From a virus: a stretch of DNA of 64,000 bases. How positions within the stretch are numbered: position 1 is the stretch's first letter; every line of letters begins with the position of its first letter. This document shows, piece after piece, positions 1-64,000 of the stretch. Under the pieces are notes generated by a model that searched no databases, was not told the origin of the DNA, and was given only the letters and a program-made list of their open reading frames with translations. The translations under genes were made by a program, and so were the position numbers. The stretch covers positions 172,431 to 236,430 of IMG/VR virus record IMGVR_UViG_3300045125_000168; one strand, written 5' to 3'.

Positions 1-1475
1 ATTTTTTGGCCGTGGAGAGACAGCCAGTGGATACCTGCGAGCAGGCTGCGGCCTTCGCTCACAAGGCTACGACGCTCGGAAGCGGTGACTTGTTTACGGT
101 CGAGGGAGTGAACGTCTTTGAGAGCGGCAGCCACTTCTTTTTCGAGGTTTTCAAGACGTTTTGCAGTAGCAAGAGCCGCCTTGAACTTTCCTGCGCGAGC
201 CAAAGCACGAACCTTGCGGAACATGGCTTCTGCTTTCGCAGCTTCGTCTTTGTCACTGTCGATCGATTCTTGAGCGGCCTGAGGTAATTTCATTTCTTCG
301 TCCTCCGAGTCTTCGTCATGGCTTGCGTCTTCTTCGTTAGCGAAACCCGCGTTCTTCTCTTCGTCATCCGCTGCTTCGGGAAGAGGAGCAGCGTGTTCCT
401 CACTGGCAAGAGCCGCGAGTCCTTCGCGAGCCAGTTCAAAGTCACCTTTTTTGAGCAAAGCAGCGACCGTGCGGGTAGCCTTCAGGCGTTCTGCTTTTTT
501 GAGGCAAGCGGTAGCCTTGGCGATATCACCTTGGCGAGCGGCAGCTTCCGCTGCGCTTTGAGCCTCTAGCTCGTCATGGCTTGGATCTTCAACCACCAAT
601 TCTTCTTTACCAGCTTCGGCTTCGTCTTCCAAAATCTCGTCAGAGGCTTCGCAGTGCTCTTCCCCTGGCGCACATTCTTTGGCTTTTGCCATCATGTCTT
701 CGGCAGCTTTCATCATGCTTGCAGCTTTGGACTGATCGGCAGTCGGGTCTTTCATCATTTCTTCGGCAGCTTTCATCAGGTAGCAGGCTTTTTCAGCCTC
801 AGCCTTTTTGCCTTCATCAGCGATAGCTTTGGCTTCTTCTTCCATCACTTCACTTTTGCAGACTTCACCTGATTTCTCATCGCACTCTTCAAGATCCGCT
901 AGGATCTCTTCGAGGGCGCGAGCGCGAACGAGGTCGCCTTTTTTCTTAAGATTTGCCTTGAGCGTGGCCAAGGCTTCGCGTTGCGAGACCTTCATATCGT
1001 TATCCTCATCTTGTGGCTCTTGCGACATATTATAAGCCGTTAGGTACTTCCGAGCTTCAACAATGTAACCACCGTTGAGCAACACGTTCGCAAGAATCGA
1101 AACTGTTTCGTTGCTTGCATCCGCGAAGTCTGCGTGGTCCTCTGGTGACTCCAGATAATCTCCACCAGCCGTAAAAGCTGCATCAGGCGCACCTGTCGGT
1201 GGCAATTCAGCAATCACGCTTGCAGCGATCTGCACAGATTCACCGTCTCGTTCGTGAACAAACGCTTCGACCGCAGCACCAAGATAGGTGTGAGCCAAAG
1301 TGTAGTTCGGTTTTTCCTCACGAAGTAGCTTGGCCGCATGAGCTAAAAGTCTATGAGCCACAGGTTTTGATGGGGCTTTGTTGTGATTTAAAACCTTTTC
1401 CAAGGCTTCCACTTCAGCCAATAAAACTGTGTCCCCACGATTTTTTAGCTCGCGCAGCGCATTTTTCAATGTCAT
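1..1475 (-). CDS. Ala/Glu/Lys-rich helical protein with TPR-like units (3' end outside window)
   Basis: The frame is open from an ATG at 1475, preceded by a CTCCAGGAGATCC ribosome site, to the window edge (at least 491 codons, no stop). The protein is strongly acidic and helical. It repeats a degenerate unit of the form A-x-x-L-x-x-x-G-D/K-x-x-x-A-x-x-x-L (for example LLKKGDFELAREGLAALA and LARAGKFKAALATAKRLE), which suggests TPR-like helical pairs. It also carries two copies of an MMKAAE(E/D)MM segment near the middle. I do not recognise the family. A capsid-core or scaffold role would fit the composition and a phage with a prohead protease, but nothing here proves it. Confidence 0.6.
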   Translation of the reverse strand, partial: MTLKNALRELKNRGDTVLLAEVEALEKVLNHNKAPSKPVAHRLLAHAAKLLREEKPNYTLAHTYLGAAVEAFVHERDGESVQIAASVIAELPPTGAPDAAFTAGGDYLESPEDHADFADASNETVSILANVLLNGGYIVEARKYLTAYNMSQEPQDEDNDMKVSQREALATLKANLKKKGDLVRARALEEILADLEECDEKSGEVCKSEVMEEEAKAIADEGKKAEAEKACYLMKAAEEMMKDPTADQSKAASMMKAAEDMMAKAKECAPGEEHCEASDEILEDEAEAGKEELVVEDPSHDELEAQSAAEAAARQGDIAKATACLKKAERLKATRTVAALLKKGDFELAREGLAALASEEHAAPLPEAADDEEKNAGFANEEDASHDEDSEDEEMKLPQAAQESIDSDKDEAAKAEAMFRKVRALARAGKFKAALATAKRLENLEKEVAAALKDVHSLDRKQVTASERRSLVSEGRSLLAGIHWLSLHGQK

Positions 1476-1579
1476 GACGGATCTCCTGGAGAAATAAGTT
1501 CGCGCTGCTCAACACCTAATGGTAATAATGACGACAACCTCGTGGAGGAGGTTAGAAACTGAAATCGAATATTGAATCT

Positions 1580-1849
1580 TTACGCTTTAGCTTGTCCTTG
1601 CATCCGAGCTTGTTGCGACTTCAGGGCTTCTGAAAGACGCAGGGGTCGCCCACTCACTTCTTTACCTTGCATCTCTTGCAAGGCCAGTTCTCCTTCTTTG
1701 ACCTCGATAAAGCCATACCCTTTTGACCGACCAGTTTCGCGGTCTTTGATGATACGGATTGACCCAGGGCGAACACCATAAGGTTGGAATGCTGCCTCTA
1801 GTTCTTGTTCCGTAACCTTCCATGCTAAGTTTCCCAGATAAAGGCGCAT
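1580..1849 (-). CDS. RRM-type RNA-binding protein
   Basis: This is an 89-residue single RNA-recognition motif. RNP2 is LYLGNL at residues 3-8 and RNP1 is KGYGFIEV at about 43-50, with a short Gln/Ala-rich tail. Such small RRM proteins bind single-stranded RNA and are common in cyanobacteria and some other bacteria; they are unusual in phages. The ATG at 1849 is chosen over upstream alternatives because an AGGAG lies 9 nt before it and the RRM begins at residue 2. The gene is isolated: a hairpin and a terminator-like structure lie just upstream (1872-1921), and a small inverted repeat (1536-1553) follows it. A role in phage or host mRNA fate is inference. Confidence 0.85.
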   Translation of the reverse strand: MRLYLGNLAWKVTEQELEAAFQPYGVRPGSIRIIKDRETGRSKGYGFIEVKEGELALQEMQGKEVSGRPLRLSEALKSQQARMQGQAKA

Positions 1850-1871
1850 CACTGTGGGCTCCTGACTCCGT

Positions 1872-1890
1872 GTTTGTTGAAGTAACAAAC
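1872..1890 (-). promoter_or_regulatory. Leader hairpin upstream of RRM gene
   Basis: A perfect 7-bp inverted repeat, GTTTGTT/AACAAAC, with a 5-nt loop. It lies 22-41 nt upstream of the RRM start codon, between that start and the terminator at 1893-1921. It would form in the 5' leader of the RRM mRNA. As the product binds RNA, cis autoregulation is possible but unproven. Confidence 0.4.
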
Positions 1891-1892
1891 AA

Positions 1893-1921
1893 AAACCCTT
1901 TAAATATCCCTAAAAGGGTTT
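1893..1921 (-). terminator. Rho-independent terminator after zinc-ribbon gene
   Basis: The inverted repeat AAACCCTTT/AAAGGGTTT (9 bp, 11-nt loop) is followed on the minus strand by a T-rich run. It lies between the zinc-ribbon gene ending at 1976 and the RRM gene starting at 1849, so it should separate the two transcripts. Confidence 0.55.
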
Positions 1922-1975
1922 GGAGTAACCGACCCACACCGATCTGGGGTGGGCTAAAAATTAAAAATCTCTTTT

Positions 1976-2387
1976 TTAATCTTGGACATGATTCTCTTTA
2001 GGTAATTTCGCTCCGCAGCAGTGACACCAGAAGTCCCGATCCTTTCAAAATCAGATGCATATTCTGCATCGTTTCGGAACCACATTGCGGGCATTCTACT
2101 TTTTGCAAATAGTCTTTTTTGAGATCATCCCTCAGCAGGCGCTCAAGCTGCATCGGGGTAAGCTCTTCAATAAAACGCGCATACTTGCCCGAGAGAGGGC
2201 TGAAAGGATCAAGCCCCATCTCGGCATAGTATTGCTTCCCAGTCTCTGGGTCTTCATAAAGCCCGTAAGAAAACCCGCATCCGGTGGTGGTCCTCGAAAG
2301 AGATACACCGGACGATATGGCTGGTAATCGGTGGGTTTCTGGGTGTAAGGAAGTAGGCCCCCCACCAAATCCTAAAATTAGTTTCAT
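1976..2387 (-). CDS. Zinc-ribbon protein, frame interrupted
   Basis: Three single-base breaks split the gene: in a G6 run near 2357, near 2275, and in a GGG near 2036. Rejoined, the C-terminus reads VECPQCGSETMQ, then about 15 residues, then FWCHCCGAKL. This gives a CxxC-CxxC zinc ribbon of the kind found in many small phage proteins. Uncorrected, the frame stops at 1998 and loses the second CxxC. The N-terminal half is rich in Pro and Tyr and contains a YEDPETGKQYY segment. The start overlaps the stop of the upstream gene (ATGA at 2384-2387), so the two are co-translated. The function is unknown; binding of nucleic acid or protein through zinc is the usual role of such ribbons. Confidence 0.6.
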
Positions 2388-3153
2388 GACGGGCGACTCA
2401 TGGTTTTAACATAATCCGAGCCTAGAATCTGCGTGACCGCACCCAACGCCCATTTTTCCCAGGTTTTCTGCGATTTCGTCGGAGCGAGACTGCTCGTGAC
2501 TTCCAGAACGCGAAGATCGGACACATCCTTCGCGGCTTTGGCCAAGGTCACAATCTTTTCTCGGGGTAGTTCATAACGACTCCATGCGAGAGCAGATCCT
2601 GCATGGTCCAAGACCTCTTCGGCAATCGTTAGAAGCTCACGACGCAAACCCAAGTGGCAAGCGTCTTCACTTGCAGAAGCCACGACAGGGGCTGGAAGCT
2701 CCAAGTCACCGACCGTCCAGTCCTGCTTCAGGTTGTAAGTGCAGATCACCGAGGCTTGGTCTTTCTGGGCGATCGCGACTTTCGCGTTCAACTCTTCAGC
2801 ACCGATGGTGAACTCGCCAAGCGGAACAGCCGCGCCTTTGGTTTCCATCAGAAGAGCGTTGATCTCGTCTTGGAACGCTTTGAAAGCCGGGTTCAAATCT
2901 TGCTCTAGCTTGGTCAAAGCCGCTAAAATGCGCGATTTCGGGTCGATCGGTGCGGCTTCTTCTGGCGCAGGCGCAGCTTCTTCCTCAGCTTGCTCCTCGG
3001 CCTCTGGCGCTTCCTCGGGTTCCTCAGCAGGGGCCTCGGCAACCTCTTGGAGTGCGATCACGGCGAGGCGTTCCGCATCTTTTTTGAGATCGATCCTGCC
3101 TCAACCTTTTTTCTTAATTCAGACAAAAACGCTAGAGTATGAGCGCGTTGCAT
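2384..3153 (-). CDS. Protein with acidic Pro/Glu/Ala linker, unknown
   Basis: The ATG at 3153 has a strong AAGGAG ribosome site and begins MQRAHTLAFLSELRKKVEA. A one-base gap near 3100 separates it from the long frame that starts at 3061. After a roughly 40-residue Glu/Pro/Ala tract, the rest (about 170 residues) has alternating helical and beta character and no motif I recognise. It contains two Cys, far apart. The stop overlaps the next start by 4 nt. It lies between the ferritin-like and zinc-ribbon genes in one operon. The linker and its context suggest a virion-associated or packaged protein, but this is weak. Confidence 0.5.
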
Positions 3154-3165
3154 ACCACCGTCTCC

Positions 3166-3647
3166 TTAGAGTTCGTTGCGCAGAAGGGATTGAAGCTCGT
3201 GCGTGTGTTCCTGCTCTTTGGCCAGGATGTTTTCTAATTCTATTTTAAGGGGGAGTCTTCGCCAAGCTGCGAAATGATCTTCCCGTATAAGGCAACAGCC
3301 TCTTGCTCAAACTTGAGTTGCAACCGAATCAGGTCTTCAATCTTAGACCCCTTCGGAAGCTCGGGAATGATGTGGCGCTTGACCGTAGGTCGTTCACCCA
3401 TTCCGACGATGTAGCGTTGCAGGAGAGAAATATGCGAGGCTTCTTCTCCGGCATTTTCCTCGAAATCCGCAGCAATCGCTGGGCTACAAAGACCGAGGAG
3501 CGATTCTTTATAGGCGTAGTAAAGATCCCACTGCCTAAATTCGCCCATCAAGGCTTCTTGCAAAAGTCCAAGAACCCCCACGTCCTGAGCCGATAAGAGA
3601 TCGGCAGGAGTAGCGGCTAAGACATATAATTTGCGCAAGAAAGACAT
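3166..3647 (-). CDS. Ferritin-like diiron protein
   Basis: With one missing C restored near 3249 (a CCCC run), the protein is about 160 residues and forms the four-helix ferritin-like pattern. Helix A contains GEFRQWDLYYAY (Glu ligand). Helix B has EEASH (ExxH). Helix C has KFEQEAVALYG (Glu). Helix D has KEQEHTHEL (ExxH). These six residues are the standard ligands of a non-haem diiron site, as in bacterioferritin or Dps-like and rubrerythrin-like proteins. The uncorrected frame stops at 3240 and loses helix D. The ATG at 3647 follows AAAGGTAGAG and gives MSFLRKLYVLAATP, which matches the shared N-terminal signature of this window. Iron or peroxide handling is family knowledge; the role in the phage is unknown. 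Confidence 0.65.
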
Positions 3648-3682
3648 AAGCTCTACCTTTATCAATATAAATCTTGCCCGAC

Positions 3683-3958
3683 TTATTTTTTCAAACTGCT
3701 GAGATACAACCACTTCGCAAGAGCCGTGCGAATCTGTTTTTTGACGACCGCGAACTGCTCGGCGTTCTGAGCTTTTTCCAACTCTGTTTTAACTTTGTTC
3801 TCAATGCGAGATAAGTGACCAGCAAAGTCACTGCGCATTTTGTCTAAATCTTGGTTGACCACTTTCCACGCCTCTTCACCCAAAAACTCTTTGGTCGCGG
3901 GCGATAAGGTCGAACCAAGCGCCTTTTTGCGGTTGACTTTTTTCAAGAATGAAACCAT
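3683..3958 (-). CDS. Small basic helical protein, unknown
   Basis: About 91 residues, Lys-rich and mostly helical, starting MVSFLKKVNRKKAL. The start at 3958 is chosen because AAGGGGG lies just before it and because the first residues fit the F-L-K-K-V N-terminal signature found on other genes here. A longer frame would begin at 4009, overlapping rfbC. I recognise no domain. It sits between rfbC and the ferritin-like gene in the same operon. Confidence 0.5.
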   Translation of the reverse strand: MVSFLKKVNRKKALGSTLSPATKEFLGEEAWKVVNQDLDKMRSDFAGHLSRIENKVKTELEKAQNAEQFAVVKKQIRTALAKWLYLSSLKK

Positions 3959-3987
3959 ACGGTGCCCCCTTCGCAAATCGATCAAAG

Positions 3988-4515
3988 CTAAATCTTGATG
4001 AGAGGCCAACTCTGATCGCGGGGATTGACTAAGAGAGGAGTCTCAGGCCATTCGATACCAAGCGCAGGGTCATCCCACCGGAGACCGTCTTCGGCACTTT
4101 TTTCATAAGGGTAATCGACTTTGTACTGAACGATCGCCGTTTCAGACAGAACTAGAAAGCCGTGGGCCAAACCTTTGGGGACATAAAGACTCCAGTGGTT
4201 GTCCTCATTAAGATGAAACCCAGCCCATTTCAGATAGCTCGGGGAGTCAGGTCGAAGGTCCACAATCACGTCATAGATGGAACCCGCAACACACCGCACG
4301 AGTTTCGCCTGAGCCGATCCACCTTTTTGAAAGTGCAAGCCTCGCAAGGTGCCTTTCATGCTTTTGGACTGATTGTCTTGAATCCATCTCTCGTGGATGC
4401 CTGCGGAGCGGAAGTCTGACAGATTGTACGGGACCAAAAAATGTCCTCGGTCATCCGAAAAAACATCAGGCTTAAAGATGCAGGCTTGATAGACAGAAGT
4501 TGTCAACTTTTCCAC
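3988..4515 (-). CDS. rfbC: dTDP-4-dehydrorhamnose 3,5-epimerase
   Basis: A 175-residue cupin of normal family length. It shows the epimerase motifs GTLRGLHFQ (catalytic His), a GSIYDVIVDLR strand, YVPKGLAHGF and an RWDDPALGIEWP tail. The enzyme epimerises C3 and C5 of dTDP-4-keto-6-deoxyglucose, the third step of dTDP-L-rhamnose synthesis. It is translationally coupled to rfbD (13-nt overlap, rfbD upstream). rfbA and rfbB are not in this window, so the pathway either draws on the host pool or the other genes lie elsewhere. It presumably supplies sugar for host-surface or virion glycosylation. Confidence 0.93.
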   Translation of the reverse strand: MEKLTTSVYQACIFKPDVFSDDRGHFLVPYNLSDFRSAGIHERWIQDNQSKSMKGTLRGLHFQKGGSAQAKLVRCVAGSIYDVIVDLRPDSPSYLKWAGFHLNEDNHWSLYVPKGLAHGFLVLSETAIVQYKVDYPYEKSAEDGLRWDDPALGIEWPETPLLVNPRDQSWPLIKI

Positions 4516-5396
4516 AAGCGACCCTTTTCTTGGAGTTCCTCTAAGTGTTCGACTAACCTAATCTTCCAATCGACGATATGCTGCGGAGCTAGGGCTTGTG
4601 CCTTGGTGGTGTCCAGGGCCGAGAAGGTCGGACGCAAGGCGCGGGCGCGGTGCTCATCACTACTTAAAAACGGCTTGACTTTCAGATCGATATTCACCAC
4701 GGCACTGAGATAGGACGCAATCACCTGAGCCTGATCGCAGCGCGAGGGCACCGTCGTCGCAGAACCCGAAACATGGATTAGACCCCGAAGCCGAGCGTCA
4801 CTGAGCGCCTGGACAATAAAGCCTGCGACATCCTGAGCGTGAGTTGGAAAGCCAAATTGATCGGATACCACGGGTATAGAGTTTGAGTTCTTTAAATTGC
4901 GGACAATCGCTTCCGGGAACGACGCCCGTGCTCGACCGTACACCCAACTGGTGCGCACCAAAAGAAAAGGTTTTAAACAGTGCCTGAGAAATAGCTCTTC
5001 CCCGAGTAATTTGGTCAGACCATAGACCTGAATCGGCCCCGCTTGGTCGTCCTCACGGTAAGGGATGTGGTGCTCTTTGCCACCAAAGATATAGTCCGTC
5101 GAGATATGCACCACGAGCTTACAGGCTTGAAGCTCCGAACAGACCTTGGCTACCCGTTCGGCAAGAGCCGCGTTGAGTAGGAAGGCTTGGTGCAAATGCT
5201 GCTCGGCCTGATCGACGTTGGTGTAGGCCGCAGCATTGATGACCACTTCAGGGTTCACCGACCGCAGATAGAACTCCAGGGCCTCTAGGTTCGAGAGGTC
5301 ACACTCCTGTCTCGTGGGGGCTAAGACAGGGTAGCCGTGCAAAAGTCGCCTAAGCTCCGTGCCGATCAGCCCTGAGCCACCCAGAATCACGATCAT
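4503..5396 (-). CDS. rfbD: dTDP-4-dehydrorhamnose reductase
   Basis: A 297-residue extended short-chain dehydrogenase of normal length. The N-terminal nucleotide-binding glycine motif is GGSGLIG (residues 6-12), followed by NAAAYTNVDQAE, a STDYIFGG segment and the YGLTK active-site Tyr/Lys pair, all typical of RfbD. It reduces dTDP-4-keto-L-rhamnose with NADPH to dTDP-L-rhamnose. It is the first gene of the leftward operon. Its start faces the plus-strand Nudix gene across about 150 bp that hold a promoter and hairpin. Rhamnose genes in phages are known but uncommon. Confidence 0.93.
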   Translation of the reverse strand: MIVILGGSGLIGTELRRLLHGYPVLAPTRQECDLSNLEALEFYLRSVNPEVVINAAAYTNVDQAEQHLHQAFLLNAALAERVAKVCSELQACKLVVHISTDYIFGGKEHHIPYREDDQAGPIQVYGLTKLLGEELFLRHCLKPFLLVRTSWVYGRARASFPEAIVRNLKNSNSIPVVSDQFGFPTHAQDVAGFIVQALSDARLRGLIHVSGSATTVPSRCDQAQVIASYLSAVVNIDLKVKPFLSSDEHRARALRPTFSALDTTKAQALAPQHIVDWKIRLVEHLEELQEKGRLWKS

Positions 5397-5417
5397 GTCG
5401 AACCTCGCTTGGATTGC

Positions 5418-5445
5418 TTGACAAACATCTTAGCTTGCTTTTAAT
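5418..5445 (+). promoter_or_regulatory. Sigma70-like promoter for Nudix-ART pair
   Basis: TTGACA (5418-5423), a 16-nt spacer, then TTTAAT (5440-5445). It points right toward the Nudix gene at 5551. The spacer shares the 9-mer CTTAGCTTG with the candidate promoter at 30507-30535. Confidence 0.5.
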
Positions 5446-5457
5446 TTGTAGACAAAT
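5444..5457. promoter_or_regulatory. Palindrome overlapping the -10 region (candidate operator)
   Basis: ATTTGT-AG-ACAAAT is a perfect 6+2+6 palindrome that begins inside the -10 of the promoter at 5418 and covers the likely start site. The placement is typical of a repressor operator. No regulator is assigned; the HTH protein at 9061 is a candidate. Confidence 0.35.
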
Positions 5458-5481
5458 CGCTAAAGCTACTTTGTGTACGGT

Positions 5482-5513
5482 AAAAAGGTGTTCTCATGGA
5501 GGGCACCTTTTTT
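5482..5513 (+). terminator. Strong hairpin with flanking A and T runs in the leader
   Basis: A-run, then a 9-bp stem with two G-U pairs (5487-5495/5499-5507) and a 3-nt loop, then T6. It looks like a bidirectional rho-independent terminator. It lies between the promoter at 5418 and the Nudix start at 5551, so it could act as an attenuator. Confidence 0.6.
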
Positions 5514-5550
5514 GTCCCAAAAGATTCAACACGACCTAGAGGAGTCTTTC

Positions 5551-6041
5551 ATGCAGACCTTCCTGAAACGTGTTGCTGATAGATATAGTGTCGTGGCTGA
5601 GATTGGCTCGGGCAAACACGCCCTGACAACCGACGAGAGCGGGAAGTTTTGGGGGAACGCAGGTGCAGGGGGAGTGTTTTGGGCTAAGGAGACGGGCCGT
5701 ATCCTTCTAGCGTACCGCAGCGCCTTGGTGAATGAGCCGCACACTTGGGGTGTGTGGGGTGGGGCCGTGGACAAGGGCGAATCGCCAGAAGATACCGTGA
5801 GACGAGAAATCAAAGAAGAGACCAAGTACGCTGGGGCCTATCAACTCAAGCCGCTCTACGTCTACCAAAACGGCAACTTTCGTTATCACAATTTTCTTAT
5901 TACCGTGCCAAAAGAGTTTGACCCGATCCTCTGCTGGGAAACCGAAGACTTTGGATGGTTTGACTTAGGGGCTTTCCTAAGCCGCTGCACTTCGGTCTCA
6001 AAGCTCTTTTGCCGCACTTAGAAAAAGAAATCAAAAGGTGA
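5551..6041 (+). CDS. Nudix hydrolase with shared N-terminal signature
   Basis: The Nudix box reads GGAVDKGES-(5)-RREIKEET, close to Gx5Ex7REUxEExGU, with the usual preceding WGVWGG. It binds Mg and would cleave a nucleoside-diphosphate-X such as ADP-ribose or NAD(H). The frame as read stops at 6021, but adding one G to the GGGG at about 5967-5970 gives GFPKPLHFGLKALLPHLEKE, the normal end of Nudix proteins, with the stop at 6039-6041. The ATG at 5551 follows AGAGGAG and gives MQTFLKRVADRYSVVAE, the shared signature. It is transcribed with the ART-like gene next door, so ADP-ribose turnover is a natural guess. Confidence 0.85.
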
Positions 6042-6046
6042 CCCCT

Positions 6047-6637
6047 ATGTTGTACAGCTTCCTTGAACAGGTATCGGCAAAGTACGCCGTGATTGCTGAA
6101 CCCACCCTGACCCTGTGGCATGGTGGTAACCTGGAGTTTTCCTCGGAAAGCATCTCACATCGGGGTGGTAGATGGGAGCACGGTCCTGGCCTTTATCTCA
6201 CCACGCACTATGATACAGCAAAAAAATATGCCAAAGGGTCTCGCAAGCTCTATCAAGTTGTCGTTCGGGAGGGAAAAGATCTTTCCGACGTGAACTTACC
6301 GATCGATGCTGTTCATGCTTTTATAGATGAGTATTTTATTCGAGCGCGTAAGCGAGACTTGTTAGCGCGAATCGAAAAGCATGTGGTGAATAACAAAATC
6401 AACGCCGAGACTTTTTTGAATATTACGATCAATGAAAATGGCATCAGAAACACGGATACCGATCGGTTGAGAAATTTTTTAGTCCAGCAAGGAGCCGACT
6501 ATCTGGTTGTGGATAACCCTTTTGGTTGGGGCGAAAGAATGCTTGTGCTTTTCAACATGAAAAACATGGTTAGTAAGAAAAGAATAACGCCAAAAGACAC
6601 TATTGAAGTGTTTGATCTGCCGAAAGAGTTTGCCTAA
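6047..6637 (+). CDS. ADP-ribosyltransferase-like protein (H-Y type), packaged-effector candidate
   Basis: 196 residues from the ATG at 6047, with AAGGTGA just before it. After the N-terminal signature MLYSFLEQVSAKYAVIAE comes LWHGG, then EHGPGLYLTTHYDTAKKYA and LYQVVV. This H-G...G-x-Y-x-T...A-x-x-Y-A pattern is typical of the ART fold of PARP-like and DUF3990-like proteins (the His and Tyr of the H-Y-E class). I cannot identify the third catalytic residue with confidence. If active it would use NAD. It lies 5 nt after the corrected Nudix stop, so the two are one operon. Confidence 0.55.
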   Translation: MLYSFLEQVSAKYAVIAEPTLTLWHGGNLEFSSESISHRGGRWEHGPGLYLTTHYDTAKKYAKGSRKLYQVVVREGKDLSDVNLPIDAVHAFIDEYFIRARKRDLLARIEKHVVNNKINAETFLNITINENGIRNTDTDRLRNFLVQQGADYLVVDNPFGWGERMLVLFNMKNMVSKKRITPKDTIEVFDLPKEFA

Positions 6638-6665
6638 TTTCGCAGATGATCTTTTTTGCGGTCCC

Positions 6666-8521
6666 TTAGTCCTCTGCGGCCTCGGGTTTTACCAGGATCT
6701 TCTTGATCTCGTCGGCGGCTTCGTTGATAAAATCCTCGTCATCAACGTCGATAGCGTAAAGTGTCCGCTCTTCATCTTCGTCCTCGACTTTATAAACGTA
6801 CTTGATAACCCAACCATTACCGTCATGTTCAGGTTCGATGATCTCCGTGATGTTATCCTGCTCAATTTTTTCTTTGATATTGTCCTCTAGCTCGGACTCT
6901 AGTTGACCTTTTAAAAGATCGCGGACGGTTTCGTTTAACTTATCTTCGTCGATAACTAGAGCGAGACCAGCATCAACCTCAAAGTAAACATAGCCACTTC
7001 TCACAGATCCGCGTGATAGGTGTCTATTCACTTTATCTTGTTGCTCTTCCGAGAGGCTTTCCCACTCTTCTGCAAGGTCTTCTGGTAACTCCGTTTCTGT
7101 TTCACCTTGATGGTAATAGGCGAGAGCATAGTTTGGTGGATAGGACTCTTCATAAGTTTCAACCTGACAGCACTTAAAGAGACTTTCTTTTCTAACACAT
7201 CCAAGACGTATCGGACTTTATCTTCGACATCGCTATCCACTTTATCTAAAATTTGCCTTTCAGCTAGATCGTTAAAACTCTCTTCCAATATATATTCATA
7301 CTCTCCGAGCCAGTCTTCACTAGAATAGTGTTCTTCTTCTCCTTCAATATATTCATCAATTCTCTGAGCCAAATCCTCCAGATCAACCCCTGATGGAGCC
7401 AATTCAGGACGTTTTTCGATCAGCTTATCTTTTAAACCCTCGTCTAAGTCTGAGATCCTAAAATTGTTTTGAGCCGCGTACCCGCCCCCTTTGAGCTTGG
7501 TGATTTTGTCATCCTCTAAGAGCTTGACGATATAAGGATGCAGGTTCTCTTTGGGCTTCTGGTTGCTAAACCCCTTCATTTCGCCAAGAGAGCCATCGGA
7601 GTTCCAAATAAAGGTCGCGTGGGGCTTCCACATTTTTTTGCCTTTTTTGGTCGTAATCGGCTCGCGCAAAGAGAGGATTCTTTGTCCCTTCCTGGCTGAA
7701 GGCACGTTGCCGCAGTGACGCATGGCGGCTCCCTCTTTCTCACACCCAGCACGGTCCAAAAGATGCCACTGCCAACCATCTTCAAACTTAAGGAAGGTCT
7801 TGTCGGCCCCTTGCTCAACCAAGCGGGCTTTTTCTTTTTGCAAAGACTCTGACTTTTCCGTGAGACTTTTAAGGTCTTCAAGCAGCTTATCGGACTTTTG
7901 GTCCTTAAATGTATAATTCAGAACAGGCTGATAATTATTGACCTCAGCGTTGCCAAGATAGTGGGTGATGTCAGTGAGCAGTTGGTCGATGTCTGAGGAC
8001 TTTAAGGGATCTGGTGGCTCTTTACCTTGAAAGGCGGGCCGAGTGCCCCGTGCCTTCTTTAAGAACCACACGATCCGATCCTCTCTTTTGAGATTCTTGA
8101 TCGACTTAGCAATAAGAGCATCCCAATACTCCGGTTGGTCCAACCGATTGGAACCTGGATTCTCGTAGAACGGTTTCAGCATCATCTTCAGCCGTGGCTT
8201 GCGACTAGCTAGGACTTCAATTCTTTGCAAAAACTCAAGTTCATTTGGATTTTCCTTTTTTGCAGCTTGCGGCTTGAGTAGAAGAGGTTCAATTTGCTTC
8301 TTCACGTCTCGAAGGAACTTTTTGTCATCTAACGGGATTTCAAAAAGGACTTTTTCTGCACCATCAACTTTGTAGTTGAGTTGCCAGGATTCTACATAGT
8401 CTTCATTTTCTCGCTCATTCGGACCGTAAATTTTACTTATCTTCTCCGATTTAATTTTCTTTTTGATCGTGGGCATCTCATCTGCATCGGCATCTCCTGG
8501 CAACTTTTGGGATTCATTCAT
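6666..8521 (-). CDS. PcfJ-like domain protein with acidic C-terminus, frame interrupted
   Basis: Two frames join near 7190 (an AAA run): the long frame to 7028 runs out of phase after its LDVLEKK segment, and the other continues through YALAYYHQGETETELPED to the stop at 6666. The joined protein is about 618 residues. The core (residues about 250-350) has LDRAGCEKEGAAMRHCGN, then RILSLRE, then PHATFIW and GEMKGFSNQKP. This pattern (small residue-MxHC, an arginine strand, then a KG..N.KP segment) resembles the PcfJ-like domain of conjugative elements and phages, whose function is unknown. Both ends are highly charged. The start is taken at 8521; it overlaps the GNAT gene's stop region. Confidence 0.55.
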
Positions 8522-8525
8522 AATC

Positions 8526-8945
8526 TTACTTTGGAAGCCTAACCATCTCAGCGGACCCCCGCAAAACAAACCCGTGGCGTCCGTAGAATTTCTTGAGCCT
8601 GCCTAGTGGAGTGCTCCCTTGGCGTCGTGGTCCCACACCGACATGAAGCTGCAAGACCACTTGGTACTTGTCAGCAAGCTCCGTCAGGTATCGGAGAGCC
8701 TCAGTCCCCGCACCTGAGCCTTTCTCAGCGGCACTGAGCCAGGAGATATAGACCGTGGGCTTGGTCCTCTCCTTCGTCTCAAGATCTAAAAAGGCACCGC
8801 CCTTGGAGGTCTGCAAAGCGTACCCCAGACCTCGGAAGTAACCCTTGGCCTTGGTTTTGAACTCGTCTACCAGCTTTTGCGCTGGGGCATCCTCGGCACA
8901 TAACACGGGATATTTGCGCTGCACGGAAGAAAAAACATGCCGCAT
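8526..8945 (-). CDS. GNAT-fold N-acetyltransferase
   Basis: 139 residues. The acetyl-CoA loop is EKGSGAGTEALRYLTE (motif A, Q/RxxGxG/A type), and motif B is LKKFYGRHGF with the typical Tyr and Gly-Phe. Before this, VYISWLSAAE forms the expected beta strand. The substrate is unknown. The N-terminus, MRHVFSSVQRKYPVLCAE, fits the signature carried by the Nudix and ART genes, including its A-E end. It lies immediately upstream of the PcfJ-like gene. Protein acetylation of host targets would be a reasonable phage use, but the substrate cannot be read from sequence. Confidence 0.7.
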   Translation of the reverse strand: MRHVFSSVQRKYPVLCAEDAPAQKLVDEFKTKAKGYFRGLGYALQTSKGGAFLDLETKERTKPTVYISWLSAAEKGSGAGTEALRYLTELADKYQVVLQLHVGVGPRRQGSTPLGRLKKFYGRHGFVLRGSAEMVRLPK

Positions 8946-9060
8946 CCTCTGTAGTCTCGTGAGCTAGATAAATCTTGCTCAAACGACTTCGTGAGGTGCA
9001 AGTTGCATTTTGTCTTTGTTCATATTATATCATCATTCGGTCCAAGGGGAGACAACCATC

Positions 9061-9348
9061 ATGGTCGAAAAATGGATAGGCATCAAAGAGATCGCGGAGC
9101 ACCTGGGCATTTCCGTGGTGACGATCTATAGATGGGTTGAAAATGGAAAAATCCCTTGCCACAGGGTCGGCAAACTCTGGAAGTTCAAACCTTCAGAGGT
9201 CGATGCCTGGGTGAGCAGCGGGCAGGCTTCGGGAACGAGTAAGACGAAAAAGAAAAAGAAGAAAAAAGCTCTAAATAATTATTTTACCTTAAAACCTTCA
9301 CCCATCATCTCTTCTTTGAGAATTTCAAGCATATTGTCAGCAGCATAG
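9061..9348 (+). CDS. MerR/excisionase-type HTH DNA-binding protein
   Basis: The first 55 residues are an HTH_17-like winged helix: IGIKEIAEHLGISVVTIYRWV, then GKIPCHRVGKLWKFKPSEVDAWV. Such domains occur in Xis proteins and small regulators. The start at 9061 follows AAGGGGAG. After a Lys run the frame continues to 9348 and overlaps the convergent gene; adding one A to the A6 run would end it at 9278, just before that gene's stop at 9279, which I think is correct. It is the only plus-strand gene here and is divergent from the GNAT operon. It is a candidate regulator of the effector genes around it. Confidence 0.8.
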   Translation: MVEKWIGIKEIAEHLGISVVTIYRWVENGKIPCHRVGKLWKFKPSEVDAWVSSGQASGTSKTKKKKKKKALNNYFTLKPSPIISSLRISSILSAA

Positions 9349-9752
9349 TCGATCTCCGGGTTCACAATACCGTCTGCGTTTTTCTTTTCACCCGTTTCGA
9401 TATTGGTCGTAAGATCACCCACCCGCGTAATTTTTATACCTCGGGCCGAACCGTCCTCACACTTATAGGTGATCGAAACGGTGAAAACCTTGTCGTTCAC
9501 CTTTTTCAGTTTCGCATCGACCTTGCACTCGACACCCGCATCCTGAAAAACTTTGGTCACGTCTTTGGCAAACGTATCCAACTTTTTGTCCGAAAACGTC
9601 ATGCCGTGGGCAAAGGTGCTAAAAAGTCCTGTTCCGACGAGAACAGTGACCGTTTTTTTCAACTTATTCAAAAAGTCAAATTTGGCTTCAATCCTAGAAC
9701 AATAGGAATAGGAGATTTTTTTGGCTTGGACTTTTTGAATATAACTGGCCAC
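9279..9752 (-). CDS. Unknown protein with hydrophobic N-terminal segment
   Basis: 157 residues. The N-terminus MASYIQKVQAKKIS is a weak form of the shared signature. A hydrophobic stretch follows (TVTVLVGTGLFSTFAHG, about residues 34-50), which could be a membrane anchor or a buried strand. The rest is soluble, with an alternating beta pattern (DKVFTVSITYKCEDGSARGIKITRVG). It has three Cys. I do not recognise the family. It is convergent with the HTH gene and lies just downstream of the first ART gene of the leftward group. Confidence 0.5.
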   Translation of the reverse strand: MASYIQKVQAKKISYSYCSRIEAKFDFLNKLKKTVTVLVGTGLFSTFAHGMTFSDKKLDTFAKDVTKVFQDAGVECKVDAKLKKVNDKVFTVSITYKCEDGSARGIKITRVGDLTTNIETGEKKNADGIVNPEIDYAADNMLEILKEEMMGEGFKVK

Positions 9753-9779
9753 TTGAAATCTCCTTCGATTGCCGCTGAA

Positions 9780-10514
9780 TTATCTGGAGCCGATTTTTTC
9801 CGCAATCTCAAAGAAGTTAGAACCATCCTTTTTCAGTAAAGGTATCTTGCTACGATCAATCCGCCACATCTGTGATGGCATCAGGATGCCTTCATGCGCG
9901 ATGTTACCGTACTCATCTATAAGCTCAAGTTTCTGCTTGTCTGAAAGCAAAGGAAGAAGGATCTTTCCTGCTTTTATCCAAGCATCATAACACCCTTGAA
10001 TAACTTCTTCGAGAAGAGTGGCGTTGTATTCTTCAACAGGTTCTACTTCAAGGTAGTCTTCCGCTAAATCTCTGAGCCACTTCCTCTTTTTCTTATCGAA
10101 GGCATCACGCGCAGCTTCACCGATCTGATCCTCGTCAGGATGGATATTCTGTAGTTCTTTACCAGAAATAACAAACATGAATCCATAACGACCGCGTTTC
10201 TTTATCAAATCATATATGTATTCACTGTTAGTTCCTGCTACTGCCGCACCGAGAGCATAATGAAGTGCATAGCCGACATTTTTGCTGATATATACCCTGT
10301 CATCTACTGCTCGGCTAAAACCTTTAGTGCGTGACATATTTGGTTTGATGCCATGCTTCCATATTTTTTGCGCTTTTCTCTCGGTGGTGGTCCCATGGTA
10401 ATAAAAAGCGTTTTTTATTGCGTCATGTGGCAAGGCACTTTCGCAAACATCAACGTCTTCGTTGAGTGAATATTTGGCCAATACTTTTGTGAAAAAGTTC
10501 ACAAAATACTCCAT
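9780..10514 (-). CDS. ADP-ribosyltransferase-like protein (H-Y-E type)
   Basis: 244 residues, beginning MEYFVNFFTKVLAKYSL. The catalytic half shows FYYHGTTTERKAQKIWKHGI (His-Gly-Thr-Thr), DDRVYISKNVGYALHYA (Tyr) and, near the C-terminus, GNIAHEGIL, where the Glu could complete an H-Y-E triad. The order and spacing fit PARP-like/Tpt1-like ART folds. Between them lies a charged helical insert. It would transfer ADP-ribose from NAD to a host target. It is 24 nt downstream of the Alt-like ART gene, and the two form an operon. Residue assignment is from pattern only. Confidence 0.55.
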   Translation of the reverse strand: MEYFVNFFTKVLAKYSLNEDVDVCESALPHDAIKNAFYYHGTTTERKAQKIWKHGIKPNMSRTKGFSRAVDDRVYISKNVGYALHYALGAAVAGTNSEYIYDLIKKRGRYGFMFVISGKELQNIHPDEDQIGEAARDAFDKKKRKWLRDLAEDYLEVEPVEEYNATLLEEVIQGCYDAWIKAGKILLPLLSDKQKLELIDEYGNIAHEGILMPSQMWRIDRSKIPLLKKDGSNFFEIAEKIGSR

Positions 10515-10538
10515 GAAATTTGTATACCAGGAAAGATC

Positions 10539-11051
10539 CTACTTCGACTTCATGATATAACGAGTCTGCACTGTACCCGGTAAGACTATGACCTCTTTTT
10601 CTTCGAGGACATCCTGCCGCAAAGCACTGTCAATGCCAGAGACTCTCGTTATATCGACAAGTATTAATGATGGAGGAACTATGGCTTCCAGAACAATACC
10701 CTTCGTATGTGACTTAATATATCCACCAGAGTATGGGAAAAAGGCGAAACTCCGGGCTGCGTCTAGATCTTTGGACCAAGATGAAAGCTGGTCCGAGTGC
10801 AAAGAGAAGCTCTCACCTAACTCCAGTTTTTTGCCTGCTAAAGCTCGGATTAGTTTTTCAGGAGTTTTGTAATTACCTACCGAGATACCGCGATATAGCT
10901 TAAGAGAACGCTTGGGACTGGCTTCTTTTAAGCTCTCAATGATGTCAGGAGATGGTGGATCTTTGATATCAGAAATCCATTCTTCCAGCCATTCAATGGC
11001 ATCATACCCCGGCCAAGTTTTTGCGATGATTTGTTTTAAAAAACTTTTCAT
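10539..11051 (-). CDS. Alt-like mono-ADP-ribosyltransferase (R-S-E class)
   Basis: 170 residues that show all three R-S-E motifs: SLKLYRGISV (Arg, about residue 54), DQLSSWSKD (Ser motif) and VLEEKEVIVLPG (ExE, about residue 155). The last is very close to the NEMEVILPRG of T4 Alt, a virion enzyme injected with the DNA that modifies host RNA polymerase. The N-terminus MKSFLKQIIAKTWPGYD matches the shared signature. The gene lies between the H-Y-E ART gene and the prohead protease gene. Arginine modification is the usual activity of this class. The target here is unknown. Confidence 0.75.
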   Translation of the reverse strand: MKSFLKQIIAKTWPGYDAIEWLEEWISDIKDPPSPDIIESLKEASPKRSLKLYRGISVGNYKTPEKLIRALAGKKLELGESFSLHSDQLSSWSKDLDAARSFAFFPYSGGYIKSHTKGIVLEAIVPPSLILVDITRVSGIDSALRQDVLEEKEVIVLPGTVQTRYIMKSK

Positions 11052-11064
11052 GTTTATCTAAACC

Positions 11065-11823
11065 TCAAAAATACCAGAGTTGATGCGATTCCGCAGAAAC
11101 GTCGGCTGGGCTTTCAACGGAACTCGTCTCAAAAAGTCTACACCGGAACATAAACTATAAGACAATATTCCGTCGTGAATAGATCCAGGAGGATACTTCA
11201 CAGGCTTGTTGCCGTTGCTGATTTGTCCGGTGATAGAGTTGATGAAGCTGGAAACCCAGGCTCCCATGGAGTATCCGCGACGTTGCCCGCGCTCGATCTT
11301 GTTTGCTAGTGTGGGATCTTTTGTCGGCAATAACCGAGGAGCACATAGATCTTCCACACGTCCCAACCTGGAACCTTGCGCAAGGTTGCGTCGAAGTGAA
11401 TGCCTTTGGCCTTGGTGAAGTCGCGGTTATCGTGATCGGCAAAAGTCGGTTTACCACTGAATGTTTGGTAAATAAATTTTCCGAAGCGTGGGTCAAAGTA
11501 CGAAATCTCAGAATATGGAAAACAGTGCAAGTTGCGATTGGGGTACTCTACTGTTACGATCGGAACTTCTGTAAACAAGTAATCGTTTATATTTGCACTG
11601 ATCTGATAGGTTTCACTCGCGCCCTTGAGCCAAGAATAGTCGATGGCATGACCGTTGACTTTAGCTACACACTTCTTGGTATCTTTGTCTTCGATCTTAC
11701 GGAGGCGTTCCTTGGCGACTTCTTTTTTTGAGGAAACTCTTGAGGTGCGGCATCAGCGTAAACCTTAAACCGTCCTTCGTGATGACGGGGTAGGCTTAGA
11801 TGCGCGTGTGTGGGAAACCGCAT
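11065..11823 (-). CDS. Prohead (capsid maturation) protease homologue, frame interrupted
   Basis: Four frame breaks lie near 11100, 11310, 11580 and 11735, three of them at homopolymers. Rejoined, the protein is about 252 residues. It shows GKPTFADHDNRDFTKAKG (candidate catalytic His), then GWDVWKIYVLLGY, then RRGYSMGAWVSS (candidate nucleophile Ser in S-M-G), and ends DFFETSSVESPADVSAES. The E-x-S-x-V-x-x-P-A-D end and the H...S-x-G order are typical of phage prohead proteases of the T4 gp21/HK97 type. The start at 11823 follows AAAAGGA. It would process the capsid core and any packaged internal proteins. It lies directly beside the Alt-like ART gene. Confidence 0.6.
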
Positions 11824-11965
11824 ACTTTGGTCCTTTTTTAGACTTCTAAAAGGTCGGAGCACGATGTTCTATTTGATGAATCTTATAGACAATTCGGGGT
11901 ACTAAAGCGTGTGCTAAACACCCTTGTAGTGCTTAACCTTTTAGAAGCGTCTTTTGGCCTGATTC

Positions 11966-12319
11966 CTAGCAGAGGGTACCAACGTCTGGGATTTTATCTT
12001 CACCATCGTCCTCATCGTCATCTTCTTCATCATCAAAGACTTTTCGTTCCTTGCGGATTGTATACACGGCAGAAACTAGCTGGTAATAAGCCTCTTCAAG
12101 ATCGTTTCTCTTACTGCCGTGAAGGGCATTGTATAATAGGAGGACGTCATTGAGGCTACATGAGTAGAAATTAAGCTCTCGCAGAGCATCGAGCAGATAA
12201 TCGACCTCTTCTTCCGAGAGGCCATTCTCGTGACAAAAAGTTGCGATTTTGAGTTCCGCGCTATCGCTCATTTCATCATAACGACGAAGAGCAGCTTCTT
12301 TCGGGTCGAGTATCGTCAT
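11966..12319 (-). CDS. Acidic protein of unknown function
   Basis: 117 residues. The first 85 are helical (MTILDPKEAALRRYDEMSD onward). A stretch of Asp and Glu follows, broken only by a Gly (KVFDDEEDDDEDDGEDK). I recognise no domain. Its start overlaps the stop of the upstream gene by 4 nt (ATGA), so they are coupled. The 142-nt gap down to the protease start holds no gene. A capsid or tail chaperone would fit the size and charge, but this is only context. Confidence 0.55.
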   Translation of the reverse strand: MTILDPKEAALRRYDEMSDSAELKIATFCHENGLSEEEVDYLLDALRELNFYSCSLNDVLLLYNALHGSKRNDLEEAYYQLVSAVYTIRKERKVFDDEEDDDEDDGEDKIPDVGTLC

Positions 12320-13109
12320 GCTAAAACCTCGCGGTAGTGAAGCGTCAGTTGGGGATTTGTCACAGGTTGAGCTAGAGGACTCAGGCGCACGGCTAAAAGT
12401 TCGGTGCCTGCTGGGAAGTAGGTTGGAGCGAAGCTCTCACTTGAAAGTTGGACCTCACGGGTGACCGGATCGATCAACTCGAAGGCAATTCCAGCCGAGC
12501 CTTCGAGCTTGGTGACCAGAAAGGGAGTTGGGAAAACCAAAGAGCCCATCTCAACTTTTTTAGCCGAAGCGATCCCCTCTTTTTTCCATTCCTTGGTGAT
12601 GACACTAACCGAGACCCAGAGATCAGAGGCTGGGTCATGAAAGAAAAGTCCACCCCCTCGAATACAAGGGTCTGGTAAGGATCAGGGTTAGGTGGAAGCA
12701 GAGAGGGGTCGGTAATGGTTTCCCAGGCGAGACTGACTCGCGCCCGCCCATGACTCTCTTGGTCTTCACGAGATTCGACTTTGAAGTTGCCAACAAAGTT
12801 GAGGGATGAAGTTTTATCGACCTTAACGACATAGTTTTCTTCAAGCCCAATGACCCCTGCTTCCATCTCAGGGTATCGAATGATTTTAAGAACTTTTCTT
12901 CGTTCAAGGTCGAGAACTTCAGCTAGTACAGCACGGAAATCCCGGTATTCAAGCTCAACATCTGTGTTAGGTGGGAGGGTGATGGTTCGAGACGCAAGGT
13001 CTTGCTTCTTGTCGATACCAACATCCCCAGGGATTCTTAGCTTGAATGCCTGCTTGAGCAGGTTACGGATAACCCCTGTGCTAACTACAGTTGTGAGCTT
13101 GTGTGACAT
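12316..13109 (-). CDS. Phage structural protein candidate, frame interrupted
   Basis: Two frames overlap. The 5' frame starts MSHKLTTVVSTGVIRNLLKQ at 13109; near 12640 it passes into a second frame (SDLWVSVSVITKEWKKEGIA) that stops at 12316. The joined length is about 264 residues. The protein is rich in beta strands (NFVGNFKVESRED, RVSLAWETITD, TREVQLSSESFAP) and has no enzyme motif. It sits in the cluster between the fibre gene and the prohead protease. I infer a virion component. Confidence 0.5.
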
Positions 13110-13112
13110 ACG

Positions 13113-13595
13113 TTAGATTTTCTTTTTCTTTTTGGGTGCGGGTGCTGCCTCCACAGGGGCTGGTGCAGCAACAGGCGCTGGTTTTGGTGGAGGAATCTGA
13201 TCGACGATAAACTCTAGTTGGAGCAGATCATCCACGGTGATGGAAGTCATATCTCCGAGTTCATCGAGAAGCACATACGGGATGTCTATCTCCATATCGA
13301 GGAGTTCGCGCATATCGCGGTTAAAAAGTTCTTTGTTGGCATCAGTAATAGAAAACTGAGTGTAAAGCATTCCGCGTTCATCGCGCTTCTCTTCACAGAT
13401 CGCGTTGCCGTTTGCATCTTTATCAGCATAAAAACGCGCTTTCTCTGAGCGCATTTCTTCGAAGATTTTGGTCTCGTCACGAACTTTAGACACGACCTGC
13501 CTGAGCTTATAGCTGGTGCGGATGGGCAAGTGCAGGCCCGTGAGCTTATTCAGACTCTTTTGAAAACTCATGTTCACGATCTTTTCTAGTTTCAC
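13113..13595 (-). CDS. DUF1617-like phage protein
   Basis: 160 residues. The N-terminal part, SLNKLTGLHLPIRTSYKLRQ, then a charged coiled coil (VRDETKIFEEMRSEKARFY), resembles the small phage proteins of DUF1617 type. The C-terminus is a Pro/Ala linker ending in five Lys and an Ile. The gene starts 24 nt before the fibre terminator and ends 3 nt before the next start. Its role is unknown; similar genes lie near tail genes in other phages. Confidence 0.5.
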   Translation of the reverse strand: MKLEKIVNMSFQKSLNKLTGLHLPIRTSYKLRQVVSKVRDETKIFEEMRSEKARFYADKDANGNAICEEKRDERGMLYTQFSITDANKELFNRDMRELLDMEIDIPYVLLDELGDMTSITVDDLLQLEFIVDQIPPPKPAPVAAPAPVEAAPAPKKKKKI

Positions 13596-13625
13596 AGTAG
13601 CCTCCTGGTGTTAGATAAGACTAAG

Positions 13626-13649
13626 GTGGTTCCCCTTGCGGGGAACCAC
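13626..13649 (-). terminator. Terminator hairpin after beta-helix fibre gene
   Basis: A perfect 10-bp stem, GTGGTTCCCC/GGGGAACCAC, with a 4-nt loop. It lies 9 nt after the stop of the minus-strand fibre gene. There is no good T run after it on the minus strand, so it may work with Rho or act as an mRNA 3' cap. The stem core resembles the plus-strand terminator at 37359. Confidence 0.55.
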
Positions 13650-13657
13650 AGAAAAAA

Positions 13658-15622
13658 TTAGGCGACTTTGATATACGTTACACGGATCACGTCACCAGAA
13701 GCTAGTTCTTCTGGTTGCCCAAGTGCAACGCTACCTGCGAAAGTCAAGCGGGTGATTCCACCGACCAAGGACACGGAATAGTCAGACCCTGCGTGCAAGG
13801 CAAGACGATCTACGAAGGCACAGATGCTAAACTCGTGTGCTTCAAAGGCGAGGTCGATATAGCCTTGCGAGACTTCGGTTGAGGTGAGAGTAAAAACTTC
13901 TTTTTGGTAGTTGTCTGCTAAGTAAGACTTGACTGCGCTGACGCTTGGAGCTTGATCCGTTTCCAGACCGCTCATCGAGTCTACTACGGCAGCGTCTCTA
14001 GCTCTCTCGACCGTAAAATATTCGTTAGAGCCTTCAGCGATATCGCTGGTCGTGAGGATGACTGTTCCTGTGTAGCCGTTGACCGAATCAACCATATCCC
14101 CGTCGTTTAGGATCTGATAAGCCGAGCCATCCCAAATGTAGGATTTGCGGTTACCCTCGTAGTTATCATCGTCAAGGACGATTACCACGTCACCAATTTG
14201 GACCTGATTATCTTCGGTGCCGATAGTCAAGGCATCGCGAGCCGCGATATCAGCAACCACGATGACATCCGTGATCGAGATCGCGGGCAGTTGGTTGGAG
14301 GGAATCAGACCATTGGCGTCGAGGGTGGCAACACCGTTAGCAGCGGCCTTCTCGGATAAGCGGATACGTGCGTCTACACCATCAGCCAACTCATCCAAAG
14401 CGGTTTTAGCAGAAATCAAGGCACCGCTGTACAGCGCAGGTGTTTTTGGGATGTACTGTGCATCGGCCACGGTCGCACCGAGTTTGAGGCGCGTGCCGTT
14501 CAGGGTGTCGGAGCTTTCGGAACGAATGACGTTAGAAAGAATGTAGCCGCAGGAACCGGATTTGTTAAAGGCCGCGTAAGCAGCGCCCGTCCAAAAGGTT
14601 ACATCCGCCAACAAAAGAGCACCGCTGCTTGCGGTCGAGACGAGGCCCGCTACGTTTTCAAAACCGCAGGCAGACAAACTAACCGTTCCACCTGAATGAG
14701 TGATGGAGTGGATACGGGAGCAGTTCACGGCTCTAAAGATACCAGAAGAGATCGAAGATTGGCCGAAGCAGTAAACGTCGTTTAAAACGACTGCGGCACT
14801 GCCTACAGGCGAGCCTTCCATCACGATACCGTTGTTGCTACCGTTGCGAAAGTCATGCCAACGCTGATAAGAGCCTTGGAATTTGATCTTTCCGACAAAC
14901 ACGCAGTTATCGAAGTAGTGACGACCAGCCGATCCGTCGATGGTCATACAGACGTTGGCAGATCCACCAACGGCTTCGATAAAGATGTTGCGCATCTTAA
15001 CGCGGGTGGTCAAAGCACCGGAGATAGTGATCGAACCCACGATCTTGATTGGGATCGCATCGGTGCTGCCAACTTCGGTCATAAGAGTGATTTTGCCACC
15101 CTCTGCCGTGAGAGCACTTTTGCCGTTGGCAAGACGAGTCGCATTTGGATCAAACGTCAAGTTGACCGGGGTCGCGTTGTTGCCGTATTGCGGGGAATCC
15201 GATTGCTTGATGATAACCACAAAGTCGGAATTGGCGTTACCATACATATCCGACAAATAAGCGGCATCAATACCAGCCTGAATCGTTTTATAAGGACGAT
15301 ACAAGGAACCATCAGACGCACCGTGAAGTGTGTCGTCGTAATTTTGATCGACATAGACCACGCGAGTCATGGTCGAGAGGTCGATCAGGTTGGTGATCTC
15401 GTCGTCCACGTATTTTTTACGAGTTAGATCATCATCAGAAGACGGTGTGAATGCGGCTTTTGGAAGGATTTGAAAATCCAAACTGTCTGCCGAAGACAAC
15501 TTAAAAAGGCTAAGATCGCTCCCCTCCGAGTCTTTAGCTACAAGGCTTTGCTCATTGAGCAGGCGGATTTTATCGCCATCAATTGCCTCGTTAAGAACAA
15601 ACTTCTTTTTTAACTGAGTCAT
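13658..15622 (-). CDS. Tail fibre/spike with parallel beta-helix region
   Basis: 654 residues, uninterrupted. The N-terminus carries the common fibre segment DDDLTRKKYVDDEITN. Residues about 90-400 have pectate-lyase-like repeats of short strands (YVDQNYDDTLHGASDGSLYRPYK, then TIQAGIDAAY; later CMTIDGSAGRHYFDNCVF), which suggest a beta-helix. A linker typical of phage fibres follows (DVIVVADIAARDAL, then QIGDVVIVLDD). The last about 75 residues form a small knob (SDYSVSLVGGITRLTF, ASGDVIRVTYIKVA). It is predicted to bind the host surface. The C-terminal module resembles the end of the next upstream gene (15649-16113). Confidence 0.75.
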   Translation of the reverse strand: MTQLKKKFVLNEAIDGDKIRLLNEQSLVAKDSEGSDLSLFKLSSADSLDFQILPKAAFTPSSDDDLTRKKYVDDEITNLIDLSTMTRVVYVDQNYDDTLHGASDGSLYRPYKTIQAGIDAAYLSDMYGNANSDFVVIIKQSDSPQYGNNATPVNLTFDPNATRLANGKSALTAEGGKITLMTEVGSTDAIPIKIVGSITISGALTTRVKMRNIFIEAVGGSANVCMTIDGSAGRHYFDNCVFVGKIKFQGSYQRWHDFRNGSNNGIVMEGSPVGSAAVVLNDVYCFGQSSISSGIFRAVNCSRIHSITHSGGTVSLSACGFENVAGLVSTASSGALLLADVTFWTGAAYAAFNKSGSCGYILSNVIRSESSDTLNGTRLKLGATVADAQYIPKTPALYSGALISAKTALDELADGVDARIRLSEKAAANGVATLDANGLIPSNQLPAISITDVIVVADIAARDALTIGTEDNQVQIGDVVIVLDDDNYEGNRKSYIWDGSAYQILNDGDMVDSVNGYTGTVILTTSDIAEGSNEYFTVERARDAAVVDSMSGLETDQAPSVSAVKSYLADNYQKEVFTLTSTEVSQGYIDLAFEAHEFSICAFVDRLALHAGSDYSVSLVGGITRLTFAGSVALGQPEELASGDVIRVTYIKVA

Positions 15623-15648
15623 GGTTAAAGCTCCTTTGTCTGGGTTTT

Positions 15649-16113
15649 TTAGCTTCCGTAAATAACGCGAAGAGTGTCACCAGTTTCAAGTAGAGCATCC
15701 ATACCCAAAGTGTCCCAAGATAATTCACGGCCTGTAACGATAAAATCAGTGTCTGGAAATTGTGCTATACCACCAAGAATATCAACAGCAAGCAGGTCTT
15801 TGTTCGGTGTTTCTTTGAGCACAATTTTTTTATTATCAATTTGGTCTTGTGTGAGTGTGATATATTCTATGCGTGGGGAAGAGAGTCGCCAAACAGGATC
15901 TTTGTATCCGATATTAGGTTCTATTAGTTCAAGGATGCCAGACCGTAGCGCATCTCCGAGCGCACCTTCGGTATAGTACATCGATTTGTGCAGTTGCTCA
16001 TAGGTCCATATCGTTTCAAGATCGATCGACTCATTGGCTGCAAAAGGCTGCGAGATATAAGAATCCTGAAGCAAAAAGTCGAAAGCAGTTGTGTTCCTTA
16101 CTGTAAAAGCCAT
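15649..16113 (-). CDS. Small fibre/baseplate-associated protein
   Basis: 154 residues. The last part, DTDFIVTGRELSWDTLGMDA to TGDTLRVIYGS, repeats the pattern of the knob that ends the beta-helix fibre downstream (a strand, a hydrophobic turn, then SGD-x-I/L-RV-x-Y). This suggests a related small beta domain. The N-terminal half (YISQPFAANESIDLETIWTY) is unfamiliar. The gene lies 26 nt upstream of the fibre gene. It could be a fibre adaptor. It is preceded by a terminator-like hairpin (16136-16158). Confidence 0.5.
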   Translation of the reverse strand: MAFTVRNTTAFDFLLQDSYISQPFAANESIDLETIWTYEQLHKSMYYTEGALGDALRSGILELIEPNIGYKDPVWRLSSPRIEYITLTQDQIDNKKIVLKETPNKDLLAVDILGGIAQFPDTDFIVTGRELSWDTLGMDALLETGDTLRVIYGS

Positions 16114-16135
16114 AAGAAACCTTCAATGGTAAAGT

Positions 16136-16158
16136 GGGGGTTTGTTCGCCAAACCCCC
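16136..16158 (-). terminator. Terminator hairpin after actin-like gene
   Basis: A 9-bp stem, GGGGGTTTG/CAAACCCCC, with a 5-nt loop, followed by a short T stretch on both strands. It lies between the actin-like gene stop (16200) and the next start (16113). Confidence 0.55.
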
Positions 16159-16199
16159 TTTAGACGCGCAATATAATCTTAATGAGAGGACTCTGTTTC

Positions 16200-17215
16200 T
16201 CATGAGGACAAGCAGTAGGTCAGAAGACCTCTAGCGACTGCCCCAAAAGGATCTTTGGCCATTCTTATTTCAGTGACCTTGAAGGGGAGGGGAGTTTTCT
16301 TTTTGAAACGATTGAGTTCTTCTTCCCAAAGGTCGCGGAAACCTTTGAGGCTTGCTGTTCCCCCGGAGAGAATGATCGGAATGGCGTCTGGAAAATCTAG
16401 TTGAGATTTCATCTTGGCCCACTGGGTCACAAGATGTTTGATCTCATAGCGGATCATTTCTTTGTAGTGGAAGAAAAGGGCTGGACCCATCTCGTCATCA
16501 AGCGCATCTGGTTTCATGAGATCAAACTCAGGGTTTTCTTTGAGCTTGAGAATCCGAGCGATGGACGTTCCCACAGAAGCCGCACTATGTTGGTCAATCC
16601 AGTCACCAGACCGAGCTACCGAGAACTCAATCGAAGCGATCAACTTATAGCTTGCCGCCACGTTGACCTGTCCTGCTCCGTGAGAGATAGCAATCCCGCA
16701 GTGGTCTTCGTTCGCGCACTCCGCGTAGACAATGGCCAAGGCTTCGTTCACAGGCTCGGGAACGTAACCCAGGTCTTCGAGGAGGTTGCTAAAAAACCCA
16801 GTGTGCCAGACGTTGTTGGCCTTAGGGTTATCAAGTGGCACTGCTGGGATGGAGAACGCACATTTTTCTTCCCCAAACTCACGGGGTTCACCCAGGAGAG
16901 TTTTTACGAGAGTCGAGATGATGGCTCTACCGTCTTTTCTTCAGGGTTCAGAACCCCAGAAGCCATGGGACGTCGGACTTCTTTGTTCAAGACGCGGGCG
17001 ATGCTGATGGCTTCGTCACCGACGATGTATGCTTTGTTATTGAGCATCACCGCATTAAGAGAACCAGCCGCGAGGCGAGACCTTTGCTCTTCGTCGATTT
17101 CCACAAAAGCGTTGCGAAGTCTTTTCACTTCGACCTCGTTTTTGCCTTCAACGCGAGCAACTAACAGGTTTGATGTTCCCACATCCAAACCAGCACCGAG
17201 GGTGACTTTTGACAT
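16200..17215 (-). CDS. Actin-like ATPase (ParM/MreB/FtsA superfamily), frame interrupted
   Basis: A break near 16925 splits it. The 5' part has the phosphate-1 loop GLDVGTSNLLVARVEG. The second frame continues IISTLVKTLLGEP, through CAFSIPAVPLDNPKANN, to GIAISHGAGQVNVAASY (phosphate-2 position) and IILSGGTASLKGF (adenosine motif). The length, about 338 residues, is normal for ParM-like actins. The phosphate-2 loop reads S-H-G-A-G where D-x-G-G-G-T is usual, so the invariant Asp is replaced. Such filaments segregate plasmids or position phage DNA. The following gene (17227) has the form of an adaptor. The function here is inferred. Confidence 0.7.
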
Positions 17216-17226
17216 GATCTTAACTC

Positions 17227-17534
17227 CTACGAGCTTTTGCGTTTCCGTTTCAGTTTCTCAACGTCTTCTGAATCATGAGCTTCGAGACTCGTCTTGACCT
17301 TCTTAAGCGAAGCCTCTCCTAACCGAGCTTTCGGAATAAACAGAGGGGCTTCTTCGGAGATTCCCACGTCTACCACATTCGGTTCGACCGCTACGGGCGT
17401 GGAGTACACTGCCGTAGGAGCTTGACCTTGTTTGTGGACATGAGCAGATAATATATCAATTTTTTTCTCTAAAGTCTGGACGTGTTCTAGCAGCTTGTCA
17501 ATCGGGGTCTCTCGGATAAAAAACTTTTTAGCCA
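17227..17534 (-). CDS. Coiled-coil protein with basic tail, next to the actin gene
   Basis: About 102 residues from the ATG at 17534 (AAAGG upstream). The order is a short coiled coil (TPIDKLLEHVQTLEKKIDIL), a Pro/Val linker, a KARLGEASLKKVK helix, and a basic end, VEKLKRKRKSS. It lies 11 nt upstream of the actin-like gene in the same operon. Actin-based segregation systems usually pair the filament with a small DNA- or cargo-binding adaptor, and this is the obvious candidate. There is no sequence match to ParR that I can see. Confidence 0.5.
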
Positions 17535-17568
17535 TGGCGAGTACCTTTCTTATAAGGTTGAACATAGG

Positions 17569-17940
17569 TTAGTCGTTTTTCAAAAAACTGTAGCGGCTTT
17601 GGCACTGATTACATACGGCAACCACACGATATCCAGCAGGCACTAATTTGATATCATCCGACAGGCAATTTTCATTGCGGCAGCGTTCTTTGTGAGTAGG
17701 AGGCGTTTGTTTTTCTTGTATGGTAGTCTCGTTCCCCTGAAAAGCCAATGCCTCTTCGTCCTCATACAGGTCTCTTAAATCCTCCTCTCGCCTTTTTGCG
17801 TGATGTGCTTCTTTCCTTAAGCGACCTATTTTTCGATTTTGAGCTTTTAGCTGTTGTAACTCCCTTTGCATTTTTTTTAGTTTTTCTTCCAGCTCGTTGA
17901 TACGCCTTTTTGCTAGTCGCGTCTCGGCTGTAGCCCCCAT
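17569..17940 (-). CDS. Coiled-coil protein with C-terminal zinc ribbon
   Basis: 123 residues. The first 65 are a basic coiled coil (INELEEKLKKMQRELQQLKA). The C-terminus has four Cys spaced like a zinc ribbon: CRNENC, about 17 residues, then VCNQC. The stop is 35 nt before the next start. It lies between the 402-residue structural gene and the actin-adaptor candidate. Function unknown; nucleic acid binding is possible. Confidence 0.6.
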   Translation of the reverse strand: MGATAETRLAKRRINELEEKLKKMQRELQQLKAQNRKIGRLRKEAHHAKRREEDLRDLYEDEEALAFQGNETTIQEKQTPPTHKERCRNENCLSDDIKLVPAGYRVVAVCNQCQSRYSFLKND

Positions 17941-18000
17941 CGGTATTTCACCTCATTTGCTTTTCGGGGTTGTAGAAAAACCTATGGAGTAACCCAAAGA

Positions 18001-19209
18001 TCAGTCTAACAGGCCGTAAAACAAAAGAAGCTGTTGAATATTCGAGCCGATTGGACCACGGCCTTTCTCGGCAAGAAACACGTTATTGGTGCGAAAGCGA
18101 TACGGTCGAGTCGCAATAGCTCCAGCAGTTTGACTGGCTCTTTGCAGGGATTGTTTCGCTTTGCCGACGTTACTATCCAGAAACTCTTTAAAACCACTCA
18201 AAATACTTTCAATATCGGCACCAGGGTTGTAATCGAGCGTCACGGATTGGCCAGAAAAATTGAGGTTGGTCTCCGCATAAAGAATACGCTGGGAAGACAA
18301 GGCCCACCATGCGGAACCTAGAACGATATAGCTTTCAATCGCGGCAGGAAAGCTCGCGGGCGTAAAGTTACTGGGAGGCCAATAGCTATTGACGATATTC
18401 GCGCCCTGCGTCACGGCCTCTAAAATATCTTCATTGGTGTAGGCGTAGACGAGTCCGAGTTTCTTTTGCAGCTTATCGATCAGCATTCGGACACTATTGA
18501 TAAGGTGCATGGTGGTCGTGCCGATCACATGGACCGACTGATGCTCAAACTCAAGCGGACTCGTGGCAGACTCCCGCATGGTCCAAAGGGCTGAGTAAAT
18601 GCCAATCTTGAGAGGGGGAGTGTCGGTGTAATAGATCAAACCCGTCCCGCTCTCAACCTCAGCGATCTTGTCCACGGTAAGGGGGTCGGGCACAGGAAAG
18701 GTGAGGGAGGCGGAGTGCATCAGGGTGTCCGTCCCCTTCATCGATAGGCCGAGAGAAAGCTGGTCTGGTCTTACAAGGTTTTTAAAGAAAAGCCGCACAG
18801 GTTGATTGGCAAAAGTCATCACTTTTTGTAATTCGGGCTCTTGCGCAGGCACTCGGTCTTCCACTACATCAAAGTGGAAGGATGCTTCAAACTGCCTGCC
18901 CTGCTCATCGACCATCATAGCTTGAAGGGCGTATCGTCGGGTCGGGCTGGTGAGTTCGATATTTTTGGGAACCACCCAACCGCACTTCCAAGCTCCAGGC
19001 TGAGGTCCAGCTACAGCGACCCCCTGAGCTACGATGGAACCGGAAGGGCTGAGAATCCGGTAGTTCGGGTAGACTTGAGGGTCACTAGGGGTGACGGGCT
19101 GAGTTTTATTGGTGTCGTAATAAAAATTAAAGAAAAAATATTCTAACCTTCCCCGTGTCAAGACACGAGAGGTCTCTTGGCTTATGGCTTGATACCCTGG
19201 AGCTTGCAT
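18001..19209 (-). CDS. Large virion structural protein candidate
   Basis: 402 residues, uninterrupted. The N-terminal half is beta-rich with Ig-like strands (NYRILSPSGSIVAQGV, YALQAMMVDEQGRQFEASF). The C-terminal half is helical and aromatic (LINSVRMLIDKLQKKLGL, SYIVLGSAWWALSSQ). There are no enzyme motifs. The size, composition and place in the structural operon suggest a neck, tail or capsid-associated protein. I do not recognise the family. Confidence 0.55.
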   Translation of the reverse strand: MQAPGYQAISQETSRVLTRGRLEYFFFNFYYDTNKTQPVTPSDPQVYPNYRILSPSGSIVAQGVAVAGPQPGAWKCGWVVPKNIELTSPTRRYALQAMMVDEQGRQFEASFHFDVVEDRVPAQEPELQKVMTFANQPVRLFFKNLVRPDQLSLGLSMKGTDTLMHSASLTFPVPDPLTVDKIAEVESGTGLIYYTDTPPLKIGIYSALWTMRESATSPLEFEHQSVHVIGTTTMHLINSVRMLIDKLQKKLGLVYAYTNEDILEAVTQGANIVNSYWPPSNFTPASFPAAIESYIVLGSAWWALSSQRILYAETNLNFSGQSVTLDYNPGADIESILSGFKEFLDSNVGKAKQSLQRASQTAGAIATRPYRFRTNNVFLAEKGRGPIGSNIQQLLLFYGLLD

Positions 19210-19223
19210 AACGACCTCGTTTT

Positions 19224-19529
19224 TTAACGTCGCCTTGACATTCGGTCTTCGTGTATTCTAAGCATAGTTTTAAGAGTTTTGTTCATGTAAGCACGGACCT
19301 GGGATGTCGGACCTAACGAGAAGATAAGTAACCAGTTGGGCGGTCTATAAAAGTAGGAGCGTCGTCGGTAGATCTCCTGCATGATGCGACCTTGCCGCCA
19401 CAATTTAAATAAATTCATATAAAGAGGGTTCCTCGCCTCCTTATAAATCTCAGGCTCGATGAGAGAGTAGTCGGGAATCATCTCTTTGATTTTGACAAAA
19501 TGTTTTAAATCGTCTCCCGAACTACTCAT
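19224..19529 (-). CDS. Small basic protein, unknown
   Basis: 101 residues, helical and basic (YKEARNPLYMNLFKLWRQGR; C-terminus RIHEDRMSRRR). One short hydrophobic stretch, PPNWLLIFSLG, is too short for a membrane span. It ends 14 nt before the 402-residue gene starts, so they are probably one transcript. No family is recognised. Confidence 0.5.
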   Translation of the reverse strand: MSSSGDDLKHFVKIKEMIPDYSLIEPEIYKEARNPLYMNLFKLWRQGRIMQEIYRRRSYFYRPPNWLLIFSLGPTSQVRAYMNKTLKTMLRIHEDRMSRRR

Positions 19530-19633
19530 GACGCTTTCGCCTTTTACTTATTTTGGTCTTTTGGTCGCGAGAAAAGACTAAGGCGGTCGGCAAAAGCCCG
19601 AGTATCTTCCCAAACAGATTTGGTGATTTCCCA

Positions 19634-19801
19634 CTATTTTGCAACACCTTGAGAAAATCTGTCATCTCTTTGAGAGACTGTTTTCTCTGCAACCTTTTGG
19701 AGAGTGGCGACTAGAAAATCACCAGTCATGACGATAACAAATGAAGACGCGCTGATAAGGCCAATGCCGTATAAAATTTTATCCAATAATACCTGATCCA
19801 T
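19634..19801 (-). CDS. 55-residue single-pass membrane protein
   Basis: A short gene with a strong AAGGAGGG ribosome site before the ATG at 19801. The protein begins MDQVLLDKILYGIGLISASS, and the hydrophobic segment from about residue 9 to 34 (through FVIVMTGDFLVATL) could span the membrane. A charged tail (KTVSQRDDRFSQ) follows. The size and layout would fit a small holin or spanin-like protein, but no lysis enzyme is next to it, so I leave the role open. The 104 nt between its stop and the next start hold a 7-bp hairpin near 19563. Confidence 0.5.
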   Translation of the reverse strand: MDQVLLDKILYGIGLISASSFVIVMTGDFLVATLQKVAEKTVSQRDDRFSQGVAK

Positions 19802-19920
19802 GGTAATAACCCTCCTTATGATTTTGTTTAATTAAGGGAAGGGCACTTAGGGCTTGATAATTTTAAGATACAGGGTCACAAGCGCATTTTCTGCGAGAAA
19901 ACCGTTATTCGATATCCCCT

Positions 19921-20567
19921 TTAAATAAACTGATACGGCATCATTTTTTTGAAGACTAGATCATTCTGAAAGTTCAGACCCTGTGTCTTAGCTTGGACAA
20001 CAGAGAAATCCTGAAACAGATTTAGGTCTGTTGTACCGTTCTTATAGATACAAATGGACGCGGACACGTCGTCCTGAGAGTTTGAAAAGCCAAGACCGAC
20101 TAAGTGGCAAAGCTCAAAGGGGATGATGGCAGGAACTTTTTGGAGTCGATCGCGGCATGATGCGATAGCCACTGGCTTCCTGCAAGGCCCTCACCCTGGA
20201 ACTGCATTTGAAAAAGACAGTTGCTGACAGGGTTATGCGAGACAGAAAAAAGGCTTTTCAGCCAATCGCCTTTGGGTGACGAGTTGTCGAGGCAAATGAC
20301 CTCCAGCCTCTCGTCCGTTTCCAGCCGCCCCATTTGATTGCCAACAAAATCACGGACGATCACAGGCTTCATGCTGCTATTGGTGATGATATAGATCCAT
20401 CCTGTCTTGAGCGTGAGGGCGCTTGGAAGCGCCACCACTTGCCCACTGCTTGAGCCTTTGAGAATCAAATGTACAGGAGAAAGCACCGTCAACTGATGCT
20501 TTGCTTGTCCAGTGGTAAGTACCTGAGAAGAAAGTTTCAGGCGGTCACCCTCAAGCAAAGTCGTCAT
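19921..20567 (-). CDS. Beta-rich structural protein candidate, frame interrupted
   Basis: The frame from 20567 (MTTLLEGDRLKLSSQVLTTG) runs out near 20140 at an A5 run. Adding one A continues into a second frame (KVPAIIPFELCHLVGLGFSN) that stops at 19921. The joined length is about 215 residues, mainly beta strands (GWIYIITNSSMKPVIVRDF). The 5' part (ILKGSSSGQVVALPSALTLK) is reminiscent of phage fibre or collar domains that bind via Thr/Ser-rich loops. No enzyme motif. It is probably a virion protein. Confidence 0.5.
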
Positions 20568-20596
20568 CGGGTATGTCCTTTTAGGTTTTCAAGTGT

Positions 20597-21937
20597 TCAA
20601 GAACCTTTAAGGGCCGTTTTTCGAGCTAACGATTTAGCTAGGATCGGTTGCTTCACTTCACCCTCATTGAGATAGATGCGCTCGGTCTTGGAAAGACCGA
20701 TACGTGGCTCGAAAACATGCAGGACTTGGATGGGTGGAGATGAGGCAACCATTTGGGTAGCACTGAAGTTCGATGTCCCTATGAAGCTACCGTTGATGAG
20801 TATCTGACTCATATTGAAACTTAATTGCCAGTCGTTATGAAAATGCCCGCAGTGCAGAAAATGAATCTGTTGCTGGAGCATCTGATTGTAGCGTGTGATA
20901 CCTTTTTCAAGACCGTTCACGGTCGGTCTTGAAGACCAAAGAGAACTCATCCCTTGGTCACCGTGCAACAGGAGATGATTCCACCCGTAGGTTTCGACCA
21001 AATAGAACCACGCCTCATTCTGATGATAGGTATAGTTCTTGAGGTCTTTCACGGCTCTTAATTGAAGCTCAAGCATCCTTTGGTACACTTTGTCCATCGA
21101 GCAACTAAAAGGATGCTCGCCTTTGCGACCTGTGCGACCGTGGTTGCCGAACACTTCTAGGATATCGAAGTGAAGATCTGGGTGAGTCATGAATATTTCA
21201 ATAAACGCAGAGGCCGTGTCATTCGCTCCGAATATTGCTTGATCGACCACATGACGATCGATTTGCCAAAGCTGTCCACGGAAGATGTCTTGACCCTCGA
21301 CCATATCTCCGAGACAGGCAATCACCACATGATCGATATGGTATTCGTCTTTATACTGGGTCAATTTTTCGATGACGTTTTGCTTCCAGACGTTGAGCTT
21401 ATCCTTCCAAATAATCCAATTATGCTTGTTAAGACCGCCCATCTCTTGAGAGGTCATCAGGGTTCCAAGCTGAAGGTCTGAAAATTCAAACCAGAGAGTG
21501 CAGTGCTTCTTCCCGCTCTTTTTAGGAGCTTTTGGATCAGGCTTGATAATCATCACATCGACGACAGGAGGCTCGGCCTTGGCCAAAGTCTCTTCTAAGA
21601 ATTGCTTGAAAAACTCCAGCTTTTGGACCTGCTCTCGCCACCATTGGAGCTTTTTCTGCTGCTCTTTTTCTACGAGCTTTTTCTTTCTCTCTTCCCACTC
21701 TTTCTTCATCTCTGCTGAAGCATCGTGGGTGTCGATCTCTTTTTTGATCTTCTTATGTTCATCAAAAGACTTGGAAAGACCAGACTCCTGGAGCGCACCG
21801 TTCCAAGTTTTGAAGGATTTTTCTATGGATCGCGAGTGGATATTTGCGACCTCATCGTATTCTCTGCGTGTGAAAGGTTTTCCCAGGACAGAATATACTC
21901 GTTTCAGTTCGCGGATAATTTCCACCTTAGTCGCCAT
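20597..21937 (-). CDS. Calcineurin-like metallophosphoesterase with HNH-associated N-terminal domain
   Basis: 446 residues. Residues 1-55 (IIRELKRVYSVLGKPFTRRE onward) match the small helical repeat often found beside HNH endonucleases. A charged coiled coil follows to about residue 125. The catalytic part then has FSDLQLG, CLGDMVEG, VFGNHGR, LLHGDQG and HCGHFHND, the ordered motifs of a two-metal phosphoesterase. The first motif has D-x-Q where D-x-H is usual. Similar phage proteins are thought to act on nucleic acids or phosphoproteins. The substrate is unknown. Confidence 0.8.
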   Translation of the reverse strand: MATKVEIIRELKRVYSVLGKPFTRREYDEVANIHSRSIEKSFKTWNGALQESGLSKSFDEHKKIKKEIDTHDASAEMKKEWEERKKKLVEKEQQKKLQWWREQVQKLEFFKQFLEETLAKAEPPVVDVMIIKPDPKAPKKSGKKHCTLWFEFSDLQLGTLMTSQEMGGLNKHNWIIWKDKLNVWKQNVIEKLTQYKDEYHIDHVVIACLGDMVEGQDIFRGQLWQIDRHVVDQAIFGANDTASAFIEIFMTHPDLHFDILEVFGNHGRTGRKGEHPFSCSMDKVYQRMLELQLRAVKDLKNYTYHQNEAWFYLVETYGWNHLLLHGDQGMSSLWSSRPTVNGLEKGITRYNQMLQQQIHFLHCGHFHNDWQLSFNMSQILINGSFIGTSNFSATQMVASSPPIQVLHVFEPRIGLSKTERIYLNEGEVKQPILAKSLARKTALKGS

Positions 21938-21968
21938 GAAAAAGCCCTCTAAGTGAAGTTCACGTAGT

Positions 21969-22466
21969 TCAAACTTTGTGGTCGTCGTGGAGTTTTTCTA
22001 GGATGATGTCGAGTTCTGCTTTCAAGGTTGCGATAAAGTTGCGAGCTTCCGCTCCATATCCAGAGTTCTCAAGATCGATAAAACTCTGTTTCAGTCCTTT
22101 GAGCAGGGTCTCGGTTTCGTCAACGGTGTTGGAGGGGCTGACTTCAAACGCAATGAAGTCCTCAATCAAATCCTGAACCCATCCTTGGGTTTGTTCTCCA
22201 GGGTTTGATTTTGCCATGTTGTCGAGGGTTTCTTGGAATTTGTCTTGCCAGCGAACCGCCTCTGTGACATCGGCAGTGATCTGACTTGGAGCGATTCCCC
22301 GTCGATGCATCTCCGCAAGCTCTTGCGAGATAGCGGCAGGATCTAAAAGAGCGTCCAGTTCTTCTTCAGTTAATTTGAGGGCTTCGGGGCTTGATTTTTC
22401 CGATAAAATGAGCTTTTTTTCGCTTTTTTTGTTTCTTCCCCGACTTGACGGTACTTGTGGCAGCAT
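21969..22466 (-). CDS. Acidic helical protein, unknown
   Basis: 165 residues. It starts with a basic stretch (MLPQVPSSRGRNKKSEKKL) that overlaps the 3' end of the candidate sigma gene by about 100 nt, then becomes acidic and helical (LTEEELDALLDPAAISQEL). The long overlap is unusual. It may mean that a frameshift hides a fusion of the two, or that the true start is downstream. It ends just before the metallophosphoesterase gene. No family is recognised. Confidence 0.5.
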   Translation of the reverse strand: MLPQVPSSRGRNKKSEKKLILSEKSSPEALKLTEEELDALLDPAAISQELAEMHRRGIAPSQITADVTEAVRWQDKFQETLDNMAKSNPGEQTQGWVQDLIEDFIAFEVSPSNTVDETETLLKGLKQSFIDLENSGYGAEARNFIATLKAELDIILEKLHDDHKV

Positions 22467-22933
22467 GTTGCAATTTCCCTATAAGAGATGCCCTGATTCT
22501 TTCGAGATCCTTTATTTCAATCTTTAGGTCCGAGGCGATCTGCTCATGAGTCGCATCATTTAGGATGCAACAGAAAACATACTTTTCTTGAAACGTAAGA
22601 GACAGGTGGGCCAAAACATAGATGGTATCTAAATCTCTTTGAGCTTCTTGCTGACTTGAAGGATAGCTTAAATCATCTAAAGGCGACCACCTCTGAGACA
22701 TGTAGTTTTTCGTCTCTACTGCTTCGTGAGCCGCCATTTCCAGCGAATAAAAGATATTTTTGGTAACTTTCATAATATAAATTTCCAGTACCAAATGAGC
22801 TATGTCTTCAAGATCGTGTAGATATATTTGATCTTGACACACTTTTTTCAAAATAAAAAAGCGCCTCTGTGTAAAGCGCATCGTACTGATCTTTTTTAAG
22901 GGTTTTGAGCGGCATCGTGTCGGCCCCATACAT
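22366..22933 (-). CDS. Candidate sigma-like factor (region 4 HTH), frame interrupted
   Basis: The ATG at 22933 follows GAGGAACA and gives MYGADTMPLKTLKKDQYDAL. An A6 run near 22853 breaks the frame, which then continues VCQDQIYLHDLEDIAHLVLE to 22366 (about 189 residues). The segment LSLTFQEKYVFCCILNDATH, then EQIASDLKIEIKDLERIRAS, has the layout of sigma-70 region 4: a leucine-rich lead, an (A/E)-x-I-A-x-x-L helix, a turn, and a recognition helix. A basic tail ends it. The size is close to that of T4 gp55-type late sigma factors. The match is by pattern only; it could be another HTH protein. Confidence 0.4.
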
Positions 22934-22964
22934 TGTTCCTCGGTGTAGGGCCTGCTTGAGCTTT

Positions 22965-23579
22965 TCAAGACCCTGAGTTGTTCAACCCTATGTTGATTCT
23001 AGCTCGCGCATCTGGTCCGACACCTAATACATCACCCAGGTCTTCTCTGGACTTGCGGTAGCACTCTTGAAACCTTTTGCCGATATTTAACGAGAACTTT
23101 GTCAATTCTTCCTCAAACTTCTTGGGCTGAGAAATATCTTTTCTTTTAAGCTGGGCAACCTCATTCAACAGCACTTTGACCATCTCACGGCAGAAAACTT
23201 CTAAAACTCGCTGGACAATCTGTTTGTAGGTCTCTTCTTTGGTTTTGAGATTGTAAATCTCATTGATGAGGTTACGAGCCGTGTCGATGAAACCTGTCAA
23301 AGAACTCGCGTTGAAGCCTACGGGAGCGGCTCGGTAAGTCGCATCCGCTAACGGAATCAGAGAGACCACTGTCTTCAGACATTCCTGCAAGATATCTTCG
23401 GGAGATCCTAGTTGTACTTTTTCCTGAAGGAGAAGGTTGATCTGATCGGTCGTATAACCAAGGGCCGATGCAATTTCCGAATTGGTGAAACCATCTTCGC
23501 GCATCTTTAGGGCCGTGGCCTGCTGTTCCGAGGCCGTGGCCTTGATTGCTGCTAAATCAGCTTTGGGATTGGAACTCAA
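22965..23579 (-). CDS. HTH-containing helical protein, possible terminase small subunit type
   Basis: 204 residues. Residues about 23-55 (LKMREDGFTNSEIASALGYT, then TDQINLLLQ) form a helix-turn-helix like those at the N-terminus of terminase small subunits and some regulators. The rest is all helix (TARNLINEIYNLKTKEETYK) with a possible oligomerisation region. No large terminase gene is visible nearby, so the assignment is weak. Its start overlaps the upstream gene's stop by 23 nt. Confidence 0.45.
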   Translation of the reverse strand: MSSNPKADLAAIKATASEQQATALKMREDGFTNSEIASALGYTTDQINLLLQEKVQLGSPEDILQECLKTVVSLIPLADATYRAAPVGFNASSLTGFIDTARNLINEIYNLKTKEETYKQIVQRVLEVFCREMVKVLLNEVAQLKRKDISQPKKFEEELTKFSLNIGKRFQECYRKSREDLGDVLGVGPDARARINIGLNNSGS

Positions 23580-24093
23580 AGTTTTCCTTCGGCGGCAAGG
23601 TCGAAAACTTCATCGGTTTCTTTCGCACAGAATTGATGACCAAACGCAACACCCACATGAGCGGAATCGCTGCTAGAATAGGTTTGAGCAGGTTTTTAAG
23701 GGTGCGAAGAAAGGTGGCGAGGTTCCAGACTTTCCGATAACCCTGTTGGTTTGCAAGTTTGATGAATCGTGTGCTATCCGAGCGACGAAGTTGATTCCGA
23801 TTTTTGACCCGGTACACCACTTCTTTTGTCGTCGGAAGCACACGCACCACTTCGATTTCAGATGGCCCAGAACGCAGCTTGAGCCCAGGTAATAAGTCTT
23901 TTACCGTCAATTTCGAGTGAAAAAGACCCGCCTGTACTTTATGTTGATTTTGAGAAGAAATATATTCAAGTGGGGTAGGTAGGGGCAACCTATTTTCTTT
24001 AATATATTTCTCTGCCGTCAATAAAGCGGCAAGAGGAGTCTCTTGACCGTCAGGACTTACGCCCTCGGCCCATGTCATGCGTTCTGTTTTCAC
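23557..24093 (-). CDS. Protein with C-terminal hydrophobic helix, unknown
   Basis: 178 residues from a GTG at 24093 (GAGGAC upstream), or 173 from the ATG at 24078. A small beta domain (LTVKDLLPGLKLRSG to EIEVVRVLPTTKEVVYRVKN) precedes a basic helix and a hydrophobic segment, NLLKPILAAIPLMWVLRLVI, likely a membrane helix. A short basic tail follows. It may be a membrane-anchored phage protein. No family is recognised. Confidence 0.5.
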   Translation of the reverse strand: MKTERMTWAEGVSPDGQETPLAALLTAEKYIKENRLPLPTPLEYISSQNQHKVQAGLFHSKLTVKDLLPGLKLRSGPSEIEVVRVLPTTKEVVYRVKNRNQLRRSDSTRFIKLANQQGYRKVWNLATFLRTLKNLLKPILAAIPLMWVLRLVINSVRKKPMKFSTLPPKENFEFQSQS

Positions 24094-24105
24094 ACCCGTC
24101 CTCGC

Positions 24106-24939
24106 TTATCCAATATAACTTACAAGTTTTTCCAACTCGGCGTCATCGTAGCCGTAGGCTTTACGATAGTATTCTTTCAAGGCTTCTTTGTTCCATTTCT
24201 TAGAGGCATCCGCAGCTTCGACGAGCTTATGGATAGCACCAGAGGAAACAAGAGCTTGAGCACCATCGCGGAAGCGAACGTGAGCACCACCTTCAGCCAT
24301 GCCCAAAATCTCTCCGGTCTTGAGCTTGCCACCGTGAGTTGCTTGCACCCAGTCCCCAACAGTGTAAAGGCTGCTGGGGATCGAGGCTTCCACACGAGCC
24401 AAAGTTAAAGATGCCCGCCCAGCATGGACGCGGAAGCTATGAGCTTTAGAACGCTCACGCAGAATTTTCTCGATGTCGTCACGCTCAACGCGCTCGATGT
24501 AGATCGCGTTGTCATCGCCTTTTGCTACCGTCCAGGTGTCGGACACGTCTTCACCAAGGTAGACGGTTCCGGCAACAATCGGCTTCATACGGAAGCGTTC
24601 GATGTCGCTGTAAGGACGACGAATGACAGGAATGGCAACCGTGCAAGCAACAGCTTGAAACTTCGGATACACTTGGACCGAAGCAGGATCGACCATAACA
24701 CGGGGACGCTCGGTGCGAGTGTCTCGGTAAAGCGTGTTCAAGGTTGAGATCACTTCTTCTTTGCTTGGGACGCCAAACGCTTCTTCATCATACTGAATCA
24801 AAACCTTCGCTGTTTTGCTCTCTGTTCCTGGCAAAACTCTATAGTCTGCCACGACAAAATCAGAGCGCATGGTGCCACCGCGCTTGGCCAACTTTTGACC
24901 AAGACGACTGGCAAGCCTTTCGGCAATCGACGTTTGCAT
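24106..24939 (-). CDS. Unknown phage protein with KOW/SH3-like region
   Basis: 277 residues, uninterrupted, no frameshift. The middle has beta strands (AVACTVAIPVIRRPYSD, VAGTVYLGEDVSDTW). Near residue 190 there is a small barrel-like repeat (YTVGDWVQATHGGKLKTGEI, then GGAHVRFRDGAQALV) of the kind in KOW or Tudor-like domains. The C-terminus is helical. It is the first gene upstream of a 70-nt gap. A virion role is likely from context only. Confidence 0.5.
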   Translation of the reverse strand: MQTSIAERLASRLGQKLAKRGGTMRSDFVVADYRVLPGTESKTAKVLIQYDEEAFGVPSKEEVISTLNTLYRDTRTERPRVMVDPASVQVYPKFQAVACTVAIPVIRRPYSDIERFRMKPIVAGTVYLGEDVSDTWTVAKGDDNAIYIERVERDDIEKILRERSKAHSFRVHAGRASLTLARVEASIPSSLYTVGDWVQATHGGKLKTGEILGMAEGGAHVRFRDGAQALVSSGAIHKLVEAADASKKWNKEALKEYYRKAYGYDDAELEKLVSYIG

Positions 24940-25014
24940 GAATGATACCCCTTTTAATTTCCCCAGTTAGGTATTAGTCCCCGAGATAATCTTAATAACC
25001 ATTTAAAATTTCTT

Positions 25015-25295
25015 TTAGGTCAAAGGTACGCCAGTGAATAACCAATAAGCTAAGAGAGGAACCGATCCCCTTTTGAGGGCTTGTGCTAAATCTTGGTGCT
25101 CTACTAAAAGTCGAAAATCGACATCTAAAAGTTCCTCAAGAATCAGCACAGGCGGGGGCTTTAGTTGATAACAGTTCCAGGAGCAATAACCATAGCCGTG
25201 CGGTAAGGCACCGCCTTTGGGGTAAAAAACTCTGGTTGGTCCTCATCGTCCATCGCGCCACAGACAGCGCACTGACGAAAGGGAACAGGTTTCAA
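25015..25295 (-). CDS. Small four-Cys zinc protein, frame interrupted
   Basis: A TTG start at 25295 follows CCAAGGGAG and gives LKPVPFRQCAVCGAMDDED. A frame break near 25195 links to a second frame, GYGYCSWNCYQLK, and a helical end (LLVEHQDLAQALKRG). Together they give CxxC then CxxxC, a compact zinc site, and about 92 residues. In either frame alone the second or first Cys pair is lost. It lies 15 nt after the next gene upstream. Function unknown. Confidence 0.5.
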
Positions 25296-25310
25296 AACTC
25301 CCTTGGAACC

Positions 25311-25634
25311 TCAAGCAAAATGTCTTGAATCAAAATGGAAAAAAAGAGAGATAAAAAGTTCTTTGAGCATGATCGAGGTCGGATTCCTGCACTTGAAAAA
25401 GGCTTTTAAAAGAGATTTCTTTTGACACGGGGAGAGCTTGGAGAACTGCGCCTGCTCAATGCTCGCTAAGTGATTCGGGTTTTGAATGCCTTTTTCCACA
25501 TAGTTCAGAAAACATCGTCGGTAGTATTTGGAAAGGTTAGACTCCCCAGGCAAATTAAAAGAACAAGACGAAACCTCACAGGCCCTGGTTAAGGGAGCTT
25601 GAGCATAAGGACACTCAAAGACCTGCTTCGACAT
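25311..25634 (-). CDS. Cys-rich small protein, unknown
   Basis: About 107 residues from the ATG at 25634. The first part has CPYAQAPLTRACEVSSCSF and then YRRCFLNYV, so five Cys in about 40 residues, which could bind zinc. The rest is helical, with NHLASIEQAQFSKLSPCQKK and a hydrophobic end, MLKELFISLFFHFDS. I do not recognise the family. It overlaps nothing and lies just downstream of the RuvC-like gene in the operon. Confidence 0.5.
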   Translation of the reverse strand: MSKQVFECPYAQAPLTRACEVSSCSFNLPGESNLSKYYRRCFLNYVEKGIQNPNHLASIEQAQFSKLSPCQKKSLLKAFFKCRNPTSIMLKELFISLFFHFDSRHFA

Positions 25635-25686
25635 GTCTATTCCAGTCGTCTTGGGAAGAAAAGATGTGTTATGAGAAAGTCTCCTG

Positions 25687-26288
25687 CTAACATACAAGTT
25701 CTTTCAACCCTTCGGGTAGACAATTTATTTTCTTCTCAAACCGCCAATAGTACCAACCGATCGCACAGGCATCTTGGATGTGCCGCTCACACGACTTGCT
25801 TCGCTTTAAATCCCATTGAGGTATGAGGTAAGCATAATAGTCTTCCCACCAATTTTCAAACGCTTGCTCGTGGTCAAAGCAATAATTGTTGTTCCATTTC
25901 TTGGCTTTGAGCTTCCATTGAGACGCCATAATCGCCCGAAACCCGCCTGCACCAAGGGATAGCCAATGGGAGGCCCAAAAGCCTAAATGAAAGGGGATCA
26001 TCTCATTTAAAGATCCAGTGTGGCCACGACCCACATACCGTTCGGCTACAAGGTCACAGGAGTAGATGCTTGCGATACCCCACCTGGAACAAAGTTCTTT
26101 GGAAAAAGATTTCATGCCCTCAAAGTTAGGACGAGCAAGATCATCTAAGACAGGAACAAAACCAGTTTCTAAAACCCCAAAAAAGGGACTTCAGTATCGC
26201 GAAAACGCACGGAAGAAAGCGCGTAAGCCCAAGAGCGAGCACTGCCCCCTGGGTCAAAGCTCAAAACGTAATCAAGATCAGCTTCCAT
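25687..26288 (-). CDS. RuvC-like Holliday-junction resolvase, frame interrupted
   Basis: The ATG at 26288 overlaps the stop of the upstream gene. The 5' part has YVLSFDPGGSARSWAYAL, with the first catalytic Asp in F-D-P-G. A frame break at the A6 run near 26175 joins it to ETGFVPVLDDLARPNFEGMK. Then SCDLVAERYVGRG supplies a Glu, and SCERHIQDACAIGWYYWR supplies the D-A-x-A of the C-terminal RuvC motif. The order D-x-G, E, DxxA is that of the RuvC/RNase H fold. The length, about 200 residues, fits. It would cut branched DNA before packaging, with RecT and SSB (62-64 kb) as partners. Confidence 0.6.
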
Positions 26289-26643
26289 AGAACATGACTT
26301 GCTCGGGAGTCATAGCTACCCCGTCTTTTTCGATGACGATAAAATTTTTACGGATGAGATCAATCAGCATACTCTTAATTTCAATGCCCATGTAAGGACT
26401 TTCGTGATCGCCCAGAAAACGGAAATCAGAATCCTCAATATAAAGATCAGAAGCACCACCCACTTCCAACCATCGCGACACCGAGGAGTTCACATCACCC
26501 ATCTGGTTGATGTCTTTGCTCACAGGTGGGTGGGCACGGGGCAGGAAGAAAGGTTGTCTCAGAGGAGCAATCACAAACCGGACTTTTTTCGGGTTCTGTC
26601 CCGCTAAGTCTGGATGGCTCATGTTCACGGAAATGCGAATCAT
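26278..26643 (-). CDS. Small protein upstream of resolvase, unknown
   Basis: 121 residues with an AGGAG site before the ATG at 26643. It is beta-rich (IRISVNMSHPDLAG, KVRFVIAPLRQPFF) and has a FIVIEKDGVAMTPEQ segment near its end. It is the first gene of a long leftward operon. A TATAAT (26672-26667 on the minus strand) lies 24 nt upstream of the start. The stop overlaps the resolvase start by 11 nt. No family is recognised. Confidence 0.5.
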   Translation of the reverse strand: MIRISVNMSHPDLAGQNPKKVRFVIAPLRQPFFLPRAHPPVSKDINQMGDVNSSVSRWLEVGGASDLYIEDSDFRFLGDHESPYMGIEIKSMLIDLIRKNFIVIEKDGVAMTPEQVMFYGS

Positions 26644-26733
26644 AGAGGGTCTCCTGGTTCTCGAAGATTATAAAAATGCAGAGACAGATAGGCACTGAAT
26701 CTTGTTTCGTTATTTTCTTTAGGGAGATTCGCC

Positions 26734-27722
26734 ATGGCCATTCGCGGTCCACGAGTTCGCAACACCTCACACAACTCCCCACGAGCAGGCGATCCCTCTA
26801 ACTCTAGGTCTCACGGTGATCCCAGTGATATGGTGGGTGATACGTTCAATAAATTGGCCAAGGAACAACTGATCCCGCAGATCGCCAACCGCACACGCAA
26901 CGCGATTGCAGTTGATCGACGGGAGATCTTTTTCTACTCCAGGCTGAGGGCTGGGGCTCGCTGCTCCTGTTTTAATTCGGGAGAAGGCAGCCCCCATGGG
27001 CTTTGTCAGGTCTGTTGGGGAACTGGGTTCGCAGGGGCTACCATAAGTACGGGACCGAGATGTATCTCTTCGACCCATCGAGGCAGTGGTGGGGCGTCAA
27101 CGTGCAGATCAACCCTTTGGTGGGCCTTCCCCCTTGGTTTACCTTAGAGCCTGAGGCGACCTTCGGGTATTTAGAGTGGGACGAGATTCTGCATCGCTCG
27201 ATGTACTACGGCCTTGATAGCTCCCGTTTTGAGTACCGCAGTGGGGATGGCAAGATCACCTTTGAAATGATGCTCGACGGTTTTGATGCGGGTTTTGTTC
27301 CCTACTCCGAAGAAGCCTTGAAGACCCGTGCTATGACTAATGCTGGAAAGAAGCTCAGGTTCCGTATCACCATGCAGCGTAGTACGGTCCAGGACCGCTC
27401 ACCGATGTTTCTTCAACACTGGTATCGACTCTTGGTCAATAGCGCCGAACCGCCGATGCTTTTTGTGGACATTCCGCGACGAAACGAGTCGAATGTTTTG
27501 GCTGAGTACGGCGTGATCGAGAGCTTTCAACCGATTCAGTTTGTCTTTTCGGACGAGATCCAACAGGTCAACCTGGAGGATATTGTCGTCCGTCTTTTTG
27601 ATAACACCCGTTGGAAGGTGATTGAGACATCGCCCAATGATCCGCAAAATATCCTGACAAGCCATGACGTGCAGGCGCGTAAGGTCTTTTCGCATGAGAT
27701 TTTGTGGCAGGTTCCGTTATAG
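26734..27722 (+). CDS. Virion structural protein with CxC/CxxC zinc knuckle, frame interrupted
   Basis: The frame from 26734 (MAIRGPRVRNTSHNSPRAGD) breaks near 27030 and continues in another (YHKYGTEMYLFDPSRQWWG) to 27722, about 329 residues. At the junction are CSCFN...LCQVCWGTGFAGGY: two Cys, then CxxCxGTG, a zinc-knuckle motif known from baseplate or head-tail proteins of large phages. The rest is beta-rich (GKITFEMMLDGFDAGF, DIVVRLFDNTRWKVIET). The start has a TTTAGGGAG site. It is divergent from the leftward operon. A structural role is likely. Confidence 0.55.
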
Positions 27723-27773
27723 TTTAAGTTGTCTGGCCAAAGTCAAAATCTTGCTTTCATAGGATTAGAAAAG

Positions 27774-28243
27774 ATGCTTTTTTTCAACCAAAAAGTCAAA
27801 AGTAAGTATGTCTTAGTTATGGCAGAGTCTGGATCAGAAAAAGAGCAAAATCTGATTAAGGCTCTTAATGCTGTAGCCAAAGAAGCGAAGTTGCACGATC
27901 CAAAGTTCGCTTATTGGGAATGTAACAATTTTTCGAGAGCGGCTCATCGAGCAGCTAAAGAGATGGGTGTAAGTTCTGAAGTATGGTCTTGTGAATTAAA
28001 ATACGAGCGTGGTCTTGGAGAGATCGAGGCTGGAGAGAAGGTGGGTCATACCTTTTGAAAATCGGACATAAGTTCTACGACTACACGGGAAGGCAAGCGA
28101 CTCCCAAAATACCTCCAGCATATGTGGCAGATACGCCCCACAAACTTCATGAAGGTGCGCATAAAGATCCCAATCAAGACTATTACGATCGGGATGGTAG
28201 CGACTTTTGGTACGAAAAAATAACTCAAAAAATGGCTATATGA
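27774..28243 (+). CDS. Papain-like cysteine-hydrolase candidate, frame interrupted
   Basis: Two frames join near 28050 (TTTT). The protein begins MLFFNQKVKSKYVLVMAESG, the shared signature with its A-E. It then has FAYWECNNFSRAAHRAAKEMG (Cys with a helix behind it) and GHTFLKIGHKFYDYTGRQ (His on a strand, then D-Y-T-G). The C-helix, strand-H-strand, D order is typical of small papain-like or NlpC-like phage proteins. About 156 residues. The activity is inferred. It is followed closely by another signature gene. Confidence 0.5.
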
Positions 28244-28271
28244 GGAATTATTCTAAAAAGGGCAGATAACC

Positions 28272-29434
28272 ATGGGCGGTTTTTTCAAACAGGTGATCGC
28301 TAAATATACTCTTGTGACCTCGGACTTCAAAACGGTCGAGAAAAAGTTTCTTGACCTCGGTGCTGAGAAAGCCAAGGTCAAAGACTATCTCGACCGTTTT
28401 AAGAAATTAAGGGACAGAAATAAGCTCAAAGATGACGAAAAGAACATCGACCTTTGGGGCTCTAAGCCTTTTCAAGAGTTTCAAGAAAGAATTGAAGAGT
28501 TAGAAAAGGCTAAAACCAGGACCGAAAAGAAAAAGGGCAAAGTTGATTTGAGAGAAAACATCCCAGGAGCAAAATTAATTACTGAGAACGAAGAGTGGAC
28601 GGTGTTTGAGATCACGACTAATGAAGCATCCCATAAATTAGGGCAAGGTACGGAGTGGTGTATCAAGCACGATAAAAGTGAACAATGGGATCACTATGAC
28701 AGAAGTAATACGATTTACTTTTTTATTTCAAAGACGAGAGACCAGAAAGACCCCTGGTCTAAACTAGCCCTTCTTATTGACCTTCAAGGAAAGAAAACCT
28801 ACTGGGACCGTCGTAATAAGGCTCATAAAAGGGTGCCAACAGACTTAAAATTACCGAGGTTTAAAGTTATAATTCCAAAGTTTAAGTGGAAGGCCGATAG
28901 TAGCGGAGATATTGATGTATCTGAGGAAGGTCTCACCTCTCTTGAGGGAGCCCCTCAGACGGTCGATAGGAATTTTAATTGCAGAGACAACAAACTCACC
29001 TCTCTTGAGGGAGCGCCTCAAACGGTTGGTAAGGATTTTTATTGCAGCAGCAACCGACTTACCTCTCTGGAAGGAGCGCCTCAAAAAGTTGGTGGTTTTT
29101 TTATATGCAATAGCAACCGACTCACCTCTCTTGAGGGATCGCCTCAAGAGGTTGGTGGGTGCTTTGATTGCAGTGACAACAAACTAACCTCTCTTGCGGG
29201 AGCGCCTCAAAAGGTTGATGGGTATTTTAGTTGCCGCGGCAACCAACTCATATCTCTTGAGGGAGCGCCAAGAGAGGTTGTTGCGAGTTTTGATTGCAGT
29301 AACAACCAACTCACCTCCCTTGAGGGAGCGCCTCAAACGGTTGGTGGGAATTTTTTTGCACCAGAAACGGAAAAAAATTCACTGAGGAAGAAGTCCGTGC
29401 GGTCAGCAAAGTCGGCGGCAAAGTCTATGTTTAG
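28272..29434 (+). CDS. Repeat protein with WCI domain and seven LRR-like repeats, frame interrupted
   Basis: It starts MGGFFKQVIAKYTLVTSD, the shared signature. A charged region follows, then a domain with WTVFEITTNEASHKLGQGTE and WCIKHDKSEQW. That domain occurs in phages in front of short repeats. Seven 21-residue repeats then follow (consensus LTSLEGAPQxVGGxFxCSxN), about 63 bp each. One T is missing in the T7 run near 29357; restored, the protein ends CTRNGKKFTEEEVRAVSKVG and stops at 29434 (about 388 residues). As read, the frame runs into the next gene. The repeats could bind a host target. Confidence 0.6.
28932..29363 (+). repeat. 63-bp tandem coding repeats (7 units)
   Basis: About seven units of 63 bp, each coding a 21-residue LRR-like repeat (LTSLEGAPQ core). 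Units differ at several codons, so this is an evolving coding array, not an assembly duplicate. Confidence 0.75.
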
Positions 29435-29921
29435 CCTCAGGATATGGCTTACTCAAGCGAGATCTTATTTTATCAATAGGTTCATCGATAAAACCCATGC
29501 TTTAACGTCTTCATCTCTTAAGCGTGGTCAGTTCCATGAACTCGACACGCGTATCCTTCACTGCCTTTTCGATTCGCTAGTAGACTACATTGAAAAAGAA
29601 CTCGCTTGGATGCATGTGATTTGCACAGAGGCAAACCCAAAGCGACGTGGTTTTGGTTGGCGTTCGCGTCACGAGGGACTTGCTCATTTGGACTGGGAAA
29701 GTGAGTTGATGGATGACCATGGCCAACCGACCAGTCAGGCTCTTTCAGCGAGAGAGATCAAGGCACTTTATTTGTGGTGGACGGAAGAAAGACCTAAGCG
29801 TCAAGACCCTTTCATGGTCAGTTCTATGGAAAGATTTTTCGCACTTGAGAGACAATTCACTAACGAAGATGGTGAAATGCTCATAAGGTTAATGAAAATA
29901 AGATCTAACCTTTGGACCTAA
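29427..29921 (+). CDS. Conserved phage protein ending in an LWWxxxRP...IRxxLWT pattern
   Basis: 164 residues from the ATG at 29427, which overlaps the corrected stop of the repeat gene by 8 nt. The C-terminal half reads ALYLWWTEERPKRQDPF, then NEDGEMLIRLMKIRSNLWT. I recall this arrangement (a W-W, R-P-x-R-x-D-P, then E-D-x-x-M-L-x-R-L-x-x-I-R-x-x-L-W-T) as a family common in large phages, with no known function. It is likely soluble and helical. It is part of the rightward operon. Confidence 0.6.
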   Translation: MFSLRIWLTQARSYFINRFIDKTHALTSSSLKRGQFHELDTRILHCLFDSLVDYIEKELAWMHVICTEANPKRRGFGWRSRHEGLAHLDWESELMDDHGQPTSQALSAREIKALYLWWTEERPKRQDPFMVSSMERFFALERQFTNEDGEMLIRLMKIRSNLWT

Positions 29922-29925
29922 AGCT

Positions 29926-30075
29926 ATGGGCAAGATTCTAGTGCGAAACATGATAGGCGACGAAAAAATATATGCGACAGAGGCTTCAGACCCAGAGGTC
30001 ATCAAAGCCGAGGTATTCCGTTGGTGGGCTATGCCCGGAGTCACAAAAGTCCAGGTCTTAGATGACGAGGAGTAG
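29926..30075 (+). CDS. 49-residue protein, unknown
   Basis: A short frame, MGKILVRNMIGDEKIYATEA onward, ending KVQVLDDEE, with the stop at 30073-30075 and the next ATG 3 nt later. It begins 5 nt after the previous gene's stop. The spacing and codon use fit the operon. It may be a small beta-alpha protein. No family is recognised. Confidence 0.5.
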   Translation: MGKILVRNMIGDEKIYATEASDPEVIKAEVFRWWAMPGVTKVQVLDDEE

Positions 30076-30078
30076 GTG

Positions 30079-30496
30079 ATGTTTTTGAAAAGGCTTGCGA
30101 TGAAAATCATCGCTATGGATTTTGGAGCGTATCTCGACCCACTCACGAAGCATAGCCTTATCAATGCACCCCTTTGTCCGACTATGTAAAAAATTTAACG
30201 CCCGATCAATTTGCCAAAGACTCGTATGCCGAAAAGGTATCGAGATATCCTAAAAATAAGAAAACCAAGCATAAGGGAGACTCGTACATTATATACGAGG
30301 CGGGCCAAAGAGATCCCATGGACCCTTTTTCCAAGAAAAGTTTTGACCGACTGGTGGAAGAGACGGAAGGGCCGACAGAAAACTCTTTAGTGTCAACCTT
30401 GAGCTTCTTGAGCCCGTGGATAATCCATCCGAGCCTAGTGGTGAGAATCCATCGTATCCGCAAGCGGCTTTGTGGTGGCAAAAGGGTCTCTCTTAA
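30079..30496 (+). CDS. Signature-bearing protein, unknown, frame interrupted
   Basis: It starts MFLKRLAMKIIAMDFGAYLD, a form of the shared N-terminal signature. One C too many in the CCCC near 30169 breaks the frame, which continues SDYVKNLTPDQFAKDSYAEK. A second break near 30380 leads to KLFSVNLELLEPVDNPSEPS and the stop at 30494-30496 (about 138 residues). It contains a KHKGDSYIIYEAGQRDPMDP strand-turn. No enzyme motif is recognised. It lies 3 nt after the previous stop. Confidence 0.5.
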
Positions 30497-30506
30497 GGAA
30501 TCGAAC

Positions 30507-30535
30507 TTGACAGATGACAACTTAGCTTGTTCAAT
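30507..30535 (+). promoter_or_regulatory. Sigma70-like promoter for fibre operon
   Basis: TTGACA (30507-30512), 17-nt spacer, TTCAAT (30530-30535), pointing right toward the gene at 30596. The spacer contains CTTAGCTTG, as does the promoter at 5418. Confidence 0.45.
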
Positions 30536-30545
30536 TAAAAATTGA
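30531..30545. promoter_or_regulatory. Palindrome overlapping -10 (candidate operator)
   Basis: TCAATT-AAA-AATTGA, a perfect 6+3+6 inverted repeat beginning inside the -10 of the promoter at 30507. It has the same placement as the palindrome at 5444-5457, but a different sequence. Confidence 0.3.
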
Positions 30546-30595
30546 TCCCAAAGATTTAATACTCGTTCTTTTCAGACCAAAAAAGGTTTAATGAT

Positions 30596-32113
30596 ATGTC
30601 GGGTTTTTTGTCTACTGGTGCTCTCCTTGAAGATACAGGCGCTCTCGTTGCTTCAGAAACACCGATTGTTCTGACGCCTCAAAGTGCGACGATTCTGCAT
30701 CTATCAGGTGAGGGTATTGTAGGCACCGATCAGGTCTTGCGCCTACCCGATGCAACAAAACTACAGCCTGGGGTCCGTTACACGTTGCCAACCGTTCCGG
30801 TGTGGCGGCTGAGGTCCAAAACAATTCCTCTGAGAGTTTTGCCAAGATTGAGCCTGGGATGCAGGCGGAGTTTCGTCTACTCGATGGGGATACCTCAGCG
30901 GGACTTTGGGATGCCTCTATTTTCCCTAGCGTCAAGGTGGGAATTGAAGACCTTAACCTTTCTCTTCTCAAGGGTGGAACTTGGTCCTGGTCGGAGGGGA
31001 AACTTTCCATTACAGCAGATGCGTTTGTCCAGATTCCTGGACTTCCGCTTTCAGTGAACCGGATTGCTAAGTTTCCAGATGTTGCCGCGACAGAGTACAC
31101 GCTGCTCGGTGATGTTTCGGGCTCTCTGAACAATAAATATGTGACTATCAAACGACCCAGTGGGTCGGGATATTACTTCTGGTTCAACGTCAATGGCCTG
31201 GGGTCGGACCCTGGACCTTTTACCTCTTTATCTGGCGTAGAAGTTCCGCTTTCGACAAACGCCAACCTCATAACGGTGTTGACCTCTCTGAAAAGTGCGA
31301 TCGAGGGATCTCAAGCCAACGCCTACTTTACAGTGACGCAAAATCCTTCGACTCTGACGATTGAAAATAAAGAGGCTGGTAAGATTATTCTCCCGAAGTA
31401 TCTGCAAATTTCTCTTGTTCTTTTCTTAACAGTGGACAGGATAGCATCGCTCTCCCTAGTGAAGGTTATGCAGCGTACACTAAGATTAGAAGAAGTGAGA
31501 ACATCGCAGTTTCTGGAACGCCTTTGACCGTTGAGATCGTCTCATCGCCTGAGTTGCTGGATGCGAGTGATGCTGATTTATGGATACTGGCTCAAAACAT
31601 CGGATCGAACAGAGTCCTGGTTGGCAATTCTTTTCGGTTAGTGGATGGTCAATCAGACGAACTTTTTCCGCAGGTGCTGCGAAAGGGAGTATTTTAGGTT
31701 CTGTTCAATATAACGATGGAAAGGATTTACTGAGTGGTGATACTTCTTTAGTTTGGAATCCCATACAGAAGACGCTTCGTTTAGGTGACCTTCATGTTAC
31801 CAGTTTGACGCCTACCCTTACGCTACTTGATAACCAGTCTACTCCCGTACAGATCGCAACATTTGATCCGTCCGCTTACAAAAACCTAGTCTTAGAATAC
31901 TCTTTGATCCGCAACGGCAAGCCTCAGATGGGGCAACTTTTGATTGTTCATGACGGAGTTACTGCATCGCTTGCGGATAATTTCGTCGCGATCAATTCTG
32001 TGGGGATTGAGTTTCTAGCAGGTATCGAAGGTTCCTCTCTAGTGCTTGCCTACCAATCGACCTCTACAGGTCATGACGCTACTCTTCGTTACTCCATGCG
32101 CTACTGGTCTTAA
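30596..32113 (+). CDS. Fibre/collar-type virion protein, frame interrupted
   Basis: Several frames join (breaks near 30790, 31410 and 31660) to give about 505 residues. It starts MSGFLSTGALLEDTGALVAS. The middle has beta strands (YVTIKRPSGSGYYFWFNVNG). The last about 75 residues (NLVLEYSLIRNGKPQMGQLL to ATLRYSMRYWS) are the same C-terminal knob found on the five large fibres downstream (an EY-x-hydrophobic strand, a G-x-L-L strand, a D-x-F segment, a Y strand). It is therefore a related receptor-binding or accessory fibre. It has its own promoter. Confidence 0.6.
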
Positions 32114-32199
32114 AAAAGACCGCAAAAATCAGCAACTCCTAAGTCGCTTTTAGAACTGCGCTTCTAAAAACATTTACATTTTTTTTGGAGTTAAAACGC

Positions 32200-34427
32200 A
32201 TGAGTAAGAACGTCTTAAAACACAACGTACCCCTCCGCTTTGGCACCGCTTCCTCTGACCCAGCCCAGACAGAAAACGGCGTTATCTACTATAACACAAC
32301 AGACAACCTTTTCAAGGTTTATGAAAACTCCCAATGGGTGAAGCTCGCAAGCCGCACCTATGTTGACTCCGTGGCCGCAGGTTTCGACCCGAAAGAAAGC
32401 GTCGTCGCTTCTTCGACCGCTAACCTCGCAAGCCTTGCTTCCATCGGGTCCTCTTTGGACGGCGTTTCGCTTTCCAACGGTGACCGCGTTCTTTTGAAAG
32501 ACCAGTCCACTGCGTCTCAAAACGGTATCTACGTTTACACCAGTGGTTCCTTGGCTCGTTCTGTTGACTTCAACGATAGCACGGAAGTCAACGGTGGTGA
32601 GTATGTGTTCGTGAAGGGCGGTTCTCTTTGGGGTGCAACCGCTTGGGTTGTGACCAACGCTCCTGCCACCATCGGTGTTAGCGACATCGTTTTCACGCAG
32701 GTTGCTGGTGCAGGCAAGTCCTTGAACAGCGCCTACCTCACGGGCAACAGCATCTCCACTAGCGGTGGCAACAACGTCATCATCGCTGGTACGGAGAAAC
32801 TGCAAGTCACGGCAAGCAGCGGCGTGTCCATCACCAACGCTCTTACCGCAGGCGCTACGGTTTTGACCAGTGCTTCCGTTACCGGAGCTTTGAGCGTTGG
32901 CGCTGGTAAGTTGATCGTTGATAGCAACGGTAACCTCACCAAGATCAACAACGTCTCCTATAGCTTCCCTGCAACGCAAGCCTCTGGTTCCAACTACGTT
33001 CTCCGTAACGATGGCTCGGGCAACCTCACCTGGAACAGCCTGCGTCTCGATAACATGAACGACCTGCTCTTGACCAGCTTGTCTGATAAGCAAATCCTCC
33101 GTTATGACTCGGCTTCCTCTAAGTGGAAGAATGAGTCTGCTATTTCCTCGACCTCTGGCTCTGCTTCTGCGTCCAAAATCATCATGACCAACTCTAGCGG
33201 TCTGTTGGACACCTCCTTCCTGCAATACAACGTCAACCTCGGCAACAACATTCTTTCTGGTGTCGCAACCCCAGTGGCTTCTACTGACGGTGCGAACAAG
33301 GCTTACGTTGACGCCTTGACCCTCAACACTGTTTACGGTCAAGACCCCGATGGTAGCGGTGCAACCATCACCACCAACTCGACCGATGGTGACGTGATTA
33401 TCGCTGGTACGCAAAAGCTGCAAGTCACGGCTTCTGGCGGTTTGGACGTGACCAACTCCATGACCGTTGGTAGCAGCGCCTCGATCGCTCAGTCCTTGAG
33501 CGTGGCGGGTGCTAAATTTGTGGTTAGCTCCACGGGGACCTGACCAAGATCAACAACGTCTCCTACTCTTTCCCGTCCGCTCAAGCAAGCGGTGCTAACT
33601 ACGCTCTCGTGAACAACGGCAGCGGAACCTTGACCTGGAACACCTTGTCCCTGTCTGGGTTGAGCGACGTCGCCCTTGCAAGCCTTGCTGATAAGCAAAT
33701 CCTGCGTTATAGCTCCACTGCTGGTAAGTGGGTGAACGAAAGCCCGATCGGTTCTACCACTGGTATCGCCGATGCGAGCAAGATCATCATGACGGATGCC
33801 TCTGGCAAACTTGATAGCTCGTTCCTGCAATACAATGTCAACTTCGGTGGTAACATCCTTTCTGGTGTTGCAACCCCAGTTGCCTCTAACGATGCCGTCA
33901 ACAAAGCCTACCTTGATTCCATCGTGGCTAACGCTGTTGCTGGTGTAACTCTGCAAACCGTGTACGAGCAAGACACCAACGGTGGTGACGTTCTCATCAC
34001 CACGAACTCTGTGGACGGAAGCCTTGTCATCGCTGGTTCCGAAGCCCTGAAAGTTTCGGCTGCTGGTGGTTTCAAACTGGCTGATAGCTCCGACGCAACC
34101 AAGTTCGTCCAGTCTATCTACAAAGATAGCTTGGCTCTTTCCGTTGGCTCTAGCGTTCTTTCCGCTCTCACCTACCCTGCTGCATCCATCGGCGGGATGA
34201 TGGTTGAGTACCGTGTGAAAGAAGCTGCTTCGGGTCGCGTTCGCGTTGGTACACTCCTCGTAACCAGCACCAGTGCTGATGTCTCCGTTTCCGATACCTT
34301 CGTTGAAACTGCTGATTGCCGACTGTCGTGGTCCGGTGCCATCAACGCTGGAAACGTGGAATTGTCCTACACCAAGACATCTGACTCCGCAAGCATGAGC
34401 GTCGAAGTTAAGAAGTTCATGGCCTAA
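32200..34427 (+). CDS. Tail fibre 1 (no central insert), frame interrupted once
   Basis: The ATG at 32200 follows TTGGAG and gives MSKNVLKHNVPLRFG. It then has ENGVIYYNTTDNLFKVYENS, the common fibre segment DGVSLSNGDRVLLKDQSTAS, DFNDSTEVNGGEYVFVKGG, two long repeat modules (each with NNVSYSF...LTWN...LQYNVN...ILSGVATPVAS) and a C-terminal knob (MVEYRVKEAASGRVRVGTLL). A missing G in the GGGG near 33537 breaks it. The total is about 742 residues. It is the simplest of five paralogues. Host receptor binding is the expected role. A strong terminator follows. Confidence 0.8.
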
Positions 34428-34438
34428 TTTTTGATTTA

Positions 34439-34473
34439 GATAGCATAAGGGTTTCGGCCCTTATGCTATCTTT
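34439..34473 (+). terminator. Terminator after tail fibre 1
   Basis: A perfect 13-bp stem, GATAGCATAAGGG/CCCTTATGCTATC, with a 6-nt loop, then TTT. It is 11 nt after the stop. Confidence 0.85.
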
Positions 34474-34535
34474 CCGCCCCTCTTTTGCTCCTAGACCTCT
34501 TTATTAAAACAATAATCCCCTTAAGGAGTATAAAA

Positions 34536-37350
34536 GTGAGTGACATAAAACTTATTAAGCACGGTGTACCCGTGCGGTTCGGGAAGGCAGGCGAAGCCCC
34601 TCCTCTCCCGAAAATGGGATGATATACTACGACACCTCTGAAGAACTTTTCAAAGTTTATGAAAATAGTGGATGGCAGATCCTTTCCTCCCGCGACTATG
34701 CGGATTCCCGTGTTGCTGGTTTTGACATCAAAGAAAGCTGCGCAGCAGCGACGGTCGAAGGACTTACAGCCACCTATGCTAATGGCACCTCTGGCGTTGG
34801 CGCGACCCTCACGGGTGCTGGGGCGCTTCCCTCCATCGATGGTGTCAGCCTTGCTCTCAATGCTAGGGTTTTGGTCCGTGCGCAAGGTGATGCGGCTCAA
34901 AACGGTGTCTATAAAGTTACGGCTTTGAGCCCTTTTGTTCTCACTAGAGCCGTAGATTTTGATGATTCTACTGAAGTGAACGGTGGTGAGGTCGTTTTCA
35001 TCAAAGAAGGAACGACCTTCGGAAACTGTTCTTTTGTGTGCCTCAGTTCCTCCGTTACCTTCGGCACCACTGCCATCAGCTTCACGCAGATCAGTGGTAC
35101 CGCAAGAACCTTGCAACAATATTACGCCACAGGGAACCAGATCACGACTGGTGACTCCCGTGACGTTATCATCGAAGGCTCCGAAAAACTTGAAATCACT
35201 GCCTCTAACGGTATGGAGATTTCTGGTTCGTTGTCCGCAGGTGAGACGCTGCTTTCTAGCGCAAGCGTCACCAATGCTATGGACGCAGCCGCAGCAAAGT
35301 TCTCCATCAGCAATGCTGGTAACATCAAAAAGTTGAATAATGTTTCGGTCAGCTTCCCAACATCTGCTTCCCAAGAAAACTTTGCGCTCGTCAATGACGG
35401 TTCTGGCACACTCTCTTTCGGTAACCTAGCTGTTAGCAATCTGAATGATGTCGGCCTAGCTAGTCTAAGCAGTGGTGAATTTCTTGAATACGATGCTGCA
35501 ACTAATTCCTGGGTCAATGACAATCCTGCTACCACCGCTTCCGGCTCTACATCGGTTGACTATTTACGATTGCCACCTGGCATGAGTGAAGATCCCGCAA
35601 TTTATAATGGTTACGCATTCGGTCTGATAGGTGATGGCTTACTAGGAGGACAGCAGATTGGTGGTGTATCTGGTCCACTAACGCAAGCATTTTTTTTGGT
35701 TCAAACACCATACAACGCAAGTCCATTACCTACGGGAACTATCCAAGTTGAGCTTTATGCAACGTCCAGCCAAAATGGACAGCTATTACCCACAGGGTCT
35801 CCTCTTGCTGTTTCTAACACTTATGATGTGTCCCAAATTGTGCCTGGGTACGTGCGAAATGAAGCCTCTTTTACTTTTTCATCTCCCGCACTATTGTCTA
35901 GTGAAAACGTCTATGCATTGATGATTCGCAGTAACAACGTGGCACAGGAAAGTTGGCAAAGCCCTGGCGTTTTGCAAGATCATAACGACTTTTTATACAC
36001 GCCATACTTAGCTATTCAATACGATGGTATGAGTATGAGTCTAGTTACTATGCAAAGTAGGAACCTTTTTTTCAAGATTGTTTTGGGTGGCACTGTTTCT
36101 GACAGTCTTGTCACAACAGACACAAATGGAAAAATTGATAGTAGTTTTCTGCAATTTAGTGGCCTGAGTTTGGGTGGTCACGTCATCTCTGGCATTGCAA
36201 GCCCAAGCGTTTCGACTGACCTTGCGAACAAGGCTTATGTTGATAGCGTGAGCTTGCAGGCTCTTTATAATCAGGACACCGATGGTCTTGGTGCCATCAT
36301 CACGACCGATGCTTCGGACGGTGATCTTATCATCGAAGGAAGTGAGAAATTGCATATTACCGCTGATAGCGGTCTTGACCTCGCTCAGATCCTTTCGGTC
36401 TCCGGTTCCATGGTTGCTGGAAGCCTTGTTGCCGGAAACGGCAGCATGAGCGTCTCTGCTTCGGGAGACCTTGGGAAGATCAAGGGCGTGTCTTATGTCT
36501 TTCCCGCCAGTCAAGCCACGGGTAGCAACTATACCCTGGTGAATGACGGTTCTGGGAACCTTAGCTGGGGTCAGCTAAAAGTTTCCGAAATGAACGACGC
36601 CCTTGTTTCCACGGCTTCCAACCAAGAGATCATTCAATGGAATGGCTCTAACTGGGTGAACGTCAGCGCCGTGACCTCTGGTAGTTCTAGCCGTATGTTC
36701 ATGACAACACCGAACGGTCGTCTCGACACGGTGGCATTGCAGCATAATCTCGATTTCGGGGTAAATGTTTTATCTAACATTCTTGCCCCAGTTGCCAGTA
36801 CCGATGCTGTTCCTAAATATGTTGCTGACGATAAAGCTGCGGACTCTTCTTCCGGTACGGGTTCGGTCACTCTACAATTATCTTACGGTCAAGATGTAGA
36901 TGGTAGTGATGTTCTTATCACAACTAACTCCGTAGATGGAATCCTTGAAATTGCAGGTTCTGAGGCTTTCCTCGTCAGTGCTGGAAAAGGATTCTTGCTC
37001 GCCGATAACGCCGATGCTTCTAAGTTTTCTAAGGTGATTTACAAGCATGAACTCGCCCTTTCGGCAAATCAAAGCAACGTCGCTTTAGCCGATGTGACTT
37101 TCGATTCCACAGTTCATCAGGGATGTTTGATCGAATATCGTATCAAAGATGATACCTCGGGTGCCTCTCGTATCGGTCTTCTTCTTGTTTCGACAGATGG
37201 AACGAACACGACGATCTCCGATTCCTTTGCAGAAACGTCTCCTCTTGGTGTTTCCTGGTCTGTTGGCCTTGCAGATGGAGATGTCGAGGTTCGTTATACA
37301 ACGAACTCTACCTCCAAAAGATGTCTGCAAAAATAAAATATTTTGCTTAG
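34536..37350 (+). CDS. Tail fibre 2 with jellyroll-like insert, frame interrupted
   Basis: GTG at 34536 (AAGGAG upstream) gives VSDIKLIKHGVPVRFG. One base is missing near 34605, and one A near 37316, without which the end KMSAKIKYFA is lost. It shares with its paralogues the ENGMIYYDT segment, DGVSLALNARVLV, the repeat modules and the knob. At about 35545-36120 it carries its own roughly 190-residue beta-rich insert (AFFLVQTPYNASPLPTG, IQVELYATSSQNG, NVYALMIRSNN) that fibre 1 lacks and that differs from the inserts of fibres 3-5. About 938 residues. Confidence 0.8.
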
Positions 37351-37358
37351 TGTCTGTG

Positions 37359-37384
37359 GGGTTCCCCTCAAGGGGAACCCTTTT
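37359..37384 (+). terminator. Terminator after tail fibre 2
   Basis: GGGTTCCCC/GGGGAACCC stem with a TCAA loop, then TTTT. It starts 9 nt after the corrected stop. Confidence 0.8.
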
Positions 37385-37388
37385 AAAA

Positions 37389-37449
37389 GAAACTATAGAT
37401 ACCTTTCATACGATCATTTCAGTTAAAAACCCGATGAAAGGATTGCGAT
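37389..37449 (+). promoter_or_regulatory. Conserved leader upstream of tail fibre 3
   Basis: About 60 bp nearly identical to 40352-40412 and partly to 43385-43438. Core: GATACCTTTCATACGAT, then ATTTCAGTTAAAAACC and GATGAAAGGATTGCGAT just before the ATG. It probably holds a promoter plus a ribosome site (GAAAGGA). Confidence 0.55.
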
Positions 37450-40309
37450 ATGACCGATATTTTATTACTTAAGCACGATGTTCCCCTGCGTTTTGTTCAG
37501 TCTAGTGCGGCACCAGCATCACCAGAAAACGGGATGATCTATTACGATACGACCCTGAACCTCTTTAGGGTCTATGAAAACGGTCAATGGCAAGCCCTTT
37601 CGTCAAGGGACTATGCCAAAAATTCAGTCGCCAGTTTTGATGTCAAAGAAAGCTGCGAAGTTGCAACCATCGCAAGCATCACTGCGACTTACGATAACGG
37701 GTCTGCTGGGGTCGGTGCGACCCTAACAGGAGCAGGGGCTCTCGGCTCGATCGACGGTGTGAGCCTTTCCGTGGGCGACCGAGTTTTGGTGCGTTCCCAG
37801 GCTAATGCTGCGGAAAACGGTATCTACAAATTGACGGCAGCAAGCCCTTTTGTACTGACACGAGCCGTAGACTTTGATGACTCCATCAAAGTGAATGGTG
37901 GAGAGTTTGTCTTCGTTAAGAATGGCACAAATTACGGTAATTGTGCTTTTGTATGTATCAATTCCTCTGTGACCTTCGGTTCCACGGCCATCAACTTTAC
38001 ACAGATCAGCGGTACAGCAGCGACCCTGCAACAATATTATGCGACCGGAAACCAGATTAACACGAGTTCTGGACGTGACGTTATTATCCAAGGTTCTGAA
38101 AACTCGAAATCACGGCTTCTGATGGCATGGAAATTTCTGGGTCTTTATCTGCGGGTCAGACCGTTTTGTCTAGTGCTAGTGTGACCAACGCTATGGACGC
38201 AGCAGGTGCTAAATTCGAGATCAATGACGCTGGTAACATCAGAAAGCTAAATAACGTACCCGTCAGCTTCCCGATCTCTGCATCTCAAGCCAACTATGCT
38301 CTTGCGAACGATGGTTCGGGGACATTGAGCTTTAGCAATCTTTCTGTTGCCAACCTTAATGATGTTGACGTTAGTGGTGCAACATCAAATTCGATGCTCC
38401 GGTATGACTCGCTTTCTTCCAAATTTGTGATGAGCGATGCAATTCTCGCTGGTGGGATGGGTGCTCCAACAAATTCTTTGCTGCTAAACGGTCTCGAATC
38501 ATCGTTTGCGACTTCGAGTACGTTAGAAAATTACCCATACATGGTTTCCGGCGAAAATATAGCCCAAGGGATCTCGGGATATTATTCTGTCGGACATGCT
38601 ACAGGAGCGCGGTTTGAGGTAACATCATCAACTTCGATTTCAAGTATTGATCTGTGGTTGCATACTTTAGATCAAGGCCCTGGTCAATTTCGCATCGCTA
38701 TCTTTAATTTTAATCCTGTAAATAGAACAGTAGGTAGTGAAATTGCTACGACTGCTGTTTTTGGTCAAAGCACTATTTACTTGCCTTGGCCACAGTATAC
38801 TTATGATATCAAAGGGAACAGCAGCACTCCTTGGCCTGTTATTAACTTTTCTTTTACAACTCAACCTGTGTTGTCTCCAGGTTACTATGTTTTTGGTATT
38901 ATCATCGTTACTCAGCCTAACGCACCTATCGCTCTTGCAGGTATTTCAACAGGGTCTTTGATTGGTGAGACCTGGGAATCTGGTTTAGATGCCTCTAGCA
39001 ACGGTCTTGGTTCAGGGTATGTTGCGGCACGAATCAATCAAAGCGTGGCTGACACTTCGACTGTGAATGTCCTGATGAGGACTAATGTTGCTGGAAAGAT
39101 CGACAGCAGTTTTCTGCGAAACGTCAACCTCGGTGGCAACATTCTTTCGGGAGTGGCTAGTCCCTCTGTGTCTAGCGACCTAGCAAATAAGGCATACGTT
39201 GATAGCGTGAGCTTGCAGGCTCTTTATACTCAAGATGTTGACGGGCTTGGAGCAATCATCACCACCGATGCTTCGGACGGTGATCTTATCATCGCAGGTA
39301 GTGAGAAATTGCACATCACTTCCGATAGTGGGCTTGATTTATCGGAAATCCTTTCGGTGTCCGGCTCTATGGTTGCAGGAAGCCTGGTTGCCGGGAACGG
39401 TAGTATGAGCGTCTCTGCTTCGGGAGACCTTGGTAAAATCCAAGGTATTTCATACTCCTTCCCTGCAAGCCAAGCCCCTGGCAGCAACTATGCCTTGGTT
39501 AATGATGGCTCAGGGAACCTTAGCTGGGGTCAGCTAAAGTTTCTGAAATGAGCGATGCGCTCGTCTCCACGGCCTCCAACCAAGAGATCATCCAGTGGAA
39601 CGGTTCTAACTGGGTGAACGTCAGTGCGGTGACCTCTGGAAGCTCCAGCCGTATGCTGATGACCGATAGCAGCGGTCGTTTGGATACCTCGAACTTGCAA
39701 TACAACGTCGATTTTGGGGCGAATGTTTTATCTAGCATTCTCGCTCCAGTTGCCAGTACCGATGCTGTTCCTAAATATGTTGCTGACCAAAAAGCTGCGG
39801 ACTCATCTTCCGGTACAGGATCAGTCACCCTGCAATCATCATATAATCAAGATGTAGATGGTAGTGATGTTCTCATCACAACTAACTCCGTAGATGGAAT
39901 CCTTGAAATTGCAGGTTCGGAAGCACTCAAGATTAGTTCATCACAAGGCTTCTGCTTGCAGATAGTTCTGACACCACCAAATTTGTAAAAACTATCTATA
40001 AACATAGTCTTTCTCTTTCGGCAAGTCAGACCAACACGGCGTTGCCTGATCTTACTTTTTGACCCTTCGGTATATCAAGGTTGCTTAATCGAGTACCGCA
40101 TCAAGGACGACGATTCTGGTGCATCAAGACTCGGTACGCTCCTGGTTTCCTCCAACGGGACTTATACTGCGGCTTCTGACTCGTTCGCTGAAACATCGGA
40201 TCTCGGGGTGTCGTGGTCTGTTGCGCTCAATAGCGGGAATGTAGAAGTCCGTTACACAACGGATTCTACAACCAAGAAGATGTCCGCTCAAATTAAGTAT
40301 TTCGCCTAG
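37450..40309 (+). CDS. Tail fibre 3 with distinct insert, frame interrupted
   Basis: Starts MTDILLLKHDVPLRF. Breaks lie near 38100, 39535, 39955 and 40060. The full protein is about 953 residues. It has the same N-terminus (ENGMIYYDTTLNLFRVYENG), repeat modules and C-terminal knob (IEYRIKDDDSGASRLGTLLV, ending MSAQIKYFA) as its paralogues. The insert at about 38450-39070 is beta-rich and unlike that of fibre 2 (SISSIDLWLHTLDQGPGQFR, PGYYVFGIIIVTQPN). The leader is shared with fibre 4. Confidence 0.78.
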
Positions 40310-40322
40310 AGGTATCTATAAA

Positions 40323-40345
40323 CAGGGGCTTTTTTGAAGCCCCTG
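40323..40345 (+). terminator. Terminator hairpin after tail fibre 3
   Basis: 9-bp stem CAGGGGCTT/AAGCCCCTG with a 5-nt loop, 14 nt after the stop. The T run is in the loop, not after the stem, so it may be weak or Rho-assisted. Confidence 0.6.
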
Positions 40346-40351
40346 CACAAA

Positions 40352-40412
40352 GAAACTATTGATACCTTTCATACGATAATTTCAGTTAAAAACCCGATGA
40401 AAGGATTGCGAT
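40352..40412 (+). promoter_or_regulatory. Conserved leader upstream of tail fibre 4
   Basis: Nearly the same about 60 bp as at 37389-37449, differing at about two positions. Contains GATACCTTTCATACGAT and GAAAGGA before the ATG. Confidence 0.55.
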
Positions 40413-43373
40413 ATGACCGATTTTTTATTACTTAAGCACGATGTTCCCCTGCGTTTCGGCACATATAGCGAGGCACCACAGTCGCCTCAAAACGGGATGA
40501 TCTATTATGATACGACCCTAAACCTTTTCAGGGTCTATGAAAACGGTCAATGGCAAGCCCTTTCTTCAAGGGACTATGCAAAAAATTCGATCGCAAGTTT
40601 CGATGTCAAAGAAAGCTGCGAAGCTGCAACCACTACCAACCTTTCTGCGACCTACGCCAACGGCACCTCAGGTGTCGGTGCGACCCTAACGGGCGCGGGG
40701 GCTCTTCCTTCCCTCGATGGGGTGAACTTATCAGTTGGAAAAAGAGTTTTGCTTCTTGGGCAAACGGCAGCGAAAGAGAATGGTGTCTACACCGTCACTG
40801 CTCTCAACCCTTTTGTTTTAACCAGGGCCGTAGACTTCGACGAATCCGAAGAAGTGAATGGCGGTGAGTTCGTTTTTGTTAAAAACGGAACGAACTACGG
40901 AAATTGTGCATTCGTTTGTACAAACTCTGGGCCAGCGACCATCGGGACAACAGCGATTGTCTTTACTCAGATATCAGGTAATGCAAGAACACTTCAGCAG
41001 TATTATGCGACGGGCAACCAGATTGATACCGCTTCAGGAAGAAATGTTATCATTGCTGGAACAGAAAAATTAGAAGTCACCAGTTCTGGAGGTGTGGAAA
41101 TCACCGGAGCGTTGTCAGCGGGCGCAACAATTCTATCGACAGCATCTGTTCCTGAAGTGATGAGTGTGGCGAGCGGCAAGTTGGCAGTCAACTTGAATGG
41201 TGACATTACAAAATTAAATAATGTTGCAATTACTTTCCCATCTTCAGCCTCGATGGCAAACTATGCACTCACCAACAATGGTTCGGGTAGTCTGCGTTTC
41301 AGTAATTTATCCGTTCAAAACATGAATGATGTAACACTAACATCATTATCGAATGGCGATTATCTTCAATATACAACTAATGGAAATTGGTTAAATAAAT
41401 TTGCTCTTGAAACCGGGAACCGAAATGTTGTCGTAGCCACATCGTCCTCAATACCAATCGGTGTTAATAGTGCTTGGGCTGGTGACAACGCGATACTTGA
41501 CAATATTAACAACGCCAACTTTGTTCAATGTCAATCCATCTCGAACGCCTCTTGGTTATCTTGAATCGATTGATTATTGGATACAAAGACTCGGCAATTT
41601 TACGTCTTCTGGGACTATTCATGCGTGTATCATGGAATATCTAGGTGGTGGATCTAGTGTTTTAACCAACTTTGTTCCACCAAGCCAACTTTTGACCCCA
41701 CCCCCAAAATAGAAAATGCACTAGCTGTCAGTGCTCCTTTTGATGTTACAACTATCCCATCAGGATATTCAAGTAACCCTTTCGAGGTATAGATTTTATT
41801 TTACAGGTGCCAATCAAATCCAGTTAAATCCTGCTAAGACTTATCTTATCTGGCTTATAAAGTCCACAGGACTTGAATATGTCGCGGATCTATATAATGG
41901 AAATACATTTTCCGTTCACTACACATTGCTTTCCGACAATCCATACGCAAATGGGAAAATGATTACTTTCGCTTTTCAGAGACAGTATGACTATACGATT
42001 TCGAGTGCAATCTGGTTTGATCCCGCTCGCATAGGGGCGGGGACGACCACTTATCCGAATTATGATATTAAAATGCAAGTCAATACACTGTCGGCTACTA
42101 AGAACTCCGTAATGTATTCAGGTGTCTTCAAAACTAATGCCGCGGGTCTTTTAGATAATTTCTTCCTCGAATCAAATCTCAATTTGAAGAACAATGTTAT
42201 TTCTGGAATTTCCAATCCATCGGTCTCAACAGATCTTGCTAATAAAGCCTATGTTGATGCAGCAGTTACTCTTCAATCCCTTTACAACCAAGATCCTGAT
42301 GGTTCCGGTGCGACTATCACGACAACTACCACAGATGGTGCGCTCATTATCGGAGGAACGGAAAGGTTACAGGTCACCGCGTCCAGTGGTGTTTCTGTCA
42401 GCCAAATTCTTTTGGTATCTAGCTCAATGACGACAGGAACCTTGACCGTTGGCAACGGTGGTTTGGTCGTGTCCTCTGCGGGAACACTTACAAATATAAA
42501 AGGTGTTTCGTACAACTTCCCAGCAACCGATGCTGCTAGTGCCAATTTAGTTCTTTTCAATGATGAAGCTCGGGAAATTTAAGTTGGAGCGATCCTCAGC
42601 TTGCAAAGTCTGCTGTGATGACGAGCTTATCTAATGGTGACGTACTCGTTTACAACGGGACGAGCACTAAATTTGTGAATAAAGCACCAGTTACCAGCGG
42701 AACAGCAAGAACCCCTCTGAGGTCTGACGCCTTGGGTTTTGTTTCTTCCTCGGCACTCCAGTATAACGTCAATTTTGGAACCAACATTCTCTCCAGCCTC
42801 AGTTCGGCTGTTCAAAGTAGTGACGTGGTAACGAAGGCTCAGGTTGATGGACAAACGATCGATCCTAGTGCAGGTATCGGTTCGCTGACGCTGAAAGTTC
42901 TATACGACCAAGACACTGAGTTCACACCGAATGTCGTTATAACTACATCCTCTAGTATGGGTGCGCTTGAAATCGCAGGAAGCGAAGACTTTAAAGTCTC
43001 GTCGAATCAAGGGTTTTTACTAGCCTCCAGCGTTTCTGACGACAAGTTCACGAAATCTATATACAAACATGGCCTGACGTTATCTGCAAATCAAACCGAT
43101 ACCAGCGCTTTCAGCCCTTACCTTCAGTGCTTCATCCTATAAGGGCTGCGTCATAGAGTACCGTATTAAGGACACAGATGGCGTTTCCAGAGTCGGGACC
43201 ATTCTGGTGTCAGCGGATGGTAGTACAGACGTTGACCTGTCTGATAGCTTTGTTGAGACATCACCTCTTGGTCTCACTTGGGATGCTGTAGTGTCGGGGA
43301 CAAACGTAGAAATTCATTATACAACCAATTCTCGGCAAAAACCATGAGCGCGGTCATCAAGTATTTCATGTGA
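40413..43373 (+). CDS. Tail fibre 4 with distinct insert, frame interrupted
   Basis: Starts MTDFLLLKHDVPLRFGTYSE. Breaks lie near 41560, 41715, 42570, 43130 and 43335. The corrected length is about 986 residues. It keeps the shared N-terminus, modules (DIDGVNL-type loop, NNVAITFPSSASMANY) and knob (ending MSAVIKYFM). The insert (about 41420-42110) is again different (IDYWIQRLGNFTSSGTIHAC, SVHYTLLSDNPYANGKMITF). The leader repeat is shared with fibre 3; fibre 5 has a partial copy. Confidence 0.78.
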
Positions 43374-43384
43374 AGGGATTGATG

Positions 43385-43438
43385 GCTACTATTGGATACC
43401 TTTCATATTACACTAAAATGCTGAAAGGATTTGCATAT
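43385..43438 (+). promoter_or_regulatory. Diverged copy of the fibre leader, upstream of tail fibre 5
   Basis: Keeps TGGATACCTTTCATA and CTGAAAGGATTTGCATAT but is otherwise diverged from the copies at 37389 and 40352. It lies immediately upstream of the ATG at 43439. Confidence 0.5.
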
Positions 43439-46400
43439 ATGGCCAGCAAAAAATTATTAAAGCACGGTGTTCCGGTTCGCTTTGGCACTTATGACGCGCC
43501 ACCGCCTAACCCTGAAAATGGGATGATCTATTACGATACATCGTTAGGTTTTTTCAAAGTTTATGAGAATGGGTCATGGCAGTCCCTTTCTTCCAGGAAT
43601 TATGCAAAGTCGATCTTTGCAGGTTTTGATATTAAAGGAACATGCAAGGTTGCCTCGGTTGAAAATATAGATTTAGCAGGTGGAAGTCTTACGTTTAGTC
43701 GTATCTACACAACGCAAAATGGTGGCGGAAGTAACGCGGCTGCTGGTATCGGTTTTAATCGATACGCTTTTTCTGTGCCCTCTGGGCAGACATATTCTAT
43801 TGGTAAATTCAGTGTTTGGATGGCTAAAGTTGACAACCCTGGCCAACCTGATGCCTTTTTGAGAATATATTCTCAATCATCTGGTGGCAGTCTTCTAGGG
43901 ACATCGGCCACAGTTGCAGCTAGTACAATTCCTCTAAACACTCAGCAGTGGTCGTTTATTGATTTTATCTTTCTCAACACCAGTAGTTCTTACATCTGGG
44001 ACGTACTACTTCAGTGTTCAAGACTTTTCTGATCCAAATAATGGAATACCTTACTACGGTGTTCAGTTCTTCTGGAATCCGCCTACGGATTGGAATGCAG
44101 GGCCAAACTATAAAATATGGGGTGCGCAGCCCCCATCAACCATTGACGGATACAATCTATCAAATGGTGATCGAATCCTTTTGAAGGATCAAACTAACGC
44201 CGCGCAAAATGGCATATATGTGTACTCCGCTCAAACTCTGACTCGCTCCGCTGATTTCTCTGATGGTGATATGGTCAATGGTGGTGAATATGTTTTGGTT
44301 TCAAATGGTAGCAACACATTTTAGCAGCGTTTTTATATGTACAAATTCATCTCAAGCTACTATAGGCACAACTCCGATCACATTCACACAGTATACGAGC
44401 CCTGCTCGGTCCCTACAGCAACACTATTCTGTTGGTGGCCAAATTACGACAAGTGGTGGTAGAGATGTAATAGTTGCAGGTACTGAAAAGCTACAGATCG
44501 AAGCCGCAGGTGGTTTGCAGATTACAAACTTCTTATCCGCAGGTCAAACTCTTGTCCCAACGGCGAGTGTCTCTGGAAGTGCAAACGTCGGTGCTGGAAA
44601 ACTTGTTATTGGTTCCGATGGTAATATTTCTAAAATTCGTAACGTAACCTCTATCTTCCCAACTTCTGCCTCGCAAGCAAATTACGCGCTGACAAACAAT
44701 GGTGCAGGAACTCTGAGTTTTGCCAACCTCGCTGCTTTCCAATCTAAACGATGTGACGCTCACGTCTACATCGAGCGGTGACTTTTTACGATATGATAAT
44801 GCAACAGCTAAATGGGCGAATAGGATTCCATTGAAAAAATGCTACCGTTTCTCTGCAAAACGTAGTTAATTACTATAACACAAACGGTACATCAGGTTCT
44901 AACTCATATTATGCTATCAACTCACCATATTCCCCGAACATCTATTCATCAATTGCAGCGCGAATCTGGTATGTCGAAGGATACCTTAAAAGCGTGAAGG
45001 TAACAGTTCGGGTGAATAGTCCTAACTATGATACTGCCGTTTACGCTTATATTACGGAATGGACCGGAACATCGACTAGCGAGCCACCAACGGGGGCTCT
45101 TGCAAAAGTATCAACTACCTGTCCCCATCTACAGACAATGTGGTTGTTGGTTCCGACTATATTAAGACGTTTAATTTTCCAGAAACATATCTCAGTAACA
45201 CGAAAGAATATCTCATAGTCCTCGTCAGTAATTACAACCCCAGTGCATATCAAATCAAGCTCAACGCTCTCGGGGACTTGTATGGCGGTCAAGGTATGTG
45301 GCTTAAAAAGTCAGTCTGGACTAAAGACATCGCAGGTTATCCAGTGATGCAATTAGTCGTGAACTCCGAGCCTTCTGCGGCCATCGATGTAATCCAGACC
45401 ACCGCCTCTGGTTTTTTAGATAAATCGTTTCTCTACAACGTAAATCTCGGAAATAACATTATATCAGGGATTTCATCTACGGCAGTTTCCACGGACCTTG
45501 CGAACAAGGCTTATGTCGATTCTGTCAAATTTCAAGATCTTTACAATCAGGACCCCGATGGCTCTAATGTAACTATTACGACGAATAGTATAGACGGTGC
45601 GCTTGTTATTGAAGGAACTGAGAAACTGCAAGTCACTGCGTCTAGCGGTGTTTATGTTAGTAACGCACTTACGGCTGGATCGTCTTTGAGTGCTGGAAGT
45701 CTGGTGGCAGGCAACGCAAGCATGAGCGTGTCCGCAGCGGGTAATCTCACCAAGATATCTGGGTGTCTTACAGCTTGCCCTCAAGTCAAGCTGCAAGCGA
45801 TAACTACCTAATGGTAAACGATGGCTCTGGGAATCTCAGTTGGGCTAACTTCAATTTCGACCAGATGAGTGACACGATTGTCACTGATGTTTCCGACTTC
45901 CAAGTCCTTCGTTTTGACGGAACTAACTTTGTCAACGTCAACACGGTTCTGAGTGGTGGCGCGAGTCAAATCCTCAGAACTGATGCGTCGGGTCATCTTG
46001 CTAGTGAAGCCTTGCAGTACCCATTGACTTTAGTGGGCAACACCCTGACGGGCGTTGGGATGGCTGTGGGCAGCAGCGACATGGTGTCCAGGGCGTATGC
46101 TGATGCAAACGCGATTGATACAGGGATCAACACAATCAACCTCAACTCGGCTTATCACTACGGTCCAGTTCTGACTACCAATTCCACCGATGGTTTCCTG
46201 GAGATTACGGGTTCGGAATCCCTTGAAAGTGTCTGCGAGCTTCTGCCTCTAGCAGATAGCAGCGACGACACCAAGTTTTCCAAGGTCTTCTACAAACACG
46301 GGATTACCCCTCTCGGCCAATATGACCTCGGCTATTCTGAACGACCTGACGTTCTCAAGCGCCCTCTATCAGGGCCGTGTCATCGAGTATCGCATGAAGG

Positions 46401-46604
46401 ACAATTCTCTGGGCGACTCTCGTGTGGGAACCTTGATGCTTTCTACCGATGGTACAAGCACCTCGATTTCTGAGCACGTTTGCTGAGACCGCACCGATGG
46501 GCGTGACCTGGGCCGCAACGATGGCTGAAAATGACGTCCAGGTGCTCTATACGACCAACTCGTCGTCCAAAATCCTGAGTGCTAAAATCAAGCTTTTTGC
46601 CTAA
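43439..46604 (+). CDS. Tail fibre 5 with two inserts, frame interrupted many times
   Basis: Starts MASKKLLKHGVPVRFGTYDA. At least eight breaks lie between 44015 and 46470, the densest of the five fibres. It keeps ENGMIYYDTSLGFFKVYENG, DGYNLSNGDRILLKDQTNAA, the modules and the terminal knob (ending SAKIKLFA). There are two inserts: about 43660-44110 (GGGSNAAAGIGFNRYAFSVP) and about 44850-45390 (YLKSVKVTVRVNSPNYD, YDTAVYAYITEWTGTS), both jellyroll-like. The corrected length is about 1055 residues. It ends at a strong terminator. Confidence 0.75.
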
Positions 46605-46622
46605 GCAAGTGAGCTCTGTGAC

Positions 46623-46656
46623 AGAGGTGACCTACAACGGTAGGCACCTCTTTTTT
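46623..46656 (+). terminator. Terminator after tail fibre 5
   Basis: AGAGGTG/CACCTCT stem continuing into CCTAC/GTAGG with one bulged A, loop AACG, then T6. Strong. Confidence 0.85.
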
Positions 46657-46728
46657 GAGTGACGTTTTGTAAAGATCGGTCTAAGCTCTAATCCAGACCA
46701 TTCCAAAAAACTTCAAAGAGACTACTCC

Positions 46729-48158
46729 ATGGGCGTTATCGACCTTGAGAATTTTGATAAATTGCCACCTGACATGCAGGAACAGTTTGCCGAACTCTTG
46801 AAGCAACATCCACACCTAGACTCTAAGCTCAAGAGTCCTGCTCATGAACTTAATACTCCAACGAAGCTCGCTGAAGACGACGAGAACGAGATCGACTACA
46901 GCAACATGAGCTTGGACGATATTCCCCAACCCCAGTCCTCTCGCCCCAAAACCCCGACCCTCAGGTTTCAACGGGAGTATGATGAGGAAGCGGAGGCTCA
47001 AAAAGTCGAAGCGGAAACGAAGAAAAGTCAACAGCAAAAGAAAGAAGTGCCTCCTCCTCAACCACCGCATGTGGCGAATTTTTCACCAGTAGGCAAACAG
47101 CACCCCGTCCTGAAAAAGCTCAGGGCGTCCTTGGGGCTGGGAGTCTATCAAAAGTCTTTCGTTGCCGAGGTTGGTGGCCTCAGCTATGAGATGCTGCCAC
47201 TATCACGGGATGCGATGACCCAGCGGTCACCCTTGCCGCAACCAATAGCGTCAATGACACTGAATTTCGGGCCAACCAGGACGTGGCCATTATCGCTTTT
47301 TCGATCCAAAAATAGATCAGGTTCCTCTCGTGGACGTTTTCTCGATTGCCGATCATGAATTTGACCAAAAGGGAACTCCATCCCCTTGACCTCTTGGCAA
47401 CGCAAGAAAAAGCCGCCAACCCTTCTTCTACGAGTTGAAAGATAGCCCTCCAGAGTTGGCCGATGCGCTTATCAACTATTATCAACAAGAGTTTCCACCT
47501 AAAAACCTGTTGGCCGAAAACAAGATTACCGCTTACTGCCCTGAGGCAAACTGCACCTATCAAAGAATCCTGGACGAGGAAGAAGAGGGCTTCTGCCCCT
47601 ATCATGGTACTCAGTTAGCGAAGGAGTCGGATTTACCGAACCCTTTTAGTAGACCCCCTAAGAGCTTAATTATCATGACCCGGCTCTTGCTCGTCGCCTA
47701 CTCATCATGGCGCACTGGGGTCTAACACCAAAAGAGGTCGGTGATCTGTCTGACGCTGATATAGAGGTGTTGGAATACAGCTTCCTTTGCATGAAAGACG
47801 TCAAGCTGAGACCTAAGCGATATCAATCGGTTCACTCACCGGAACGTCCTGGCCTGTGGAGTCTCTTCTGAATGAAGGGAACCCGGATTTACAAAAGCCA
47901 AGATTCACTTGGAGCTTAAGACCTCCCAGGCAAAGAGTCTCAGCACCCCTGACCGTCGTCATGGCGGGAGGTCAACTGATCGCGGATCTGAAGAAGCAAG
48001 CCAGTGCAATCAATCTCAAGAATCGTGAGAATCCTGCAATCCTGTCTCGTCCTGTTGGTGACCTTCTCAAGAAGGGTGAAAAGATTGAAATAGTTGAACT
48101 AGGGATGAAGTCGAAAGAAGAGTTCCTTGGGTTCATTCGCTCTCATAACTTGGGATAA
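46729..48158 (+). CDS. Tail/baseplate protein upstream of tape measure, frame interrupted
   Basis: It starts MGVIDLENFDKLPPDMQEQF. At least four breaks. In order: an acidic coiled region with a Pro/Gln linker, SFVAEVGGLSYEMLPLSRDA, NQDVAIIAFSIQKIDQVPLV, a zinc site (ITAYCPEANCTYQ ... EGFCPYHG), ALARRLLIMAHWGLTPKEVG, and a C-terminal part ending SRPVGDLLKKGEKIEIVELG. Corrected length about 475 residues if it is one gene; the last about 65 residues may be separate. The place just before the tape measure suggests a tail chaperone or baseplate protein. Confidence 0.5.
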
Positions 48159-48167
48159 CCAGAACCT

Positions 48168-51100
48168 ATGGCTGACGACAATAACAAGACCAAGGAAATA
48201 CTCCAAGAGATTGAACAAAAGACGAAGGAGACGGGCAAAGAGGTTGGCAAGCTCGAATCGAGGATTCGACGCCTTCCCTCGGCCCCCTCACTCGGTTTGC
48301 TAAGGCCATGGGTCTTGCCGCTGACAATTCCAAACGCGCTGCGGGACAACTAGAAACCTTAAATACAACTCTTGCCAAGACAAATGAGCTTGAGAAGGCT
48401 CTTGGTATCAGCTTGCAGACTGGTAGCAAGACTCTTGTTGTCAACACCATCAATCTGGCTAAGTGGAGTGCTCAAGCCAGTCGAGCCCAACAAGAAATGG
48501 ACTCACTAGGCACTGCAATAGATGAAGCTGCTGAAGGTATGAAAAAAATACCTCAGCCATTATCGATGCGGAAAAAGAACTAAAAAGATTGCAGCAAACC
48601 ACAGGTGATACGTCAGAAGAGCAAAAACAGACAAAAATTATCGCCGAAAATAAAGCGGAACTAGATGCGCGTAAGGCTTCGGTTATCAAAAACACCGAGG
48701 CTTTTCAAAAGATGCAAGCGCAGGTCGTTGAAAGTAAGAATAATGCGCTTGCCGATGCTAAAGCTGTTGCTATGCAAGCCGCCGAATACGATGCTTTAAA
48801 GGTGGGACTTAAAGGATTACAGGGTAATCTCAGAAAGATCGCTACGGAAAAATATTTCGATTGGATTAACAAAATTGTTAGCGGCGCTAGTTCTATGGCG
48901 CTCTTTGCCCTAGCTACCGCTAAATTTAATAATGCCATCGCTGAAACAGCCGATTACCTTCAAAGCCACTCGCAGTGTTGGTCTTGGTCTCGGACAAGAC
49001 GTGACCTCAGGTTGGAGTGGTTTCGGTCAAGCCTTTCACGATGCTTCTAATGAGTCCGCAGCCCTAGCCAAAACTTCGGCTGATCTTGGTATGAAATTGG
49101 AAGAGCTATCTGAAGCGGCCAATAAGGTCCGTCTCGGTATTCGTGTAGACCGAGAGGGTAAACTTTCTTCCAAAGCTATAGCGGATTTGACTGTTGAAGC
49201 CGCCAAGTTTTCTAAAGTGGCTGGGATAGATATCGGCACGTCCGTTGAAATGCTTGATAAACGCATGAAGCGGTTCGGTATGAGTGCGCAAGAGGCGACC
49301 ACTGATTTGTCGAATATGCGCATCGTTCTTGGGCAAATGTCTGCGGGAAATAAGGCCAACTCTGTCAGTATCGGTGAGATGGTTGAGATCCTCGAAGAAG
49401 CGAGTGCGGCATCACAAAGCTATGTGGTGGACACCAGGATTATGACTCAGGCCCTGAGAGGGGCCGTCAATCAAGCGCAGCTTCTCGGGGCATCTCAAAA
49501 GAATCCAAAGACATCGCAAAAGCTACCGCAAAGGTATTCGGGTCGGCCCCTGACTGGGTGAGAAGTTCCTGCGGCTCAAAATCTTTTGAGCCAACTTCTT
49601 GGCGCAGATAGTGACAAATTCATCGGCAAGTTCAACAAGGCAACACGCGAAAGGCTCAAGGGTCTTCGCAATGCCGTTCGTGCTGGTGAAGTTGGGCAGG
49701 CATCCGCAGCGCGAGAGCTTTTGCTCTCATCGGTAACTCCGAAGCGGGGATGGACGCCTCAGTTCGATCAAATGAAAAAACTTCTTTTGATGTCGATGAA
49801 TCCACTGGCCGTATCCTTCGTCGAAATAACGAAGCCGCGCTTGTGTCGTTATGAAACAATTTGGCGTCGAAAATGAAGCAGTCGCAGGCATGATGACGAG
49901 GATCGATGCAGGACGCTGCGGAACTTCAGCAGGATATGTTCGACGACGCCTCTAAAACCATGTCCCCACAAGCAGCAAAAGACTTTGCTAAGAAAATGGT
50001 GCCTTTGTCCGCAGGTATTGCCAAGCAAACGGCAACCTTCAATGAGTCCATAAAAGAAGCTCTATCTGATGGTAAAAATGCCATCGACGTTCTTGTCAAA
50101 CAAGGCATGTCAAAAGAAAAAGCCGAAGAATACTTTAAATTCTATCAGCAGAACGCTCAAAAAGCGGAGGAGTATGAAAAGGCTCGACAGGCAATTATAG
50201 ACGATAATTTCAAGAGTGAGTCGGACAAACAAAACGAACTCGCTCTCCTGCGCAAAAGCATTTCAATGAATACACGGCTTACCAACTCAAAATGGTTAAG
50301 CTCGGTACTGATCCTGTTGCTGCTTTACTCGACCGTTTAAATGTTGATGGAGAACAGGTCGAAATCGATGTCGAGCAATTCAAGAAAGCTGGGATTAAAA
50401 ATGCCGATGAGCTTGCAAAGGCTCTTGGCATCACCAATGAGAAGCAAAAAAGGAATTAGCGGAAACTTGGGAAAAAGAGAAAAAGTTTAAAGGAGACCAG
50501 CTTCGGGACTCTTTCAATAAAAGTTCTGCCGAAGCTGAGAGGCAGAAAAAACCTTGAAGACGCTATGAACAAGTTTTCTGGCGGCTTTTTGGCTGGGATG
50601 AAGTCTGCCCTGACCTCATACATCGCAGATATGGAAATTTTTGGCACCAAACTCGGTGGTCCGATGGCAAATGTCGTAACTGCCGTTCTAGCATTAGTGG
50701 GTTCCATTGGTGCATTTTGGATTGGTGGCAAAATATTCCGTAAATATGCCAAAGAGGATATTCGAGAAGCAGTTAAAGATGGCGTTCAACAAGGCATGGG
50801 AAAAGGGCCTGAAGCGGTCCTCCGGGAGGAGATGATACCCCACCAGGAGATGGATCTGACGGAGACGGAAAAGATAAAGGTAAAGGCAAGCGCAAAGGTA
50901 AAAAATATAAGAGAAATAAAGGCCGAGAGTCCGGTGAGAGCAATAAGACGCCAGAATCTGGGACACCTGATTCTGAAAAACCAAGAGACTCCTCCAATAG
51001 ACAAAAAAATCGTCAAACTAATCGACGAGGGCGGAGAAATTTACCTCGCTATCGTCGTCCCAGCTTAGGTAGAGCCGCGAAAGCAGGTGGGGCTGGATCT

Positions 51101-51767
51101 CGCATGATGTCCAGTGTTGCTGGAAAAGTTTTTACGCCAAAAAATATGTCTTTGGTCGGAGGTCTCGGCAAAAAAGCACTGGGCAAGGTTTTTGGTGCTC
51201 GATGGCCCTATACGATCTGTATAGTGAGATGAAGGCCATCGACGAAGATCCCAATCTCTACGCCTCGAACAAAAGTCAGCCGCAAAAAAGAAGCTCATGG
51301 TTTCTAAAGGAGCTTCGGTGGTCGGTGGTGCGATTGGGGCTATGGCTCCCATTCCCGGTGGTTCCATGCTTGGTTCCATGGCTGGCGAGTATCTAGGTGG
51401 AAAACTAGCAGATTCCACTATTACGGCTGATCCTGCGAATATTGCAGAAGCCAAGCCGATGACCACACCCGTTGTCACACCCCCAGCGGGCACGATAACT
51501 GGGACCGATAATGGTATGATCGTTCCGCAACCCTCTTGGGCTGATTCCAAGCAATCGGGCATGGGTGGTGCAAATGTCGGAGCAACACAAATCGCTCAAG
51601 CTCTGCGCACTGGAGGCAATCTGAGTGAACTGGTAGCGCGACCACAAATAGGTGGCGTTGGAACAGATGGCTCGGTTACTCTCAAAATAGAAAATTTCAT
51701 CGGTCTACTCTCTGATGTTAAACAAACTGCCGCAAGGTCTAACCAGCCAAGCCTTTCGGCAACATAA
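48168..51767 (+). CDS. Tail tape measure protein, frame interrupted many times
   Basis: About 1200 residues when the breaks are joined (at least nine, between 48290 and 51300). The start is MADDNNKTKEILQEIEQKTK. It has a long coiled coil (AELDARKASVIKNTEAFQKM), a helical middle (ADLTVEAAKFSKVAGIDIGT), one hydrophobic segment (VVTAVLALVGSIGAFWIGG, about 50675-50735) and a Gly/Ala-rich hydrophobic end (VSKGASVVGGAIGAMAPIPG). The length, coiled coil and membrane-like segment are typical of tape measure proteins, which set tail length and enter the host envelope. The role is confident; the exact sequence is not. Confidence 0.7.
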
Positions 51768-51783
51768 AACGAGGGACATCTTT

Positions 51784-52038
51784 ATGCGAAGCGTTCGCCT
51801 CTCTAAAGCTCTAACCAAAGGTAAAGTTCTCGTTCGCAACACCAGAACAGGCCAAGTCTTGCTCAAATTTCGCAGTTCTGGTGTCACAGACAGGATCATT
51901 CCTCCCTATAACTTAGCGGATGTCAACTCTCGTGGGAGCTTTACAAATCTTTCACAGATCTATTCCCAAGAACAACTCAAGGCGAGCAATCTTGAAGACC
52001 TGATCGTGCGAGGCGATCTGGAAATGTTGGCCGAGTAA
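51784..52038 (+). CDS. Small protein after tape measure
   Basis: 84 residues from the ATG at 51784 with GAGGG upstream. It is basic at the N-terminus (MRSVRLSKALTKGKVLVRNT) and then beta-rich (GQVLLKFRSSGVTDRIIPPY). It may be a small tail or baseplate component. It lies between the tape measure and HNH genes. No family is recognised. Confidence 0.5.
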   Translation: MRSVRLSKALTKGKVLVRNTRTGQVLLKFRSSGVTDRIIPPYNLADVNSRGSFTNLSQIYSQEQLKASNLEDLIVRGDLEMLAE

Positions 52039-52053
52039 AAGTAGAGGGTCGCC

Positions 52054-52359
52054 GTGGGTGTTTTTCTTACAGGAGCAAAACCTTTAGACCAATTTAAGTG
52101 CGACCTTTGCGGTCAAATTTTCGTGAAGGCCGCAATTCATGAACACCATTTGGTCAAAAGGGCGTCGGGCGGGCAGGATACCTTAGACAACATTGCTCGC
52201 CTTGATGCCTACTGCCATCATGCTTTGCATCAGGTGGAGTCGGCTCTCAAACACCCTAAGAAAGGCATCACGGCATCCGATCTAGCCTCTGGCCTTTATC
52301 CAAATAACCAAATGGCCCAGAGAAAAGTTTTGGAACTCGCAGCCGTTGCTGCGCACTAG
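52054..52359 (+). CDS. HNH endonuclease
   Basis: 101 residues from a GTG (GAGGG upstream). FKCDLCGQIF, then IHEHHLVKRASGGQDTLDNI, then DAYCHHALH form the HNH beta-beta-alpha-metal fold: His-His, Asn and CHxxLH. The leading CxxC binds zinc with the later Cys. Freestanding HNH genes between late genes are usual in phages and may be mobile. The C-terminus carries a short helical tail. The enzyme could nick DNA or help packaging; which cannot be read here. Confidence 0.75.
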   Translation: MGVFLTGAKPLDQFKCDLCGQIFVKAAIHEHHLVKRASGGQDTLDNIARLDAYCHHALHQVESALKHPKKGITASDLASGLYPNNQMAQRKVLELAAVAAH

Positions 52360-52409
52360 GCCGAGACCCAACGGAGAACGTCGCAAGTTCTTATGACACG
52401 GATGATCTC

Positions 52410-52565
52410 GTGTCTTTGCCCGTGGTCAAAGTGCATCCAAAAATCCGTAAGCAAGTAAAGATTGTGGCTAAAGAACTTAAGAATCCCAAAACAGGACGCG
52501 CCATAGGCGTCAGTGGTTATTTGGAAATGCTTTTACTCTCCGATCTTAAAAAACGTGGCTTTGAT
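52410..52565 (+). CDS. Possible ribbon-helix-helix protein
   Basis: About 51 residues from a GTG: VSLPVVKVHPKIRKQVKIV, then GVSGYLEMLLLSDLKKRGF. A strand followed by two helices with the basic, Leu-rich pattern of Arc/MetJ-type ribbon-helix-helix proteins. There is no clear ribosome site, and the frame may extend upstream through a break. A TTGACA lies just after it (52584), before the HD gene. Low confidence as a gene. Confidence 0.35.
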
Positions 52566-52673
52566 ATTCGTGTCGAAAAAGATTGACAACTCGGTTCCTT
52601 TGCCATTACCGCTTTTTTATACCATAAAAAAATTTTGGCGGTTGGGGCAGGGGGCTAGTCTCGGGGTGGACTC

Positions 52674-53331
52674 TTGTTTACTTTAGACGATGCATTTCAA
52701 ACTCTGGGGAATTAAAGCCTTTTGTTTGTGGTCAAATCCGTCGCAGTTATTCTGCAAGAGTATCGCAAGTATCATAACTTGCGGCACCTGGAAAATATGC
52801 TGCGCTGGGTTCCAGAAGCCAAGGCTGACTTGAAAGACTATGAGCTTCCCATTCTGGTGAACGGGATTCTCTTTCATGACCTCGTATACCTGCCCAAGCC
52901 TGTTGCTCCAGGTTATAATGAGAGTCCTCTCTGCGGTCGAATATGTCGTGCAAGAGTATTGGCTCAAGACACCGTTTGCGGAAGATCAGCTTTATCCCCG
53001 AGTTGGTAGCACGATGTTTGAGGCCCTTGTGATCGAAGGGATCAACGCAACCGCACATCACCGTGTCATGCAGAATCACTTGCAATCAACGTCGCAATGG
53101 CTCTTAGATTTTGACTTGCAATCGTTTGCCCAAGATTGGGATGAATACGAGCAAGATAATATTGCCGTGCAAGAAGAGATGAAAATTATCGGTGTACCTG
53201 ATCGTCAGAAGCAGTTTCTAAAAGATTTAATAAAGAGAAAGAGAATTTATTATAAAATGACCAAATGGGAAGAGAAGGCTCGGGAAAATATTAAAAGACG
53301 CCTTAGTCTTCTAGGTCGGTCAAGACGCTAA
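52674..53331 (+). CDS. HD-domain phosphohydrolase (COG4339-like), frame interrupted
   Basis: Breaks near 52713, 52760 and 52925. The joined protein, about 218 residues, reads QTLGELKPFVCGQIRRSYSA, then YHNLRHLENML, then ILVNGILFHDLVYLPKPVA, then a GYNE, SAVEYVVQEYWL, a TAHHRVMQNH, LLDFDLQSFAQDWDEYEQDN and IAVQEEM. The order HN-x-x-H, FHD-x-VY, T-x-x-H, D-x-DL is that of the COG4339 HD hydrolases. The uncertain TTG start is at 52674. Its substrate is unknown; such enzymes act on nucleotides or nucleotide signals. Confidence 0.6.
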
Positions 53332-53340
53332 GAGAAAATA

Positions 53341-53604
53341 ATGACCCTCGAAGATTTAACCTATGTCGGCTTCAAAGATTTAGACCTTTTAGCAGGCAAA
53401 CCACGAGGGTATTTCGGCCATCCGAAACGCACTGACGAAACGGACGATGCACTTCTGGACGCAGTGAATCAACTGGAATTAAGCGTTGTGGACCTCTCCG
53501 ATTGGGCCTACAGTTTCAAGGCTATAGAGTTCATGGATACCTGGGCAGATTACGAGGTAACTGCTGGAGATTTCATGGAAGCTCTCAAAGGGTTCTCCGC
53601 TTGA
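53341..53604 (+). CDS. 87-residue acidic protein, unknown
   Basis: MTLEDLTYVGFKDLDLLAGK onward, uninterrupted, 9 nt after the HD gene. It contains PRGYFGHPKRTDETDDALL and VVDLSDWAYSFKAIEFMDTW. Helical and acidic. No family is recognised. Confidence 0.5.
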   Translation: MTLEDLTYVGFKDLDLLAGKPRGYFGHPKRTDETDDALLDAVNQLELSVVDLSDWAYSFKAIEFMDTWADYEVTAGDFMEALKGFSA

Positions 53605-53628
53605 ACCGTTTTGCAAAAAAAGGATGAC

Positions 53629-53995
53629 GTGTTTAGTCCAGAACAACTGAAGAAGGCGTCTGAGTTAGCCGAGGAACTAGAAAAGTCACCTTGGCACGTT
53701 GGAATAAGCCGAGACAAACGGAAAGCCCAAATTTTAGACCCCTGAAGGACAGTCTGTCTTTGGGGGCTCTTGGGTTTTGTCTCCGAACGAAGCCGAGAAA
53801 CTCGTGGCGGTTCGAGAGCTATTTCCAAAGGTTTTAGAAACACTCCTAGCCCAAGAACAACAACTGGGTGAGATACTAGAGCTTCTAAGCAATTTAAAGA
53901 ATGTATTTTCTGAATTGCAGAATTATGATGAACTACAAACATGGTCCGAAAAAGGTTTAGAGCTACTTAATGCTATTAAGAAGGCGCGACGATGA
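53629..53995 (+). CDS. Coiled-coil protein, unknown, frame interrupted
   Basis: GTG at 53629 with AAAGGATGAC upstream. VFSPEQLKKASELAEELEKS leads to a break near 53745, then SVFGGSWVLSPNEAEKLVAV, and a helical end (LGEILELLSNLKNVFSELQN). About 122 residues. The stop overlaps the next start (ATGA). Function unknown. Confidence 0.5.
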
Positions 53996-54222
53996 GTAAG
54001 AAGAAGACCTACATTCTATTACACTACCGATGGAAGTATCGAGAAGACGTCCTTGCTTGATGAGGATATCTACGAGGGATTTGACTCAGGTTCACTCAAA
54101 ATCGTAGATCCAAAAAACTGGACGTTCTTAAACGAAGATTCCGAGTGGAAGAGATACCAGTAAGAGAGGCAATCGAAGAAGAACTCGAAGACGAAACCAT
54201 CGAAGATGATGATGACCTCTAG
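53992..54222 (+). CDS. Small acidic protein, unknown, frame interrupted
   Basis: MSKKKTYI leads, after a break near 54015, to FYYTTDGSIEKTSLLDEDIY, and after another near 54150 to an acid-rich end, EAIEEELEDETIEDDDDL. About 77 residues. Its start overlaps the previous stop. The acidic end could act as a DNA-mimic or bind a basic partner. No family is recognised. Confidence 0.45.
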
Positions 54223-54232
54223 GACAACAAAC

Positions 54233-54885
54233 ATGGCAAATTCAGCTTAAAAGTTGCGTCAAGCGAGTCAGACTAGATCGGTACGTACATTGCCGATTGC
54301 CGAGCTTATCACCCAGCACGGAGAGTTCTTCAGCACTGTATCAACCTTTGTGAATTTCGCCAAGTGCTAAACTTCTCTGACGCACTTCGACGCCAGAACC
54401 GCAAGATCCGTTTGTCGTGTCAATCCCACCAATCGACTCTGCATCGAAGAATACTCACACTTTATGGTGCAAGACGTCTAGCCGACTATGTAAGCACAGA
54501 GTTTGTTCTCGTCGCGCAAGCCGATGGTTTTATCATGAACCCTTGGGCCTGGACTGATGAGTTTCTATGATTATGACTACATCGGTGCTCCCTGGCACGT
54601 TCATCAACTGCAAACCAGGCGCACGACCCCGTCGCACCTTAGTTGGCAACGGAGGGTTCTCCCTGCGAAGCAAAAGACTGTGCGATTTTCTCCGTGACGA
54701 TCCCGACCATTCAAGGAGACGCATCCTGAAGATGTCGTGATATGTCAAAAGCAAAGATTCTATTTAGAAGAGCATGGCTTCAAGTTTGCTCCAGTCGAAT
54801 TGGCGTACCGTTTTCTTGTGAAAATTATTTGTGGAACGGAGCTTTCGGTCAACACGCCTACTTCTTATTGCACCCATGCCGCTGA
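54233..54885 (+). CDS. DUF5672-like glycosyltransferase, frame interrupted
   Basis: At least five breaks. The joined fragments read [96 protein letters not shown], and [18 protein letters not shown]. These are the ordered motifs of DUF5672, a predicted glycosyltransferase-like family found in phages and polysaccharide loci. The start is unclear because the frame near 54233 has an early stop. With rfbC/rfbD in the same genome, a rhamnose-transfer or surface-modification role is a reasonable inference. Confidence 0.55.
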
Positions 54886-54911
54886 AAAAGACCAAACAGG
54901 AGAACCAGGAT

Positions 54912-57290
54912 ATGCCGAAAAAAACGGATGAGTTTATTAGACTACCACTTATGCCGCTGCGCGATATCCTCGTGTTTCCAACCACGGTCGTTCCTCTCTT
55001 CGCAGGTCGATCCAAATCGATCAAAGCCCTTGAAGATGCTATGGCAACCGACAAGCAAGTTATGCTTGTCGCGCAGAAAAATTCTAAATTGTCAGATCCT
55101 CAACCAAGTGACCTGCATCTTGTTGGTACGATCTGCAAAATTCTCCAGTTTTTGCGGCTTCCTGATGGTAATGTCAAAGTCCTGGTGGAAGGTGGAGCTA
55201 GAGCCAAAGTCGTAGACTTCCTCGACGAAGGATGATTATTTCCTCGTGGACGTGGAAGAGCTTGAGGAAGAAAAACTTAACGAAGTCGAAAGCGAAGCCA
55301 TTAGCCGCACGGTCAAAATTGCGTTTGATAACTACGTTCGTCTCAATAAGCGCATCCCACCGAAATGCTGCTTTCCATTTCGCAAATCGAAGACGAGTCA
55401 AAATTGGCAGATTCCATTGCCTCGCATTTGACCAACCTAAAATTGGACGATAAGCAGCTTCTCCTTCAACAAACCAACCCTAGTGCGCGTCTTGAAAAAA
55501 TTTACGGCATGGATTCAAAGCCGAAATTGAAATCATGCGCGTTGAGAAAAAATTCGGTCCCGTGTCAAGAGACAGATGGAAAAGGCTCAAAAGAGTATTA
55601 TCTCAATGAGCAAATGAACGCGATTCAGAAAGAACTCGGTGACAAGGACGACTCCGAGAGCCGAGTTCATGGAGCTTGAGCGGCAGATCAAGGCTAAGAA
55701 ACTTAGCGATGAGGCCTGAGAAAAGCTCAACAAAGAACTGAAGAAGATCAAAAACATGCCACCGATGAGCGCAGAAGCACGGTGGTGACGCAACTATATT
55801 GATACCTCTTCTATCCCTCCCTTGGAATGAGTATTCTAAGGAGAAAAAAGATATTGTCTTCGCCGAAGATGTTTTGAACAAGGATCACTTCGGGTCTTGA
55901 AAAGGTCAAAGACCGAATCCTCGAATTACCTCTCGGTTAGGCTCTTGGTCGAAAACCCGAAAGGACCAATCTGTGCCTGCGTCGGACCCCCAGGGGTTGG
56001 TAAAACCTCTTTGGCCAAAAGCATTGCTGAGGCCACGGGTCGCAAGTTTGCTCAGTTGCGCTCGGTGGGTGTGCGGGATGAAGCCGAAATCCGAGGGCAC
56101 CGTCGAACCTATATCGGGTCCATGCCAGGACGCATCATCAACGCCATTAAAAAAGTAGGCACGTCTAACCCAGTCATCCTCCTCGATGAGGTGGACAAAC
56201 TCGCGGCAGATCACCGGGTGACCCCACCGCAGCGATGCTCGAAGTCCTGGACCCGGAGCAAAACTTTGCGCTCGTGGATCTACTACCTTAGCCCTCGACT
56301 ACTGACTTGTCCAAAGTTCTCTTCATGGCAACGGCCAACACCCTCCTCGACCATCTTCGACCCCTGCTGGACCGGATGGAGATCATCCAGCTATCAGGGA
56401 CTACCGAAGAGGAAAAGAGTCGCTAATCGCCAAGCAATACCTCGTCCCGAAACAACTGAAGACCAACGGGTCAAAGAAGGCTCTTGAGCATGAACCCCAA
56501 CGCCATCAAGGAACTGGTCCGGTACTACACGAGAGAGTCTGGTGTTCGGAACTTAGAGCGAGAGATCGGTTCAGTGATTCGCAAAGTTGTTCGCAAAGCT
56601 CTACAAAAGTGCGGTTCTGAGCCCAGTAAGATGGAGTTTGAAGCCGAGACCATCACCGAAAAGGCAGTGCAAAAATATCTTGGTGCAAGACGCTATAACA
56701 TTGGCCTCGCCAATCACCAGCATGGAAATCGGCCTTTGTACGGGCCTCGCATGGACCGAAGTGGGCGGGGACTTGCCCGTCACCGAGGTCACCATGCCCC
56801 TGGTAAAGGCAAGGTCACTTGCACAGGCAAGCTCGGCGAAGTCATGCAGAGTCGGCCAAAGCCGCGTTATCCTATGTGCGCTCCCGCTCTAAGGCGCTAG
56901 ACCTGCCGATGACTTTTATGAGAAAATCGACCTGCATATCCACGTCCCCGCGAAGGCCGTTCCAAGGACGGTCCTTCAGCAGGGATGTTATGGCCACGGC
57001 TCTCACCAGTGCCGTGACCAAGCGGACCTGTGAACCGCGAAGTCGCCATGACAGGCGAAGTCACGCTGCGTGGGCGCAGTACTGCCGATCGGTGGTCTGA
57101 AAGAAGAAGCTCATCGCAGCAGCACCGAGGCGGAATCAAGAAGTCTTGATCCCCAAGGAGAACGAAAAGACCTTGAGGGACGTGCCCAAAAGCGTCCTTA
57201 AAGAAGTCGAAATCGTCTGCGTGGAGACACATGGACGAAGTTCTCCATCACGCCTTGGTATGGGAAGGCTCTGAGCCCAAAATAGGCTAG
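54912..57290 (+). CDS. lon: ATP-dependent Lon protease, frame interrupted many times
   Basis: Starts [20 protein letters not shown] with AGGAG upstream. At least ten breaks. Domains in order: Lon N-domain ([20 protein letters not shown]), coiled coil ([17 protein letters not shown]), Walker [14 protein letters not shown] (about 55990), [15 protein letters not shown], Walker [11 protein letters not shown] (about 56175), and the protease part with KDGPSAG (catalytic Ser, about 56964-56984) and a GLKE motif (catalytic Lys, about 57091-57110). The span gives about 793 codons, the normal Lon length, so the gene is probably intact and only the sequence is noisy. An in-frame stop is read at about 55718. 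Lon in a phage is unusual. Confidence 0.8.
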
Positions 57291-57388
57291 GGCGAGTAAG
57301 ATTATTCTGCTACAGGGTAAGGGTTTGAGGGGGACGTGATCCGCTCAAACGAACCTATTTCATTTTTTAGACTTTTTAGGGAAACAAA

Positions 57389-58040
57389 ATGAGCTTTCTC
57401 TCAAACTTGAAGTTCTCGCAGGCGATGTGCTTAAGTTCCGAACCAAGAAAGACCTCGAAGCACTCAGGCGAAAAAAGAAACTCGGTCGTTCATCAAAAAT
57501 TTGAAGAAAGAAAAAGAGAGAGAAACGAGAAGGCTACGATGAACATGCAGCGGACAGTCTCCATAAAATTTCAAAATTGGTAACGTGACGGATCTCGGGC
57601 GTCGTGGTTTTGGCTGTAGGACCGGGAAGATGATTTTTTGGGTATACAGCTTGAGTTTGAAGACGAATTAGAAGAGAAGGATATTAGAGATCGCCCCAAA
57701 AGCCATCAAATTGGCAAAAGAGTACAAACTCCGCTACCCGAAGGAAAGTCGCAATGTTAGAGATTTTGAAGAGAATTTAGTAAAAATCTTGGACGAGGGT
57801 GTCGATACGGTTGATTACTACGAATATCAATTTTATCTCTTGCCTGAAGCTCTTTTTGGCAAAGCGGATATCGGCAGGTCTAGTAATTTACTTAATCCCG
57901 ATGAAAGGGACATTTACGACAAAATGAGAAATGAAATACCTTTTTACGTCATCGCCATTTATTCCGACGATCAAAAGAAATACAAGAAAATCGTCGATGA
58001 AATCCGCAAAGAGTCCGAATCAAGAGTAAGTTATCGTTGA
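57389..58040 (+). CDS. Signature-bearing protein, unknown, frame interrupted
   Basis: Starts MSFLSNLKFSQA after AGGGAA, a form of the shared signature. The frame breaks at about 57420 and several times to 57710. A clean part then runs AIKLAKEYKLRYPKESRNVR, DYYEYQFYLLPEALFGKADI and PFYVIAIYSDDQKKYKKIV to the stop at 58038-58040. It may be about 215 residues. No domain is recognised. The 98 nt before it, after the Lon stop, hold no gene. Confidence 0.45.
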
Positions 58041-58188
58041 CTCAGTGATAAGGGGCAACACCCGACTAGACGTGGCTGAGGATCGCGAAAAACCGTCACT
58101 CTGAGCGTGCAACCATGATGCCGCCTACGAGTTCGGATGAAGATATTTTAGCGAGAGATTTTTCGACGAACTCTCCTGAGTGCTGACG

Positions 58189-58778
58189 CTAAGATTCGTC
58201 GCTCAACAGAAGCTGAGAGCCATCTATAGTTTCGTGATATAACCAATCAGGCACGTCGTACACGATGCCGTCTTGGTTGTCCTCTAACATTTTTACGATT
58301 TCGTCGTACAATTTTAGCTTGCCGGGAATCACTTGGACGCCCACGGGACTGGAGCGGATGCTCGCCTCTCTTCCACAACTTAACATCGCGCTCAAACCGG
58401 AGTTCGCTCCCGATCGAGATGGCCCAGTTGAAAGGGCCGTCCCACTCAATCGGTAACGCCACGTCCTAACCACTCACTGGCATCTTCCGGTGTACCGACG
58501 CGAGCGGGAGAATAACGCCCAGCAAACTTTTTGTTCAGGACTGAGACGATCTTGTTGGCCGCAGCTACTAACTCAAGGTGTCTGTTTGGAACTTTGTTGT
58601 CCGAGGGCTCTTGGTTCTGACTAAGAACTTGAAGCGCATGGAACCAGTCCCGATACCGCAGTTCCTGCGCCAGAGCTTCCTGAGCGTCCGAGAGCTTCGG
58701 GAACTTATCGCGTTCCTTTTTGTGCTTGAGCTTGGCGAGGGTCTTGAGTTGAGCGATCGAGGAGACGTGCAGAGCCAT
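58189..58778 (-). CDS. Unknown protein, frame interrupted
   Basis: The ATG at 58778 follows AAAGGTAGGA and gives MALHVSSIAQLKTLAKLKHK. A break near 58450 joins to ALPIEWDGPFNWAISIGSEL, and another near 58350 to GVQVIPGKLKLYDEIVKMLE and the stop at 58189 (about 196 residues). The N-terminal half is helical and basic; the rest has mixed strands. It lies downstream of the SLOG-like gene. No family is recognised. The 148 nt between it and the convergent 58040 stop hold no gene. Confidence 0.5.
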
Positions 58779-58845
58779 GAAAGTCCTACCTTTCGTTAGA
58801 CCTTGTGACGCTGGTGTTCGCTGCGCAAGCTCAAGGCCGTGAAAG

Positions 58846-59549
58846 TTAGACCATTGGCTTATAGAGGCTACGGCTGCTGATTTGCTTCCCCAGTGGCGAA
58901 CCGGACGGGTGCGCGTACCCGATGACATCTAGTCGCGGGTCGTTTAGCAAACTCCAGGTCGCGTTGTCAAGCCCATAACTCGGAGTGACAGATGGCGATT
59001 TTTTTGCTTGGAATTTGGGATCGTCGCCCCACCACTGATCTGCCATTTCTAAAAATTCGTCTGGTGTTTGCAGCCTTTGTTTTGTGCGCTTGTTCTGATC
59101 GATCAAATAGACAGGAAGCCCACGGCTGAAAGCATCGTAGATTCGTAGCTCCCAAAAGGAGCGGCCATAGTCGGTTTGTTGGCCGTCTGACACTATACAA
59201 TCGGCTTGAGGCAGAAGAAATTCAAAAAATATCTGCTCGGCCAAGCCTTTCGTGATTGTCTCTGTCTTGTCTCGCCACACCTTGACTTGGGTAATAGCAC
59301 GTTTGCCAAAAACCATTTTTGTTATGAATTGGACCAAGTAAATTACTTTCTCACTCTCTTCATTCAAAGCAACGATCTTATCAGGTAAAGAGTAGAGGTT
59401 GAGTATTCTCGCCAAGCTGCGTTAAGAGCTTCTTTCTCTTGTCGGAGATGAGCTTCACATACATAACCGCATTCATCTGTTTTAGGCTTGTAGCCTTCCC
59501 AAGAGACGTTTTGCGGAGCCGCGAGAATTTTGAGCTTTTCAAGGAACAT
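58846..59549 (-). CDS. Nucleoside deoxyribosyltransferase/SLOG-like protein with signature, frame interrupted
   Basis: The ATG at 59549 follows GAGGTG and gives MFLEKLKILAAPQNVSWEGY, the shared signature. A break near 59385 joins to IVALNEESEKVIYLVQFITK. The C-terminal half has LPQADCIVSDGQQTDYGRSF and then FWELRIYDAFSRGLPVYLID. An A-D-x-I-V, a G, an E-L-x-x-A and a P-V-Y strand in this order are typical of nucleoside 2-deoxyribosyltransferase and SLOG-like domains that bind nucleotides. About 234 residues. The match is by pattern. Confidence 0.5.
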
Positions 59550-59736
59550 GTTCACCTCGGATTTTACCTACTCACCCCTAACAGAATCGGCACAAAAAGC
59601 CAATTTCTTTAGGCGAAAAATATCTCAATAAAGTCATATTCTTACCCAAATGCTAGGCGGTGCCGACCCTTTTGGCTTTGAGGTGGCTTTTCGCCTTCCC
59701 ACACGCCAAAAAGTTTCGTTTCGAGCGTCAGGGTTT

Positions 59737-60066
59737 TCATCGTCCGTCCACTTCAAGGTTGGACACCACGCCAAACCCTTCGACTTCACACGTCTCCCCA
59801 TCGTCCTCTTTGTAAGAGAAGTTGCAGCGGATTTGATCGCCTGCTTTTAGCTCGCGCAATTCGTCCCGAAGCTCAGGGTATTCGTCAAGATTCGGAAGCC
59901 TGAGTTTTGTGATCTTATATACCCGTGACGGTGCCCAGGCTGGTTCCTCCCACGAGCCCTCAGTCCCAGGCTCGTCCTCAATCAGGACGCTGCGCACCAC
60001 ATCCGGTCTGTAGTCTGCAAGGTCTACGGTTCGGCTCGCCACACTCAAACGCTTCAAGAAAGACAT
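59737..60066 (-). CDS. Signature-bearing small protein, unknown
   Basis: 109 residues, starting MSFLKRLSVASRTVDLADYR with AAGGGGGAAAAC upstream. The rest is a beta domain (GDQIRCNFSYKEDDGETCEV) with two Cys. No family is recognised. It is the first gene of the short leftward group, divergent from the zinc-ribbon membrane gene. Confidence 0.55.
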   Translation of the reverse strand: MSFLKRLSVASRTVDLADYRPDVVRSVLIEDEPGTEGSWEEPAWAPSRVYKITKLRLPNLDEYPELRDELRELKAGDQIRCNFSYKEDDGETCEVEGFGVVSNLEVDGR

Positions 60067-60203
60067 AGTTTTCCCCCTTGAAATTTGAATCTTTTAAGCG
60101 CCCCAAAAACCAATTTAACCTTTTGTATTTATTGGTATTTATAATTTATTAAAGAAATTTTCAAAACGTGACGAAAAGAGCCTCGCTTTTTAGGGAGGTA
60201 CTC

Positions 60204-61934
60204 ATGTCTTTCTGTCCCGCATGTTTCCGAAACGTAAAAAAAAGCCCACTGAGTCTCTTGTGCCCAGAGTGTGAACTGAAGGCGACCGTGAGTAAAGAGG
60301 CGGAGACCACACGGCGTCTTATGCGGGACCAAGAAAAAGACAGCAAAAATGGAATCCATGAAGGCCCAGGAAGACTTCTCGACAAAAATTGAAAGCCGAA
60401 AGGGAGCGTAGTAGTCGTGACGATTCTTCAAGAGAAAATCCTGCGAACCTGGATCTTCTCCTGGTCAAACCTCAAGAGTTGAAGGATTTTAATACCAAAG
60501 CTACTAAGGCTCTTGCTACAAATGATCTGAAAGCTCTCAAAAAAATATTATACTTCTTCGGCTCAAAAATGGTCCTATCAGGATGTGCTAGTCTGTGAGA
60601 ACGAAATATGGAGAGGTTCAAATTCACCAGCTATTGAAGCGTTTGCTGCCGCCATCAGACAACACAAGGGTCTTAGGAGCGCGATAGTGCTCACGTTGCG
60701 ATCCCAACACATGATCCAAGATCTGGATGCGGAGGTACAAAGTTGGCTTTATCTCCCAGGCTCTAACTCTGACGAACACCGGGATTCCTTGATAAATTTT
60801 GTCAAACAGGAATCAGAAATATGTGAGGAATTTATTGATAATTACCCTTGGTTTTCATTGTCGGACGAAAACCTTGAAAAAGTTCTTCTCGAAATGATGT
60901 TGAAAGAGAATATCGATCGATGGGGCAGGGCCTGTAAGAATATTTTTGATTATCTAATTAAAGCAAATATGGTCAAAAGTATCAAATATGTCCCCACTCT
61001 ACTACTACTTGCTAGACGCGCTGTGGAAGAAGGACATCATGAAAAGGGCTTATTCGCACTCACGAGGTTAGCCGGTCGAAGTCAAGAATATATGGATATG
61101 CTGAAAGCCTTCAATTTAGACGAAACACTCGCAAAAATTATCGATGATAAAGAGTCTCTTGAAGATGGGCTTGGTGCGTACCAAGAATTTTTTCAAGAAT
61201 GGCGATCATACACCAGTGACCCTAAAGTTTTAGGATATATTGCAAAAGTTGAAGAAGGTTTGCGATCTTCGTTCAAAAAGAAGTTCAAAAAAACATAGAA
61301 GAAAGCAATACTCTTCTACACCAAAAAACAAAAGAATTTCAGACATGCTCTAAAGAAGAGGCTATCAACTTACAAAAGAAATATCAGAATGCTCCTTTCT
61401 ATCTTCGTTACGGAGGGATTACATACAACCAATTAGTAAACTACCAGAAGAACTCGAAAAAATATTCGATTACATACTGAAAAACCAATCTCGCGTGAAA
61501 ACCTGTGTTACAGCACCATCCGCCATGTTCGGGCTTCTCAATGTTGTTATTTTTATATTAAGTAGGATTTCTCGATTGATCGGAGGCTTTACAGGAGGTA
61601 TTGTTGTTTACTGATGATTACTATCAGTGGTCCAAAACTATCTACAAAAGGTCGAGCCTATTTTATCTTTTTGGGGCGACCCTATTTGCTTGCTCTGCCT
61701 GGTATTTAGGCCGCTCTTCTTTTGGACCATGACAGTCATATCCTCGTGGTACAGCTTAAAGTGGTTTTTGATCGCTCGTGCTGCCTATGCACTGCGAAAC
61801 ATGGAAAAGATCGAGGACATGAGGTTTAAGTCTCATGCACTATCCTCGAAATTTATGACATTCAGGCTGAATCTTCGGCTCTAAAAAGTTTTGAACAGTC
61901 ATTTGACAAAAAAAAATCGGCTAAAGCCGCTTAG
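60204..61934 (+). CDS. Zinc-ribbon and membrane protein, frame interrupted many times
   Basis: The ATG at 60204 has a strong AGGGAGG site. It starts MSFCPACFRNVKKSPLSLLC, with CPxC and CPEC (a zinc ribbon). After breaks near 60350, 60390 and 60570 comes a long helical, HEAT-like region (ENLEKVLLEMMLKENIDRWG, VPTLLLLARRAVEEGHHEKG). More breaks follow (61280, 61420, 61610, 61850). Two hydrophobic stretches (MFGLLNVVIFILSRISRLIG; YLFGATLFACSAWYLG) look like membrane spans, and the end is a Lys-rich DKKKSAKAA. About 575 residues if it is one gene. It could be two genes. Confidence 0.45.
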
Positions 61935-62243
61935 TCGCACGATCGAACTTCGGTCGCGGTCGATCCCTCTGCTTTGCGCTCGGCATGTAACCCAAAGTTA
62001 CTTGGCCAAGGCTTAAAAAATATTCATAAAAATCATGTGATTAGCTTATGGGCTAAATAGTCCGAGAGGCTATTTTTCCTTTGTTTTTTACAATATGTTG
62101 TTTTCATTGGTTTAAATACTGCTTGAAAAATAGGCAGCGTTGGACTATTAGAAGGGCCGAGGCCATTTAAAAAGAAATTTAAAAATTAAAGAAAGACACT
62201 AGAGCAAATAAGCTCACTGGTCATATTTTAAAAGGATTCTGTT
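61935..62243. other. Intergenic region with terminator, no gene seen
   Basis: 309 bp, AT-rich in its second half. It holds a small palindrome near 61941-61966 (GATCGA/TCGATC), a terminator-like hairpin (62055-62077), and the leader of the SSB gene. I find no open frame with a ribosome site and no tRNA cloverleaf. A promoter for the SSB/RecT genes is expected here, but none stands out. Confidence 0.5.
62055..62077 (+). terminator. Terminator-like hairpin before SSB gene
   Basis: AAATAG/CTATTT with CC/GG inside, one bulged T and a GAGA loop, ending in T5. It follows the zinc-ribbon membrane gene by about 120 nt. Confidence 0.5.
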
Positions 62244-63092
62244 ATGCCAAGAGAGATCGATCAAATTCATTCAACCCTCGATGAAAAGCTGCGCTGGTCT
62301 GACTTAGTGCAGCCCTTTGAGTTCACATCTACAGACTGGCATCTTGTGCGGCCCTTCGGACAAGTGTGGACGGACTTCCGACACATTATTACGACTAAGA
62401 CAGGCAAGAAGTATTATGAATACTGCCTCGCCTTTGATGAGTCCGAACCAAATCAAAACCGTAATGACCCCAATCGTCACGCCAAGTGTGAATGTTGTCG
62501 GCTTGAGTTCGAGCAAAAAGTCGGCTTCGGTGGCTCTCGTATTGTGAGTCACTATCGCTACTTTATGAATGTCGTCCTCTACGAAGAGGTCAATAAGACG
62601 TATCAGGCTAAAGGTGTCTATCTCTTGGAGATGGCCAATTCGCTCTTCAAAAAAATCAAAGAGCTAAAAAGTGCCAACGGTGGCATTTCGGTGACGCATC
62701 CGAAAAACGGGGCATTTATTCAAATCAAGTATGATCGGAATGAGAGCCCATCCTCCATGTATTCCGCATCGCTGGACACCAAAAATACACCGATTCCTCA
62801 AGACGCCCTTGAGCTTATAATCAAACAAAAATATCCAGGCGGCACGACCAAAGAGATCAAAGGTAAAAACGGTCTTCCCCTCAATTTGAATATATCCGTG
62901 GGGTATCGTCCGAGGAAGAGATCATCAAATCTCTCAGGACGCACGGCTACTATCAAGCAACAAATTGAGAGGGCTCCTCTACAGCAACAGCAGCAGTTCA
63001 GACCCAGGCCAAAGATGTACGGAGATATTCCACCTCCGAGTGCGAGAGATATGTACATTCCAGAAGCTAACGACAACATGATGCCATATTAA
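62244..63092 (+). CDS. Candidate phage single-stranded DNA-binding protein (gp32-like)
   Basis: 282 residues, uninterrupted, with AAAAGGATT upstream. The part from residue 75, NRHAKCECCRLEFEQKVGFG, has a CxCC knuckle. Then NVVLYEEVNKTYQAKGVYLL, LEMANSLFKKIKELKSANGG and GAFIQIKYDRNESPSSMYSA follow the order of the OB-fold core in gp32-like proteins of large phages. The C-terminus is disordered and rich in Gln, Pro and Arg, with an acidic last stretch (EANDNMMPY). It lies directly upstream of a RecT-like gene, which fits recombination. Pattern match only. Confidence 0.45.
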   Translation: MPREIDQIHSTLDEKLRWSDLVQPFEFTSTDWHLVRPFGQVWTDFRHIITTKTGKKYYEYCLAFDESEPNQNRNDPNRHAKCECCRLEFEQKVGFGGSRIVSHYRYFMNVVLYEEVNKTYQAKGVYLLEMANSLFKKIKELKSANGGISVTHPKNGAFIQIKYDRNESPSSMYSASLDTKNTPIPQDALELIIKQKYPGGTTKEIKGKNGLPLNLNISVGYRPRKRSSNLSGRTATIKQQIERAPLQQQQQFRPRPKMYGDIPPPSARDMYIPEANDNMMPY

Positions 63093-63103
63093 GGAGAACA
63101 ATT

Positions 63104-63415
63104 ATGAGCTTATCAAATTCATACTTAGAGCACTCTAATGCTTGGGACTTTCTCCCTTCGGAAGTCAAAACAATTTTGGTAGATAAAGGCTACAAAAAAT
63201 CCTACTTCCGAGCATCCGTGAACATAACACCGGAGGGTAAACGAAGTGCAATTTTAAGATGCACACAAATCCCGGATGGTGCTTGGGCGTTTTTAACTCA
63301 CTATAACATTCGCGACATAAGCGAATATCAAGTAGGCGTTGTCTTCCTGAATGGAGTTCTTTCTTTGCATTTAGACCTTGAAGACTATTACCAGATATAT
63401 GAGTTGCGAGCATGA
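63104..63415 (+). CDS. 103-residue protein, unknown
   Basis: MSLSNSYLEHSNAWDFLPSE onward with a GGAGAA site. It has the segments SYFRASVNITPEGKRSAILR and YQVGVVFLNGVLSLHLDLED, so it is mixed alpha/beta. The stop overlaps the RecT start (ATGA at 63412-63415). It may be a recombination accessory. No family is recognised. Confidence 0.5.
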   Translation: MSLSNSYLEHSNAWDFLPSEVKTILVDKGYKKSYFRASVNITPEGKRSAILRCTQIPDGAWAFLTHYNIRDISEYQVGVVFLNGVLSLHLDLEDYYQIYELRA

Positions 63416-64000
63416 GTAACTTGACTAGCTTGATGCTAAAGGATCTGGAAGCCGCAAAAATCTTGATTCGATCAGGCTTAATCCCCAAATACTTGAAAAA
63501 GCCCCGAACAGGTTGTTGTGGTCATGGCTAAAGGCCGTGAATTACGCTTGGGGCCGATGCAGTCTCTCGAACAAATATATGTCGTCGATAACGTGCCTGC
63601 GCTGCGTGGTCAGTTGATGTTAGACCTCATAAGACGCTCGTTTCCCAACGCAAGAATTTATTATGACTGGAGCAAGGCACCACAAAGGGTGTCTGTCCAC
63701 GCGGCCCGTTCTAAGCATGATGATCTCCAAGTGTTTACTTGGGACCTGGACATGGCTACTCATCTGTTGCAAAAGCCATGCTGGAAACACTATCCGAGAA
63801 CGATGTTGACGTGGCGTTGTGTTGCGGAGATGGCACGGTTCCTCTTTCCAGATGCCTTGAACGGGTGCCTTTACACTCCCGAAGAGCTTGGGGCAGACAC
63901 CGACATTGATGGCATCCCTACGGATATTGATGTCCCCACTCGGCTCAAATCTGCCAGACCCAGCGGGGACGTTCCTTTTTCGGTGGGATGGATAGTCTGA
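63412..64000 (+). CDS. RecT-like single-strand annealing protein, frame interrupted
   Basis: Starts MSNLTSLMLKDLEAAKILIR. A break at CCCC near 63504 joins it to EQVVVVMAKGRELRLGPMQS. With GLIPKYLKKP before and LEQIYVVDNVPALRGQLMLD after, this is the RecT pattern (P-x-x-Y-x-x-P-E, G-R-E-L-x-L-x-P-M-x-S/A-L, then the strand and P-A-L). WKHYPRTMLTWRCVAEMARF and then DALNGCLYTPEELG are also typical of RecT. It ends at the last base of the window (TGA at 63998-64000) with about 195 residues; RecT is usually about 270, so a further break, or more gene outside, is likely. Confidence 0.65.

Follow-up and report, generated by a model that had tools for sequence, protein, structure and literature searches.

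The window, a stretch of 64,000 nucleotides, is part of the 236-kb contig of a phage and contains, at positions 32200–46604, five paralogous fibre genes arranged head to tail. All five lie on one strand, each with its own start, at a spacing of about 2.9–3.0 kb, with fibre 1 being shorter. The genes and their upstream neighbour are as follows.

30596–32113, plus strand: upstream neighbour, with broken frames and, at the C-terminus, a knob akin to those of the fibres
32200–34427, plus strand: fibre 1, with anchor, N-terminal domain, repeat modules and knob, no insert; ~742 aa when one frame change near 33535 is allowed for
34536–37350, plus strand: fibre 2, common scaffold with insert; a single frame of 925 codons except at both ends; ~940 aa
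37450–40309, plus strand: fibre 3, 5' end fibre 4-like, 3' half fibre 2-like
40413–43380, plus strand: fibre 4, 3' end approximate (frame change)
43433–46604, plus strand: fibre 5, with two inserts

The common scaffold consists of an anchor, an N-terminal domain, repeat modules of ~200 aa and a C-terminal knob, in agreement with the initial annotation, which had described five tandem fibres with a shared N-terminus, module repeats and knob. The N-terminus reads KHxVPLRFG...ENGMIYYDT in every copy, and the anchor, a conserved N-terminal attachment region, is 52–86% identical among the five. Outside the insert, protein identity between fibre pairs ranges from 35 to 91%; across the insert of fibres 2–5 it is 14–23%. 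An assembly duplication of one gene was considered and rejected, because scaffold protein segments differ by 9–65% between copies, which is too much for an artefact. The fibre set is larger than five, since an intact, insert-free sixth paralogue of 944 aa is found outside the window (contig positions 130385–133216, minus strand), beside a more distant fibre-like gene.

Fibres 2–5 carry an insert of ~180–240 aa at a position within repeat module 1 that is common to all four, a site that we refer to as the socket and that is empty in fibre 1, as had been proposed. The borders of the socket and the inserts are listed below.

33115–33190 (approximate), plus strand: empty socket of fibre 1 (KWKNESAISSTSGSASASKIIMT), placed by the fibre alignment and by flank matches to the phage contigs L064–L066
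35531–36124, plus strand: insert of fibre 2, beta-sandwich-like, with a homologue in L066
38451–39059, plus strand: insert of fibre 3, a homologue of insert 5a
41409–42123, plus strand: insert of fibre 4, same family as 2, 3 and 5a by profile
43661–44135, plus strand: insert 5a, off the common site, within an N-terminal-domain loop of fibre 5; weak choice-of-anchor R match
44838–45379, plus strand: insert 5b, which fills the common socket in fibre 5

Two inserts are thus present in fibre 5 as previously noted, but only 5b occupies the shared place. The earlier view that the inserts are mutually unrelated does not hold. Homology between inserts 3 and 5a is clear (z = 8–9 versus shuffles), and each of inserts 2, 3, 4 and 5a was recovered by a leave-one-out profile with 15.6–24.2 bits, above all of 2000 shuffled decoys (maximum 8.6–11.3 bits). 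These four make up a single family of beta-sandwich-like domains that has diverged strongly. For insert 5b, the profile of the other inserts failed to recover it (-6.5 bits), but its pairwise z values to the L066 insert, insert 4 and L069 are 3.2–3.6, and frame changes inside 5b may have lowered its scores. Over ~100 aa, insert 5a resembles choice-of-anchor R (NCBIfam NF041539; E = 4.9e-5), and its 23.3 bits fall below the curated cut-off of 30, so that membership was rejected; the remaining inserts have no match to NF041539.

The structure prediction suggested at the outset was run for inserts 2 and 3, but the models are too weak for a fold assignment: the mean pLDDT was 49 for insert 2 with seven rows (core strands ~70–84) and 40 for insert 3 alone. 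Fold searches with the predicted insert structures returned nothing at E ≤ 0.001. Carbohydrate-binding modules were among the top fold matches of the inserts, which is a hint only. A Pfam search with the whole fibre frames gave no family and hence no enzyme domain for the array. Using tblastn against 50,697 phage records, inserts 2, 3 and 5a had no match, and the repeat modules with the knob had one weak match; a search of IMG/VR with insert 3 found none. Conservation in the knob alignment is too low for the knob to serve as a search query.

A comparison of fibres 2 and 3 reveals the signature of an exchange. Their DNA identity is ~70–74%, drops at ~35450 to 26–50% over the insert, and returns fully by ~36230, with 79–93% just after the insert. 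At the protein level, the two are 69% identical in module 1 and 91% in module 2, which follows the insert, and the inserts themselves do not align (z = -0.7). By its informative sites, fibre 3 is a mosaic with one 4-like and one 2-like end. Its anchor has 86% protein identity to that of fibre 4, and the sites before the socket (anchor and N-terminal domain) favour fibre 4 by 31:15, whereas those after the socket favour fibre 2 (21:138; Fisher p = 3e-12 for the contrast).

The socket is also found in other phages. Its flanks occur in four other phage contigs, L064, L065 (at two sites), L066 and L069, and every site is filled. A comparison with relatives had been proposed as a check on insert exchange. 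These other contigs bear the idea out, insert 2 being far closer to the L066 insert (z = 15.9; alignment through the socket with E = 6e-21) than to its sister inserts in the array (z = -0.7 to 2.3). In L065 the sockets hold an FG-GAP_2 propeller (E = 1.7e-73) and a Laminin_G_3 domain (E = 4.2e-13), so that the occupants across the four contigs comprise beta-sandwich-like domains, an FG-GAP propeller and a laminin-G domain. In the stretches compared, what L065 and L066 have in common with this record is limited to fibre parts and to a tailspike-like gene's anchor and knob; core genes are not shared. A broad search with the right flank drew mostly generic NKxYVD motifs; a tighter search, used instead, returned only L064, L065, L066 and L069, all already known. 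Among genome contigs there was one weak match, in a Roizmanbacteria bin, and a search of IMG/VR by the head-tail connector found no close relatives. The identity drop between fibres 2 and 3, the homologue of insert 2 in L066 and the other folds in the L065 socket support the earlier proposal that the inserts behave as exchangeable cassettes. Because other phages fill the same slot with entirely different folds, the site resembles a swap-in socket through which the virus could alter its binding targets.

The intergenic regions contain leader and terminator-like hairpins.

37402–37442, plus strand: leader of fibre 3, in which a CCTTTCAT...TGAAAGGAT hairpin covers the Shine-Dalgarno sequence
40365–40405, plus strand: leader of fibre 4, near-identical to the fibre 3 leader
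43399–43429, plus strand: leader of fibre 5, with arms as in fibres 3 and 4 and a different loop
34438–34471, plus strand: terminator-like hairpin after fibre 1, -23.6 kcal/mol
37358–37381, plus strand: terminator-like hairpin after fibre 2, -19.5 kcal/mol
40323–40345, plus strand: terminator-like hairpin after fibre 3, -17 kcal/mol
46623–46651, plus strand: terminator-like hairpin after fibre 5, -18.8 kcal/mol with flanks, then a T run

A choice among the fibres by regulation is possible, because strong hairpins follow fibres 1, 2, 3 and 5 and because fibres 3–5, and only these, share a leader with a hairpin over the ribosome-binding site. Neither DNA inversion nor a diversity-generating retroelement, which would have been other ways for the phage to select a fibre, finds support. 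For an invertible switch of the Gin/Cin type, the record, which may be incomplete, has no match to the serine recombinase/resolvase family PF00239, and all five copies have the same orientation and a start each; for a retroelement target, the same possibly incomplete record has no match to reverse transcriptase (PF00078). A T4-type late promoter (TATAAATA) is unsupported because just 4 exact copies occur in the record, and an Rfam search of the array gave no match.

We consider it likely that the array is a tandem tail-fibre family of a jumbo myovirus, with socketed inserts that are exchanged by recombination and that most likely bind a host surface polysaccharide or glycoprotein. Duplication would have given the common scaffold, in which the anchor would attach to the baseplate and the loop ending repeat module 1 would serve as a socket that takes an extra domain without disturbing the fibre. 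It is empty in fibre 1 and the sixth paralogue and holds, in fibres 2–5, a mostly beta domain of ~180–240 aa. Replacement of the inserts would proceed through homologous recombination at the conserved flanks, both among paralogues and with other phages, and each insert would bind its polysaccharide or glycoprotein with its own specificity. The fibres are presumably trimeric and several may be used on one virion, so that the array would widen or shift the host range. More tentatively, and with somewhat less than even confidence, the loop may be a portable socket common to phages that are otherwise unrelated; it would take beta-sandwich, propeller and laminin-G domains through flank recombination, and this phage would keep four loaded and two empty copies of it as separate transcription units, three of them with the ribosome-binding-site hairpin.

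That the inserts instead diverged in place after duplication, as old homologues of one domain under strong diversifying selection and without any exchange, is improbable. The single divergent family formed by inserts 2, 3, 4 and 5a is what such a history would leave, but fibres 2 and 3 are so similar on both sides of inserts that cannot be aligned that divergence in place would call for an extreme and sharply bounded rate, or else for conversion confined to the flanks. The strong match of insert 2 to the insert of another phage and the different folds in the L065 socket also argue against it. A location on the head, where the proteins would be head fibres or capsid decorations and the inserts would be displayed to adhere to surfaces, mucus or biofilm for example, and not to bind specific receptors, is similarly unlikely; it keeps some weight because head-decoration proteins contain the N-terminal domain as well, with matches to PHROG head-decoration families and a weak one to the solved capsid decoration protein 9nx3 (E = 0.0015). 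Against this stand the tape measure gene directly downstream, which places the array in a tail gene module, the annotation of the same domain as tail fibre in several other phages, and the anchor and knob that the L065 and L066 fibres have in common with a gene of this record matching minor-tail families. A gp6-like baseplate wedge encoded in the record adds to the tail context, and the location is probably the tail. The N-terminal domain is also present in PDB 9efk (orf22), and the terminase families PF17289 and PF03237 have no match in the record.

Least likely of all is that the five copies are decaying pseudogenes, a sequence store for one functional fibre represented by the intact sixth paralogue. 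A codon-usage path indeed contains ~20 frame changes over the five fibre genes. The tape measure next door, an essential gene, has still more frequent breaks (18 changes in 3.8 kb), however, and sequencing error is for this reason the probable cause; four minus-strand genes have 0, 0, 0 and 1 frame changes. Two frameshifts whose exact position was fixed by comparison with fibre 2 fall in homopolymers (A-runs), and codon usage and protein motifs run on across the breaks, for which error is the better explanation.

If the exchange of socketed binding domains is right, the array amounts to a natural experiment on the widening of phage binding range, with one variable slot on the same stalk and tip and with empty-slot copies as built-in controls. 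A single insertion point would then accept at least three different folds, the insert borders given above would be domain borders for expression, and which part of the fibre sets the host range would become directly testable.

The array would belong to a known kind, the modular receptor-binding proteins. Klebsiella phage phiKp24 is a jumbo phage with many fibre genes, whose broad host range is attributed to its receptor-binding proteins (PMC9700779). Many such proteins, putative in the array, in one large myovirus are common to both, but those of phiKp24 differ by depolymerase beta-helix domains, for which the array has no enzymatic counterpart among Pfam families, whereas here near-copies differ by a domain in an internal loop; branched fibre assembly is a phiKp24 feature. 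In the evolved Dit of skunaviruses and Oenococcus phages, a beta-sandwich of carbohydrate-binding type lies within a tail protein of some phages and is absent from others, and in skunaviruses it was shown to promote adsorption (PMC10688798, PMC8540738). The presence of a beta-sandwich-like domain inside a structural protein in some copies only is similar, but the Dit scaffold is a distal tail protein, and a tandem array of near-copies is not described in those two papers. The tail fibres of eCIS, which are injection systems and not phages, combine conserved anchors with varied binding domains, are encoded by duplicated genes in some operons, and are inferred to exchange domains (PMC12923769); the constant anchor, the swapped binding-type domains and the duplicated fibre genes are all paralleled in the array.

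The array is best read as a set of putative receptor-binding-type fibres with a single exchangeable slot. The window spans positions 172431-236430 of a linear IMG/VR virus record of 236,430 bp. Self-comparison places five copies of the fibre gene within window positions 32200-46604 at a copy-to-copy spacing of 2.3-3.0 kb, and six-frame translation reveals the N-terminus KHxVPLRFG...ENGMIYYDT and the C-terminal knob in all five. Together with the protein alignment, these data confirm the five tandem paralogues with common N-terminus, modules and knob described in the initial annotation.

Because most copies change frame, each gene was stitched using a codon-usage path, and the five resulting proteins were aligned. 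Every fibre has an anchor (~50 aa), an N-terminal domain (~130 aa) and a knob (~100 aa), and the repeat modules carry the motifs KINNVSYSFP...NDGSGNLSW...LRYDxxxxKWxNES and GxLDSSFLQYNVNLGGNxLSGVATPVASxDxANKAYVD. The inserts of fibres 2, 3, 4 and 5 are located in module 1, between KWxNES and GxLDSSFLQ (the socket), and the equivalent point in module 2 is empty in all copies. The proposal that all inserts share about one place applies to these, but not to the second insert of fibre 5 (5a; its socket insert is 5b), which is found in the N-terminal domain between TCKVASVEN and IDGYNLSNGDR, at a position taken up in fibres 2-4 by just a 20-aa loop. A sixth, insert-free paralogue of 944 codons in a single frame lies at record positions 130385-133216 (-). 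It adjoins a broken gene in which the anchor is different, the repeats are socket-like and the knob is related; the gene upstream of fibre 1 likewise ends in a related knob.

Module searches revealed the same socket flanks in four further IMG/VR contigs (L064, L065, L066 and L069), in which five of five sockets are filled. The inserts of L064, L066 and L069 are beta-sandwich-like, and the two sockets of L065 are occupied by an FG-GAP propeller, recognized by seven matched stretches (E = 1.7e-73), and by a laminin-G domain (E = 4.2e-13). L065 and L066 have no core genes in common with the record over the contig stretches compared; what they share with it is limited to parts of the fibres and, from one further gene, the anchor and knob:

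Window 13658-15622 (-): tailspike-like protein that probably begins with a beta-helix (GSLYRPYKTIQAGIDAA); its anchor and knob are also present in those fibres of L065 and L066 that bear the socket

Contig L067 has other genes in common with the record (primase, ligase-like and others) and its repeat modules include stretches that resemble collagen; no socket with an insert was observed in it.

The inserts had been regarded as mutually unrelated. Pairwise alignment scores against shuffled sequences (z) and leave-one-out profiles reveal instead one divergent family, from which 5b was not recovered (2000 decoys). Inserts 3 and 5a are homologous despite their different sites (z = 9.2 and 8.2). 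Inserts 2, 3, 4, 5a and those of L066 and L069 all score above 2000 of 2000 decoys, the L064 insert is only marginally recovered, and the propeller and laminin-G controls are rejected; because the training alignments hold very divergent sequences, the profiles are evidence of kinship rather than of fine structure. For insert 5a, a match to choice-of-anchor R stays below threshold (E = 4.9e-5), and two predicted insert models are mostly beta, with low confidence.

The DNA identity of fibres 2 and 3 is ~70-74% before the insert, 26-50% inside and 79-93% beyond it; at the protein level, identity reaches 91% in module 2 and is no higher than background across the inserts. Insert 2 matches the L066 insert with z = 15.9, versus -0.7 to 2.3 for its sister inserts. 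Fibre 3 is a mosaic: its leader and 5' end are like those of fibre 4, whereas its 3' half is like that of fibre 2 (p = 3e-12 for the partner shift, with sites that are not strictly independent). Its module 1 already favours fibre 2 (fibre 4-like versus fibre 2-like sites, 8:29), which places the change of partner upstream of the socket rather than at the socket itself.

The codon-usage path requires ~20 frame changes across the five fibre genes. The tape measure gene, just 3' of the array, requires 18 in 3.8 kb, and two breaks of fibre 3 relative to fibre 2 fall in A-runs, each one base short. Sequencing errors, rising towards the contig end, are therefore the most likely cause, and decay is less likely. 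Four minus-strand genes need 0, 0, 0 and 1 changes, but three were picked as training genes for being open, and they indicate only that the record has intact genes. Within window 52000-64000, frames become shorter and more broken nearer the contig end, which fits poorer sequence accuracy there.

Strong hairpins directly 3' of fibres 1, 2, 3 and 5 likely, though not certainly, act in termination, as a T-run is present at only some of them. A leader, CCTTTCAT...TGAAAGGAT, precedes fibres 3, 4 and 5 and is absent elsewhere in the record. Its hairpins are:

Window 37402-37442: leader hairpin of fibre 3, stem over the Shine-Dalgarno
Window 40365-40405: leader hairpin of fibre 4, stem over the Shine-Dalgarno
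Window 43399-43429: leader hairpin of fibre 5, stem over the Shine-Dalgarno

The fibre 5 leader keeps the arms with a different loop. Because folding energies relative to shuffles are moderate (z = -1.1, -2.9 and -0.3), a regulatory role is only hypothesized. Neither a resolvase nor a reverse transcriptase was detected in the record.

Evolved Dit proteins, in which an inserted carbohydrate-binding domain promotes adsorption, are a precedent for a domain inserted in a tail protein (PMC10688798), and phiKp24 is one for a jumbo phage with many fibres (PMC9700779). The combination of tandem near-copies, empty and filled versions of the socket, and other folds in the same socket elsewhere was not found in a search of open-licence papers and appears to be new.

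Elsewhere in the record, genes judged by eye to resemble a GmhA-like phosphoheptose isomerase (contig 128614-129059 (-)), an HldE-type kinase (112824-113876 (-); matched to phrog_8133) and an RmlD-like sugar reductase (window 4503-5396 (-)) suggest that nucleotide sugars may be synthesized by the phage itself. Lipoprotein-type signal peptides start the genes at contig 31682-32887 (+), 150178-151389 (+) and 129770-130381 (-), one of which has collagen-like tail-fibre matches and one of which resembles an SCP/CAP-domain protein; a lipoprotein-like gene is present in the related contig L067 as well. Leucine-rich-like TSLEGAPQxVGGxFxCxxNxL units are repeated in the protein encoded at window 28272-29921 (+), and similar units recur elsewhere in the record (~57274). 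A 690-aa protein at contig 146583-148652 (-) has a GIY-YIG endonuclease region and, in addition, numerous helix-turn-helix matches.
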